64,000 nucleotides of DNA from Sphagnum magellanicum (taxonomy: Eukaryota > Streptophyta > Sphagnopsida > Sphagnales > Sphagnaceae). The position numbers were made by a program, and so were the translations under genes. Below the pieces are notes generated by a model. That model did not search any database. It was not told the DNA's origin and was given only the letters and a program-made list of their open reading frames with translations. Shown in pieces: positions 1-64,000 of this stretch; the stretch's first letter is position 1, and the number at the start of each line of letters is the position of its first letter. The stretch is taken from positions 10,586,041-10,650,040 of the forward strand of contig CM038917.1 of the NCBI GenBank assembly GCA_021904315.1, given 5' to 3'.

Positions 1-3000
1 AATAAATCTCTTGAGTATATATTTTTTTGTATGTTGTAGGTTTATATTTGAAAATGATGAAAGCATGATATTTTTGTGACATGGAAAAATGATTTTGAAA
101 CCAAAAGAAAATTGATAAGTTTTGTGACAAAGAGATGTTGTAAAATGGAAAAAACATAATTCCTTTGCAATGAGTGCCACCTTCAAAAATAGAAATGATG
201 ATTGTAAGTATGTTCCACAATTAATAAAATAATGAAAAATATAAATAACATCAATTTGGTGATAATATTATTTTGTAAACAAATTATGCATTTGGGAACC
301 ATTGTGAACATAGGTTGCTTTTGAAAAGAAATTGGATTGGGTAGTATATAAGTTGTTTGATTAAGTGGTTTGTTACTTGTACCTTGGTCATTTACTGATG
401 AGATGAAATAAAATTATTTGAATAACGACAAATTTTCAGATGGTTGCTAGTTTACTCTGTTGATGAAACCTTGGTTGGAAAAATGCACTTGTGATGGACC
501 AAGGTACTTTTGCTAGTGTATGAACTTAAATATTTATGTGAAAAAAGGAAACACTTTTAGACACAAAAGCTCAAGCTTGAACTTTCACATCATTAAATTA
601 CAATTATTGTCAATTATTTTGTCATTACTAAAATTTTCCATGCCTAATATATGATTGTTGTATGCATTGTAAAATGTCACCCATTTGAAATTCATGTGTT
701 GGAAAATAAACTTGTATGGCATGTTTTGCTCCAATGCCCACATGAATTAGATCTATTGCACAAATTTGAAGCACATAACTTAGAACTAATGAAAATAATA
801 GTTTAAGAAAAAAAAGTACAAAAAGGTGACACGATTAAATTTGATGGAACAAAAGAAATTCACACATGCAATTGGCAAATGTAAGTGGGCCTATGTAACA
901 TGTACACACATAAATTGGTAGTGGCCACAATGATCAACTATAATTACTCCCCTTCATCCATTTACATATATAAAACATGAAGATGTTTCATAAGACCATT
1001 TGTAAAGACATTGCACAGGTGGCACTCCAACTTTCATGTAAAGAATAATTCATTTAAGGTTTAATATGAATGGTTTGGAATGACAATAATTTTATGCCTA
1101 TTGAAAGAAAGGTGAAAAAGACAATTTAGGGTGGAATGACCATTTTTAGAATGTTTTAAGGTTGCTATGTTGCATATGATTACTTACATAAAAAAGGTAC
1201 CATTGCTTGAAATTCACTTCCACATTAGACTTGCTTGTATTCCTTTTGCTAACAAACCCAATTGTGGGATACAAGGTGTTGTCAACTTACAATAGGTCAA
1301 ATCCAATAATTCGTTATTTTTTATGAAAAATATCTTTCTCATCGCATAATTGACTCCTTCACCCCCACAATGTCTCCCAAAGTGTAGCTTAACTTAAAGT
1401 CCACATCCTAAATGTGAACCGCTTGCTTCTTATTAGAGATCTCATCATTGTTGTAATGAGCCTCATCATTATTATGATAGCCATAGGGGTACCATGTTGG
1501 ATTCCCACCTTAGCACAATGTAATTTTTGAAGTTTTCATGATTAAATCCGATGGTAACAGTTGTACTCAAATTGTCCTTGATTTTGATTTCAAAGTAGTT
1601 AAGACAATATTTGGTCATTCCATGTCATTGGTTGATAGTTGACACGTTTAAACACCCAACACCAATGAAGACTGCAGCGCACCTCTACAATCCCAAAGGA
1701 CTCAAATACTCCAGGTGACGTTCCAAGAGAAGACTCAGAATTGGTAGTCAGTGATGTAGCCCAAGGGTGGCTCCAACCAACTCTGAAATGTAATCCCAGC
1801 TACGAGGCACCCCAACACAAAGTACATTGGGGGTTCTCCAGAACGGGTCCCAAGAAAAGATTGTGGGAATTGGTAGTCAGTTTTGTATGGCAAGCCCAAC
1901 TCCAACAAGGGGTGTGTCACACTGTGGCCTTGCCATTTGCATTAAAAAGTATCTTAAGGCAAAAGAAGAATTGTGAAAACTGAACTATATCACCATATGA
2001 AAATATGATCTTCAAGAAATTTTTAAAAGAAACCAAAATCGTTCAAAATATTATAATTGTATAACTAATCTTAATTTTCAACACAAGCCACAACATCATC
2101 TTTCAAAAATCCTCATATAAAAATAGACCTATTACCTAGGGGGCAAAATCTCTTAAACTACTATACTTTATAATGAATCTAAACACAATATCTTTGCCTT
2201 GGTAGGCAAGGCCAACAAATTACTTCCCCAAAATACCAGTAATCAGCGCTTCCCTATGACAGTTAGATAGATGATAAAGGACATCTTTCCAATAGGGGTC
2301 CCTTATGATACATGCTATCATAACAGCCCCTTTCAAATACATCTTTTCACCCAATTGGGCTCACAATCACTCAAAGCTACCGCATTGACCAAACTTCAAA
2401 TTATATCCTTAAAGTCCATCTAAACTTCTATAACATATTGACTATGCAGATGAACCAAATGTTTTTACAAATAGGCTTCAAAATCATAACACTCAATACT
2501 AAGCCATCAATGGGGCCAATGCAAATGCTTAGTAACACTTGACCATAAAGCCACGTAACCTTTATTAAAGAAATTTTAGTTTCAAATACAGGATAGAATT
2601 TTTAAATTGAGCATATTTCAGAATGGCCATAAGTGTCCACTAAGATCCCGATTAAAAAGCTACCCACTTCCATTTGAGAAGGACAATGTACAACAAAAAT
2701 TGGATTTGCTTGTTCAACAGCACCAAAAGAACAATTCTCTTGGATTCAACAAAGCAAGAGCTAAGAATACAAAGTTGTTTGAATTGCACATGTAAACAAG
2801 CAGCTAGTTGTGCAATGTCTCTGCCCTAAGAATGGACCAAAAATAAATAAATAATTGAAAAGACAAAATGACCTACATGACATGTCATTGTGTAGTCTCT
2901 CCCCTTAACCCCTAAATGTAAGGGCAGTGCGTAAACAATACCCAATATTGAGTCTGTCTAATGTGAGAGTCAATAAAAATCACTTGCCTTTGCATTACAT

Positions 3001-3705
3001 CACTAACCCAATTCTTCATAGGGTCACACCTTTATGCCATGACTACCATTAGTTTTTACTTTTTTATTTTTAGCAAGTTACCTGTGCAGTAACACGAATG
3101 ATTCATGCAGATTTCGTTTATTTGGCAAAGTTTTGTCTTATTTTAACCTGAAAATATGACTTTGACCTTATACAAAAGATTTCCCATCGAGAAAATGGCC
3201 TGCTAGATTTTATTTTTTAAAGGTTTCCGAATTGCCAGTAGGTAGCCAAAAATATAAAAGGATTCTGATTATTTTCTACTGTCATATGTAGTCTGTAGCC
3301 AAATCTGGCTAAATTATTGCATGGATGATCACCACTTCACCTACATCACAAAATTGAAAAAATAAATTATTTTTCATGTTTTGTTGAACTGGCCAAAAGT
3401 CGAAGGGGATATGAACTCTGTCTAACCTCACTAACAAATTCTTTACTGATCTCAACATGTCTGCTAGTTAAATTCCCAGGGTGAAACTTATGCTAGTATA
3501 TTTTTTAGTGTTGTGCGAGTATCAAAACTGCCCTCAAGTATTGGCCGGGATCACCTGATTATCCCTATTTGAAATTTTCAAAGTATCCTGACTGAAATTC
3601 TAACATCAACTCTCACTTGTGCGAGAACAAGATGAATGAGAGCCGAATTGAAAAAAAAAAAGTTAATATCGAGACCTGGGTGAGGTAAAACGCATTACCC
3701 AGGTC
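1..3705. repeat. Duplicated block A, copy 1
   Basis: This stretch is colinear with 19835-24750: the first 60 bases match from 19835, and similarity runs to a shared purine-rich tract near 3640-3705 / 24700-24750. It includes the PGG+SPRY gene relic described separately. Relative to copy 2 it lacks about 1.14 kb (22300-23438 of copy 2) at position 2395. Outside the relic I see no gene; the short ORFs are not conserved between the copies. Confidence 0.85.
1170..1930 (-). pseudogene. Decayed ankyrin-PGG-SPRY gene relic (PGG + SPRY part)
   Basis: Read on the minus strand, 1730-1920 gives a recognisable piece of the PGG membrane domain (AGITFQSWLEPPLGY, then TDYQF). 1170-1700 is alignable with the SPRY exon of the intact gene at 38500-38960, but in broken frames. 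The ankyrin part is missing. About 0.6 kb that separates the first PGG helix from the SPRY start in the intact gene is deleted. The TDYQFPQS stretch occurs twice, an internal tandem duplication. The relic at 20960-21740 shares both lesions, so they predate the block duplication. No product is expected. Confidence 0.85.
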
Positions 3706-5254
3706 AGGTTCTCAAGGTATAATGTACAAGGTTTAATGCACAATCATTAAACAAGGTTGTGCATTTGATGTACAAGGTTTGAACTACTAAGAATAATGAA
3801 AATATATGTAGTAGCAATGGAGGTGCTCAAGAAAAGGGATGAAACTCAGATTTGTGAGTTTCAATGCCCCCTTCATGCTAATGTTTTTTTTTTGAATCTC
3901 ACCCCATGTATGACCAAACTTAAGGTTTGGGTGCATGTTTTCCTTACTTTACAGATACATGCGAGGCTTTTATATTTAAAAAAGATAAAAATCAATAATT
4001 TTTTTGTAATTTTTTTTTCTTTTTTTTTGGAAAAAAGTAATAATTAATTGATGAAAATCGTCAGATGATAATCCATTCTTCTTAAATTTGAGAGAATCTA
4101 CATCATGAGAACTAGTTTAAAAATTTTAATAAAAATATTTATACCGTGACTTGGTGTATATGTTTTAAAACAAAAATTAAAACCTTTTCTAATCTATTTT
4201 GTGAAAACCGAATCCAATAAAAAAACTTATGATACCTCCCAACACTGGTATATTTATGACTAGTCAAAGTTCTATTTTTTCTTATGTCATGGGCTTCTTT
4301 GATTGATGCAAATCAGAAATTTTGCCCAGACTTTGTACAGTTCCCAATAGAACCCCACACCATGTACCCCCAAAATGGAAGTACTGTGGTCCAACCTACT
4401 TTTAGGACTAGAGTGTTGCACAACAAACAAAATATGTAGTGGACTTGCTTATAAGCAACGATTGCCCAAGAAATCCTACGAGGGTAAAAACATACAGCAC
4501 CATTTATGAAATAATGTCATGATGCACATTTTGCATTGTTGAACTATCTATAGTTGGTAATGCAATCAAATAAAAATGATCAAGATACCAAAAAACTCAA
4601 CAAAATAATATTTTATAAAATATAATCATATTGTATGAATTTCATGAATAAATTTTGATTTGTCAAAACACATTGAACTTTTTACAATTACAAAAAAAAC
4701 TCTATCATAATCCCTTAGTATATGAGCATGAACTCAATAGACCTTTATATCTAATGTCCATTTTGATGAATATTTTTACCAAGGATTATAATATGGGGAC
4801 ATTGATCCGAAAGAGGACTTTTCTTGAAAAATGCAGAGAATCAAAATATTAAGATATACACTGAGCATTGGATTTTTTAATTAAGTGATTTCCTATTTGG
4901 AGTGAAGTTCAAATGTTCAATTTTCAAGACTCTGTAACACCAAGGAAGGCTAGACAAAGTTTTTTCAAGAAGACCTTACAACGTAGTTCTCCTAATTCAA
5001 CTATAGTTAAGTAGGCTATCTTTTTTGCTCTAAATGTGTGGAAAAGTGCACCTTCAACATAAAATCCTTCCAAATTATCATCAACAACAATATGTGGATT
5101 AAAGATTTGACTGGAGATGGTATGGCAACATTTTGAATTTAATGAGAAGACAAGATATGTCGCTTGTTTCTACTTTTCAAGTTTAGTATGTCAAATTTGT
5201 ATAAATTTGAGGTATGGATCATGTTGGAACTTGACTCTGTAAAAGCTTTGTTTG
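3706..5254. other. Gene-free stretch; insertion relative to block B copy 2
   Basis: 3706-3960 resembles 14490-14700 (same T-rich tract and flanking words). 4104-4235 matches 30801-30950. 4236-5254 is absent from copy 2, where 30950 continues directly with the sequence found here at 5255. The extra 1 kb could be an insertion here or a deletion there; I see no clear terminal repeats or target duplication. No gene recognised. Confidence 0.5.
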
Positions 5255-6493
5255 AAATTTGACTTAATGGGCTCGATTAAAAGTTCGCAAGCTCCGTCAT
5301 AAATCATATGAAGGTAATTCATGTCAAGTTATGTGGTGATGATTGTTTGATCTAGACAAATGTGATAACCATATAGTGTGAAAACATGAACTCAATGATT
5401 AGGACTAGGTACGAAGAGTTAGAAGTGCACGAAATGTGAAATTTGATTTTAAAAATCTTTCTTCTAAGTTTCAAGGGCTGCCTTTTGGAACCCAATGGCA
5501 ATATAGTTCCTTACTAAGGGCCATCAATAAATGTACATATTAATATGGCTCAAGAAGTGCACATATATGCTTTAATTTGGGCTGGAGATTTTGGGGTAGG
5601 GGGATATGGCCCGCTTTATGGTATGGCACAAGCCCAAAAATCTTGGACCCAATTTAACTTACTTCTGCCAAATGTTTGGGTTAACCTAAGCCGATAAATG
5701 TATTTCGCTGACCAGAGGGCAAGGAGTGTAAAGATGGTCCAAGACTTGGGCACAACAAGGCACTTAACGTTTATGTACTATCTCCCCCCCCTTCTCTCTC
5801 ATAGCTTGCACATTTTAGGAGATGGCTTCCAAGGACAAAGACTTTGTTATAAAACTAAAGATAACTTCAAATGTTTAGGCTAAACCAACAAGTTCGGTCT
5901 CATGCTATCAGCATTCATTTTTCACAAGCTGTAGCCAAATAATTTGGACCCAAAAAAAGGCCATGTTGGCAACCACATCCTTCTATATATAAATGGATTC
6001 TGTTTATAACATGCCCTCCATATTCACTCCAAGATATTTTAAGCCAGCAACTATACGCTTTACTGGAAGATAGGCATGCATGAGATGAAAAATAATACAC
6101 TAGGAACACCTGATGAGGTCTCTACTAACGTGCAAAGTGATAGATGTGGCAAAGTTGTTACGTGGGATATAGGGTTAGATGTGGAGATGAAGCAATTCAA
6201 GGAAGACGTCGTGTCCCCTTGAGGAAGCAACATGTTGGTCCTTGAATAAATTCAAAAGTGGTTTCATTTTCAATAATTTCACTTCACAGTTTTTTACCTT
6301 GTTTTACTTCCTCTATTCTATGGATCCCATGCAAATCATGTACACATATATCTTCACATGTATTAATGTGGCCTGTGCCATTGGCCCAAATGTGACCCTA
6401 TCCTCAACTGATTTTTCCTTCCAAAACCTGGTTTTTTGGAATTTATTTGCATTTTCAGCAATAAAAATAGTCTACTAGGTGAGACCATTCTAG

Positions 6494-6651
6494 GACATTG
6501 AGGTTTGGGGTGGGAGATTCAGGAATGTTTTAAAATTTTGTGTTCAACAAAGATTTTTGCCATTACAAGTGTATGATCATCATCAGAAGATTATGTCATA
6601 CATAATGTGGTCAAGAAAATGACATAATCTCCCACCCCATACCTTAATGTC
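6494..6651. repeat. Inverted repeat, MITE-like fold-back
   Basis: The 26-base arms at 6494-6519 and 6626-6651 are inverted copies of each other with two mismatches (core TTTGGGGTGGGAGATT against its complement). A second nested inverted pair (GATTATGTCAT / ATGACATAATC) lies inside. The diverged sister copy is at 32202-32357. The DNA or RNA could fold into a long hairpin. No coding capacity. Confidence 0.6.
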
Positions 6652-9079
6652 ATCTTTGATAGGTAATGAGGCATTGAAATTTTTATTTTTTTTCGTAGGG
6701 TTTTGTTTGAATTTTTGTGTAATATCATTTGGTGAATATTTTCTTTGTTTTGTAGTTAGCAACCATTGGAGTGTTGTTATTCAAACAATGGTGCATTGGT
6801 TCTAGATCATTATGGTATCTATGTGAACTATTCAATTTGGATGACATAGGAGAGGATCAATGCTAAGACAAAACAAGAAACCCGTTTGCAAGGTTGACTA
6901 GACTATCAAGTGAAGAGGTAATTCCATGTTAGTTTTGTGAGAGCTTCCTACTTTTTTCAAGGATTTGCAATGATGTGTTCTATTGTGGGACATGCTTTCT
7001 AGTAGTTTGAAGAATTAAAGTTACATGGAAAAGGTTGAAGTGGAAACAAGATGGATGGTGAACACACCCATTACGTAAAGTCTTGATAATTCATAATTTG
7101 TAGGTACTAAAATCAAATCTAAGGTGTATAAAAGTACACTTCCTTCTTTTTGCTTCTATTGTCATGTTTTTTTCTACCTTTTTTTGGTTTTTTTTAAAAA
7201 TGTTCTTTCATTATTTGTATTTTTTCATATTTTTTTTCCTAATTATTTCTTCATGCCTCTCTAGTCTTCACTTGTGTCAATAAGCATTGTAGTATCACTT
7301 TAGTGCGATTCCTCCCATCTTTTTTTCCTTGCAATGCCAAGTGTAAAGGCTATCAATTATTCCAATTGTTCTTCCATCTTCTTTCTTAAATAGAGGTTTT
7401 AAGGTTTAGCTCATTATTTTGCAATGTTGCAACATGTGAACTTATTTTTATTAGCATGTTGGAAGTTTTAAAGATTCTAATTTTGTTTTTTCTTAGTTTT
7501 TTACATTTTTTGGTGTTAGTTTATGGATTCAATTGCAACATTTTTTTGGATCTTTGTGTCTATTTATATGGGTAAATGTGACGAATATTGAAGGTGATTT
7601 TCTTAATGTGATTTATGATGGAATTTCTTACCTATTGTGCTAATGTGTTGTAAGCATTTGAAGATGTTCGTACAATGGTTTGCTCGAAAATTCATGCATA
7701 TTGTTGTATTATTTCTTTAAACCCATTGATAAGAATTGATGAAGTCAAAGAGGAGTCATGGCAATTTGGCATTACTGTTTATGATGAAGGTGATGGTTTG
7801 ACACTTTGTGATTGATTTTCACAAGGTTATGATTATGCTCATTATTATGGTAGCTTCAAGTGTGAAGTTTTCTCTTTACAATTTCACTAATATGTAAGTA
7901 GTTGTAGATCTAAAGTGTTTGTGGCAATAGAAATGTTAATAACATGTTTGAAACCTAAAAGCATTAGGAGATAAACATTAACTATGAAATTTATTAACAA
8001 AATCAACAATCAAAAGTTTTGATTGATAAAATGGATTGTGTGTTTTCCACCCAGTTTTCTACCTTCATGTGTGGACTTGGGTTTCAAATTCCACTTTAAT
8101 ATTTAATAGATTATTAGTTAGATGTAAAATATGATTCAAACGCTTTAAATTCATTTATTCTTTCTTCGTGTAATTAAAATTGTGTTTATGTGTGTTGAGC
8201 TTCATATTCGTATTGTTTTTTAGTTTTGGCATGTTCAAAATCATTTCATTTGTGTTTAGGGGGCAATATTTCTAAGTGAACATTTATTTTGATGTGGAGT
8301 TTAAGTCTTGGATTCGAAGTAAATACAAGTTTGTAGAATCTAACTTTTTTCATGGACCTCCTTATAAGATAGATTGTTAGTGCATTCATTGTCATAAACA
8401 TTTTTGTATTTGGCATTCAATGCATTCTAATCAACTTGGACATTTAATTTGAAGTTAGATTCTAATGTAAAAAAATCGGCATTCAATTTTGCTTTAAAAA
8501 TGAAGATTGATAGTCTTTCACACCTTGAACTTTGATTGGTTACATGTTAAAAACAAACTCTTGATATTAGATTTGTCTTCCAATTTTGATTAAATTTTTT
8601 TCCAAGTAATCTAATTTTCACTTAAGGCAAAAAATCATCCTTCGTCAACAACCTAAAAGGTGTACTTTGTAAGGTATTTCAATTTAGTTAAAGAACCAAG
8701 TAAAAATATGATTAGGTGGACCCATTAGGAACCACTTCAAAAGCAAGCAAGGAACAAAAATTGGCAAAATAATATTCTTGGGCACTTATTTTAAAACATT
8801 TTCATAATTATAAAATATTTTTTCATGTTTATTTATTGCATGCCAAAGTATATGGCTTGAAGTTTCCATTACAATAAAAAAAAAATGGTGGAAATTATTA
8901 CAAATTTGTATTCCTTTTTTATGTGGCCCCTTTAGAAATTTACTTAATTTTGAAATGTACTAAAAACCTTTCTTTATGTGTTTCCTATGTTTTTCCAAAG
9001 TTTGATAAGTTTTGTGACATTCTTTACGATACCACCAAATCATACTTTCACCCAACGAAATGTTTTCTTGTAATAATTT

Positions 9080-9530
9080 AAGTATTACTAAACATTTACA
9101 TTGGCCCCATCACTACTAGAAGATGTGGTCTTGGCCATTGTGCAATCCAATCATTTTAAAATGGCTTTTGATTTTGTATTGAATATTATGATTTTGACAC
9201 GTAATTGCAACATTTTTTTGGTCCATATGCCTATCATTATGTTATGGAAGTTTAGATGGACTTTAAGGATTTAAATTTGAAATTTGTACAAATTTTCTCA
9301 TATTTGTGAATTGTGACAAATATTTTTTTAAAAAGGTATTATATCTCTTCTAAATTTATGAGTGGAAGAAAGCAATATTAGAAACATGAAGTGGTAAATT
9401 GAAATTAAGATTATGTTTTGCAAGCTTGTTGTAGTTTGACTGATCACATTATTTAGTTTTTTGTTAGCTATGACTTGATTATTAATTGATATGAAAACTA
9501 GTTTCTTTATTGCTTTTGGAAATGTTGCAA
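9080..9530. repeat. Segment repeated in inverse orientation at 23130-23590
   Basis: The reverse complement of this segment matches 23130-23590 closely, including the stretch around the TTAAAGTCCATCTAAACTTC word. It also matches part of 2395-2560. A direct copy lies at about 35140-35560 in block B copy 2. Block A and block B families are therefore linked through an inverted duplication. No gene. Confidence 0.7.
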
Positions 9531-12396
9531 AAAATTAGAATGTAATTTTTTATGTATGGAAATAATATATATATCATGTAACCATTAATGATAGTTCATG
9601 GAGTTAGTGGGAAGTAATTGCCTAGAGATAATTGTTGGACCTTGATGATGAAAGATGGTTCCTTGTGAATGATATTCATAGCCTTTGACCACCTTTTAAG
9701 TTGTGTTTGTTTTGTTCTAATCTAGGACTAACAAAATGGTGAAATACAAATTGTTATTTTTCAAATTTTTTTGTGCAATCTTATAGGCACATGCCATTTG
9801 ATGATTAAAGTTGTTTGTAGAATTATATTAAAATTCTGATATTTTCAAATGAATGTCTACAAATTTTTTTTGCAAGCAAATGAATGGAGACCTTTACAAC
9901 AATTGTGTGTCTTCATCAAAGCTTGTTGATTAAGGTGTAAGATTGATTGGGTTAGTTAATAATTAAAGGTCCATGGATTTGATCTAAATTTTGAAATTTT
10001 TTAAATGCAAAAAATACAAACATTGTTTTGTTCAAGACATAACTTCTTGTTTGACCCATCCAAGAGACTAAATTGTGCAACCCAATGGTTTGAAGTTTTG
10101 GAAGCTCCAAAACACTTGTGAAGTTTTTTGCCTTTATTCTTTGAGGATTGGAGCACCACTTTTGTTCCCAATTTTGTCTCCTTCTCACTACCTTGAACAA
10201 ATTTTGTGGTGTCACTTTTCATGTCAATTAATATCTTTCCTCTTCAAAACACAAGGTTTTTGGTGTATGCATGTTCCAAAACCATTCACTTGTATTGTTC
10301 CTACTTTAGCTTTGTGGATTACATGATTCAACAAAATCCCAAGAAGACCCAATGCTAATGTATTTTACTTCATGTGTGAGTTTCACATTGCAAAATCATT
10401 GAATCTTTTTTAGGGAAATGCAAGTAGTTTAACATATATGGGTCTAACTAAAAAAGTGGTTAAATTTGAATTGTAAGTTGCTTGGGGACAATTATACTTC
10501 ATGTGACTCATGTTTCATGTATACATATGTATAGGTAATTTGATGCACTAAATTGTGAAATGGCATTAAGTGTAGAACTAAAATCATACTAATATATCTT
10601 TGGATTAAAAAAGCCATCGAATACTTTTCATAAATTGAAATTTGGTGGTATAATTTTGAATTTACGTTTTTTTAAAACTGGATTTAAAATAATAATAAAA
10701 TTGCATTAACCAATATCTTATGTGCATCATATTTTTCAAGCTGAAAAAATATGGCTTCTAAACAAAGGAAATAGTGCTATGTAGGTGAAATTAACTCTAG
10801 TTGGCCCTTTGTCAATGAGCTTGACTTTGGGGGTGCCAACAACTTGTTGGGTTGGCTCTACTATTGTGCTTTTAAAAAAAAAATTAGACAAAAATGATTC
10901 TATTATTTGCCCATGCCAAAAATGGCGAGGAACACAATCATGAACAAAAATCCTATCCTACCCAACTAAAGAGACGCCATAAAATCATAATCTCAAATGT
11001 TTTCCATTGTGACGGGTGGGGGTGGATAGGAATTTTGGCTATGTCAATGCATGAGGTGGGTAGGAGCATGGCAAACATATTTAAAGCTGACAAAAGCTAC
11101 TTCACAAAGTGGATGTGACAATTGACAAATGCAATTCAACACTCTTTAAGTTCATCATGTATAAAATTTTCACCATTTCCCTCTCTTATTTCGTCACATC
11201 CTTTACCCAATTTTTTATTCTTTTTACCTATGTAGTTAGTCAAAAGGTCAAGGTTATATAATATTTTAATTTAATGGTGTCTACTCTCCATATAATTTTG
11301 ATTATTACTTTTAGTGATAGGTGAATTCAATTAAGAACCCTCCTCCCAAAGAGAAAAAACTCTACATGCAACCCCTATAATTAATTTATATTATTCACCC
11401 TATTACAAGTTGAACATTGAAATAGAAATGAAGGGAAGGTAGAAGTTGTTAAATCAATTGTTTCCAATTCTCGAATAAATCTTTTGAATGTAGGTCTTTC
11501 TATATGTTGTAGGTCTATATTTGAATTTAATGATGATAACATGATAGTTTTGTGACATGGAAAAAACATTTTGAAACCCAAAAGAAATTGATAATACATG
11601 AGTTGCTTGATTATATAATTTGTTATTTGTACCTTGGTCATGTACTTATGAGATGAAATCAAACAATTCAAGAATAAAAATTAAGTTGTGTAGATGGTTG
11701 TTAGTTTAGTTTGTTGATGAAAACCTCTTTTGGAGTTCAAAAAATGCACTTTGGATGGAGTGATGCACTTTTGTTAATAACCTTTTGAAATTAATTACTT
11801 TGGAAAAAAGAAACCATTTATGACACAAAAGTTCAAGTGTGAACCTTCACATCATTAAAGTATAAATCTTGTCTTTTTTTTCTCACTGAGTAAAATTTCC
11901 ATGCCTAATATATGATTGTTGCATGTGCATTCTAAAAAGTCATTCAATTGAAATTCATATATTGGAAAATAAACCTGCAGGGCTTCTTTTGTTCCAAGGC
12001 GCACATGAATTAGATCTATGACACAAATTTTTGAAGGATAGAATTTAGAAATACTGGAAATAATAGTTTAAGAAACAAAAATGCAAAAAAAAAAAAAAAA
12101 CAATTAAATTTGATGGAAGTGAAAAAATTCACACGTATAACTGGCAAATGTAAGTGGGCCCATGCAACATGTACATACATTGGTAATGGTCACAATGATC
12201 AACTATAATTACTCCCCATGTCCTCAAACTTACATATATAAAACTAAAAGGTGTCTTAGTAGACCACTTGTATAATAAACATTGCGTAAGTGGCATTCCA
12301 ACTTTCATCTAAACATAATTCATTTAGGGTCTAATAGAATTGGTTTGGAATGAAAATCATAATTATGCCTATGGAAAGAAAGGTCAAAAAGACAAT

Positions 12397-12860
12397 TTAG
12401 TTTGCAATGGCCATTTTTTTTGATGTTTTAAGGTTGCTATGTTGCATATGATGACTTACATAAAAAACGTATGGTTCCTTAAAATTCACTTGCACAGTAG
12501 ACTTGCTTTCATTCCTCAATTCTATAAACTCACGATAGAACCTAATGGTGGGATACAAGGTGGTTTTCAACTTACAAGGCATCAAACTGACTAACTTTTG
12601 ATTCTTGGTGAAAAAAATCTCTCCTGTTACATAATTGACCCCTGCTCCCACAATGTCCCCCTTAGTGTAGCTTGAGTCAAAGTCCAGCCCCAAACCTTGA
12701 ATCACACCTTCATAGTCGTTGTGGCTATCATTTTGTTTTGTAATTATGAGATCCACCAAACTGGGATGCTTCAGATTGTATTCTTGGTGTCTTTGGAAAG
12801 CTCTTGAGTAGGAGGGATGCATGGGATTGGTTCCACTACGTTTGGACTTGCAGTGCAATT
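12397..12860 (-). pseudogene. SPRY-domain relic of the ankyrin-PGG-SPRY family
   Basis: An open frame of 153 codons whose C-terminal half is a good SPRY end: VGAGVNYVTGEIFFTKN, then KTTLYPTI and VQVNFKEPYVF, nearly identical to the SPRY exon at 38421-39029. The N-terminal half is diverged from the intact gene but keeps a DYEGV...DSSYTKGD stretch in the expected SPRY position. Upstream (beyond 12860) homology to the gene stops, so ankyrin, PGG and the start of SPRY are absent. It is flanked downstream by the same sequence as the intact gene. Most likely a truncated duplicate; expression as a small SPRY protein cannot be excluded. Confidence 0.75.
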
Positions 12861-15030
12861 TAAAGTTCTTGAATATTGGATGATTTCTTCACTGAAAATT
12901 AAATTAAATCTTAGCTGATAATTCCAGAGGTATTGGAATAATGTGCCTTTGGTGTTGTTGGAAAGATCTTGATGAGTAAGATTTAATGAAATTTATTTGG
13001 TAAAACTTGGATTCAGAATGTGGGAGATACTGATTTAAAAGTGATTTATGCCAGTGCAAATTCAAATAAATTCCAAAAAACCAGGTTTTGAAAGGAAAAA
13101 TCAGTTGAGAATGTGGTACCACTTGAAGGCTTACCATTCAATTCAAGCATGATTTCCTTTCATATTTGGCTGTTCAAAACATCGACAGATACATTGCAAA
13201 ATAATGTTCACATGTTGAGTTCCCCTATTCTGTAATGGGTTCACACTTGGGCCAATGGCACAGGTCACACTAGTATATATCAAAAGGTAAAATCTTTGGA
13301 CAAACCATCTGGGGCAAAATTGGTTTTTAACATGTAATAAAAATGCACATGTTAAGAGTGGTAGGTGTGTGGTAAGGATGGAGCGGAAGAACCCCTTACT
13401 TTCGAAGGCTATAATTTTCACATTACTTAACAAAATTACAAAATTAGATGATTCAAAAGCCTATTGGAGCCTAGATGAGCAACAAATTATTTTCAGACTT
13501 CATTCTGCTGATCATGATGTCATTATCTTTAGATACACTAAGTGTTCACTCGCAGGTATGTTTATCTTACTCAAGGATGAATCAAACATTTTTATTTTTC
13601 CATTTTGACATTGGAATTCACCTTTGAAGGTTGTTTTAAAATTTCTAAAATGTGAATATTTTCTTTCATTTTTAAATAAGTAAATACATATTTTTTTGGT
13701 TTTAAAAAGAATATATGTTAAGGGGGTACCTAAACCCTACCCATCTACCAAAAGAAGTAATTTTTGTATGCATAGACCTAAATATCTCTGGAATTTTTTT
13801 AATGTTACTATATTCCCATGGAATGTTCTTGGGGTATATGTTGAGGTCAAATTCAAAGCTTCCTCGTTACAGCTAGCAATTAACAAATTTAGCATGGTTC
13901 ATGGAATAGAACAACTAGTGTTTTTCTTTAAATGCTAAAGTGTATTGGCAAGCTCCATCCAAACCCATGTGGAGGTATGATGCCAAGTTGAAAATGTGAA
14001 CACTAAGTGGTCATGGCTACCATTTATTTCAGTGAGGCAAATTGTAGTTCAATTTAAAGAAACAAAGTAAAAAAAACAACAAAATGGAACAAGTTACAAG
14101 AAGACTATGATGGACTTGGGGAGCAGGGGGAGGGGGGTCCAAACCAATGTTGTGCATGTAAGTGTCAATAATTGTATATATGGCATGTAAATCCCCTGTA
14201 AGTGTAAATCATTTTCACTTACACGGTTGAACTTTTTACACTTAGACCTATATTGTTGCCATCTATTTATCTTTTTTAAAAATTACATGAGGTCAATGTA
14301 AATATTTGTCAAATACATTTACATGGCCCTATCTAAATGTTTTGGGATGCATATGTGTAAATGTATATATTAAAGTTATCTATAAACCCACCTTGTGTTT
14401 GGGCCTCCTTTCATTCACGATTCCCTCTTTCAATGGTATACATAAAGCAAGGAAATTTTATGATGTCTATGAATGAAATGCTAAAATTCAACATTTAATG
14501 CACAAGGTTTGAAAGTAATTATAATAGTTCTACATGTAATAGTGAAAATATATGTAATGGAGGTGTTCAAGGAAAAAAAAAGACAAGATGAAATTTAGTT
14601 TACCACAAAAATTGATGGTTTTTGGAGTTCTTTGAATATTAATGTATTTTTTTTTTTAATTTCACCCTTTTTATGACCAAACTTAGGGTTCTAGTGTTAA
14701 TTAGTCCTTACTTTATAGATAATTTTACTACATTAATGCCCATATTTTTTTCTTGCAAATTCAGTTTAATTAGTTGTGGGTGCATGTTCTGATGGTTTTT
14801 TTCTTGCAATGAGCATTTTGGTTGGTCTATCACCAAAAACCCCAAGTAAAATTCCCCATTCCCCAATTAAAAATCACATTTCTTTACAATGTTTTACACA
14901 ACCATGTAAAACAATATAAGTGTATTTGTACATGGGACTCACATAAAACCATATAAATATATTTATTTTTACACTTACATTTACATTGTTTTACATAGCA
15001 TAAAATAAATGTACATGGCTTTACACTTAC
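12861..15030. other. Gene-free stretch with dispersed repeats
   Basis: 13040-13300 is an inverted relative of 6290-6480 and 31990-32170 (shared words around GATTTTTCCTTCCAAAAC). 13315-13690 belongs to a family with copies at about 19010-19350 and 48960-49215; its longest open frame here is disrupted in the others, so I do not call it coding. 14140-15030 is rich in short TTTACA/TGTAAA words. No gene recognised. Confidence 0.55.
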
Positions 15031-16030
15031 ATTAACATATGTAAATGGATATTAAATATTTACATTTACATGAAATGTAAATAAATTTCAGTATGGGATT
15101 TACATTTACATGGAGTGTAAGTCCCAAAACATTTACACACACAACATTAATTTGAACCCTAATCCTTGTGGATCCTACAATACAACCCAACCCAAACTTG
15201 CATAAGGCGCACACATCAAAACCATACTTGCATGCCTACATTAGTACTCGTAAAAAATCAATATTTTGTAAATACCATGATTTTCAATTGCAAATGGACA
15301 CGCAATTAAAAATTGCCATCTTATATATTAAAGCTACAGTGTCTGTCTGTCTGTTCGTCTTTTACTTATCTTTTACTTATTTCTTTTTTTCTGACGTCAT
15401 TTCGCTTTCATTACCTCTCTGGCGTAATCCCATTGACTCCCATTCTCTGTGGAGTGTTTTGGGGGGTGGGGGAAGGGAGAGCCCGGTGAAGCATGGGGCG
15501 AGGGGGGGACGGGCAGGGAAGGACCAGGCGAGGGGGGCCAGCATGAGGCGAGGGAGGCACGAGCGAGGAAGGATCGGGCGGGGAAGGACTGGGCGGAGAA
15601 GGACAGGGCAGGGGGAAACTTGACAGGTGCATTATGCACCAGGTTCACACTAGTAATTGCTCAAAACAAGTTGCATATAATTTTCAATTTCATGTGACAT
15701 GTTGTACTTGGCATGCATATATGATATCAATATACACTTTCATTCATTGTATCCATGGAAGGCCAATTGCATGTGATTAAAAAACCCCTTTTTGTGTTAT
15801 GACACATATCTATGGTTTGGACCAATTATTTCATGACATATTGTAATTTTAAGCTCATTTTGATATTTATTTAATTCAATTTACATCATCCAACTTAAAG
15901 TTAATAAGATGTCGATATGTGGCATTTAAATAAGTAGTTAGGTAGGTAGGCATAGGTATGCATAGGTGATATGTATGTAGGTTTAATTAACGTTAGTTAG
16001 GTAGGTAATTTGGGGTAATATTATTTTATT
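15030..16030. repeat. Dispersed repeat E, copy 1
   Basis: Colinear with about 62150-62860, starting in TGTAAATAAATTTCA and ending in a GTAG-rich stretch and TTTGGGGTAATATTATTTTATTTTG. It differs mainly by the Helitron at 15319-15653. No gene. Confidence 0.8.
15319..15653 (+). mobile_element. Short non-autonomous Helitron with GC-rich interior
   Basis: The element begins TCTTATATATTAAAGC and ends CACACTAG, i.e. a 5' TC and a 3' CTRR. A hairpin, GGTGCAT-T-ATGCACC (15626-15640), stands 13 nt before the end. It sits exactly between A (15318) and T (15654). The sister repeat at 62399/62400 has the intact A|T site without the element, proving insertion. The 335-bp interior (15440-15615) is a purine- and G-rich array of GGGCGAGG/GGAAGGA words, quite unlike the AT-rich surroundings. 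It encodes no Rep/helicase, so it needs a helper. Long ORFs across it are by-products of the low-complexity composition. Confidence 0.88.
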
Positions 16031-17840
16031 TTGGGTTTAACTTTTAAGGTCAAACCTCTTTATTGGTTCATCCCAATTATCACTTTTTTAAAATACTTTT
16101 ACTGCATCTAGTTATATATTTTGCAAACTTGAAAAGTAAGACAAATAATATAAGATAAAAATTCAATTCTATCCTAATTGCACTTTAATTGCAACTACTA
16201 CCTAATAGTTAAATGCTATATTAACATCACTTATCTATGAGTTATAAATATTATAAGTAGTAATAGCTAATAAGTAATATATTATAATTGAAATATTAAA
16301 TATTAATATTGATACTAATATTTATTATAATTATTGAAGTTCCAATTAGTTGTAGGAAAGATTAGTTAATTACTATAAGAATAGCCTAGCTCAAGGAAAT
16401 AATAATAACAATGGTTAGTAGGGTAAATTCAAGCTAATAGGAGTGGAATTTTGATAGAACATTCTCTCTCAAAATATTGTTCACAAAATGACAAAAAATT
16501 TCCGCCAAAAAAAATTCATTGATTGGGCTTTGCCTTTATGCAAGCCTTGGTGATGTGCAACCCACATTAAGGAATAAAATAACTGCCAAAGAATAAGCCA
16601 AATGTTCACACATGCAAGAAACTAACAAATACTAATTTTATCTACATTTACATATTTTGGTTCAATCTTAGCCTATGCCATATAAATTACCAAATTCAAG
16701 TTCCACAATATACAAAATGTTCACATGTGCAAAAGCATCCTGAAGAGAGAGCTACATTCTAATATTTGGGTTAGATCTAACCTTATGGCACATAAAGTGC
16801 CAAAATTGAGGATTGTGTATCATGATTTTTTGTACTACATAAGTTGTGGAGCAGAACCTTCATCACTTGGCACTACATCTGTGACAATATAATGTTCAGT
16901 ACAACTTTTCATCATAAACAGTGTTTTTTTTTCCCAATTGTATGATGTAGCTGAAGTGGTAATCATCTATAAGACAATTTAACCAAATTTGACAATAAAA
17001 AAGTACAAAAGTAAAAACACTCAAGTATAAATTTTTGGCTGCCTGATAGAACTTAATATCCAATCTAGCAATTTCCCAAAAACTATAAGATTTTCGCTGA
17101 AATTGGTGACTACACACCCCAAAAAAAAAAAAAAACAAAAACAAAAACCTATTTTTCCACGATTTCAAAAAAGCTACTGTAGCAAAGACTCACCAAATTT
17201 TTTAAAAAACTGTTGACAAACATTGCAATTGCTGCAAATGCAATTAATGTGTAACACCCATGTTTGGTGAAGAGGCTCTTATTTATGGTTAAAGCATTTG
17301 TCTTCACCACTCTCTGTACCACCCACACAAGAGAGAAGTGGAAAGAGGTATCTGATCGTGTGAATTAGTTCTTCGCACAATAACATTGTACCATCATCCA
17401 TGATGCACTAACATTGCTTGGCAATGATAGCCAGATGGATCACAGCTAATACTAGAGGCAACATAAGTCAAGTAAGACCATAGCACCAGAAGTGGAAGAG
17501 GAGGTAGAGGATACAGTAGCAGCACCTAACACTGTGAGTAGGGACTCGTGAGGGGACCCTGAAGCGAACCCTACTATGAACCTTTGTAACTATTATAGCC
17601 TACTTGGGCATGCAATCACTTGGGAATATGTGACTGCAGTACCTGTTGAAGTTTATTTCAAATATGATGCAATATAGTTTTGGTTTAAGATTAGAATCCA
17701 TTTGTTTAGGATGCCTGGGTAAGTGGATCTTAAAGGCAACCACAATATTAGAAACAGATTTTTTTCTTTTTTCTCATCAATGCTTTTCAAAATCAACTAA
17801 TTTAAAATCCCAATTTGAGCATATGTGACCACCCAGTGCT
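16031..17840. other. Gene-free stretch
   Basis: 16470-16530 resembles 47330-47380 and 61520-61580. 16540-16740 resembles 61975-62155. The rest shows no recognisable gene; 17250-17620 is less AT-rich but has no supported coding frame. Confidence 0.45.
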
Positions 17841-19350
17841 TTTTTTTCAATTTTCTCATGTTGGTCCCAAAGTGGCAATCAGCCAAAAGAGGATTTAGCT
17901 AAATCTAGCTACAAGACAGATGCAGAAATAGAAAATCTAGGAATCTTATGCATATCGGCAAATCATAGAACTTATTAGTTAAATATGTTAATTTCCAAAG
18001 AAGAAAGCTAAAAATCTACCAAATCCTTCAAAAATCTTGGCAATTTCATAGTTTCTTCCTCAAAATGTGATGATTTTTTTGTAAATTTTCCAAAAAGTTC
18101 CTTTGATCATGTTGCTTGGGTCATTTTTTATAGCAAAATGGGTCATTTATTTAATGCCTAGTTGCCAGGGAAGCCAAGTCAGGATTTTTTCCTTGGGCAT
18201 TTCTTTTCCGGAAAGGACAGCAACTCTTGCTCTTATACTTACCCACAAATGCTTCAACAACTGTTGTTTGTAGCCTCAGGCCATCTCATGCTCTCATGGA
18301 TGAATAGTCCAAATTGTACCCAAAACTGCACATGAAATGTAATAGTGAACTCGTGCCACATTCAATTTGGGCTTGTATTTAAGACATCTTCACCCATAGC
18401 AGTAATACGGCTGCAAAGTATATTTTGGATGAAAACTACCAGTCCGATTAGTGTGAACTCAGATTAAGCCTGTAAATGAACCCAAGACATATATTGCCCT
18501 TCAAGTGAGCAGGAAAATGCAAATAATTAAACATAAGGATTGACCGAGGTGGTGAAAATGTTGTGTGGGTATATTTTTCACCCACATATACCCACTGGCT
18601 ACAGATAGGGTATAATATTTGTCTTAACTTACTTATCTCAAATCAACATACTTTAATGAAGTGCATATGCAATGGTATGTAAATTTGAAATTTTATACCT
18701 GAATCATAACCTTGGATATGAATAAGAAATACCATACCCAAAGCTGAATATGTTTGGGCATCCAGGTTTTTGAATTATGATAAATATGACTTAAACTTGG
18801 TAGTCCTACTAGTTCTTTTCCTCTTTTTACTGCATTTAGAATTGGCCCATCACAAGGAAAATAGGAAAAGCTGAAACTTTGGAAGCTCCCGAAAACTCCC
18901 CAAAATATAAGTTTACATGTGAAGATTAAGGATCTTTACTTTAGGAAGCTATAGAGATGAAAAGGTGAAAACTTTGGGCAAATCATACAGGTCAAAATTG
19001 AAGATTGTTAATATGTGATAAAAATGCACATTTTCAAACTTAGGAGTGATAAGTGTGTGGAAAGGATAGATCTCAAGTGAGAAACTCCTCTTCGTTGAAA
19101 GGCCGTAACTTTCACTTGGCTTAACAAAATTAGATGATTCAAAAACGTACCAAAGATCAGTTACAAATTATCTTGAAACTTCATCATTAACCAAGTGTCA
19201 ATCATCATGTCAAGGTCATTTCATACATTAAATGTTCACGCATAAATATGTTTGCCCAACTCAAGGATGATCAAACACTTTGATATTTTCATTTTCACAT
19301 TGGATGTGACCTCTGAAATTTATTTCAAAATTTCCAAAATGCGAATATTT
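17841..19350. repeat. Dispersed block D, copy 1
   Basis: Matches about 48090-49230 (shared run around CTCATGGATGAAT, the ACCCACATATACCCA word and the downstream TTTGGAAGCTCC tract). No gene recognised in either copy. Confidence 0.75.
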
Positions 19351-20959
19351 TCTTTCATTTGACATAAATAAATAAATACCCATTTTCAAACCAAAAAAAG
19401 GGTTACCTGTGAGTGCTGGATGGGAATTTTTTTAATGTTAGTGCATGAGGTGGGGGTAGGAACATGGCAAACATATTCACAATCACATAAATAGGAGGTG
19501 ACAAAAGCTACTTGACAAAGTGGAGGTGATAGAAATGATTTCACACTTTCTTGTAGCCACTTTTCACCATTTGCCCAAAATTTTATTTTATTTACATATG
19601 TAGCTAGACCAAAGGCCAAGGTTATATAATATTTTTATTTAGAGGTCTCCATCTTGTGATTATTAGTTTTAGTGATTGGTGAATCAAAGACTCCCCACCC
19701 ACCCAAAAAAATGAAAACCCCTTTGCATGCACCCTCAACAATTAACTAATATTCACCATAGTAATATAACATGACCATTGAAATTGAAATCAAGTCAACC
19801 TACAATTTATTAAATTTAAATGTTTATATTTTTGCAATAAATCTCTTGAGTATAATTTTACTTGTATATTGTAGGTTTATATTTGAAAATGATGAAAACA
19901 TGATTTTTTTTTGACATGGAAAAATCATTTTGAAACCAAAAGAAAATTGATAAGTTTTGTGAGAAAGAGATGTTTTAAAATGGGAAAAACCTAATTCATT
20001 TGGAATGAGTGCCACCTTCAAAAAAAGAAATGATGATTGTAAATATGTTCCACTAGTAATAAAATAATGAAAAATATAAATAACATCAATTTGGTGATAA
20101 TATTATTTTGTAAACAAATTATGCATTTGGGAACCATTGTGTACTTAACTTGCTTTTGAAAAGAAATTGGATTGGGTAGTATATAAGTTGTTTGATTAAG
20201 TGGTTTGTTACTTGTACATTGGTCATGTACTGATGAATAAAGACAAATTTTTAGATGGTTGCTAGTTTACTTTGTTGATGAAAACCTTGGTTGGAAAAAT
20301 GCACTTATGATGGAGCAATGCACTTTTGCTAGTAACTCTATGAACTTAAATATTTATGTGAAAAAAGAAAACACTTTTAGACACAAAAGATCAAGCTCGA
20401 ACTTTCACATTATTAAATTACAAATATTGTCAATTATTTTTTCATTACTAAAATTTTCCATGCTGAATATATGATTGTTGTATGCATTGTAAAAAGTCAC
20501 CCATTTGAAATTCATGTATTGGAAAATAAAGTTGTATGGCATGTTTCGCTCCAAGGCCCACATGAATTAGATCTATCGCACAAGTTTGAAGGATGTAACT
20601 TAGAACTAATGAAAATAATAGTTTAAGAAAGAAAAGTACGAAAAGGAGAAAAAATTAAATTTGATGGAAGAAAAGAAATGCACACAAGCAATTGGCAACT
20701 GTAAGTGGGCCTATGTAACATGTACATACACAAATTGGTAGTGGCCACAATGATCAACTATAATTACTCCCCTTCCTCCATTTACATATATATAACATCA
20801 AGACATTGCACAGGTGGCACTCCAACTTTCATCTAAACAATAATAAATTTAAGGTTTAATATGATTGGTTTGGAATGACAAAAAAATTATGCCTGTTGAA
20901 AGAAAGGTGAAAAAGACAATTTAGGTTGCAATGACCATTTTTTAAATGTTTCAAGGATG

Positions 20960-21740
20960 CTATGTTCCATATGATTACTTACATAAAAAGAAATACCATT
21001 GCTTGAAATTCACTTCCACATTAGACTTGCTTGTATTCCTTTTCCTAACAAACCTAATAGTGGGATACAAGGTGTTGTCAGGCTACAACAGGTCAAATCC
21101 AATAATTGGTTATTTTTTATGAAAAATATCTTTCTCATCACATAATTGACTCCTTCACCCCCACAATGTCCCCATAGTGTAGCTTAACTGAATGTCCACA
21201 TCCTAGATTTGAACCTATTGCTTCTTATTAGAGATCTCATCATTGTTGTAATGAGGCTCACCATTATTATGATAGCCATAGGTGTACCATGTTGGATTCC
21301 CACCTTAGCACAATATAATTTTTGAAGTTTTCATGATGAAATCCGATGCTAACAGTTGTACTCCAATTGTCCTTGATTTTGATCTCAAAGTAGTAAGACA
21401 ATGTTTGGTGTTCCATGTCATTGGTTCATAGTTGATACGTTTGAACCCCCAACACCAATGAAGACTGCAACACACCTCTACAGACGTAAAGGACTCAAAT
21501 ACTCCAGGAAAGGTTCCAAGAGAAGACTGCGAGAATTGGTAGTTAGTAATGTAGCCCAAGGGTGGCTCCAACCAACTGTGAAATGTAATCCCAGCTATGA
21601 GGGCCCCCCCCCCCAACAAGAAGTTCTGGGGATGAGGTTCCAAGAAAAGCTTGTGGGACTTGGTAGTCAGTTTTGTATGGCAAGGCCAACTCCAACAATG
21701 CATGTGTCACACTGTGGCCTTGCCATTTGCATTAAAAAGT
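20960..21740 (-). pseudogene. Decayed ankyrin-PGG-SPRY gene relic (PGG + SPRY part)
   Basis: On the minus strand 21540-21620 reads GGGALIAGITFHSWLEPPLG, the diagnostic PGG-domain start, followed by NYQFSQSSLGTFPGVFES. After about 21440 the frame passes straight into SPRY sequence (MTW, then in another frame LSYYFEIKIKD and VSIGF), skipping the last three PGG helices. An upstream tandem copy of the TDYQ...PQ...LGT segment is present. Both changes are shared with 1170-1930. Multiple frame changes; no ankyrin repeats remain. The C-tract at 21604-21613 adds a further frame disruption. Confidence 0.88.
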
Positions 21741-22008
21741 ATCTTAAGGCAAAAGAAGAATTATGAAAACTCAACTATTTCACCATGTGAAAATGTAAAT
21801 CCTTCAAGATATTATAACTGTATAACTAATCTCAATTTTCAACACAAGCCAAAATATCATCTTTCAAAAATCCTCATGTAAAAATAGACCTATTACCTAG
21901 GAGGCAAAATCTCTTAAGCTACTATACTCTATAATGAATCTAAACACAATATTCTTGCCTTGATAAGCAAGGCCAACAAATTATTTCCCCAAAATACCAC
22001 TAATCACC

Positions 22009-22240
22009 ACTTCCCTATGATATCTAGATAGATGATAATGGACATCTTTCCATTAGGGGTCCCTTAGGATATCATACATGCCTTAGGATATGATACATGC
22101 TATCATAAAAGCCCACTTCCCTATGATATCTAGATAGATGATAATGGACATCTTTCCATTAGGGGTCCCTTAGGATATCATACATGCCTTAGGATATCAT
22201 ACATCCCTTAGGATATGATACATGCTATCATAAAAGCCCC
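22009..22240. repeat. 106-bp tandem duplication with a 20-bp inner repeat
   Basis: The unit starting ACTTCCCTATGATATCTAGA at 22009 recurs at 22115. Each holds two or three copies of a short CCTTAGGATATSATACAT word. Block A copy 1 has a single unit at about 2253-2330, so the expansion happened after the block duplication. Confidence 0.85.
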
Positions 22241-22299
22241 TTTCCAACACCGATCTCACCTAATTAGGCTCCCAATCACGCAAAGCTACTGCATTAACC

Positions 22300-23600
22300 A
22301 ACTGTAGGAATTGTGAGCGCTTTTAATCAAGTCGTGAAATTTCATTGTAAAATGACATGTGTCACATTAAAAAAATAATACCCTCTGTGTATTTAGAAAA
22401 TAGCTAAAACTAGCTAGTTTGTGGAACTATTAGCATTTAATAGTTACAAGCTTTTAGCCCATTGGGGCTATGAAATAGAAAGCGCCTACCACAATACTGT
22501 AATACCTTGGCCACTTCAACACAAGCCTGTTAACTAAATAATTAATTTTGAAACATTCATTTCAACGAATGAAATATTCTTAAATATTCTCTATTTTCCT
22601 TCAAAATACTTTTTGATTTGGAAAAAATAATTTTCGAAATTTTCAACGTTTCTGAAAAAATAATATAATTAGCGTGGATTTGGCCAAGGTACTAAGGTAG
22701 TGTCCGTGTCAATTGCTTTCGTTAACCTATTATGATCACAACCTAATGGAAAAAGACCCCAAGCCTTTTCGTAGCTCTGTGTGATAACTTAGGATATGTG
22801 GCCCAGTTTAATTGAAGAGCTTTTCTTAATTCCAACTTCCAAATCATCTTGACATACTAACTTGACACATTGCTACTTTTTACTAGAGGAATTAAAGGTT
22901 GGAAAGCCATCAAACAAACCACATGTCTACAAGATTGCAAAACAAACTCCATAACAATACTTTGTACACCATTTTCTTAGTCTTACGGTATACCAAACCA
23001 CACAATTTAAAAGGTGGCGATAACCTATGATTATCATTCAAAAAAATCATACCAACATCTTCATCACCAAGGGTCCAATACTGGCTCTCAACAATTACTT
23101 CGCATTAACTCCACCAACTCCCACTAATGGTTGCACATAACTTATAGATTCTACTCAAAATTCGAGACAACCCCATATGACAAAATTACATTTGAAGTTT
23201 TTGCAACATTTCCAAAAGCAATAGAAAAACTAGTTTTCAGATCAGCTAATAGTCAAGTTAGAGCTAATAAAAATGTCAATAATATCCTCATTCAAATTAC
23301 AACAAGCTTGTGAAGCATAACTTTAATTTCATTTTACTTGTTTTAATCTTTTTTTCTTCCAGTCATAAATTTACAACAAAAATCATAGTACCGTTTTGTA
23401 GGAAATTTGTCATAATTCACTAATATGAGAGAATTTGTACAAACTTCAAATTTAAATCCTTAAAGTCCATCTAAACTTCCATAACATATTGACTATGCAT
23501 ATAAATCAATTTTTTTTACAAATAGGCCTCAAAATTATAATACTCAATTCAAGGCCATGATGGGGCCAATGCAAATGCTTAGTAACACTTGACCATAAAG
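22300..23600. repeat. Segment absent from block A copy 1; partly inverted block-B sequence
   Basis: Absent at the corresponding point (2395) of copy 1. 23130-23590 is the reverse complement of 9080-9530 and 35140-35560. 22300-23100 shows no relative that I could place and no gene. Confidence 0.6.
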
Positions 23601-24977
23601 CCACATAACCTTTATTTAAGAAAGTGTAGTTTCAAACATAAAATAGTTTTTAACATGAGCAAATTTCAAAATGGCCATAAGGTTCCACTAAGATCACAAT
23701 TAAAAAGCTACGCACTTCCATTTAACAAAGACAATGTACAACAAAAATTGGATTTCCTTGTTCAACGGCACCAAAAAAACAATTCTCTTGGATTCAACAA
23801 AGAAAGAGCTAACAATACAAAGTGGTGTGAATTGCACGTGCAAACAAGCAGCTAGTTGTGTAATGTCTCTGCCCTAAGAATGGACCAAAAATAAATAAAT
23901 AAATAAATGAAAAGACAAAATGACCTACACGACATGTCATTGTGCAGTCTCTCCCCTTGACCGGTAAATGTAAAGGCAGTGCCAAAACAATAGCCCATAT
24001 TGAGTCTGTCTAATGTTAGAGTCAATAAAATCACTTGGCTTGGCATTAGATCACTAACCCGATTTTTTATAGGGCCACGGCTTTATGCCATGACTACCCA
24101 TTAGTGTTTACTTTTTTATTTTTGGGAAGTTACCTGTGGGGTAACACGGATGGTTCATGCAGTGTTTTTTATTTGGCAAAATTTTGTCTAATTTGAACCT
24201 GAAAATATGATTTCGACCTTATACAAAGGATTTCCCCATCGAGAAAATGGCCCCCTAGAATTTTTTTTAAAAAGGTTTCCAAATTGCCAGTAGGTACCCA
24301 AAAATATAGAAGGATTCTGATTATATTCTACTTTCATATCTAGTCTGTAGCCAAATCTGGCTAAATTATCATATGGATGATCACCACTTCACCTACATCA
24401 CAGAATTGAAAAATAAAAAAAACCCTTTTTCATGTTTTGTTGCACTGGCCAAAAGTCAAAGAAGATATGAACTCTGTCTGACCTCACTAAAAAATCTTTA
24501 CGCATCTCAACATGCCTGCTGGTTAAATTCCCAGGGTGAAACTTATGCTACTATATTTTTGAGTGTTGTGCGAGCATCAAAATTGCCCTCAAATATTGTA
24601 GGGTATCACCCCCATTATCCCTATTTGAAATTTTCAAAGTATCCTGACTGAAATTCTTATCATCAATTCTCGCTTCTATGAGAACCAGATGAATGAGAGC
24701 CAAATTCAAGGAAAAAAAAAAATTGAGACCCAGATGACGTAAAAACCCATATCTCACAATCATTCAAGATGTGAAATAACTAACCAACTAATGTGGGTGC
24801 ATATGTATGTTTAGTTAGAAGCATCAATGCAAATCAAGTGAAAAGCACAAGGAATGTTTAACATGAGACTTGGGGTATGACAATCATGGTTAGTCATGTT
24901 AAATAACAACAAACATAAGATAAAAAAACTTTTAATGGAGAGTTTCAAGCAAGTTCACAACAAATGATAAAAACTTC

Positions 24978-25102
24978 ATTGGTTGTGTGGGTAAGGTTGT
25001 GTACTTGGGTTTGATCAAAATTGGCTGTGCACATAAGGTTGTGTACTTGGGCTCATTCAAAATTGGTTGTGTGTGTAAGGTTTTGTACTTGTGCTCATCA
25101 AA
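24978..25102. repeat. Three tandem 42-bp units
   Basis: Units at 24978-25019, 25020-25061 and 25062-25102 each start ATTGGYTGTG and contain AAGGTTKTGTACTTG. Diverged about one base in six. Not coding. Confidence 0.8.
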
Positions 25103-27689
25103 ACTGGTTGGGCCCGTCCTGCCTATTCAACCTCTGACCTCCAAATGCTAGAAGCGCTAGTGGAATGGGAAACTCAGTATTGATAGTTGGAGGAGATTCT
25201 TTGTGCAGTGCACAATCCCACTTTTCTCGTACTGTCCTCCATTGCTATCCGAACTATCTGTTGCTTGAGCACCTTCCTCCTCATTTTGTATGTTAGGAAG
25301 CAACATCCACATCTGGCTTTCCCAGACAATGTGACTCATGATGTCAAACTTTTCTTTCATAAATCTCACAACAAACAACCACCTGCACCTAAAATGGTCA
25401 CTATGTATGCCTCTAGATGTCACCTCCTGTGTTTGGATCTGGTCATGAATTGTACACAATGTGCAAGTGTGACAATCCATCTCAACCATGCAACACTCTT
25501 TTCATGCACGCCTAATGTACTAAGATTCATTGCATGGACATGTAAGAGCAATCGCAAAGCCTGCATTAAACAACCGCCAATTCGCCTCTTGGGTGCACAT
25601 AATGTGTTATTCTAGCTTGCACCTTCTTCCCGAACTCAACCTCTATGGTCATGGTTACAACTTTAATCTGCCATTAACATACTTAATTGTCGCTGGGATT
25701 AAACATTTTGTGTTACTTTTAGACCATGTTCTTTAAGGGTTTGATTTCAGGCAGGTTTGAGCACAAATATAGGCACCTGAAAAAAGGCACTGTCCATTTC
25801 AGGTTTGGATACATTACAAGATGAGACACAATAGGCATTTCCCCACCGTTTTGGAACAACTTTCCACACCACTTTAAACCATAAATATCTCATGAGTCAT
25901 CATGTTATAAATTGCAGCAGCACAAAATTTGATAATCCATGGATTGTTGCAAAAAATTGATACATCAGGCAAAAGGTTGTTGCAGGATGAAAGTTTGACC
26001 TTCTTTTGAAGTGTTGTCAATGCATTTCCAAAAAACTGAAAAAAAAAGTTTTACAGCTTTTGAAAAACATCATACTATTGAAAACACTTATGTCCAAATG
26101 TGATTTATTGAACAAACACAAGAAATGAGTCAGAAGATACAAACAAGGTGAGTTTTGGAACCTTTCTCAAAGTGAGAAGTCTGTCAAGATCCCATCCTTG
26201 GGCATTAAAATAATCTCTAGGCTAGATTTTGTTAACCCTATTCATTTGCCATGTTCTGCCTTAAAATTGCATCAGATTTGGCATATTTATCTACAGATGA
26301 GGATCATGTCTAGTAATTGGGCAGCATTTACCTCAAATCCCTTAGGAGTAGCTCAGATTTTCCTTCTTATACTGAAGAAAAGTTGCCTGATTGGTTATGT
26401 ACCCTAATACCAATTGAAACTGTGCAATTGAAAGACTGCATGACAGCCATCTTGCTCTCTCAGATCAATCTGCTCCATAACATGCATGTCATCTGTCAGA
26501 AATTTGAAGTTTGCCACTAGCAAAGTTTTAGCAAGAGGGCTGCCATCCAAATACTGAAATGTAAACTCTGAACCTTTCAACACACCATTTTGCTGTCCAG
26601 GATTGTGGAATTTCTACAAAAGGGGAAAATAAAGTCATTTCCATGAGCATGTTTTCATGGACATGACTTGGTCAAAGGACAAATGCCAGTCCTTTGACCA
26701 CTTGAAAGTATTGGCACTCCAGTCCATTGGGAAAAATTGAACAAAAATCAGAATCAACACCTAAACAATGTGACTTCTGACCTAGCAAGTTGTAACCATA
26801 TAACCTTGGAGGTGCCCCACTCATACACCCTGCCATCAAATGCTTGGAATCAAAGTTTCATTTCTCCTCTGATCTCCACAATTGTTCATCACTCTGTATT
26901 GTGTACAGGATGAAAACACTTACCCAGGGTCTTGTGTTGACGCACTGCGAGAGCTTTATTGCTGGATTCCTCATCCCTCAGTCAGATCCTACTCCAACTT
27001 AAATCTGAGCTCTGGCTTCACAAGTCCCTGGGCTTTGCCAATTGGTACTCCTAGTGGTCCCAAACAGATAAATGACTGCTAGATAGGTGTAGGCCATTTC
27101 AAGCCACCCACAGCTGAACTCCTTGTGTTTCATAATCAACAGCCAAGATGCAACAATAATTAGTACATCACTCATCATTATAATAGTTCATATTCAACCT
27201 GTGCTTATTAGAGTACAAGAGCATTGGATCTTCAAAGAAGAGAACTGCACCCATGCTGTTGCCTCAAAGCATGAGATAGTTTACAGTGGATTGTATCTGC
27301 AGTACAACCCCGAAGAGAATCATAAGCATGTTCAAATCAGAATGACTTCAACCTCTGACCCAAGTTTCCTGTGATTATTGTGTAGATGCCGCTATGGATA
27401 TGCAACATCCTTACACCCTTGATCCATGTTCAACATCAGTTTATGAGTTCCAGTTCACATCCTCTCACAATTCCCTTGTGAGGAAATCCATTGCTGGTTT
27501 GTTCCTCTGGATATTGATGCACACACGGATTGACTGTCATGTGATCAGTTCACCGTAATCCATGATCTTTAACCAAAGTGGATCCAGAAACCTCCTCCTG
27601 CTGCTCCTCTCAAGTCATTTCCATTCAACAGCTGTAAACATATTCCCTACATATTACACCCTGAGTACAGCTACACTCTAGTGTAAAGT
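25103..27689. other. Single-copy sequence, no recognised gene
   Basis: Base composition is more balanced than in the repeat blocks. Opposite-strand ORFs overlap at 25157-25615, with no recognisable domain in either. 26890-27080 is where a further exon of the ADNT1-like pseudogene could lie on the minus strand (a GLV...EL stretch followed by stops), but the match is too weak to call. Confidence 0.4.
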
Positions 27690-29718
27690 TCATGTACAAA
27701 CCACTCCAATGACTGATGGCACCCAGCCCTTGTACAAAGCTATTGCACCCTCTTCCTTGATGATAGTTTGAAAGGCATGAAACATGCCACGATAGCGATG
27801 ACGAGAGTCCTCAGTCTGTAACAAAACAAATTACCACAATAGTCAAGAAATGAGATTCAGGAAGGCAGTATTCTGTGAGGATTCCCTAAAGCACCTGAAT
27901 GTAAAGATGTAGCCAGTCACAGCTCAATCACAAAGCTAGGTAAGAATTACAACGGTGTTATTGGTCACAATGCTCACCCTGCAATTGGGCCAGCACCCAC
28001 CCATGATCAGTGAGTCGTGCCAAAGTACAGATAAACTTTTGGAGGAAAATAACAAGCAAAATTGCAAAATATGTGAACAAGCAACTCAGTTGTTTCTTAT
28101 CAAAAATTGCACAGAAACAGATTCCCAGCCGACAGAGCTAGAAATCTGGGCCTGTCTTCCTGACATGTAACCCTAATGTCAACTGACAATTTTCAACCTC
28201 CTAAACCATTCCAATCTGACAGGAGTAAGGCTTTTGATGCTCTTTCAACTCACCTGCACAGTCAACCTTCCCCGTACCATGTCCATTGGATATGTTGCAG
28301 ACATGGCAATAATCCCAGCACAACGGCGCAAAACTGGGGTAAGTCTGGCATCCTCTGCACAGGAAAAACAATAACAACCAGTTTATACTGCAGAGACCAT
28401 TTAGCATAATATTGAAGCACCAGAGAGAATTGCAATGCTCAAATATTGCAGATAGTTTGGCCTACACTCACAAATGACAGAAGGTAGCTCACAACAGAGC
28501 CTGCTCACAACTTCGATAGACAGATGTGATACTAAAACAAACTGTTTAGGGTAACAAATGGATCTATTTATGCTCCTGTATTAGCTAAGTGTTGCACCAA
28601 AGAATGGGCATATAAGCACTCACCTTGGCCCTTTAGCTGTCGATAAGCCCGCAAGATTGCACTGCAAGATCATGCAATAGGATGAAATAATCAGACTCTT
28701 GATCCTATCATGAAGGAAATGATAGCCACATCCTGCTAATTCCACCTGCAATAAATTCTGTTCCTTGACCCTATTCCCACCACTGCTCATGGATGAGATT
28801 AGCTATCATACTGTAGTTCTGTCATTGCCGCTGTATGGAGTTGTGGGCTGGAAAACCTAATTGTTCACTCTGCCTCCCATCTTGACATCCCAGTCTGTAT
28901 GCAACTGTTACAGCAGTTCAGGGAGTGCACACACCTAGATGCCTGCTCGTAACTGTAAAACTTCACAGCAGAGTTAGGGATAATTCTTGCACAGTTGGTG
29001 CCATTGCCTGGATGCCCTCATTCTTCCAAATTGACTTTAAACCCTGTAGAGTTCCACTGTATTTTGGATTCAAGGGGTTTTGAACCTGCCAAGCACATCA
29101 CAACCTTTACTGACAGCATGAGTTTTCATGAACTCCAAATTGCCAGAGCTCTTCCCCATTTTGCAAAAACAGTTGATACCTACTAAACTACATAGACTTG
29201 TCATTCTACTTCCGAGATGTGGCATTATCAGCATTCAGGGCATGAATGCTGGATAGGGTGTTCTGAGTTGCACTACAATTGACCTGCATCTATTACTTAT
29301 AAATGCATGAACTTGTCTTGTAAGCGTACTCGTGTTTGAGAAGCATTTTCTTGCCCTAGTTGCTGGAGATTAGAGCGTCAGAAAGGTCATAGAGAGAAAT
29401 AGGCACCTGCAGAAGGATCTTCAGTCACTCCAAGGGGTCAACAGCAGACCGTGACCTGCATTGCAAAGAATCAATCATCAATTTGCAGGCTTCTTTTACT
29501 GCCATCCATACCAACAGTTTTGGATTGAATGCCACTAAACCCTGCAAGAAGTTGTGGTGGGGGGACATACACTCCACCGGCCGTACCACCAGCAATTAGA
29601 GATTTGCAGACGGTTAGAATGGCATTGCTAGTGGGGGCTTTCACATCTTCTGTGGCCAATCTTGCTTCCTGAGCCAATGACACCAGAGTTGCTGCAGCAG
29701 ATTCTTTATCATCGACAT
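27690..29718 (-). pseudogene. Adenine-nucleotide mitochondrial carrier (ADNT1-like), broken, introns retained
   Basis: Five exons on the minus strand are recognisable as plant ADNT1, a six-helix SLC25 carrier of the inner mitochondrial membrane that exchanges adenine nucleotides. E1 is about 29543-29718 (KSLIAGGTAGGV). E2 is 28935-29085 (starts VQNP, then GLKSIWKNEG and, in another frame, GNGTNCARIIPNSAVKF). E3 is 28624-28661. E4 is 28254-28354 (AGIIAMSATYPMDMVRGRL, carrying the carrier Px[D/E]xx[R/K] signature). E5 is 27696-27815 (YRGMFHAFQ, then ALYKGWVPSVIGVV). E2-E5 are bounded by AG/GT and join in consistent phase (2, 1, 0). Lesions: a base missing just after the putative ATG at 29716-29718; the first carrier signature deleted at the end of E1; about 13 bases lost near 29010 with a frameshift; four codons lost in E4; a frameshift after GVV leading to TGA at 27690. 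The C-terminal third was not found. It is an unprocessed duplicate that decayed, not a retrocopy. Confidence 0.88.
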
Positions 29719-30800
29719 ACAGTGGAGATGTCTGACAATACACAGTGTTCCCCTGTCCAACTGCACCCGGATCAGAAAGCTTTTGTTCCCCATACTTCGT
29801 CAACCTGGAGGAGACATCTGTTTGAGAAACCATCGATCTCTAGGGTTGTGAAGAGAGAGGGAGTAAGATAGCCAGAGAGAAGGAGACCGTGCCAAAGGAA
29901 GCACAAGATGCTTGATAAGTCTACGGCCCAGCTCGCCAACTGATTTCAGGCAATGGTTGCACTGCCAGGCCGGTTGTGTCCTTTGCAAGCCTGCATCCTG
30001 ACGTACGATTTTCCCCGTCCCCCGATCTCTGATGAGGCCAACGATGCGCCTAGACTCCGTTTCATCAGAAAGTGATGATCAATGACCAGAGCCTCGCGCT
30101 GCTTGCCACAATCAACCACAGCAAATTGGAGAGAAGCACAGCAACGGATTACAAAATGGTGGGGGGCCGGGGGGCGGAATTAAATTAAAATGTCGCCGAC
30201 GAAAAACAAAACGCGAACAGCACAGGACACACAGACAGAAAATTGGGAAGCCTGCCGTAAGTGCCGATAGCTGCAGGAAGGAGAACACCGACGAAGACTT
30301 ATGGTTCACTCGTAAGTCTCACGAACAGAATGAATTTCTTTCTTGCCAATTGCTTGCAAGAAGACAACAAATGCGCAGGGAAGAAAGCAACACACGCAGA
30401 AACTGGCCAAAATACAGACGAATTACAAACAAACAAGAAACAGGAAAAACAAGATGGCGGCGGCAAAAAAAACAAAGTAGTGGCGACAGCGCAGGGCAAC
30501 AGCACTGGCCAAGCGAACCTAGACCAGTTGGCCAGGGAAACGAGTACTTCCAATCTCCCTACTGCTGTGGTGCCGGGAGGAGTAGAAATGGGTGTAGGAT
30601 TTGAAGGTTACCGTTTGGAGCTCATGTTGTTCGTGTGTTCGTCTTCTTCGCGCTTCGGTTCCTTTCCAATTCCACGGCCCCCAAAAGTTCGTTCTCAAAG
30701 TGCCCAAAGTTGCCATTCCCATACCAATGACGTTGGGCGGGTGCCCATTTTGCAACATCTTCGGTAAGCTTGGGCATGGAACCACTTATTTATTCTTGAC
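29719..30800. other. Former promoter/5' region of the ADNT1-like relic, GC-richer
   Basis: This stretch lies upstream of the pseudogene start and is clearly richer in G and C than its surroundings. Frames stay open on both strands at 30261-30785, as expected of such composition. I found no protein family in any frame and no convincing TATA element. It ends at the block B junction at 30801. Confidence 0.45.
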
Positions 30801-31485
30801 ATCATGAGAACTGGTTAAATTATTTTAATAAAATTACTGATACCATGACCTGGTGTGTATATGTTTCAAAGCAAAAATAAAAATTGAAAATTAAAACCTT
30901 TTATAATCTATTTTGTGAAAACCGAATCTAACAGGTATTTAAAAAATTATGAAATTTGACTCAATGGGCTCAACTAAAGGTTACCAAACTTCGTAAAAAA
31001 TCACATGAAGATAATTCATGTCAAATTATGTGGTGATGATTGTTTGATCTAGAGACAAATGTGATAACCATATAGTGTGATAACATGAACTCAACGATTA
31101 GGACTAGGTACGAAGAGTTAGAAGTGCATGAAATGTGAAATTTGATTTTTGAAGTCTTTCTTCTAAGTTTCAAGGGCTGCCTTCTCGAACCCATTGGCAA
31201 TATAGTTCCTTGCCTAGGGTCATTGTTAAATGTCAATTTTAATATGGCCTAAGTTGGTTTAAGAAGTCCACATGTTTTAATTTGGGCTGGAGATTTTGGG
31301 GCAGGGGGATATGGCCTGCTTTATGGTATGGCACAAGCCCAAAAATCTTGGACCCAATTTAACTTACTTATGCCTAATACTTGGGTCAACCTAAGCCCAT
31401 AAATGTATTTTGTTGATCAGAGGGCAAGGAGTGTAAAGATGGTCCAAGACTTGGGCACAAATAGGCCCTGAACGTTTATGTAGTA

Positions 31486-31538
31486 CCCCCCCCCCCCCCC
31501 CCCCCCCCCCCTCCCCCCCCCCCCCTCCCCCTCCCCCT
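31486..31538. repeat. Expanded poly-C tract
   Basis: 53 bases of C broken by four single T. The matching point in block B copy 1 (about 5785) has a short CCCCCCCC run followed by TTCTCTCTC, so the tract expanded after duplication. The G strand could form quadruplexes. Confidence 0.95.
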
Positions 31539-32201
31539 CATAGCTTGCATAATTTAGGAGATGGCTTCCAAGGACAAAGACTTTTTAAAAAAAACTAAAG
31601 ATAACTTCAAACTTTTAGGCTGAACTAACAGGTTCAGTCTTCATACTATCAGCATTCATTTTTCACAAGCTCTGACCAAATAGTTTGGACCCAAAAGAAG
31701 GCCATGTTGATAACCACATCCTTCTGTTTATAACATGCCCTCCATATACACTCCAAGATTTTTTAAGCTAGAGACTATACGCTTTACTGGAATACAGGCG
31801 TGCATGAAATGAAAAATAATACACTAGGAACACCTAATGAGGTCTTTACTAATGTGCAAAGTGATAGATGTGGCAAAGTTATTACATGGGATATAGGGTT
31901 AGATGTGGAGATGAAGCAATTCAAGGAAGAGAGCATGTGCCCTTGATGAAGCAACATGTACGTCCTTGAAGTGATTTCATTTTCGATAGTTTCATTTCAC
32001 AGGTTTTTAGCTTCTTTTGCTTCCTCTATTCTATGGATCCCATGCAAATCATGTACATCTTCAAATGTATTAATGTGGCCTGTGCCATTGGCCCAAATGT
32101 TACCATGTCCTCGACTGATTTTTCCTTCCAAAACTTGGTTTTTTGAAACTTATTTGAATTTTGAGCAACAGAAATAGACTACTGAGTGAGACCATTCTAG
32201 T

Positions 32202-32357
32202 ACCTTGAGGTTTGGGGTGGGAGATTCAAGAATGTTTTAAAATTTTGTGTTCAACAAAGATTTTTGGCATTACAAGTGTATGATCATCATTGGAAGATTA
32301 TGTCATACATAATGTGGTCAAGAAAATGACATAACCTCCCACCCCAGACCTTAATGT
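32202..32357. repeat. Inverted repeat, sister of 6494-6651
   Basis: Arms around TTTGGGGTGGGAGATT (32202-32226) and its imperfect complement (32333-32357), with the nested GATTATGTCAT / ATGACATAA pair. Slightly more diverged than the copy at 6494. Confidence 0.55.
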
Positions 32358-32384
32358 AATCTTTGGTAGGTATTAGGCATTGAC

Positions 32385-32407
32385 ATATATATATATATAT
32401 ATATATT
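32385..32407. repeat. AT dinucleotide microsatellite
   Basis: Eleven and a half AT units, where block B copy 1 (about 6675-6690) has a non-repetitive T/A-rich stretch. Confidence 0.9.
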
Positions 32408-34728
32408 TGTAGGGTTTTGTTTGAATTTTTGTGTAATATCATTTGGTGAATATTTTCTTTGTTTTGTAGTTAGTAACCATTGGAGTGTTGTTATTCAAAC
32501 AATGGTGCTTTGGTTCTAGATCATTCTCGTATCTATGTGAACTATTAAATTTGGATGACATAGGAGAGGATCAATGCTAAACAAAACAAGAACCCCATAA
32601 GCAATGTTGACCAGACTATTAAGTGAAGACGTAATTCCATGTTAGTTTTTCTAGAGCTCCCTGCTGTTTCACAAGGATTTGCAATGTGTTCTATTGTGGG
32701 GCATGCTTTCTCGTAGTTTGAAGAATTAAAGTTACATGGAAAAGGTCGAAATGGAAACAAGATGAACAATGAGCACAACCACTAAGTAAAGTCTTGATCA
32801 TTCACAATTTGTACGTACTAAAATCAAATCTAAGGTGTATAAAAATACACTTGCTTCTTTTTGCTTCTTTTGTCATGCTTCTTTCTTCCTTCTTTTTCTT
32901 TTCTTCTTAAATGTTCTTTCATTATTTGTGTTTTTTCATAATTTTTTTCCTAATTATTTTTTCATGCTTTTCTGGTTTTCACTTGTGTCAATGTATTATC
33001 ATTCTAGTGTGATTCCTCCCATCTTTTTTTTCCCTGCAATGCCAAGCTCATGTAAAGGCTATCAATTATTCCAATTTTTTTCCATCTTCTTTCTTAAATA
33101 AACATTTTAGGGTTTAGCCCATTATTTTGCAATGTTGCAACATGTGAACCCTTATTTTTATTAGCATGTTGGAAGTTGTAAAGATTTTAATTTTGTTTTC
33201 TCTTAGTTTTTTACATTTTTTGGTGTCAGTTTATGGATTTAATTGCAACATTTTTTTGGATCTTTGCATCTTTTTTTAATGGGTAAATGTGATGAATATG
33301 GGATGTGATTTTCTTAATGTCAAGTGTTGCTCATTTATGATGGAATTTCTTATCTATTCTACTAATGTGTTGTCAACATTTTGACATGTTCATACAATGG
33401 TTTGCCTAAAAATTCACGCATATTGTTGTATTATTTATTTAAACCCATTGACAAGAATTGATGAAATCAATTACATGGCAAATTGGCATTATTATTCATG
33501 ATGAGAGTGATGGTTTGACACTTTGTGAATGATTTTCACAAGGTTATGATTATACTCATTATTATGTTAGCTTCAAGTTGTGAAGTTTTTCTCTTTACAA
33601 TCTCATTGATATGTAAGTAGTTCTAAAGCGTTTGTGGTAATAAAAAAGTTAATAATACGTTTGAAACCTGAAAGCATTAGGAGATAAACATCAACCATGA
33701 AATTTATTAACAAAATCAACAATCACATGGTTAACAATTTAGTGGTATTCCTTTAATACTAGTTCTTCAATCAAAGGTCAAGGAAGAAATCAAAAGTTTT
33801 GATTGATAAAATGGATTGTATGTTGTCCACCAAGATTTCTACCTTCATGTGTGGACTTGGGTTTCAAATTCCACTTTAATATTTAATAGATCATTAGTTA
33901 GATGTAAAATATGATTCAAACAATTCACATTCATTTATTCCTCCTTTATGTAATTAAAATTGTGTTTCTATGTGTTGAGCTTCATATTCTTATTGTCTTT
34001 TAATTTTGGCATGGTCAGAATCATTTCGTTTGCGTTTAGGGGTTGATATTTTTAGGTGAACATTTGTTTTGATGTGGAGTTTAAGTCTTGGATTTGAACT
34101 AAAGTTTTTTCACTCGCAAGTTTGTAGAATCTAACTTTTTTCATGTACCTCTTTATAAGATAGATTGTTAGTACACTCATTGTCATAAACATTATTGTAT
34201 TTGGCATTCAATGCATTCTAATCACCTTGGACATTCAATTTAAACTTATATTCTAATGTAAAAAAATTGGCATGCAATTCTGCTTTAAGAATGGAGATTG
34301 ATAGTCTTTCGTACCTTGAACTTTGATTGGTTACATCTTAAGAACAAACTCTTGAAATTAGATTTGTCTTCCATTTTTTATTATATTTTTTTCCTAGTGA
34401 TCTAATTTTCACATGAGGCAAAAAAACATCTTTAGTCAACAAACTAAAAGGTGTACTTTGTAAAGTATTTCAATTTAGTTGAAGAACCCATTGAAAATAT
34501 GATTGGGTGAACCCACTAGGAACCACCTCAAAGAACAAGCAAATAACAAAAATTGGCCAAATATTATTCTTGGGCCCTTTTGTTTAAACGGTTTCATAAT
34601 TATAAAATATTTTTTCATGTTTATTTATTGCATGCCAAAGTATATGGCTTGAGGTTTCCATTACAATAAAAAAATGCTGGAAATTGTTACAAAGTTGTAT
34701 TCTTTTTTATGTGGCCCCTTTATGAATT

Positions 34729-35022
34729 AAGTTTTTAAACTTTCGAAATTCATAACTAGATTATACCTATTCAAATAATTACCCAATAAATAAACTACCA
34801 TCTAAAGTACAAATTATGTCCATAAACAAAAACCCCAAACCTTAGGTGAAAAATGCTCCTAACCAAAAAATTTGAGGAAAATAACCACTGTCACATTCTT
34901 GAAACTTTGTGTGAATGTAATGAATAGGAACGTCAAAATTCAAAAAATTTACATTGTTAAAGTTTTAAAATCTATTTAACCTAGTTAATATATTCAACAA
35001 AAAATTAGGTACATTTTGAATT
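34729..35022. mobile_element. 294-bp insertion flanked by TGAATT
   Basis: Block B copy 1 runs uninterrupted at this point (about 8948). Here 294 bases intervene, flanked by TGAATT at 34723-34728 and again at 35017-35022, which looks like a 6-bp target duplication. No terminal inverted repeats or poly-A tail are evident, so the class of the element is unknown. Confidence 0.5.
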
Positions 35023-38000
35023 TACTTAATTTTGAATTGTACTAAAAACTTTCATGTATTTTTCCAAAGTTTGATAAGTCTTGTGACATTCCTTATGATA
35101 CCACAAAATCATACTTTGACCCAACAAAATATTTTCTTGTAATAATCTAAGTATTATTAAACATTTACATTGGCCCCATTACTACTAGGGGATGGAGTCT
35201 TGACCATTGTGCAATCCACTCATTTTTTAGTGGATTTTGACCTTGTATTGAATATTATGATTTTGAGACTTGTTTGCAATACTTTATTGGTTGATATGCC
35301 TATCACTATGTTATGGAAGTTTAGATGGACTTTAAGGATTTAAGTTTGAAATTTGTACAAATTTTCTCATATTTGTGAATTGTGACAAATGTTTTTTAAA
35401 AAGGTATTATATTTCTTTAAAATTTGTGAGCGGAAGAAAGCAATATTACAAACATGAAGTGGTAAAATGAAATTAAGGTTATGCTTCACAAGCTTGTTGT
35501 AGTTTGAATGATGATATTATTTAATTTTTTGTTAGCTATGACTTGATTATTAATTGATATGAAAACTAGTTTCTTTATTGCTTTTGGAAATGTTGCAAAA
35601 AATTAGAATGTAATTTTTTTTGTATGAAATTGTTTTGAGTTTTTAAAATTATATATATATCATATAGCCATTAATGATAGTTCATGGAGTCAATGGGAAG
35701 TAATTGCCTAGAGATAATTGTTGGACCTTGATGATGAAAGATGGTTCCTTATGAATGATATTCATAGCTTTTGACCACCTTTTAAGTTGTGTTTGTTTTG
35801 GTATAATCCAGGACTAACAAAATGGTGGAATATAAATTGTTATTCTTCAAAGATGTGCAATCTTATAGACACATGCCATTTGATGCTTGAAGTTGTTTAT
35901 AAAATTATATTAAAATTCTAATTTTTCCAAATGAATATTTATGAATTTTTTTGCAAGCAAATGAATGGAGACCTCTATAGCAATTGTGTGTCTTCATCAA
36001 AGCTTGTTGATCAACGTGTAAGACTAACTTGGTTAGTTAACAATTAAAGGTCCAAGAATTTGATCTAAATTTTGAAGTTTTTTAAATGCAAAAAATACAA
36101 ACATCATTTTGTTCAAGACATAATTTCTTGTTTGACCCATCCTAGAGATTAAATCGTGCAACCCAATGGTTTGAAATTTTGAAGCTCCAAAATACTTGTG
36201 AAGTTTTGTGCCTTTATTCTTTGAGGATTGGATTACCACTTTTGTTCCCGATTTTGTCTCCTTTCACTACCTTGAACAAATTTTGTGGTGTCATTTTTCA
36301 TTTCAACTAATATCTTTCCTCTTCAAAACACAAGGTTTTTGGTGTATGCATGTTCAAAAACCATTCACTTGCTTTAGCTTTGTGAATTAAGTGATTCAAC
36401 AAAATCCCAAGAAGACCCAATGCTAATGCATTTTATCTCATGTGTGAGTTTCACATTACAAAACATTGAATCTTTTTTAATGAAATGCAAGTAGTTTTAC
36501 ATATATGGGTCTAATTAAGAAAGTGTTTAAGTGTGAATTGTAAGTTGCTTGGGGACAATTATACTTCATGTGACTCATGTTTCATGTATACATATGTATA
36601 GGCAATTTGATGTACTAAATTGTAAAAAGGCATTAAATATGCAGCTAAAATCATACTAATAAATCTTTGGAATAAAAAAGCCATTGAATACTTTTCAAAA
36701 ATTGAAATTTGGTTATATAATTTTGAATTTATGTTTTTTAAAAAATGGATTAAAAATAATTAAAATTTTGCATCAAGAAATATCTTATGTGCATCATATT
36801 TTTCAAGTTGAAAGAATATGACTTTTAAACAAAGGAAATATTGCTATGTAGGTGAAATTAACTATAGTTGACCCTTTGTCAATGAGCTTGACTTTGGGGG
36901 TGTCAACAACTTGTTAGGTTGGGTCTACTATTGTGCTTTTAAAAAATGAATTAGACAAACATTATGTCCTTACAAAAATTATGCTATTATTTGCTCATGT
37001 AAAAAATTGTGAGGAATGTAATCAAGAACAAAAATCCTATCCTATCCAACTTAAGAGACACCTTCAAGTCATAATCTCAAATGTTTTCCATTGTTATGGG
37101 TGGGGGTGGATAGGCATTTTGTTTATGTCAATGCATGTGGTGGGTAGGAGCATGGAAAACATATTTAAAGGTGGCAAAAGCTACTTCACAAAGTGGATGT
37201 GACAATTTACAAATGCAATTCAACACTCTCTAAGTTCATGTATAAAATTTCCACCATTTCCCTTTCTTACCTCGTGACACCTTTCACCCATTTTTAAATT
37301 ATTTTTACCTATGTAGTTAGTCGAAAGGTCAACATTATATAATATTTTAATTTAACGGTGTCTACTATCCATATAATTGTGATTATTACTTTTAGTGATG
37401 GGTGAATTACATAAAGAACCCCTCTTCCTAAAAAAAAATTTCTATATGCAACCCTCATAATTAATTTATATTATTCACCCTAATACAAGTTGAGCATTGA
37501 AATTGAAATGCAGCGAATGTACAAGTTGTTAAATTTAATTGTTTCCAATTCTCAAATAAATCTTTTGAATGTAGGTCTATATTTGAATTTAATGATGATA
37601 ACATGATAGTTTTATGACATGGAAAAAACATTTTGAAACCTAAAAGAAGTTGATAGTATATAAGTTGCTCAATTAATAATTTGTTATTTTTACCTTGGTC
37701 ATGTACTTATGAGATGAAATCAAACAATTCAAGAATAGAAATTAAGTTTTCTAGATGCTCGTTAGTTTACTTTGTTGATGCAAACCTCTTTTGGAACTTA
37801 AAGAATGCACTTTGGATGGAGTGATGGACTTTTGTTAATAATTTTATGAAATTAATTACTTTGGAAAAAAGAAATGATTTATGACACAAAAGTTCAGGCT
37901 TGAACCTTCACATCATTAAAGTACAAATCTTGCTTTTTTTTTTTTTCATTGAGTAAAATTTCCATGCTTAATATGTGATTGTTGCACGTGCATTCTAAAA

Positions 38001-38420
38001 AGCCATTTAATTGAAATTCATATATTGGAAAATAAACCTATAGGGCTTGTTTCGTTCCAAGGCCCACATGAATTAGATCTATGACACAAATTTGAAAGAT
38101 AAAATTTAAAAATACTGGAAATAATAGTTTAAGAAACAAAAATGTAAAAAAGATAAACAATTAAATTTGATGGAAGTGAAAAATTCACACATATAACTGG
38201 CAAATGTAAGTGGGCCCATGCAACATGTACATACATTGGTAATGGTCACAATGATCAACTATAATTACTCCCCATGTCCTCAACTTACATATTTAAAATT
38301 GAAAGGTGTCTTAGTAGACCACTTGTATAAACATTGCACAAGTGGCACTCCGACTTTCATCTAAACATGATTCATTTAGGGTCTAGTATAATTGGTTTGG
38401 AATGACGATCATAATTATGC

Positions 38421-39029
38421 CTATGGAAAGAAAGGTGGAAAAGACAATTTAGTTTGCAATGGCCATTTTTTTGATGTGTTAAGGTTGCTATGTTGCATAT
38501 GATGACTTACATCAAAAACGTATGGTTCCTTAAAATTCACTTGCACAGTAGACTTACTCTCAGTCGTCAAATCAACACAAGTACCACCGAATCCAATGCT
38601 GGGATACAAGGTGGTTTTCAAGTTACAAGGCTTCAAACGGACTAACTTTCCATTCTTGGTGAAAAAAATCTCTCCTGTCACATAATTGACCCCTGCTCCC
38701 ACAGTGTCCCCCACAGTGAACTCAAAATCATCCCTGAAATTTTCAACCACGGCTACGTTATCACAGACGAAGATGCCATTACTATAATAGCCATAGGTGT
38801 TGGAATACCGCCCTGGTAGACTATCATTCTCGAAGTTTTCATTAGTAAAGCCGATGGAAACACGTGTATTCAACTCGTCCTTGATTTCGATCTCGAAGTA
38901 ATAGGACATTGTTTGCTCATGCCATGTTGCTGGTTGACAAGTTTGAATAGCAGCTTTAACGTAAGAACCCCAAGGCCATTCCCCGCTCCTGAACTTCACA
39001 TGTTGTGACAATTTACTAGTAATGACCAC
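38421..39029 (-). CDS. SPRY domain, probable 3' exon of the ankyrin-PGG gene
   Basis: An open frame of about 200 codons immediately downstream of, and sharing one base with, the stop of the ankyrin-PGG frame, one frame over. It contains a complete SPRY fold: SGEWPWGSYVKAAIQ, SYYFEIEIKDE, RVSIGFTNENFEN, YGYYSNGIF, FTVGDTVGAGVNY, GEIFFTKNGK, TLYPSIGF and VQVNFKEPYVF. The frame has no ATG before the domain (it opens at GTG), so it is unlikely to be a separate gene. The decayed paralogues also carry SPRY directly after PGG. I infer a fused protein, joined by an intron (a GTATGT donor at 39124 and an AAG acceptor giving 38993 would remove 131 bases and restore the frame) or separated by a recent frameshift. 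SPRY domains bind protein partners; here it would hang on the C-terminal side of the membrane domain. Confidence 0.8.
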   Translation of the reverse strand: MVITSKLSQHVKFRSGEWPWGSYVKAAIQTCQPATWHEQTMSYYFEIEIKDELNTRVSIGFTNENFENDSLPGRYSNTYGYYSNGIFVCDNVAVVENFRDDFEFTVGDTVGAGVNYVTGEIFFTKNGKLVRLKPCNLKTTLYPSIGFGGTCVDLTTESKSTVQVNFKEPYVFDVSHHMQHSNLNTSKKWPLQTKLSFPPFFP

Positions 39030-39124
39030 TAAAAGGTCACTACTAGTTTTCGTGTTAAGCCATGTTTGTGAATCCTCCTTTCCATCTCATCATCTGTGTT
39101 TACTTCTCCTTGCATAAAACATAC
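38994..39124 (-). other. Candidate intron linking PGG and SPRY exons
   Basis: GTATGT donor at 39124 and GTGAAG| acceptor ending at 38994. Removing 131 bases (not a multiple of three) joins the ankyrin-PGG frame to the SPRY frame just before FRSGEWPWG. The length is close to the gene's other introns (106 and about 110). The pyrimidine tract is poor, and other donor-acceptor pairs are possible. Confidence 0.4.
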
Positions 39125-42100
39125 AGTTTGCAACCACGCCCAAAAGCTTTTATGCAAGGTTACGCACAAATTGTAACCCTTGGATGTTGTTTCCTCTTCC
39201 ATATCTGTTGTCTCCTCTTCCATCTCATCATCTTTTTGTTCCCTTTCCAGGACATTGGCCAACGATTCTCTCAACTTGCCCAAGAATTTAATCATCGTCC
39301 AACTACAAATTGCCAACCCTATTACTACAGAAATCTTCATGCTTGTCATGTCCTTGTGAATTGGTGGTAGCACTGCAAAACCCGCACACACAAATGATAC
39401 CAGTACTGTTCCTACGGAACACAAAAGTAGTATTGATGTCCATTGTAATTCCTTGCGCACAGAGCGCAACGCCACCACAATGAAAGTAGTATCCAAGTCA
39501 GGGAAAGCAGCTTTTGCCCCTGAGATCACAGTGCCGATTGCGAAGAAAAAAGACAAGGTGTTAAACACCCAAAACAGGCGAAGACTGTAGTGCAACTCTA
39601 CAGCTGCAAAGGACTCAAATACTCCAGGAGGGGTTGCAAGAGAAGATTGAGGGAACTGATAGTCAGTGGTGTAACCCAAGGGCGGCTGTAACCAACTTGC
39701 AAATGTAATCCCAGCTATGAGGGCACCCCCAACAAGAAGTGCATTCGCTGCATCGATGAAGACTTGTCTATCTCTGTATTGTCTGTCCAAGAAGTCTTTC
39801 ACGTCAGAGCGTTCCATGAGTCTATTGGTAATTTCTTCAAATTTCTCCTTGCGTTGTCTCTCCAAAAGAAATTTGAACTTTGAACGCTCCAAAAGTTTGC
39901 TGTTGCTATTTTGTTGGCGTTCTTTGGCATATTGAAGACATGTTTTGCCATTTCGATCTTGTAAGTTTGCTCGCAACCGTTCTTCTTTCGCTAGACATAA
40001 AGCCTTCACCACATTTGGTTGACACTTTATAGTAGCAAAGTGTAGGGCTGTCTGCCCTTTTTTGTTTCTCCCATTCAGGTCCACTTCTGCTTTCAGATTC
40101 AACAACTTGTTCACAATGTGAACGTGCCCCTTAATGGCAGCAAGGTGAAGAGGGCTATTTCCACGAATGTTGATTGCATCAAGGGCTAATTCTCCCACAC
40201 GCTTCAACATCACATCCACTACCTCATCATGCCCTTCCTTACAAGCAAGGTGCAATGGCGTATTCTCCTCCTCGTTTGTTGCGTTGAGGTTCAACTTAGT
40301 GGTACGCTTTTGATCATTATTCATTTCTGTGGAACCTGAATCAGTCGTTTGTTGAGTATCATCGAACTCCAACAACATGGCCACTATCTCATCTTGCCCT
40401 GCTTCAGCAGCAAGGTGTAGTGGTGTATTATCACAATCATTTGTGATATTTAACTCCGGTTTAGTTCCTGCACGCTCCAACAACTCCTTCACCACCTCCA
40501 CATGCCCCTCTTCAATAGCCAGGTGTAAGGGGCTATTCCCATCCACGTTCGTCTTGTCCAACCCGCACTTTTCACCATCAGCATGTTCCAAAAGCACCTT
40601 TACCACCTCTAGATAGCCTCCTTTAGTAGCGAGGTGCAATGGTGTATTGGAAGCCTTGTTTCTCGCACCCAGTTTCAATTTAAGACCACATCCCAACAAC
40701 ACGTCGACCACCTGAACATGCCTTTTTTCAACAGCGAGGTGTAGTGGTGTGTTTCCATCGTTATTCTTGTCATCGAGATCAAATTCGGTAGCTGCGTGAT
40801 CCAACAACACCTGAACTACCTTATCATGGCCGTTCCTGGTAGCTTGGTGTAGCAAAGTGTTTCCGTTAGCATTCTTCACTTCCAAGTCCAATGTGCTACA
40901 ACGTTCCAACAAAAGTTGCACCACCTCCACATGCCCTCCTTCAGCAGCGAGGTGTAGTGGTGTATTTTTGTCGTTGTTCTGCTCCTTGAGGTACGATTCA
41001 ACGTGGTCCACCACAACTTTCACTTTGTCAACATTCCCTTCCTCACTGTCTAGGTGGAATTGTATGTTTCCATCCATGTTCTCCTCATTGAAGTGCACCT
41101 TATTGGCATGTTCTAATAACATGTTCGTCACTTCAACACACCCGCTCTTGGTAGCAATGTGTAGTGTTGTGTTTCCACTGCAGCTGTTCTTCCTAGTGAG
41201 GTCCGATTCAGAAGTGAACTCCAACAACACCCTTACTACTGCAACATGTCCCTTGTCAATTGCAAGATCCAAAGGTGTAAAGGAATTGGAGTTTTGAGTG
41301 GTTAAGTCAATCAAGCATGCATCTTGTCCAAGGAACCTCTCCACAACATTCACGTGCCCTGCTTGTGCGGCAATGTGCAAGGGTGTGCAACCTTCGTCAT
41401 CTTGGACATTGATTTTGATTCCTGGCTCTCGAAAAAGCAAGTCGACAAGTTCCGGAGATCCTGTCCGTGCCGCAAAGTGCAGTGCCGTGAGATTGGTACT
41501 CCTTTCCTGTTTCATTGGTCGAAATAGAAGGAACTCCTTCTCAAACTCTAATGGCATCATATATATGCTCGGTTTTTTATTTGTTGAAGGCATCCCTGAT
41601 CCCACGTTTATGTCAATGTTTTTTACATGGAGCAACAAGTTCACTATGGCTTCTCGATTATCAGCTTTTGATCGAGTAGCCACGTGTAAGGGCGTGAGTC
41701 CGTGAATGTCTTGCGCATTTATGTCAATGTCATCCCACTTGAGTAACTCCTCCACTACTTCCACACTGTTGCATTCCACCCCGTAGTGAATAGGGAACCT
41801 CTTGAAGCCATCGCTTCGGTTCAAATGGCAGCCAACATGTGATGATCTCAGTGTCCTTTCTGCTTGAAGAAGCATCTGCATCACCTTGCATCTGTCTTGC
41901 TGTGATCGTCTGCTTCCCAAATCGCGATCAGGATTCTCGTCGCCTTCTGCTACTAGATGGAGAGCTGTCATCCCAACGTGATTGGTGGCATCAACCTTCA
42001 CCCTTGGATCCTTTATTAGAAGCTCCACAACCTTTGGGCAAGCGAACCTTGCCGCCACATGGAGAGGAGTTCTTTGGTGTGCGGTAGCATTCACGAGTAT

Positions 42101-42506
42101 TTTGGGGTGTTGAAGCAACAATTTGACGAACTCCCACCTTTCGTCCTTAGTTGACGCTATGTGCAGTGGTGTTCGAGACAAAAAATCATGACTATTCACG
42201 TCTATTGTAGGATGCTCCAACAGGGCCTTTGTACATATTCAAAACAAAGACGGAATCAGTTGAAACACACACAAACAAGAATTATTTTAGTTATTTCGTT
42301 ATGCAAGAGTCATTCAATGGAAGTGATTCTACCTTGGCAACACCCGTGTCTGGATTATGCCGTATTGCTTTGTGGAGGGGGCAATAGTTATCGAGGAAGC
42401 GTCCCTTTTGTTCGTTCACGTCCACATTCGATCGGTTCAACAATAGGTTCCGCATCTCGTCTTCACTACCAGAAAATGCTATATTCCACAACTTCTTTTG
42501 TGCCAT
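39029..42506 (-). CDS. Ankyrin-repeat membrane protein with PGG domain (ACD6/ITN1-type)
   Basis: Exon 1 (42333-42506) starts at ATG 42506 (MAQKKLWNIAF). Exon 2 starts at 42226 and runs to TAG at 39029-39031, giving about 1,123 residues. The junction GCCAAG|GCCCTG joins in phase inside an ankyrin repeat. About 20 ankyrin repeats follow (TPLHLA-type cores such as NTPLHLAAEGGHVEVVQLLL), at residues ~40-840; one near the middle is degenerate (FHLDS). A short basic helix is followed by the PGG domain from about residue 883 (AANALLVGGALIAGITFASW) with four hydrophobic helices, then an acidic DDEMEEETTDMEEETT tail. Relatives act at plasma or endomembranes in plant immunity and stress signalling. No break is visible in exon 2. 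It is the only intact member of the family here. The true C-terminus is uncertain because the SPRY frame may be spliced on. Confidence 0.9.
42227..42332 (-). other. Intron 1 of the ankyrin-PGG gene
   Basis: 106 bases, GTAGAATC at the donor and ATGTACAAAG at the acceptor. Splicing restores an uninterrupted ankyrin repeat (VAKALLEHP), phase 0. Confidence 0.85.
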
Positions 42507-42547
42507 CCTGCTCGACTTCCGAAAGGAGTCACTCTCTCGTGCACGAC

Positions 42548-42657
42548 CTGTAGAGATTTTATAACTAGAACTTGAGTAGTCTGTGAAGTTTAACCCACAA
42601 TCAACGAAAAAATCTTGAACGCCACCAAAACTAGATCCTGAGCAGCTAGAAACTCAC
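42548..42657 (-). other. Probable 5'-UTR intron of the ankyrin-PGG gene
   Basis: A strong donor GAG|GTGAGTTT at 42657 and acceptor TCTCTACAG|GTCG ending at 42548, 110 bases. It lies between the TATA-like element and the ATG at 42506. Inferred from splice signals only. Confidence 0.55.
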
Positions 42658-42795
42658 CTCCCCAACGTATAAATCATGACCTTGGGCTCAGCTAACACGC
42701 TTTGAATCAGCACTCGTGAATTTGATGAACTCTTGACGACGTGCAGGACTATCTTCGCACAAAAGTTGCTGATGAGTTCTGGTTTCAGGTTTCTT

Positions 42796-42803
42796 TTTTT
42801 ATA
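42796..42803 (-). promoter_or_regulatory. TATA-like element upstream of the ankyrin-PGG gene
   Basis: TATAAAAA on the minus strand, followed about 140 bases downstream by the putative 5'-UTR donor. It would place transcription start near 42765 and a 5' UTR with one intron. Not proven. Confidence 0.4.
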
Positions 42804-42809
42804 CATTGC

Positions 42810-44165
42810 AAGGAGAGTTGCTGATGATCATGACTGCCAAAGCTTTTTGGTTTGGTGGGGACCCTAACAGAGGTGGTACGTCAGAACTATAAGCAAACTT
42901 GACGTTACTCCAAACTAGTTCTTCAACTTCTGTAGCCTTTTGCTTCAATGATTTCTACTTCAACTAGACACCCATATTTTTTTGCTAACGAGGACACACT
43001 AGCAGACATTTTCTGACGTGGATGGGTAATCGGACCGCCCTAGTAGAGAACCGGACAACCCACGTGGTTTTTCAGGTACCACTACGCATCTGTAGTGTGC
43101 CTGGAATTACGTTTGTGGTCAGGTTCTGTGCCGGAAATACCTGTGCAGCGGTACACAAGAGAAGCTATTTCCAACTTTTGTTCACCTCTGAATTTTAATT
43201 TAATTCAATTTTTTAGTTTATTTACTTTATGCTAAACTTGAATGATTTTGAGCGTCCTAGTACTGGAATCCAGGACCCAAGTTTTTTTTCCTCGATAATA
43301 TACTTGTACTGCACTGAAAGTCATGTTTGTTGCAGTGGTGTTTCTTTTTCAATTTCCTGATGAGCCATGGTAGCGATGTCTAATGGCATGTTATGTGAAA
43401 ACTGTGGTGTGTTCATGGAATGTAATAACCTTTGTATGAGCTTTGTTGTGCACAAAAACCACCATAGAAGTTGGGACATTATATGGTGTTAGTACTAAAA
43501 AAATTGCAGGAGGCAAACACTCAGGACAGATGGAACCACACCCTACTCCATAACCAAAATAATGCCACATAATGGTTTTTCAAAAAAACCCTATCAGCCT
43601 CCATTTGCTCATTCATTCCATTTGTTGCACCCTGCCTCCACAGGGGACAGGAACCCGGGCATTGGGTTGTTCAGTTCCATTTGCCACGGAGTTGCTTTGC
43701 TTTGCTTTGTTTGATGACCATCTTTCAAATTGATTTGAACTGTATTAAAGTTTTTCCAAGCATCATGATGTTCCCATAAATTTCATTATGTGTCCCAAAA
43801 AGTCCAAAGTTGTGCTAGTGAGAAAAAGAATCGAACCGCCCTAGTACAGAACCGGAGAATCCACCTGGGTTTTTTGGTACCACTATGTAATTGTAGTGCA
43901 TCTGTACATCTGCAATCACGTTTGTGGTCTGGTTCTGTGCATCAAATAGCTGTGCAGCGGTACACGTTAAGCCATTTCCAAGTTCCCTTAGTTCTCTAAA
44001 TTTTTTATTTTATTTAATTTTGTACTACAATTGATTTATGTCAAACTTGAATGATGTTGAACGCCATAGTACTGGGACTTCACGACCGAAGTTTTCTCCC
44101 TCATCCATATAATTGTACTGCACTGAAAGTCATGTCTGTCATAGATGAGAGGGAAGATTAGCTGA
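42810..44165. repeat. Upstream region with duplicated promoter-like module
   Basis: 43010-43345 recurs at 43820-44150: CCGCCCTAGTA(C/G)AGAACCGG, then GGTACCACTA, GTGCAGCGGTACAC and TTGTACTGCACTGAAAGTCATG. The last part occurs a third time at 49255-49365. The modules lie upstream of the gene, so they may be duplicated regulatory DNA, but no function is shown. 43380-43780 belongs to a family with copies at 46530-46830 and 60570-61000. No gene. Confidence 0.55.
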
Positions 44166-45933
44166 GTCACTCGCCTCACTACTCAGGCATCACTACTTGC
44201 CGTCACTTTGGCTACAAACAAAAATTCCTGAAAACAGATACTGCTCAGACGATCTTCAGCACAGGTTTTTTTAAGGAATTTTTGTTTGTAGCCGAAGTGG
44301 TCATGGGTAGGTAGATGTAGAAAAAGTGGCGATCATCCCTCTGACGATGTAGCCAAATGTGGCTATATGACAGAAATAAAATAACAATCTTTAAACAACC
44401 TTTTATATTTTTGGCTAAACAATGAAAATTAAATGTACGAATTTGGCGAATATTATTATTTTCCTCACGTCTGGTGACTGAAAACCTTCAAAATCACTCA
44501 TTCTTATTTTTAAATTTCGTCAAAAAAAGCTCGACTCCTGAGGAGCTGCTGGTGGAACTTAGTGGAACTTAATACCAAGTCTGAGAAAGGGTACGCCCAC
44601 CCTGGTCCAGAAATTGTACAACCCATTATTTTTTCCTACAACCACACAAGTGTTGTGCAGTAATAATCATGCTCGTCAGACCATAAACGACATCCGTCAA
44701 TTTGGTGGTAAAGTCCAGCTGAGCTCTTCTGTTCTGTGCAAGCTCTTGTTTTGCGCCAGAAACGCTCAGGGCTGCTCCAGTGCACAGGAACCCACTTGCA
44801 TCGATTCTGGAGGAGCCTGCTAGCAACATTTATGGAAAGCTTATAAGTACTAGCTATGGAACATGCAACGGTTCATTCATTCCTACCAATTCGTTGTGAA
44901 ATGAAAGAAAGTAGAACTTGAATGTTGAATTGAAGTAAAAGGGCTTTAATTTTCTGTTCTCAACAGGGTTTATTTTAGGAAATGTAGAATATCAAACAGG
45001 TGGCGATCATTAAAGAAAATCTGATGCACTTATGGCGATAAGAGAAAGATTGAGACAAGAAATGCGATGCACTTAATGGCTGCAACAATATTTATAGCAT
45101 TAGCTAATATGAAGTACTGGCTACAAGATCAATGAAAAAGGTGCTCAGCTAGCGATGCCCTTTCCATTTCTCACCAGTTAATTTCGCAGGGTCGCTGTCA
45201 CACTTCGCAATTTGCCGATAAATCGTCAATTAAAAAAAGACTGATTTTCGATCATTTTCGTAAAACGTATTAGATTATATCGTGAGAATGGAAAGGAATG
45301 TGAAGGGTTCAACTTCTCCCAATATTTTTATTTTGTAACTTGCAATTTCCAACACTTTCAAATAAGTTTCCAGGGTATTATATAATTTTATTAGCATTTT
45401 TTTATATATTCCTATTTCTGAAAATGCATTCTTTCACTTTTAAACAAATTGCAGATATAGAACACATATTGGAATTTGGGATGGGGGTATAATTGGCCCC
45501 TTATCATATTCAAGGTGGTTTTCAACGTAGAGGGACTAAGCTTCCCAAAACATTTAGTAGGTTCGGAAAATAGCAATCGCTGGGACAAGAATTTATTTTG
45601 TTTTGTCGACACGTGTGCTGTTTTGGCGGGGTGAAAGAAAACCTTTATTGAACTGGCCATGAAAGATCTGGAAACCTGGAATTCAGTTAGTTGGAGTTAA
45701 TTTCCAAAGATGGGCTTATTGAAGGCTTTAAAAAGCATGCTGTTTTGGCTTCTCACATACTTCTCTGCATCAAGCAAATTGCAGATGACTTCTTTTGTAT
45801 TGAAAGGACACTAGTACAATAGTTCAAAATGAAGATTCATTGCCATATACATTATACACATTCTAGATTTTGGTTCTAATAATCCTAGATATAGGTCCAT
45901 TGTTGACCCATTAAACTAGACAGTTTATGAATC

Positions 45934-45982
45934 TTTATGGTTATTGTGAACCGCTAACCCTAAAAATCACAATAACCATAAA
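45934..45982. repeat. Perfect 16-bp inverted repeat
   Basis: TTTATGGTTATTGTGA at 45934-45949 and its exact complement at 45967-45982, separated by 17 bases. It stands just before the 119-bp tandem repeat. Confidence 0.9.
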
Positions 45983-45993
45983 AATACGTTTAG

Positions 45994-46231
45994 TTTGGGT
46001 TGGAAATTGCTTCGTCCACACAAATACATGTGCAGATGGCACAAAATGGAAAAGTTCACGATTTATGTGCAATTTCTACCAATTATGATGATCGGTGTAC
46101 AACTTTTCAAATTTTGGGTTGGAAATTGCTTCATCCACACAAATACATGTGCAGATGGCACAAAATGGAAAAGTTCACGATTAATGTGCAATTTCTACCA
46201 ATTATGATGATCGGTGTACAACTTTTCAAAA
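45994..46231. repeat. 119-bp tandem repeat, two nearly identical units
   Basis: Units 45994-46112 and 46113-46231 start TTTGGGTTGGAAATTGCTTC and differ at only a few positions, so the duplication is recent. The ORFs across it are repeat by-products. Confidence 0.92.
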
Positions 46232-47420
46232 ATTGTCTTTATTTAACCACAGATCCCTACTATATATTTCATACTACTATAAACAACATCACTTATGACA
46301 TGTGCTTTTTTTAATCAAAAATTGAGATTTTTTGGAATTCTTTTTTCCACTGTAAACTAATTCAACTAATTTTAATATCAAAGAAAATTCAACATTTTTT
46401 CAATATTGCAAATTAAGGAAAAAAAAACTCCCCTGCTTTCAACTGTCTATGCAGGACTTGGAAGATCTTTTCCCCAACCAGATCATTTTATTGTATAACC
46501 TCTATACAAATGCAAATGAATATTTAGCCCAATGGCATGTTATGTGAAAACTGTGCTGTGTCCTTGGAATGTAACAACGTTTTCAGCTGTGTTGGGCATA
46601 AAAACTACCATAGAAGTTGGACATTATATGGTGTTAGTACCTCCCCCATGGCCTCCCCCAAGGCCATTGGGTTGTTAAGTTCCAGTTGCCCATGGAGTTG
46701 CTTTGCTTTGTTTGATGGCCATCTTTCAATTTGATTTGAACTGTATTAAAGTTTCTCCAATTATCCTCATGTTCCCATAAATTTCATCACCTGTTCCCAA
46801 GAAGTCCAAAGTTGTTCTAGGGGGAAAAAGAAAGGATTAATACCTTTCCCTAGCTGCCGGGGTAAATGATTCTTAACAATTCTAGCTAGTGAATGTGCTG
46901 GATAGAATTGTAAAGAATAGGACCAAAATTGGCATTTTTGAATTGCCCAATATCAACAGCTAGTTATAGAGAAGAAGCCAACTCGCATTGAACAAGGACA
47001 ATGAATGGGCCAAGCTTGATTTGCTAGTACAACTAGATCAGTTGATCAGCAACTGAATCACCAGCAATTGATTAGGTCAGTCAAGCGAGGCTGTCATCAG
47101 TCACCGACCATCACATCACATCTACCGCAATTATTTATTGCGCCCAGTGTTTTGTTTCTTCAATTTTGTGATGTTGCTTTAGTGGTGATCAACATTCAAA
47201 ATATGAGAATTCAAATTCTTAAGCACCCTTTCATTCTGTAGGCAATTGTGGCAATTTTTGGTTTTCTTTTGGAGTTTTTACTATAAAAAGTGAAAATTTT
47301 GACAGAACATTTTGTTGAAAAATGGCGAAAATTTTCCACCAAAAAAATCATCAAATGGGCTGTGCCTTTATGCAAGGCTTACACACTCACTTGGGTCAAA
47401 ACACTATACGCTAAAACTAG

Positions 47421-48090
47421 CTTCAACGTTATAGTGAGAAATCGCTGATCTTCCTCAGATTTGGAGTTTTACGCCCTACTTAAAACCATATATCTAACAC
47501 TCTGGCTCAAGAACCCCACCCCTCAATATTTGAGAGGCACTGGAAAAGCACTATCAGTTGGTGATTTCTCCCACCATCCTATATTCTGAGTTCTTTTTAT
47601 ATGTAATTTGGGACTGTCTGTTCCCCAGCCTTCCATTTGGGGTTTCTCTTATGTATGTTTTAGAGAAACAAGATGGAAAAATCAAAGACTGTCCAACTAC
47701 TCAGCACAGTGTTCTTTTTTCAACTCCATGATGTTCCATCAATTGTGAGCATCTCAACAGGACTTTAGTACTACCCTAGTATATTGCTGGTTCAGCAACA
47801 AGGTGACCAATAAAAAAAAATTCATTTACTTTCGGTAGTAAAAATAATAACATTTTACAACTTGGCACTAAACTAAATAATGAAGCTGGTGTGTTTAAAA
47901 TTTTCTTTCAGATTTTCAGCGTGGCAGGTGATTATTTTTCAGAATTATTGGCAATTCCAAAAATAATTAATTAGTGCCTAACCAGCCTACGTACTACAGC
48001 ATAAGGTGAGAAATTTTTGCAGCCTATCCAAAAAGTGAAAATTTGCTATAAAACATGCCCTGAAACTAAAATCTAAGCTCAAAGTTGTCA
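47421..48090. other. Gene-free stretch
   Basis: AT-rich, no conserved frame, no repeat structure recognised. Confidence 0.4.
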
Positions 48091-49230
48091 GATTTATAGT
48101 TTTAATTTCAAAAAAATTATGATTTTCCCCCCATAAAATAGGAAATATGCAACCTTTTTTTTAATTTGCATTTTGTGAAATGTCGCGCAAAACATATAGG
48201 ATTCTGAGCACTTGCAATAATGCCCCTGGCATTTATTTAATGCCACGTTGCCAGGGAACCCACGTCAGGACTTTTCATTGTACTCGTCGTATAACAACTC
48301 GTTGTAGCATCTCCAGGACGGTATGATGCTCTCATGGATGAATGGTCCAGCAGTATGATAGCTTGTACCCCAAACTGTGGATGAAATATAATAGTCAAGA
48401 AGTGCCAAATTTAGTTTGGGCATAGTATTCACCCATAGTAGGAAAATGGGATGCACATTATGTTTTGGATGAAAAATAGCAGCCCAATTACTGTGAACTC
48501 AGTTTCACCCTGTACCTAAGCCCAGGACACATATTGCCCTCCAAGTGAGTAGTAAAACCAAATAATTATTTTAGAGTGACCAACCCTAAGGATTGACTCA
48601 AGTGGTGTGGGTATATCTTTTAACCAGATATACCCATTGGGTACAGATAGGGTATATAATTTATCCCAATTTTTTTTTTTCAAATCAACATATTCTAATG
48701 ACACACCTTATTCATAATCTTGAATATAAGTAAGAAATATTCATACTCAAAGCTGGATATGTCTGGGTATCTGCATAAAAACATTAAGGTAAATATGACT
48801 TAAAATTGGTAGTTCTATTAGTTTTTTTTTTCAATTAGGATTGCCCATCACAAGAAAAACAATTTATATATTTATTTTTTAAAGCTGAACTTTGGAAGCT
48901 CCTCAAAATATAAGTTTGCATGTGAAAATTAAAAACCCTTTAGCCAAGCTATATAGCTGAAAATGTCAGAACTTTGGGCAACCCGTGGACAACCCATAAG
49001 GGACAAAATGGAGGATTGTTAACATGTGGTAAAAGTGCAAATGTTAAAACTTAGTCGTGATAAGTGCGGGTAAGAATATATCTCAAGTAGAAGACTTCCC
49101 TAATTTTGTAGGTCATAACTTTTGCATTGCGTAACAAATTTAGATGTTTCAAACTATTGGAGCATCCAAAGATGAGTTACAAATTATTTTTAGATTTCAT
49201 CCGCAACCATTTCATCATCATCTGAATTTT
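48091..49230. repeat. Dispersed block D, copy 2
   Basis: Matches 17841-19350. Shared words include CTCATGGATGAAT and GGTATATC/TTTTAACC around ATATACCCA. No gene. Confidence 0.75.
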
Positions 49231-51000
49231 AATTTAATTTTTTAGTTCATTTGATTTATGTCAAACTTGAATGATGTTGAGCGCCGTAGTACTTGACTGG
49301 AGGACCCAAGCTTTTTCTCCTCAACTATATAATTATACTGCACTGAAAGTCATGTCTGTCGGAGAAGAGATTGAAGATTAGCTCAAGATTTCAATAACAG
49401 AAGTTTCACTCTTTGTTTGCAGGACACGCCTCAGGGGAGTGATGCAAGAGAAGCGACTTGCATTCATCTTCTGAGCAGTGGTTTTTTTCAGGAGATTTGT
49501 TGGTCGCCAAACTGGCTACCATTGGTAGGAAGATGTAGAAAAAGTGACCATCATCCCTCAGAAGATTTACCCAAGTGTGGTTTTCAACCAGAAATAAAGT
49601 ATTAATCTTTAATTATCCTTTTACATTTTTGGCTACATAATGAAAACTAAATGTTCGAATTTGGAGATTACTATTATTATTTTCCACACTTCTGCAGAGT
49701 GAAAACCTTCAAAATCGCTTGTTCTTAGCTTTCAATTTCGCCAGTAAGAAAAACGCTGCTTCTGAGGTGCTGCTGGTGGAACGTAATACCAAGTCGGAGA
49801 AAGGATACGCGCGCCCTGGTAGAGAAATTGTACAACCCACTATTCTTCCCTAAACCCACACACTTGTAGTGCAGCAGTAATCATGCTTGTCAGATCATAA
49901 ACGAAGTGGGCAATTTGACGGTAAACTCCTGCACACAGCTGAGCTCTAATGCTCTGTGCGAGCTCCTGTTATGTGTCTCTTTAATCATACTTTTGTATTT
50001 TTGGGTTCACAATGAAACAAAATATACAAATATGGGAATTATTATTATTATTATTTTCCTCATTTCTGCCCACTGAAAACCTTCAAAATCACGTATTCTT
50101 AATTTTGTATTTCGTCAATAAAGAAAAACGCTACTTTTAAGGTGCTGCTGGCGGAACTTTGTGGAACTTAATACCAAGTCAGAGAAAGGGTACGCGCACC
50201 CTGATACAGAAATTGTACAACCCGCTATTTTTCCTTACGACCACAGAAATGTAGTGCAGTAATAATCACACTTGTCAGATCATAAAGGATCTGGTTCAAT
50301 TTAGCGGTAAACTTCTGTAGACAGCTGAGCTCTCGTGTTCTGTGCAAACTCCTGTTGTGTGCCCGAAACGCTCAGGGCTACTCTAGTACACGGGAACCTA
50401 CTTGCATCCATTCCGCAGGAGCCTGCTGCCAGCAATTATGCAAAGCTGATGAGTACTAGCTAGGCAACATTCAAAGGTTCATTCATTCCTACCGATTTGT
50501 TGTGAATGGAAGAAAGTGGATCCTGAATGCGAATTCAAGTTAAAGGGCTGTAATTTTGTTTTCAATAATTTTTGTGAATGTGTTAAATCATATTGTGAGA
50601 ATGGAAATGAATGTGAGGGTTTCAACTTCTACCACTTATTTTCTTTCGTAACTTGCAATTTTCAACATTTTCAAACAAGTTTCCAGTTGTATGTCGTAAT
50701 TTTATTTGCAATTTTTTTTTTAAAATTCTTAATTAGAAAAATACATTCTTTCACTTTAAACACAATCACAGATATAGAACACATATTGAAATTTGGGATG
50801 GGGACATAATTCTCCTCTTAGGGCATTACAGGTGGTTTAAAGGGACTAACATTCCAAATTTCCTAGTAGGAATGGAATTTATTTTTTCTACTGTAAATTC
50901 GATTTTTTTATTATTTAAAAACATTCACCTGTTTTTCAATATCACAAAATTGGGAAACAAAATAAAATAAAATAAGCAAATCCCTGCTTATGACTGTCTA
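49231..51000. repeat. Block C copy 2, left part
   Basis: 49370-51000 matches 44166-46460 with rearrangement. A sub-module starting near AGAAAGG(A/G)TACGC and containing AATTGTACAACCC occurs three times (44585-44850, 49795-49975, 50180-50430). It ends at the retroelement's target site. No gene. Confidence 0.7.
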
Positions 51001-51004
51001 TGTG
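51001..51004. repeat. Target-site duplication, left
   Basis: TGTG here against TGCG at 60491-60494. The difference is a CpG-to-TpG change. The undisrupted sister site at about 46460 reads CTATGCAGG. Confidence 0.7.
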
Positions 51005-51288
51005 TGTCATGCCCGTACATGGCCTCATACATGATGGCCAGTTACGGGCATGCCCATGTGTGTTTTAGGGTTGATGTACAGTCTTAGGCGACTATACGCT
51101 ATTAGATACTTAAGGTTTGTTGACGATGATATAAAAGGTCCAAACCTTCCTTTCTCCTTTAGTTTTTCTAGAATTCCTTTGTTAGGAGTTTCCTCCATCA
51201 TAAGCTAGGATTTTCTAGATGTTCACGACGACCATTGCAAGGCCACCATTTACATACACTTCATTTCTTTCTTACTTTGCATCTCAAT
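51005..51288 (+). repeat. Terminal repeat A1
   Basis: 284 bases, TGTCATGCCCG to CATCTCAAT, the same length as A2 at 60031-60314. It directly abuts the target site on the left. On the right it passes into leader sequence not present after A2. Confidence 0.95.
51130..51136 (+). promoter_or_regulatory. TATA box of the retroelement
   Basis: TATAAAAGG inside A1, conserved in A2 at 60156-60162. It would start transcription about 30 bases downstream. Confidence 0.6.
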
Positions 51289-52395
51289 TCTAGAAAAACT
51301 ACATTTTCTGTGCTTCATGTTGAAAGCCACAAATTTCTTTTGCTTGTAAGTTCTTAAGTTTTTTTTAAGTTATCGTTGCTACTTATAGTGTTACTGGTGC
51401 TATTAATGATGTTGCTACCGGAGGGTGCTAGTGTGCTGTTGCTACCGAAGGATGCTAATGTGCTGTTGCTACTGGAAGGTGCTAGTGTTGCTGCTGTCGC
51501 TAAAGGGAGTTGACGTTGAAAAAGGGAGTTAACAGGAAAGAGCTTGCCAACCAACAAAGCCGGAAAATAGGTTTCGAAGCCTGTCTCTTTTCTCTTTCTC
51601 TTGCTCTCGTTCTCTCTTTGAAACTGTCGAGTAAAAACAAAAAAACCAAAACAAAAATTTCAGTGGCCGCCGCCTGCCATCGCTGCAAAGCAGCGTAGCG
51701 CCGCCTGCCAGCCCTGCTCCCTGCCGTTATCATGAGCTCTAGTGTCGTTCGCCATCCTTGCTTAGTGCACTACCATCTGCCGTTATCGCGAACTACAGCA
51801 CCACAACACTACAACGTCGCAGCTTCGCGCGTCGTAGCTTCGTGAGCTGCAACGTCGCAACGTTATTATAGCAACAGCAACGCCATGGCATCATAGCGCT
51901 GCAGCAACAACAGTGTTGCGAGCTATAGCACCATTGCTATCGCAACATTGCAAGTGACAACGTTGCCATCGCTGCGACCTTGGTTCGTTCAACGTCTGTC
52001 CGATTTTTATCGGACGATTCGTTGAACTTCCGTCCGTTGGACTTTCGTCCACGGACTTCTGTCCAAACAACATCTGTCCACGGACTTCCGTCCGTTGGAT
52101 GAACAACTTTCGTCCACGGACTTCCGTTTGTTGACGAACGACTTTCGTCGAACTTTCGTCCATGGATTTCCATCCGTCGGTCCTACATCCTGCGCCCTGC
52201 GCCCTGCGCCCTACGTCCTGCGCACTGATGTCCTACATCCTGCTGCCCTGCACCCTATTGTCCTACGCCCTGCGTCCTATTTTTGTCGTCCTGCCTTTAG
52301 AGCAACGCACTGTATTCTTCGAACTATATGTTGGGTTAGAATTTTGTAGTTAATGTTACATACTATCACAAAATTTCGAGGTATGGGACAACAAC
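51289..52395 (+). other. Retroelement leader with tandem repeats
   Basis: Contains three 27-bp units (51411-51437, 51438-51464, 51465-51491; GTTGCTACYGRAGG type). After about 51990 it has long runs of CGTCC/CGGACTT words and then CCTGCGCCCTGCGCC words, much richer in C and G than the flanks. No primer-binding site complementary to a usual plant tRNA end was recognised directly after A1. No ORF is supported. Confidence 0.7.
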
Positions 52396-53718
52396 ATGTC
52401 CTCAGATGACAAGAGCATCATTGCTCAACCAGAGCCCAGGTATCAGCTACAAAGTAACACACAATCTTTTGAGCCGATTTCTTTAAGCTCACGAACTTCA
52501 CAACGATACCATCAAGTGTCTACAGCACCATCGTCATCTAATACAACTCCTACCAAGGATTCAGGCTCAGGTTACACTACATCAACGGTACATCAGAGTC
52601 CATTTGTAGGGGTTCATTAGTGGGGTACGTGTGTTACCGCACCTACTTTCATACCATCACCGTATATTTCGTTGCAAACTGTGACTTCAACACCTATATA
52701 CACCATGGAGGTCAGTAGTTCTTTTGGGAGAATTGAGAAATTCAGCGGAAGGCCAGGTACTATTTCTTTGAGGGAGTTCAAGGCAACTTTTTCAACTGTG
52801 ATTTATGAATTGGAGCTCAAGTATGGCACTAATTACACCGAGGCTTTTGCATTCAAACAATTGGCTCGTTATGTGCACTATGAAGCATTGGATGTCTATG
52901 AGCAACATTCTGCAAGGATTTTGGATGTCACCCAGATTCCCAATCCAGCTTACGCCATAGCCATTGCCACTGCCTCTCAAGCTGCATTGCAAGTTGCAAT
53001 TGCACATCACGGAACTGTGCTGAATAATCCAGACCCGGTACCTACCTCAGTAAACCTTTCTCCTCAACAACTCATTGTTGTTACTGCAAACATTCCTCCC
53101 ACCATTGATGCGCTAGCTTTTGCTGATCCAGTGGGGGAATTCTTTCGAATTCTTGAGCTAGAATTTCCAGTCAAAAGTTCTGAAAAAATTCTGCAGCTCG
53201 CCACCTTCTCTCAGCAAAAGGATGAAACCCTCAAGATGCTCTACAGGAGGCTTCTCAAACTCAAAGAGGATACTCAGAGCATCACTGACTTGGAAGCTGC
53301 TCACCGATATCTTCGTTCGTTGGAAGGTACTCCAACACTCCACGCACAGGTTTTGCAACGGGTCTTTGCAGAATTTGGAGACTCGTACAGTTTGTTAGAT
53401 GTGTACAACATTTCTGAAAAGTTGGAACTAGCTCATGCACACTATGAGGCCAATACTATGAGGCCTCCATCACGTTCAAGGCCTCAACCTGCACCAGCTG
53501 CGCCAACTAGATCGTCACATTCTTTTTCAAGGACTAAAGCGGTGCACTCAGCTACACCCATCCTACCTTCTTGCAACTACTATGGCAATCCTGCCCACAA
53601 AGCTAGTGAATGCAACATTCCTTCCGAGGATCTCTTTTGTGATTATTGTGGGAAAGAAGGACATCAAGAATCTGTCTGTTTTGCCAAGTTCCCAGAGCGA
53701 AAGCAACTCCGATTATAA
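52396..53718 (+). pseudogene. gag (capsid/nucleocapsid) of the retroelement
   Basis: Frame from ATG 52396 (MSSDDKSIIAQPEPR) to TAA 53716, interrupted by TAG at 52618-52620. The capsid-like helical core (52700-53460) resembles Ty3/gypsy gag (RIEKFSGRPGTISLREFK, then AFKQLARYVHYEALDVYEQH). Two zinc knuckles close the region: one intact CCHC (CDYCGKEGHQESVC) and one with its second Cys replaced by Tyr (CNYYGNPAHKASEC). The terminal TAA is probably an internal mutation, since the same frame continues beyond it. Gag would assemble the particle and bind RNA. Confidence 0.85.
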
Positions 53719-54897
53719 CAACAAAATCTACTAGCATCTTCCACTGTACCTAAACCAAAAGCCAAGGCACCTCAGCCTTCCGCTCAAACTTTGCCCACCA
53801 AAGGTAATTCCAACAAGAATGTTAAGAAGAAGGATCACAATGCTAACAAGAGGGAGGTGCTTCAAACCCATGCAATTCAAGTTCAAACTTTACAAAATGA
53901 ACTTCAATCACTGAGGGCTCAACTTGCTAATCTAAAAAGCAAGTCCTCCCAACCAGCTAATCATGCCCAACCTGTACAAGGTTCAGGATCACGAGAGGGA
54001 CCTCCTAGGTCATTCTACGGCCTTCCACACGATGCCATGGTTGGGGAGTACGTTCTTTCCACTCCACACAATTCTAGTCTCACACCAGAATTGGCTACTT
54101 CTTTTTGCCCTTCCTATGTTGCGGCACAAGAAGCTAGTGTGGCACCCAGAATTTCTACCACTAGGCAAGTAATTCAGACTGATGGACTCGTATCTGGTTC
54201 AAGTCCTATTACCAGGGCTAGAGGAGCTCGAGCAGTCATGCCACAATCTTTTCGTCCTCTCAACATGGAAAAAGAACGCACCTTGTTGGCGAAGGGGGAG
54301 GAGACTACTACACCACAAGCTGTTAGGGCATCAAATTTTCGTGTCCCAGGAGTACATGTACATCAGGAAAACACACAATTTTCCACTGATCAGCTTATGC
54401 AATGCTAACTTCAAATGCATGAAGTGGTGCAAAAGCTTGTGAGTACACCATTATTTAATTTTCAAGATTTGAAGCTAAGCACCAAGGACATAATTGCAAT
54501 CTTAAAGGATACCTTTAACATTACATCAAGTCCTCTACCAATCCCTAATCCACATGCTACAGAGGTCCCATCCAACACCTTGGAGAGACAATCGATTGGC
54601 TCACATGTTGCAGATGGCGTTCGTAATTTGGTCACTAGTCCTAGCATGGCTAAACTAGTAGGCTTTCCTACCTCTGATTCTACATTCACATATCAGAAGG
54701 GAGTTCAGAACACCTCACTTGTGGATTTGTTACTTAGCAAAGGTGTTGTGGATAGCCATTCTCTCCATAACGTCTCTCACTCATTTCCAAAGGTGGTGCC
54801 TAATGAGAGAACTTCCATCCCCACCGGAGTTACCATTGTCGACAATAATGGGTCAGCAATCCAAATGGGAGGACATACACCTAGAGTAATACTTTTT
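53719..54897 (+). pseudogene. gag-pol linker with coiled coil
   Basis: Same frame as gag, carried on past TAA 53716 and broken again by TAA 54406. 53850-53950 encodes a heptad-rich segment (VQTLQNELQSLRAQLANLKS), a likely coiled coil. The rest is Ser/Pro/Thr-rich with no known domain. Confidence 0.6.
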
Positions 54898-55500
54898 GAC
54901 ACACAGGTGCCCAACCAGTGATTCTTGGAGTTAAATTCGCTAAGAAGATGGGCATGCTTGACTCCAAACTACGAAAATCTATGTGGCAAATTCGCATCGC
55001 TAGTGGGAGCGTAGAAGAGGTACTTGGGGAAAGTTCGGATTTGATTACACTTAAGTTCAATGAAGGTACAGATCAGGAGCTTTGCTTACAGGTCAGATGT
55101 TTAGTCACCAATGCCACAAGTTATGATGTGCTCATTGGGCAAGAGGCCCTGTTTCCACCAGGTTTCACAATTGACAACTGGTTTGAACATGCATATTACC
55201 TAGTGGATTGGGAGACTGATGGCCACCACCTGGGATACATACCCCTTGATTTACATGGGAACCATAGTCCTATGGCTCACCATTGTATGCTCAAGGAAGC
55301 ACGCACCATTTCCTACATCCAACAAGCTAGCCACGAATGGATAGAGGGAGATGAGGAAGAGATAGCTTATGCTCAAGCTACTGAAAGCTTGAAGGAGGTT
55401 CCTACTGACATTCAACATGGACCAGAGGTTTTACAAAGGTTCAAAGTAGCTCACAAGCCTTTGGTCAAAGCTTTGTCTAGTTTTGAGAGCATGGAAAGCC
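54880..55500 (+). pseudogene. Retroelement aspartic protease
   Basis: VILFDT, then a frame change, then the rest of the active-site loop and AKKMGM. The catalytic DTG triplet is split by two extra bases (CA, 54904-54905) inside an ACACACA run. Downstream are the flap-like IASGSVEEVLGESSDL and DVLIGQEALF, the usual second hallmark of gypsy proteases. It would cut the polyprotein; the frameshift makes it non-functional unless frameshifting occurs. Confidence 0.85.
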
Positions 55501-56540
55501 ATGGCGAACTGATTAAGCCATTACTTCGTCAACTAATCACCTGGACACCACCTAAGGAAGGGATTACATTACTAGAGCTCTTTGGTGGTATTGGTACAAG
55601 TCTCGAAGCCCTACTACAGTCAGTGATGGTGGTTCGGAGGTATTTCTACATAGACATTGATCCTATTGCAAGGCAAGTGGCGGCATCAAGAATGAAAGAG
55701 TTCACAACAAGATTTTCGCAACAATTTGCAACCACCGCATGGAAGGCTAGTTTCACATTTTTGCCCTCTGACATATAACTAATTTAGAAGAAGCATATGG
55801 AATTATTTGGCCCTGCTAACCTCATCATTTCAGGTTGGGAGTGTCAAGGATTTTCAGCGGCTGGATTTGGAGAAGGCTTGAATGACACAAGATCTGGTCT
55901 TTTCACGAACATGGTACGATTAATCACTTGGGCTCAATCCATTTCTCCTATACTTGGTTATGTAATTGAGAACACTCCTTCTCAGCTTGATCAAAGGGAG
56001 AAAGTCCAGGAGCATTACACACTGGTCAAGCATTACCTTGGAGAACCGCTCTTACTAGATGCGGCACAATGTGGTTCCTATGCGCATTGGCTGCGCAATT
56101 GGTGGACCAACTTGGCACCATTCTCAGTTCTGTAGCTAATTCTGAAATACACTATCAGAGACCCGTACCTGCAGGTTTTTCACATACTGGATGATCAAAG
56201 TTCTTGCCAACTAGTTACAAAGCAAGAAAAACCTCCTTGGTTTCCTGCGAACACAATAGGAAAACCAAGAGGTGCTTGGCCCACCTTTGTCTCCTTCCCA
56301 GGAGCACACGCCTTTCAAAGAGATGGGCCAGGCCTGGTGTATCGTCATGCTTTAGCCACTTGGGATGAACCAAGCCCAGAAGAAAGAGAAAGGGCTATGG
56401 GGTTCCAAGCTAGCACTACTAGTCACACTAAGGTGATTAGATTGGAGCGTAATGCTCTACTAGGGAGAGGCATGGACCTGAACTCCCTTACATGGTTGTT
56501 GGTAACTTGTGTACTTTTTCAAATGTACATAACACCAACA
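55500..56540 (+). pseudogene. DNMT3-like cytosine-5 DNA methyltransferase domain inside pol
   Basis: About 330 codons in the protease frame, before RT. Motif I (AdoMet): LLELFGGIGTSLEALL at 55569. Acidic D-I-D-P follows. Motif IV: GWECQGFSAAG, catalytic Cys codon 55842-55844; the usual Pro before Cys is Glu. Motif VI: VIENTP, catalytic Glu codon 55968-55970. Motif VIII region: LLLDAAQCGSYAHWLRNWWT, resembling the DNMT3 D-A...S-A-A-H-R-x-R-x-F-W block with one Arg changed to Trp. Motif IX/X: EERERAMGFQ and RNALLGRGMDL, resembling DNMT3's MERVFGFP and LLGRSWSVP. Motifs run in I-to-X order as in DNMT3, not permuted as in plant DRM. Stops at 55776 (TAA), 55785 (TAG) and 56133 (TAG) break it. It would methylate C5 of cytosine, perhaps the element's own cDNA. 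The domain is absent from ordinary plant gypsy elements. Confidence 0.92.
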
Positions 56541-58260
56541 CTAATTCAATCAACTTGCAATTCTAGCGATGCAACCACATGGCACCGCGACCAAGTACAC
56601 TTGCTTATCTTCAACACTCTACATTTCACTCTCAGTGTTGGGGGGGAGGAAGTACCATGTAATTTGACTCAAGTTGTGTCTAATACACCTGGAGGTGCAT
56701 CAGCTTCTGGAGAAACAATCGTAACCTTCTACGAATCTACGCAGTTGGATAGTGGAGAACCCAATACACCAGGTTCTTCAAACACACTTTCCAACTCCAT
56801 TCCAAGTGTTTCCAACTACCCTTTCATTATGGGGAACCAGCTCACCAAGAGGAAAGAGACCAAGTCACAAACTTGCTAATTAAGTATGAGAATGTGTTTG
56901 CATTCTCAATGAAAGACTTAGGTAGGTGTAAGACCATGTAGTTCTCTATAGACCTTACAAATGAGACACTCGTCTATCGAAGGAGGCATAGGTTGAGCAA
57001 ACATGAATGGGAACTGGTAGATGAAAGATGCAAAGAGCTCCATGAGGCCGGTCTCATTCAACCATCAAGTTCTGATTTCGCAGCCGCTATAGTAATGCTA
57101 GCAAAGAAAGATTCAGCTGGATTATGGACTTAGAAAAGGATGTGCGGGGATTATAGGCCTTTGAACCTAGTTACACCGTAGGATAGGTACCCCATGCCCA
57201 TCCCTGAAGAATTGTTTGATAGCATTGGAGATTCAAACATCTTCACAATTGTGGATTTGAGGCAAGGTTTCAACTAGATTGTGCTCGCTGAGAAGGATCG
57301 CAAGAAAACAACATTCCATGGAAGCAACAAGTTATGGGAATGGCTTGTGATGCCTTTTGGATTGAAGAATGCACTTGTCTTCTTTCAAGAGTCATGGACC
57401 AGGTTTTCGAAAGGGTAGATTTCCTGAAGTGCTACATAAATGACGTCCTAGTGCATAGCAAGGGACTCCTACAGCATTTGGCTCATCTTGAGGAGTTATT
57501 CAAGAGGCTCCACAAAGTCAATATGAAGATCCATCCTAAAAAATGTGAGTTTGCTGTCACCTTAGTAATCTACCTTGGACATAGAATTTTGCCAAATGGT
57601 ATTATGGCTCATTGGGCCAAAGTAATAGCCATTTTGGAGATGCCCAATCCTACTGATGTTCATACGTTGAGGAGCTTCATCGGACTATGTAATTACTACA
57701 GAATTTATGTCCAAGATTTTAATACTATTGCTCATCCTCTTTATGCATTGTTAAAGAAGGGTGTTGTTTGGACATGGAGTGATGAAGCTCAGGAAGCTTT
57801 CAACACACTCAAGGAAAAGCTTTCAGAGTTCCCCATTCTGAGAAGACCTGATTTCAACAAGGTTTTCATTCTACACACTAACTGGAGTGCTCTTGGTATT
57901 GGAGCTATTCTTGGCCAACTTGGTGAGGAAGGCAAGGAATATATTATCGCCTATGCATCTCGAAGCAACAACAAGGCTGAGAGCAACTACTCTTCATACG
58001 AGGGGGAGTGCCTTGCAACAGTATGGGCCGTCATACATTTCAGACCCTATCTTTATGGCACCAATTTCAGTTTGTATACCGACCACCAGCCTATCAAGTG
58101 GTTGATGACCAATGATAAGCTTACTGGTAAGTTAGCTAGTTGGGCGCTTATACTTCAAGAGTATGAGTTCAAGGTTATTCACCGACCTGGTATTACACAT
58201 CAGAATGTGGATACCATGTCACGAAGACCCCTCACTACCTCTGAAGATTTTTCAGAAGCC
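56541..58260 (+). pseudogene. Reverse transcriptase and RNase H
   Basis: The RT starts in another frame around 56830 (LLIKYENVFAFSMKDLG), with HEAGLIQPSSSDFAA, RMCGDYRPLN, FTIVDLRQGF (motif A Asp kept) and WLVMPFGLKNA. It then shifts frame near 57370 to VMDQVFERVDFLKCY. The motif C box reads YIND instead of YIDD (Asn codon 57439-57441). Stops: TAG at 56939, 57131, 57179 and 57275. RNase H (57780-58230) has LHTNWSALGIGAIL, where the first catalytic Asp is Asn (57880-57882), then SYEGECLATVWAV and YTDHQPIKWL. Both Asp-to-Asn changes are G-to-A. This copy could not reverse-transcribe. Confidence 0.9.
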
Positions 58261-59268
58261 AGGCAAAATTTTGACCAGATTCTAGCAATACCTATATCTG
58301 AGGCATCTAGTTATCTTGCACTACTGCAATGCAACTTGGTTGAGCATCCCATTCTCGATATATGGGAGGACTTGAACACTCTGAGGTTTCTTCAACATGG
58401 GGAATACCCTCCCCAAGTTACGTCAAGTCAGCGAGATTGCATACAACAGCGGTCCAAATGCTATTCATGGAGGGACAATCACCTCGTTCGATGCTTACCA
58501 CAAGGTAATAGAATGGTTCCACCACCACATGAACGGTTTGGTCTTATTCAAAAGGTACACTCGGAGCTTGGACATTTTGGACTTAAGCGTACTTATAGCC
58601 TTCTCGCTCCTCATTACCATTGGAGAGGTATGTATGCTCAAGTCCGAGACATCATTGCTAGGTGTGAACAATGTGATAAAGTGAGAACTTCTTTCTCTTC
58701 TCGACAACACACGCTTTGTCCACTCCCTATTCAGGGCATGTTCTATCGTTGGTCATGTGATTTACTTAGAGAGTTACCACAAACCTTTAGGGGTAATGTT
58801 TACATCATGATTATGATTGAGCATTTTTCAAAGTGGGTTGAGCTTGTTACGCTACCAGACAAGTCATCACATAGCACCAGTCAGGCTTTCTTACAACAGG
58901 TTCTAAGTAGATTTGGGGCTTGTGCTGAGTGCCTTACTGATCAAGGATCAGAATTCAGGGGAGAATTCCAAGACCTACTTGACCATGCTCTCATTGACCA
59001 TCGTCGGACTTCAAGAGATCATCCCCAAGCTGATGGCCTTGCAGAAAGGATGGTTCAAACGTGCAAGAAAGAATTTCGAAAGATTTGCTTCACTAAGAAC
59101 AAAGAGGATTGGGACTTGGCCCTCCCTTACATCGCCATGGGTTACAGGATGTCCAAACACGCCTTTTTATCTCATTTCTCTCCTTACTTTTTACTTTTTG
59201 GGAGACACCCCATTCCACCCTCTTCCATTACTGCTCAAATGGACCAGGTTGTGGACTTGGATTCCTAG
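58261..59268 (+). pseudogene. Integrase zinc-binding domain and DDE core
   Basis: HHCC zinc domain: HSELGH, then CEQC (58555-58680). Catalytic triad intact: Asp 58759-58761 (SCDLL), Asp 58939-58941 (LTDQGSEF), Glu 59044-59046 (DGLAERMVQT), spacing D-59-D-34-E, standard for retroviral-type integrases. No tyrosine-recombinase motif (R...HxxR...Y) was seen anywhere in the element. The frame ends by a small indel at about 59262; the C-terminal domain continues in the next frame. Confidence 0.92.
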
Positions 59269-59804
59269 CCACTTGGGCTAAGGTCATTGCAGAAAGGGTT
59301 GCTCTATTCAGGAGGGTTATGCCCATGGCCATGGAAAACTTGTCCATTGCACAACATCGAGACACCTTACGATATGCACACACATGAGGTGGCAGTTACA
59401 AACCTAAGGTGAGACAATTTAATGTTGGTGATTTTGTGTATCTTCAGCGACAACCCAATGATACTTTAGACACTTCTTCCGGTCGCACTATCTTGAGGAT
59501 TAAGGCGATCAGGCCTTCAGGTGTGTTGAAGCTACAAGGAGCTGACAGACGCACAATTCGGGATCATTCCAAAAATTGTGCGCCCTGCCACTTGCCAAAC
59601 TTGGACCCTACCATCATCACGTCGACTTGGATTCCTCCCCTTGATTATCCATGTCAGGTATGTCAGAGGACAGATGATGCTAATCAGATGCTGCTTTGCG
59701 ATAATTGTAATGGTGGATACCATCTTTTCTGTCTCAAGCCGGTGCTCACTCAAGTTCCTGTCGGCAATTGGTATTGTTCATCATGTTCTCTTACAGCACC
59801 TTGA
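59269..59804 (+). pseudogene. Integrase C-terminal part with PHD finger
   Basis: TWAKVIAERVALF, then TGA at 59385, then RQFNVGDFVYLQRQ, the usual integrase C-terminal SH3-like start. In the position where many gypsy elements have a chromodomain there is a complete C4HC3 PHD finger (59652-59786): CQVC, LLCDNC, YHLFC and WYCSSC. PHD fingers of this kind usually read the histone H3 tail, so it may steer integration. The stop at 59802 (LTAP*) is probably the natural end of pol. Confidence 0.88.
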
Positions 59805-59840
59805 TTCCTACTCAGACCATGCCATGCTTTTCCCAGCTTA

Positions 59841-59852
59841 GGTCTGGGGGGG
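59841..59852 (+). promoter_or_regulatory. Polypurine tract of the retroelement
   Basis: GGTCTGGGGGGG directly before B1, where plus-strand DNA synthesis would be primed. It fixes the reverse-transcription start of the repeat at B1, not at A2. Confidence 0.65.
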
Positions 59853-60028
59853 ATACATGAGAATTTCATCTCAGTCTCACTTGTGCATTGTATATATATG
59901 TGTGCATGCATCTCTTTTTAGTTGATTAGTTTATACATTTGATTGGCTTTAATCTTTTTGTTTAGTAAGATTTACTACATATTTACATCCTTACGACACC
60001 GTACGTCACGACATTACACGTCACGACA
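59853..60028 (+). repeat. Terminal repeat B1
   Basis: 176 bases from ATACATGAG to CACGACA, matching B2 (60315-60490) with few differences. It is followed by GC (60029-60030) and A2, making the near-palindrome CACGACAGCTGTCATG. Confidence 0.93.
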
Positions 60029-60030
60029 GC

Positions 60031-60314
60031 TGTCATGCCCGTACATGGCCTCATACATGATGGCCAGTTACGGGCATGCCCATGTGTGTTTTAGGGTTGA
60101 TGTACGGTCTTAGGCGACTATACGCTATTAGATACTTAGGGTTTGTTGACGATGGTATAAAAGGTCCAAACCTTCCTTTCTCCTTTAGTTTTTCTAGAAT
60201 TCCTTTGTTAGGAGTTTCCTCTATCATAAGCTAGGATTTTCTAAATGTTCACGGCGACCATTGCACGGCCACCGTTTACATACACCTCATTTCTTTCTTG
60301 CTTTGCATCTCAAT
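60031..60314 (+). repeat. Terminal repeat A2
   Basis: 284 bases, copy of A1 (51005-51288); contains TATAAAAGG at 60156. Directly continued by B2. Confidence 0.95.
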
Positions 60315-60490
60315 ATACATGAGAATTTCATCTCGGTCTCACTTGTGCATTGTATATATATGTGTGCATGCATCTCTTTTTAGTTGATTAGTTTATACAT
60401 TTGACTGGCTTTAATCTTTTTGTTTAGTAAGATTTACTACATATTTACATCCTTACGACATCTTACGTCACGACACTACACGTCACGACA
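60315..60490 (+). repeat. Terminal repeat B2
   Basis: 176-base copy of B1, ending CACGACA at the right target site. No counterpart follows A1. Confidence 0.93.
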
Positions 60491-61700
60491 TGCGAGACTT
60501 CAAAAGACCTTTCCCCCAACCAGATCATTTCATTTTATAACCTCTATACAAATGCAAAGGAGAATTCAGCCCAATGGCATGTTATGTGAAAACTTTGGTG
60601 TGTCCATGGAATGTAATAACCTTATTATAAGCGGTGTTGTGCATAAAAAACGACCATGGAAGCTGGACATTATATGATGTTAGTACTAAAAAAATGCATG
60701 AGGCAAACAGTGAGGAAAGATGGAATCCCACCAAATTCCATAACCAAAATACAGCTACATAATTGTTCTAAAAAAAAACACCTAGCAGACGCCATTCGCT
60801 CATTCAATCCATTTGTTGTTGGGCCCTTCCTCAACAGGGGACAGGGACCTGGCATTGGGTTCTATTTAGTTCCATTTGCCCATGGAATTGCTTTGCTTTG
60901 CTTTGCTTGATGACTATCTTTCAAATTGATTTGAATTGTATTAAAGTGTTTTCAATCGTCTTCATGTTCCCATAAATTTGATCATGTGTCCCAAGAAGTC
61001 TAAAGTTGTGCTAGCTAGAAAAAGGAATGAATGATACTTTTCCCTAGCTGGGGTAAATCATTCTTACCAATTCTAGCTAGTGAACCTACTGGCTAGAATT
61101 GTAAAGAATAGGACCAAATTTGGCATTTTTGAATTGCCCAATATCAACAACTAGTTATAGAGAAGAAGCCAACTCGCATTGAACAAGGACAATGAATGGG
61201 CCAAGCTTGAATTGCTAGATCAGTTGATCAACAAGTGAATCACCAACAACTGATTAGGTCAGTCAAGGAAGGCTGTCATCAGTCGCTGACCATCACATCA
61301 CATCCCTACTGCATTTATTTATTGGGCCCACTTGTTTCTTCAATTTTGTGATGCTCCATAGTTTATTTAGCCAAAATTGGCAATATCCAAAATATGAAAG
61401 TAAAAAATCGTAAGCACCCTTTCGTATTGTTGGCAATTGTGGCAATTTTTGGTGTTTTTGGTTCTTCTTTGCTGTTTTTTTAATTTTAAAAGTGGAATTT
61501 TCAACAGAACATTATTTCTCAAAATGGCGAATTTTTTTTCCACCAAAACATCATTGATTGGGTTGTGCCTTTATGCAAGGCCTACATATTCACCTGGGTC
61601 GGAACACTATGTGCTAAAACTAGCTTGGACCTTATAGTGAGAAATAGGTGATTTTCCTAGATTTTTGACCATTTTAAAAACTACATCAGCTGGGTTTTGT
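60491..61700. repeat. Block C copy 2, right part
   Basis: Starts with the right target duplication TGCG (60491-60494), then continues the host sequence matching 46461-47420 (CCCAACCAGATCATTT, then GCCCAATGGCATGTTATGTG). No gene. Confidence 0.8.
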
Positions 61701-62860
61701 TTTTCAATTCTGTGATATTTTGTAAATTTTTCCAAAGCATTAGAAAATTAGTCAACTTCACACTAGAGGAAAAAAAATCAAAAGAAATTTCCCTTTTTTT
61801 GGTTTAAAACTACAAAAGTAGTCAGAAAAAACCCTATACATCTTGTATCAATCGATTATTTCATGAATCATCTAGGACCCAAAATATTGTCATTGAAGTG
61901 CTAATGTTTTGTGTATTGTAAATTGGGTACAATGTGATTACCATACATAAAGTGTGCACAATCAATTCTATGGTGATGTGCAACCCACATCAAGGAATAA
62001 AATAATGGTCAAAGAATAAGCCACACAAGAAACAAAATGTTCACACATGCAAAAAATCACAATTAACAACTTTAGCTACATTTTACATATTTTGGTTCAA
62101 TATAAGCTTATGGCATATAAATTGCCAAATTCAAGTTCCACAATAAACAAAATAAATGTAAATAAATTTCATTATGGGATTTACACTTACATGGAATGTA
62201 AGTCCCAAAACATTTACACACACAACATTAATTTGAACCCTAATCCTTGTGGATCCTATAGTACAACCCAACCCAAACTTGCATAAGCTGCACACATCAA
62301 AACCATACTTGCATGCCTACATTAGTACTAATAAAAAATCAACATTTTGTAAATACCATGATTTTCAATTGCAAATGGACATGCAATTAAAAATTGTCAT
62401 AGTTGTTTAAAACAAGTTGCACACAATTTTCAATTACATGTGCCATGTTGTACTTGGCATGCATATATGTTATCAATATACATTTTCATTCATTGTATCC
62501 ATGGAAGGCCAATTGCATAGATAACATTGCATGCAATTAAAATGAACCCCTTTTTGTATTATGACACATGTCTATGGGTTTGACCAATTATTTCATGACA
62601 CATGGTAATTTTAAGCTTATTTTGATATTTATTTTATTTTATTTACATCATCCAACTTAGGGTTAATAAGATGTCAATATGTGGTACTTAAATAAGTAGG
62701 TAGGTAGGTAGGTAGGTAGCCATAGGTATGTAGGTGGGTAGATATGCATAGGTGATATGTAGGTAGGTTTAATTAGCGTTAGGTAAGTAATTTGGGGTAA
62801 TATTATTTTATTTTGAGTTTAGTTTTTAGGGCCAAACCTCTTTATTGGTTCATCCTAATT
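61701..62860. repeat. Dispersed repeat E, copy 2, with Helitron empty site
   Basis: 61975-62155 resembles 16540-16740. 62150-62860 resembles 15030-16030 without the Helitron. The vacant A|T site is 62399/62400. A GTAG microsatellite lies at 62696-62719. No gene. Confidence 0.75.
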
Positions 62861-64000
62861 GTAGTAGGCTACATATATTGCTAGTGTATCTTTAAGATCT
62901 TGTTGTATTGGGTGAAAGCGTGGTAAAGTATGCCAAAAAAATTAATCCCACATGTAGTCACAATCACATTTATGGTACAAACATGAAAAATCTATTCAAA
63001 TTTTCTTAAACTTTCATTATGAAGCAATGGTGCACTCCATTGAATTTATGGTAAGCTACATAATGCAAAGTGTGAGGAATTTTAATATACAAAGAATGGA
63101 TGAAAAGTATGTTCTAAATTGGTTGGGTTTTCAAAAATTTCAAGATATTTTAATGTGAAAACTTTGATAGATTATGAACATAATATGAAAATTTCAAAAA
63201 CGCATTAATACATATTAAATTGTTTTATCTATCTGAAAGTATAAAAAATTCAATTACAATTGTGTTTTCATCATACTTTCATATACTTGAAAAAAGAGTA
63301 GGAAACATACTTTCTTGTACTTGTATTCTTTTAAATATATTTAAATGCATTTTAAAACATGCAATTTTTCAATGTTATGCAATGAAATCAAAGAACTTCT
63401 TCTTATTGATCATTAAAATTAAAACTATTCATGAATTCAATGTATTGAAGTTTAATTACCTTTAGGCTTAAACAATTTTGATTAATTCATCCCTTGAATA
63501 GCACTTATAGTTTGAATACTTCCATTGCACTAATTTATACACTCCATATCAAAAGACTGGAAGACAAAATATATTGGTTAAACATTTCAATTGTAAATGT
63601 GACCAACCTAGTTGCAACCTATTTGCAACTACTTCTTATTATACTTCCCAACATTGAGAAGGTATTGCAAGTATTTCCTTATAGACCTTAATATGTTCAA
63701 ATGGTTGTAATTAATTTTTCTCACATTTGTAACTAATGAAACATATATGGCACTTCTTGAATGAAATTCAAATTAAAAGTTGGCCTCTTGGAAGGATGAA
63801 AAAAATAATAGTCACAACCTAGTTGCAACATAGTCACAAGTATGATCAAACATAATAAATAGTTGCAAAAATGACCAAAGCTAGTTGCAAATAACATTTA
63901 ACTACATGTAATTGCAAATAAAATGGTTACAAAACCCCATGTTTTTTCTAGTGTGATGTATGTTTTAGATTCAAAAAGTTATACACCTTCACTAATATAA
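62861..64000. other. AT-rich end of the window, no gene seen
   Basis: No conserved frame or relative elsewhere in the window was recognised. AGTTGCAA words recur at 63610-63910 without forming a regular array. Confidence 0.4.

Follow-up and report, generated by a model that had tools for sequence, protein, structure and literature searches.

Two questions are raised by a decayed retroelement in a genome that is very probably that of a moss: does it carry its own DNA methyltransferase (MTase) as a lasting component, and by what route was it copied and inserted? The initial annotation had described a gypsy-type element with an MTase in pol, between the protease and the reverse transcriptase (RT), and Pfam profiles, solved structures and the order of the domains bear this out. 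Positions 51005-60490 of the window, the whole 64,000-nt stretch analyzed, hold a decayed Ty3/gypsy element in which a C5-cytosine MTase lies between these two domains, and the order protease-RT-RNase H-integrase, with a DDE core in the integrase, is present (Table 1). This copy is broken. Its MTase frame is interrupted by three stops, the reading frame shifts at the protease, the RT has both stops and a shift of frame, and the integrase ORF is separated by a break from the PHD ORF. Scans of the window for tRNAs and Rfam families were empty, and ten further window ORFs gave no Pfam match at E 0.01. The PHD finger, the split repeats with their target duplications, and the related families had escaped the initial annotation.

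Table 1. Features of the element and of its insertion site (window positions).
Feature	Position	Strand	Evidence or remark
Paralogous empty site of the insertion	46333-46640	+	matches flanks 50873-51004 and 60491-60686
Target duplication, left 4-bp copy (TGTG)	51001-51004	.	right copy TGCG, 3/4 bases alike here
Split repeat A1, left end of integrated element	51005-51288	+	repeat comparison, empty site
TATA box (tataaaaggt)	51130-51139	+	
Predicted RNA start TAGTTTTTCTAGA, possible self-primer	51160-51172	+	reverse complement of 51289-51301; position inferred as 30 nt after TATA
Putative primer binding site (self-priming), directly after A1	51289-51301	+	complementarity to predicted RNA start
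Gag-like ORF with two CCHC-type knuckles	52621-53718	+	by eye; one Cys altered in this copy
Aspartic protease (DTGA), internal frame changes	54880-55160	+	by eye; PF13975 E 0.018, a weak match below the cut-off
C5-cytosine methyltransferase stretch	55530-56640	+	stops at 55776-55778, 55785-55787, 56133-56135
Reverse transcriptase, interrupted by stops and a shift of frame	56850-57600	+	profile match
RNase H	57850-58164	+	PF17917 E 1.4e-35
Integrase, zinc-binding domain and DDE core	58519-59025	+	PF17921 3.2e-15, PF00665 5e-13
PHD finger, integrase C-terminal end of pol	59652-59786	+	PF00628 E 3.3e-13; solved PHD fingers
Polypurine tract ending at B1	59841-59852	+	
Split repeat B1	59853-60028	+	
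GC between B1 and A2, centre of palindrome GACAGCTGTC	60029-60030	+	
Split repeat A2	60031-60314	+	
Split repeat B2, right end of integrated element	60315-60490	+	repeat comparison, empty site
Target duplication, right copy (TGCG)	60491-60494	.	comparison with empty site

The stop-free piece 55788-56135 matched the Pfam DNA_methylase profile (E 2.7e-6, 27.5 bits; cut-off 22). When the 341-amino acid MTase domain, with X at its three stops, was compared with solved structures, the top match was DNMT3A (5.7e-5). DNMT3A was also the best match of an MTase profile (2.3e-15), with the solved bacterial enzymes ranking far below, and of the MTase of a related family (family 2, see below) taken alone (5.3e-11). 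The conserved blocks, which we take to be motifs I (LLELFGGIGT), IV (ECQGFS), VI (IENTP), VIII (HWLRNWWTNL) and IX/X (RERAMGF, LLGRGMDLN), are unpermuted. The DRM-type permutation, with motifs VI-X before I-IV, is absent from the element MTase and is visible in the host DRM copies; the element enzyme is thus set apart from DRM by its motif order.

The MTase stretch was whole in 40/40 scored genome matches, which were sought with the MTase itself, and present in all 20 copies fetched, likewise chosen by MTase similarity. Hence, the proposal that the MTase is a trait of the family holds for copies picked in this way, and no member lacking it, the adverse result named by the initial annotation, was seen among them. 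The 40 scored copies are spread over 18 numbered contigs, most of them longer than 17 Mb, which rules out contamination. Two relatives, one a second family of the same genome and the other an element from a mis-binned contig, show 42-50% MTase identity, and the MTase, the PHD finger and a B-GC-A junction between terminal repeats (see below) occur together in the three diverged families. The dN/dS ratio was 0.36 for the MTase, 0.35 for both RT and integrase, and 0.17 for the PHD finger; as judged from these ratios, the MTase and the PHD finger are under purifying selection. Many copies together with selection rule out a chance ORF.

In the family of the window element (family 1), the residue preceding the catalytic Cys is Glu instead of the usual Pro in 21/21 copies, and ENT stands for ENV in 19 of the 21; therefore its enzyme may be altered. 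Families 2 and 3 retain PCQ and ENV. On this basis the family-1 protein could have ceased to be a DNA methylase and been retained for a different role, for example RNA or S-adenosylmethionine (SAM) binding or polyprotein folding. We regard this as rather unlikely, because the catalytic Cys is kept in 20/21 copies and the motif VI Glu in 21/21, and the dN/dS of the MTase is as low as that of the RT. The copies look methylated and decaying, their mutations pointing to CG and CHG methylation, so that their own MTase would not spare them.

The ends of the integrated element were defined by the paralogous empty site at ∼46333-46640 of the same window, which brackets it and confirms that 51005 and 60490, the bounds given in the initial annotation, are its true ends. 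The ordinary gypsy termini assumed there were not found: instead of identical LTRs, the integrated element ends in split direct repeats, with A1 equal to A2 at 96% identity and B1 to B2 at 97%. Two integrated forms were observed, A-int-B-A-B (A...B-GC-A-B) and A-int-B (A...B). The 4-bp target duplications were exact in 7/10 elements, with 3/4 bases alike in the other three, and in a control 1/90 mismatched pairings was exact.

Since A2-B2 alone resembles an LTR with TG..CA ends, the locus could be read as a standard gypsy element, flanked by 460-bp LTRs of structure A-B, from which an accident removed the left-hand B and to which it added B1 on the right. As a one-copy accident this is refuted, and we consider the reading extremely improbable: B was present at the left end in 0/10 fetched copies in which A was found there, B-A-B occurs in 8/20 fetched copies, and the layout or its junction is common to two other families, the junction CGACAGCTGTCA being shared by families 2 and 3. 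A different question is how the shorter form arose, as the second A-B is missing in 10/21 copies. Genomic recombination between B1 and B2, which would delete A2 and one B as in solo-LTR formation, is quite possible, with a slight lean against it. The two repeats differ by 0-5% and lie 460 bp apart, and the target duplication is kept in both forms, but half of the copies would have to have recombined between 176-bp repeats.

Split direct repeats with the topology A1-int-B1-A2-B2 are characteristic of PAT/DIRS-type elements, and in such tyrosine-recombinase elements they are thought to close the cDNA into a circle. PAT/DIRS-type elements have a tyrosine recombinase and make no target duplication. 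The moss element shares these repeats and this topology, but has a DDE (rve) integrase and 4-bp target duplications.

By description, the closest published element is KnitGypsy-Dnmt3 of the charophyte Klebsormidium nitens (de Mendoza et al. 2018, PMC5890265). According to that paper, it is a gypsy pol with an in-frame, unpermuted Dnmt3-type MTase, present in several copies and under purifying selection (Ka/Ks <0.2 in Klebsormidium), and its repeats are said to match those of a DIRS element; by this description, the moss element shares the MTase in gypsy pol and the DIRS-like repeats. What sets the moss element apart is its land-plant host, the PHD finger and the target duplications, together with the two integrated forms, the self-priming site and the three diverged families described here; the term PHD is absent from the main text of PMC5890265. 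SymbioDIRS-Dnmt3 and other Symbiodinium DNMT retrotransposons also carry a C5-MTase, but belong to other retroelement classes and, in that account, acquired it independently. The abstract of PMC5890265 reports de novo CG methylation in yeast by another retroelement DNMT.

Common descent with KnitGypsy-Dnmt3 has to be weighed against an independent capture of a bacterial or phage enzyme, rather than a eukaryotic DNMT3, by the moss lineage. In a tree with animal DNMT3A given as fragments, DNMT3 and phage enzymes were not separated, and the deep forks were weak. Phage MTases scored at least as high as the DNMT3A fragment (with family 2, 91 bits for the Epa40 phage enzyme and 59 for a 203-amino acid DNMT3A fragment), but the phage entries are the top scorers out of 50,697 records and DNMT3A is one distant animal enzyme in fragments. 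The low rank of bacterial enzymes among the solved structures also counts against such a capture, and the DIRS-like repeats common to KnitGypsy-Dnmt3 argue for a single origin; we therefore consider it unlikely. Scans of viral contigs with the read-through MTase and with the pol ORF gave no match, and one with an alignment gave a single match with 32% identity over motifs I-VI (L035), which was not used. From the prokaryote scan came L036, which has an MTase, and L037, a Streptomyces match of 34 residues that likewise went unused. Of the initial assignment as DNMT3-like and not DRM-like, the separation from DRM and the affinity to DNMT3A among solved structures stand, and DNMT3 and phage enzymes are left unseparated by the tree.

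The signals for reverse transcription lie at other places than the integrated ends. A polypurine tract directly precedes B1 in each of the 10 copies compared. Every one of the 11 family-1 sequences has a self-complement of 9-13 nt, which in 10 cases lies at the edge of A, so that, with the predicted RNA start, a primer site after U5 is complementary to the RNA 5′ end. In the single copy of family 2 no self-priming site was detected, the longest complement being 7 nt; the third element has a 12-13 nt self-complement at an edge of A that was itself chosen by that complementarity. Together, the polypurine tract and the family-1 self-priming site define another, predicted LTR, B-A, and the A2|B2 joint corresponds to the joined ends of this LTR. 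The genomic ends differ from those expected of the copying step, which hints at an unusual mode of insertion; the site used for insertion seems to lie within the B-A LTR, and the DNA inserted is perhaps circular.

We propose that the RNA would start in A1 and prime itself, and that the resulting cDNA would carry the LTR B-A. The integrase would then act at the palindrome inside this LTR, probably on circles, a two-LTR circle giving A-int-B-A-B and a one-LTR circle A-int-B. The MTase, produced within pol, may methylate the new cDNA or circle, which would thereby resemble host DNA, and the PHD finger may read histone H3 at the target. From sequence, the model as a whole, a moss gypsy element that carries a DNMT3-like MTase and a PHD finger in a single gag-pol frame and that is self-primed and inserted from inside its LTR, appears fairly probable. 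More tentatively, and leaning against rather than for it, we suggest a streptophyte gypsy lineage in which the B-A LTR is not the integrated end, the circle is opened at the palindrome, and the MTase and PHD finger act as the element's own write-and-read pair, marking the intermediate and picking the target.

The same topology could instead reflect PAT/DIRS-like replication, in which B1-A2 guides closure of the cDNA into a circle, the integrase has replaced the recombinase, and the primer and polypurine signals are secondary; a figure legend in PMC5890265 equates the repeats of KnitGypsy-Dnmt3 with those of a DIRS element. We find this doubtful: the polypurine tract and the self-primer, placed exactly at B1 and at the A1 end, respectively, are LTR-type signals, the 4-bp duplications and the DDE integrase are not DIRS-like, and the second A-B is absent in 10/21 copies.

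Two features of the preferred model, self-priming and a histone-reading module, have counterparts elsewhere. Chromoviruses carry such a module, a chromodomain, at the integrase C-terminus; the moss element has a PHD finger there. In Tf1/Sushi elements and plant Tcn1 (PMC6317226), the RNA start is complementary to the primer site, as in family 1 and probably the third element, whereas the MTase, the PHD finger and the split repeats belong to the moss element; the main text of that survey contains neither PHD nor methyltransferase.

The proposed extension of retroelement MTases to a land plant is upheld, the host being very probably a moss. Its genome has at least two such families, and one of these occupies at least 18 contigs, so that capture of a silencing enzyme by retrotransposons extends beyond algae and dinoflagellates. 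Selection maintains the captured MTase along with a PHD finger. Furthermore, the disagreement of the copying ends with the insertion ends would make the old question of whether retroelements insert from a circle testable, and a plant with many recent copies offers a setting for it.

The initial annotation had placed a DNMT3-like DNA methyltransferase (MTase) between the protease (PR) and the reverse transcriptase (RT) in the pol of a gypsy-type element, and this MTase proved to be real by both Pfam and solved-structure matches. Its stop-free piece matched the Pfam DNA_methylase profile (E 2.7e-6), and the domain of the window element, with three stops read as X, had DNMT3A as its top match among solved structures (5.7e-5). 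The RNase H (E 1.4e-35) and integrase (E 5e-13) profile matches were strong; the protease match was weak (0.018, under the cut-off), and its DTGA motif was found by eye. The G+C content (0.44) and CpG o/e (0.52) of the element were both above those of the flanks (0.35 and 0.32; 0.36 and 0.18).

Coordinates of the element and of neighbouring features in the window
Feature	Position	Strand
Gypsy-type element	51005-60490	
Left-end repeat A1 (284 bp)	51005-51288	
MTase stretch compared among copies	55530-56640	
Stop-free piece of the MTase	55788-56135	
Insert-free copy of part of the surroundings	~46333-46640	
Tandem 118-bp repeat	45994-46230	
Ankyrin-PGG ORF (1,069 aa)	39029-42238	(-)
SPRY ORF	38421-39086	(-)
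SPRY ORF	12397-12888	(-)

Three groups of elements were compared: family 1 (the window element and its fetched copies), family 2 (two copies seen, L029 and L032) and a third element (L036), the one strong relative in a scan of prokaryote genomes. L036 is a contig of 9,285 bp under the title uncultured Synechococcales; since such an element is eukaryotic, we read the cyanobacterial title as a binning error. It carries a PR-MTase-RT frame, an RNase H-integrase-PHD frame, a gag-like sequence (by eye) and a polypurine tract. Both ends of this contig, CADCWO010000201.1, are identical over 127 bp, and repeats may have made it look circular in the assembly. The contig, which also yielded L039 and L040, is a retroelement contaminant in a public prokaryote assembly. 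The third MTase is 45% identical to that of family 1 and 50% to that of family 2; the family 2 enzyme, with PCQ and ENV motifs, is 42% identical to that of family 1. In family 1 (the window and 20 fetched copies), the Pro that precedes the catalytic Cys in motif IV is Glu in 21/21, the Cys itself is retained in 20/21 and the motif VI Glu in 21/21, and ENT is found instead of ENV in 19/21.

A profile built from nine element MTases was run against solved structures, and ranked DNMT3A first (2.3e-15), followed by 4onj, a 'DNA methyltransferase' that we take to be tobacco DRM (1.2e-8, motifs I-IV only), DRM2 (5.8e-6), HhaI (6.7e-6) and DNMT1 (0.48). In BLASTP, however, phage enzymes equalled or beat a 203-aa DNMT3A fragment in most pairs (74-91 bits against 59 for family 2, 55-62 against 53 for family 1, and 45-62 against 53.5 for the third element), and support for the element clade was 100/99 in a 13-row tree, but its deeper placement lacked support. 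On these comparisons 'DNMT3-like', as first annotated, is a fair label, whereas 'a DNMT3' would exceed the evidence.

The genome (438,994,042 bp, 31 contigs) was searched with the MTase region, which gave 518 first-look candidates; 40 of them, the window's own included, were scored, and 40/40 covered the region, at 94-100% identity, spread over 18 contigs. With the Pfam DNA_methylase profile, 123 of 387 candidates were scored and yielded 124 matches, some of them in host genes; open frames reached 2,379 aa. Several fetched copies have their coding sequence in one frame that single stops interrupt, and uninterrupted MTase stretches do exist (7 of 21). The dN/dS between pairs of copies in register (number of the 20 in brackets) was 0.36 for the MTase (20), 0.35 for RT (17), 0.35 for integrase (14), 0.32 for the integrase tail (12), 0.27 for RNase H (14), 0.24 for gag (10), 0.17 for PHD (12), 0.51 for protease (20), 0.53 for the gag-PR linker (15), 0.15 for the PR-MTase gap (20) and 0.60 for the MTase-RT gap (19); pooled pN/pS for the seven stop-free MTases was 0.31. 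The MTase and PHD are conserved like core pol domains. Among rare variants in the MTase stretch of the 21 copies, 297/352 were C>T or G>A, distributed as CHG 100 (86 sites), CG 48 (44 sites) and CHH 149 (395 sites), and 25/31 MTase stops differ from the majority codon by a single change of this kind. By these patterns, the copies appear to be methylated in the host and to be in decay.

The ends of the window element were set by an insert-free copy of part of its surroundings; a tandem 118-bp repeat, 98% alike, lies beside that empty site. TGTG flanks the element on its left side, TGCG on its right. Both ends were compared in ten elements (the window, eight fetched family 1 copies and one of family 2): the 4-bp duplication was identical in seven, and three of four bases were alike in the remaining three. 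Among controls, 1/90 mismatched pairings gave an exact match and the shifted registers gave none. Most plant lineages in the survey of LTR elements have duplications of 4 or 5 bp, according to a passage of PMC6317226.

The window element has repeat A1 at its left end and B1-GC-A2-B2 at its right end. Nine of the twenty fetched family 1 copies, as minus-strand stretches, came without ~1.8 kb on the left; in the eleven readable there, A was found in ten, none of which had B at that end, and was not found in L021. The right ends of the 21 sequences were B-A-B in 9, B only in 10 and B-A in 1, which breaks off within A2 (L027, at ~9573 oriented, followed by other sequence), and 1 runs out of its stretch. 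Exact duplications occurred with both integrated forms, B only (L009, L012, L022) and B-A-B (L017, L018, L020). Repeat A is either 284 or 311 bp long, and A1 and A2 diverge by 1.0-5.6% (four copies, window included). The family 2 copy L029 ends B-A-B, its A2 with ~190 extra bases, and has an exact TTTC duplication; its junction ACGACAGCTGTCA has zero mismatches and recurs in L036.

A G-rich polypurine tract ends immediately 5' of B1 in 10/10 sequences printed, and the stretch immediately 3' of A1, 13 nt long in the window, is the reverse complement of sequence ~30 nt past the TATA box. This self-complement, 9-13 nt, was present in 11/11 family 1 sequences, exactly at the A edge in ten, and 0 to 26 of 1,000 shuffles were as good; the 11 cases are not independent, because the copies are related. 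The A edge was set by the primer-site motif in most copies, and also by A1/A2 comparison in the window, L017, L018 and L020. The third element is again self-complementary (12-13 nt) in a different sequence, its A edge being placed by that complementarity; a search in one family 2 copy gave nothing >7 nt. PMC6317226 reports self-priming in 12% of elements. Because the tract precedes B1 and the primer site follows A1, an LTR of B-A is expected from reverse transcription. The integrated ends, A on the left and B on the right, instead lie mid-LTR, at the GACA-GC-TGTC palindrome, so that the two definitions of the ends disagree. The A2|B2 joint, CAAT|ATACATG, is the product expected of joined LTR ends, and the simplest reading is that circles are opened at the palindrome and inserted. 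The B-only form could also arise by B1-B2 recombination.

The host is very likely a land plant, because its genome has permuted DRM-type genes (L033, L034 and, in part, L030), a class reported in PMC12344493 as confined to streptophytes, and because ankyrin-PGG and SPRY ORFs are present in the window. Several diverged copies of one stretch lie in the first 39 kb of the window. The host also has a MET1/CMT-like gene, L031. KnitGypsy-Dnmt3 of the charophyte Klebsormidium nitens is likewise described with a gypsy pol and an unpermuted Dnmt3-type MTase, and its figure legend likens its repeats to those of DIRS elements; to that description the present elements add a land-plant host, a PHD finger, target duplications, two integrated forms, a self-priming site and conservation across families. 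A literature search, mostly of open literature, showed no land-plant gypsy element with a DNMT among the papers listed, which is no proof of absence. According to PMC6338049, land plants such as tracheophytes lack transposons of this kind, and neither 'PHD' nor 'methyltransferase' occurs in the main text of PMC6317226. According to PMC5890265, retroelement DNMTs perform de novo CG methylation; self-methylation of cDNA is put forward there as a suggestion.

The integrase frame terminates in a PHD finger in all three families, within an ORF joining the two in L029, and ATXR5 was the best single finger (57 bits) among the five solved PHD matches listed. PHD fingers of the ATXR5 class bind unmodified H3K4. 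Beside the observed anatomy, conservation, selection and target duplications, we propose that reverse transcription in family 1 would be self-primed, that circles would be inserted through a site inside the LTR, that the MTase may methylate the cDNA or the circle, and that the PHD finger may read the target.
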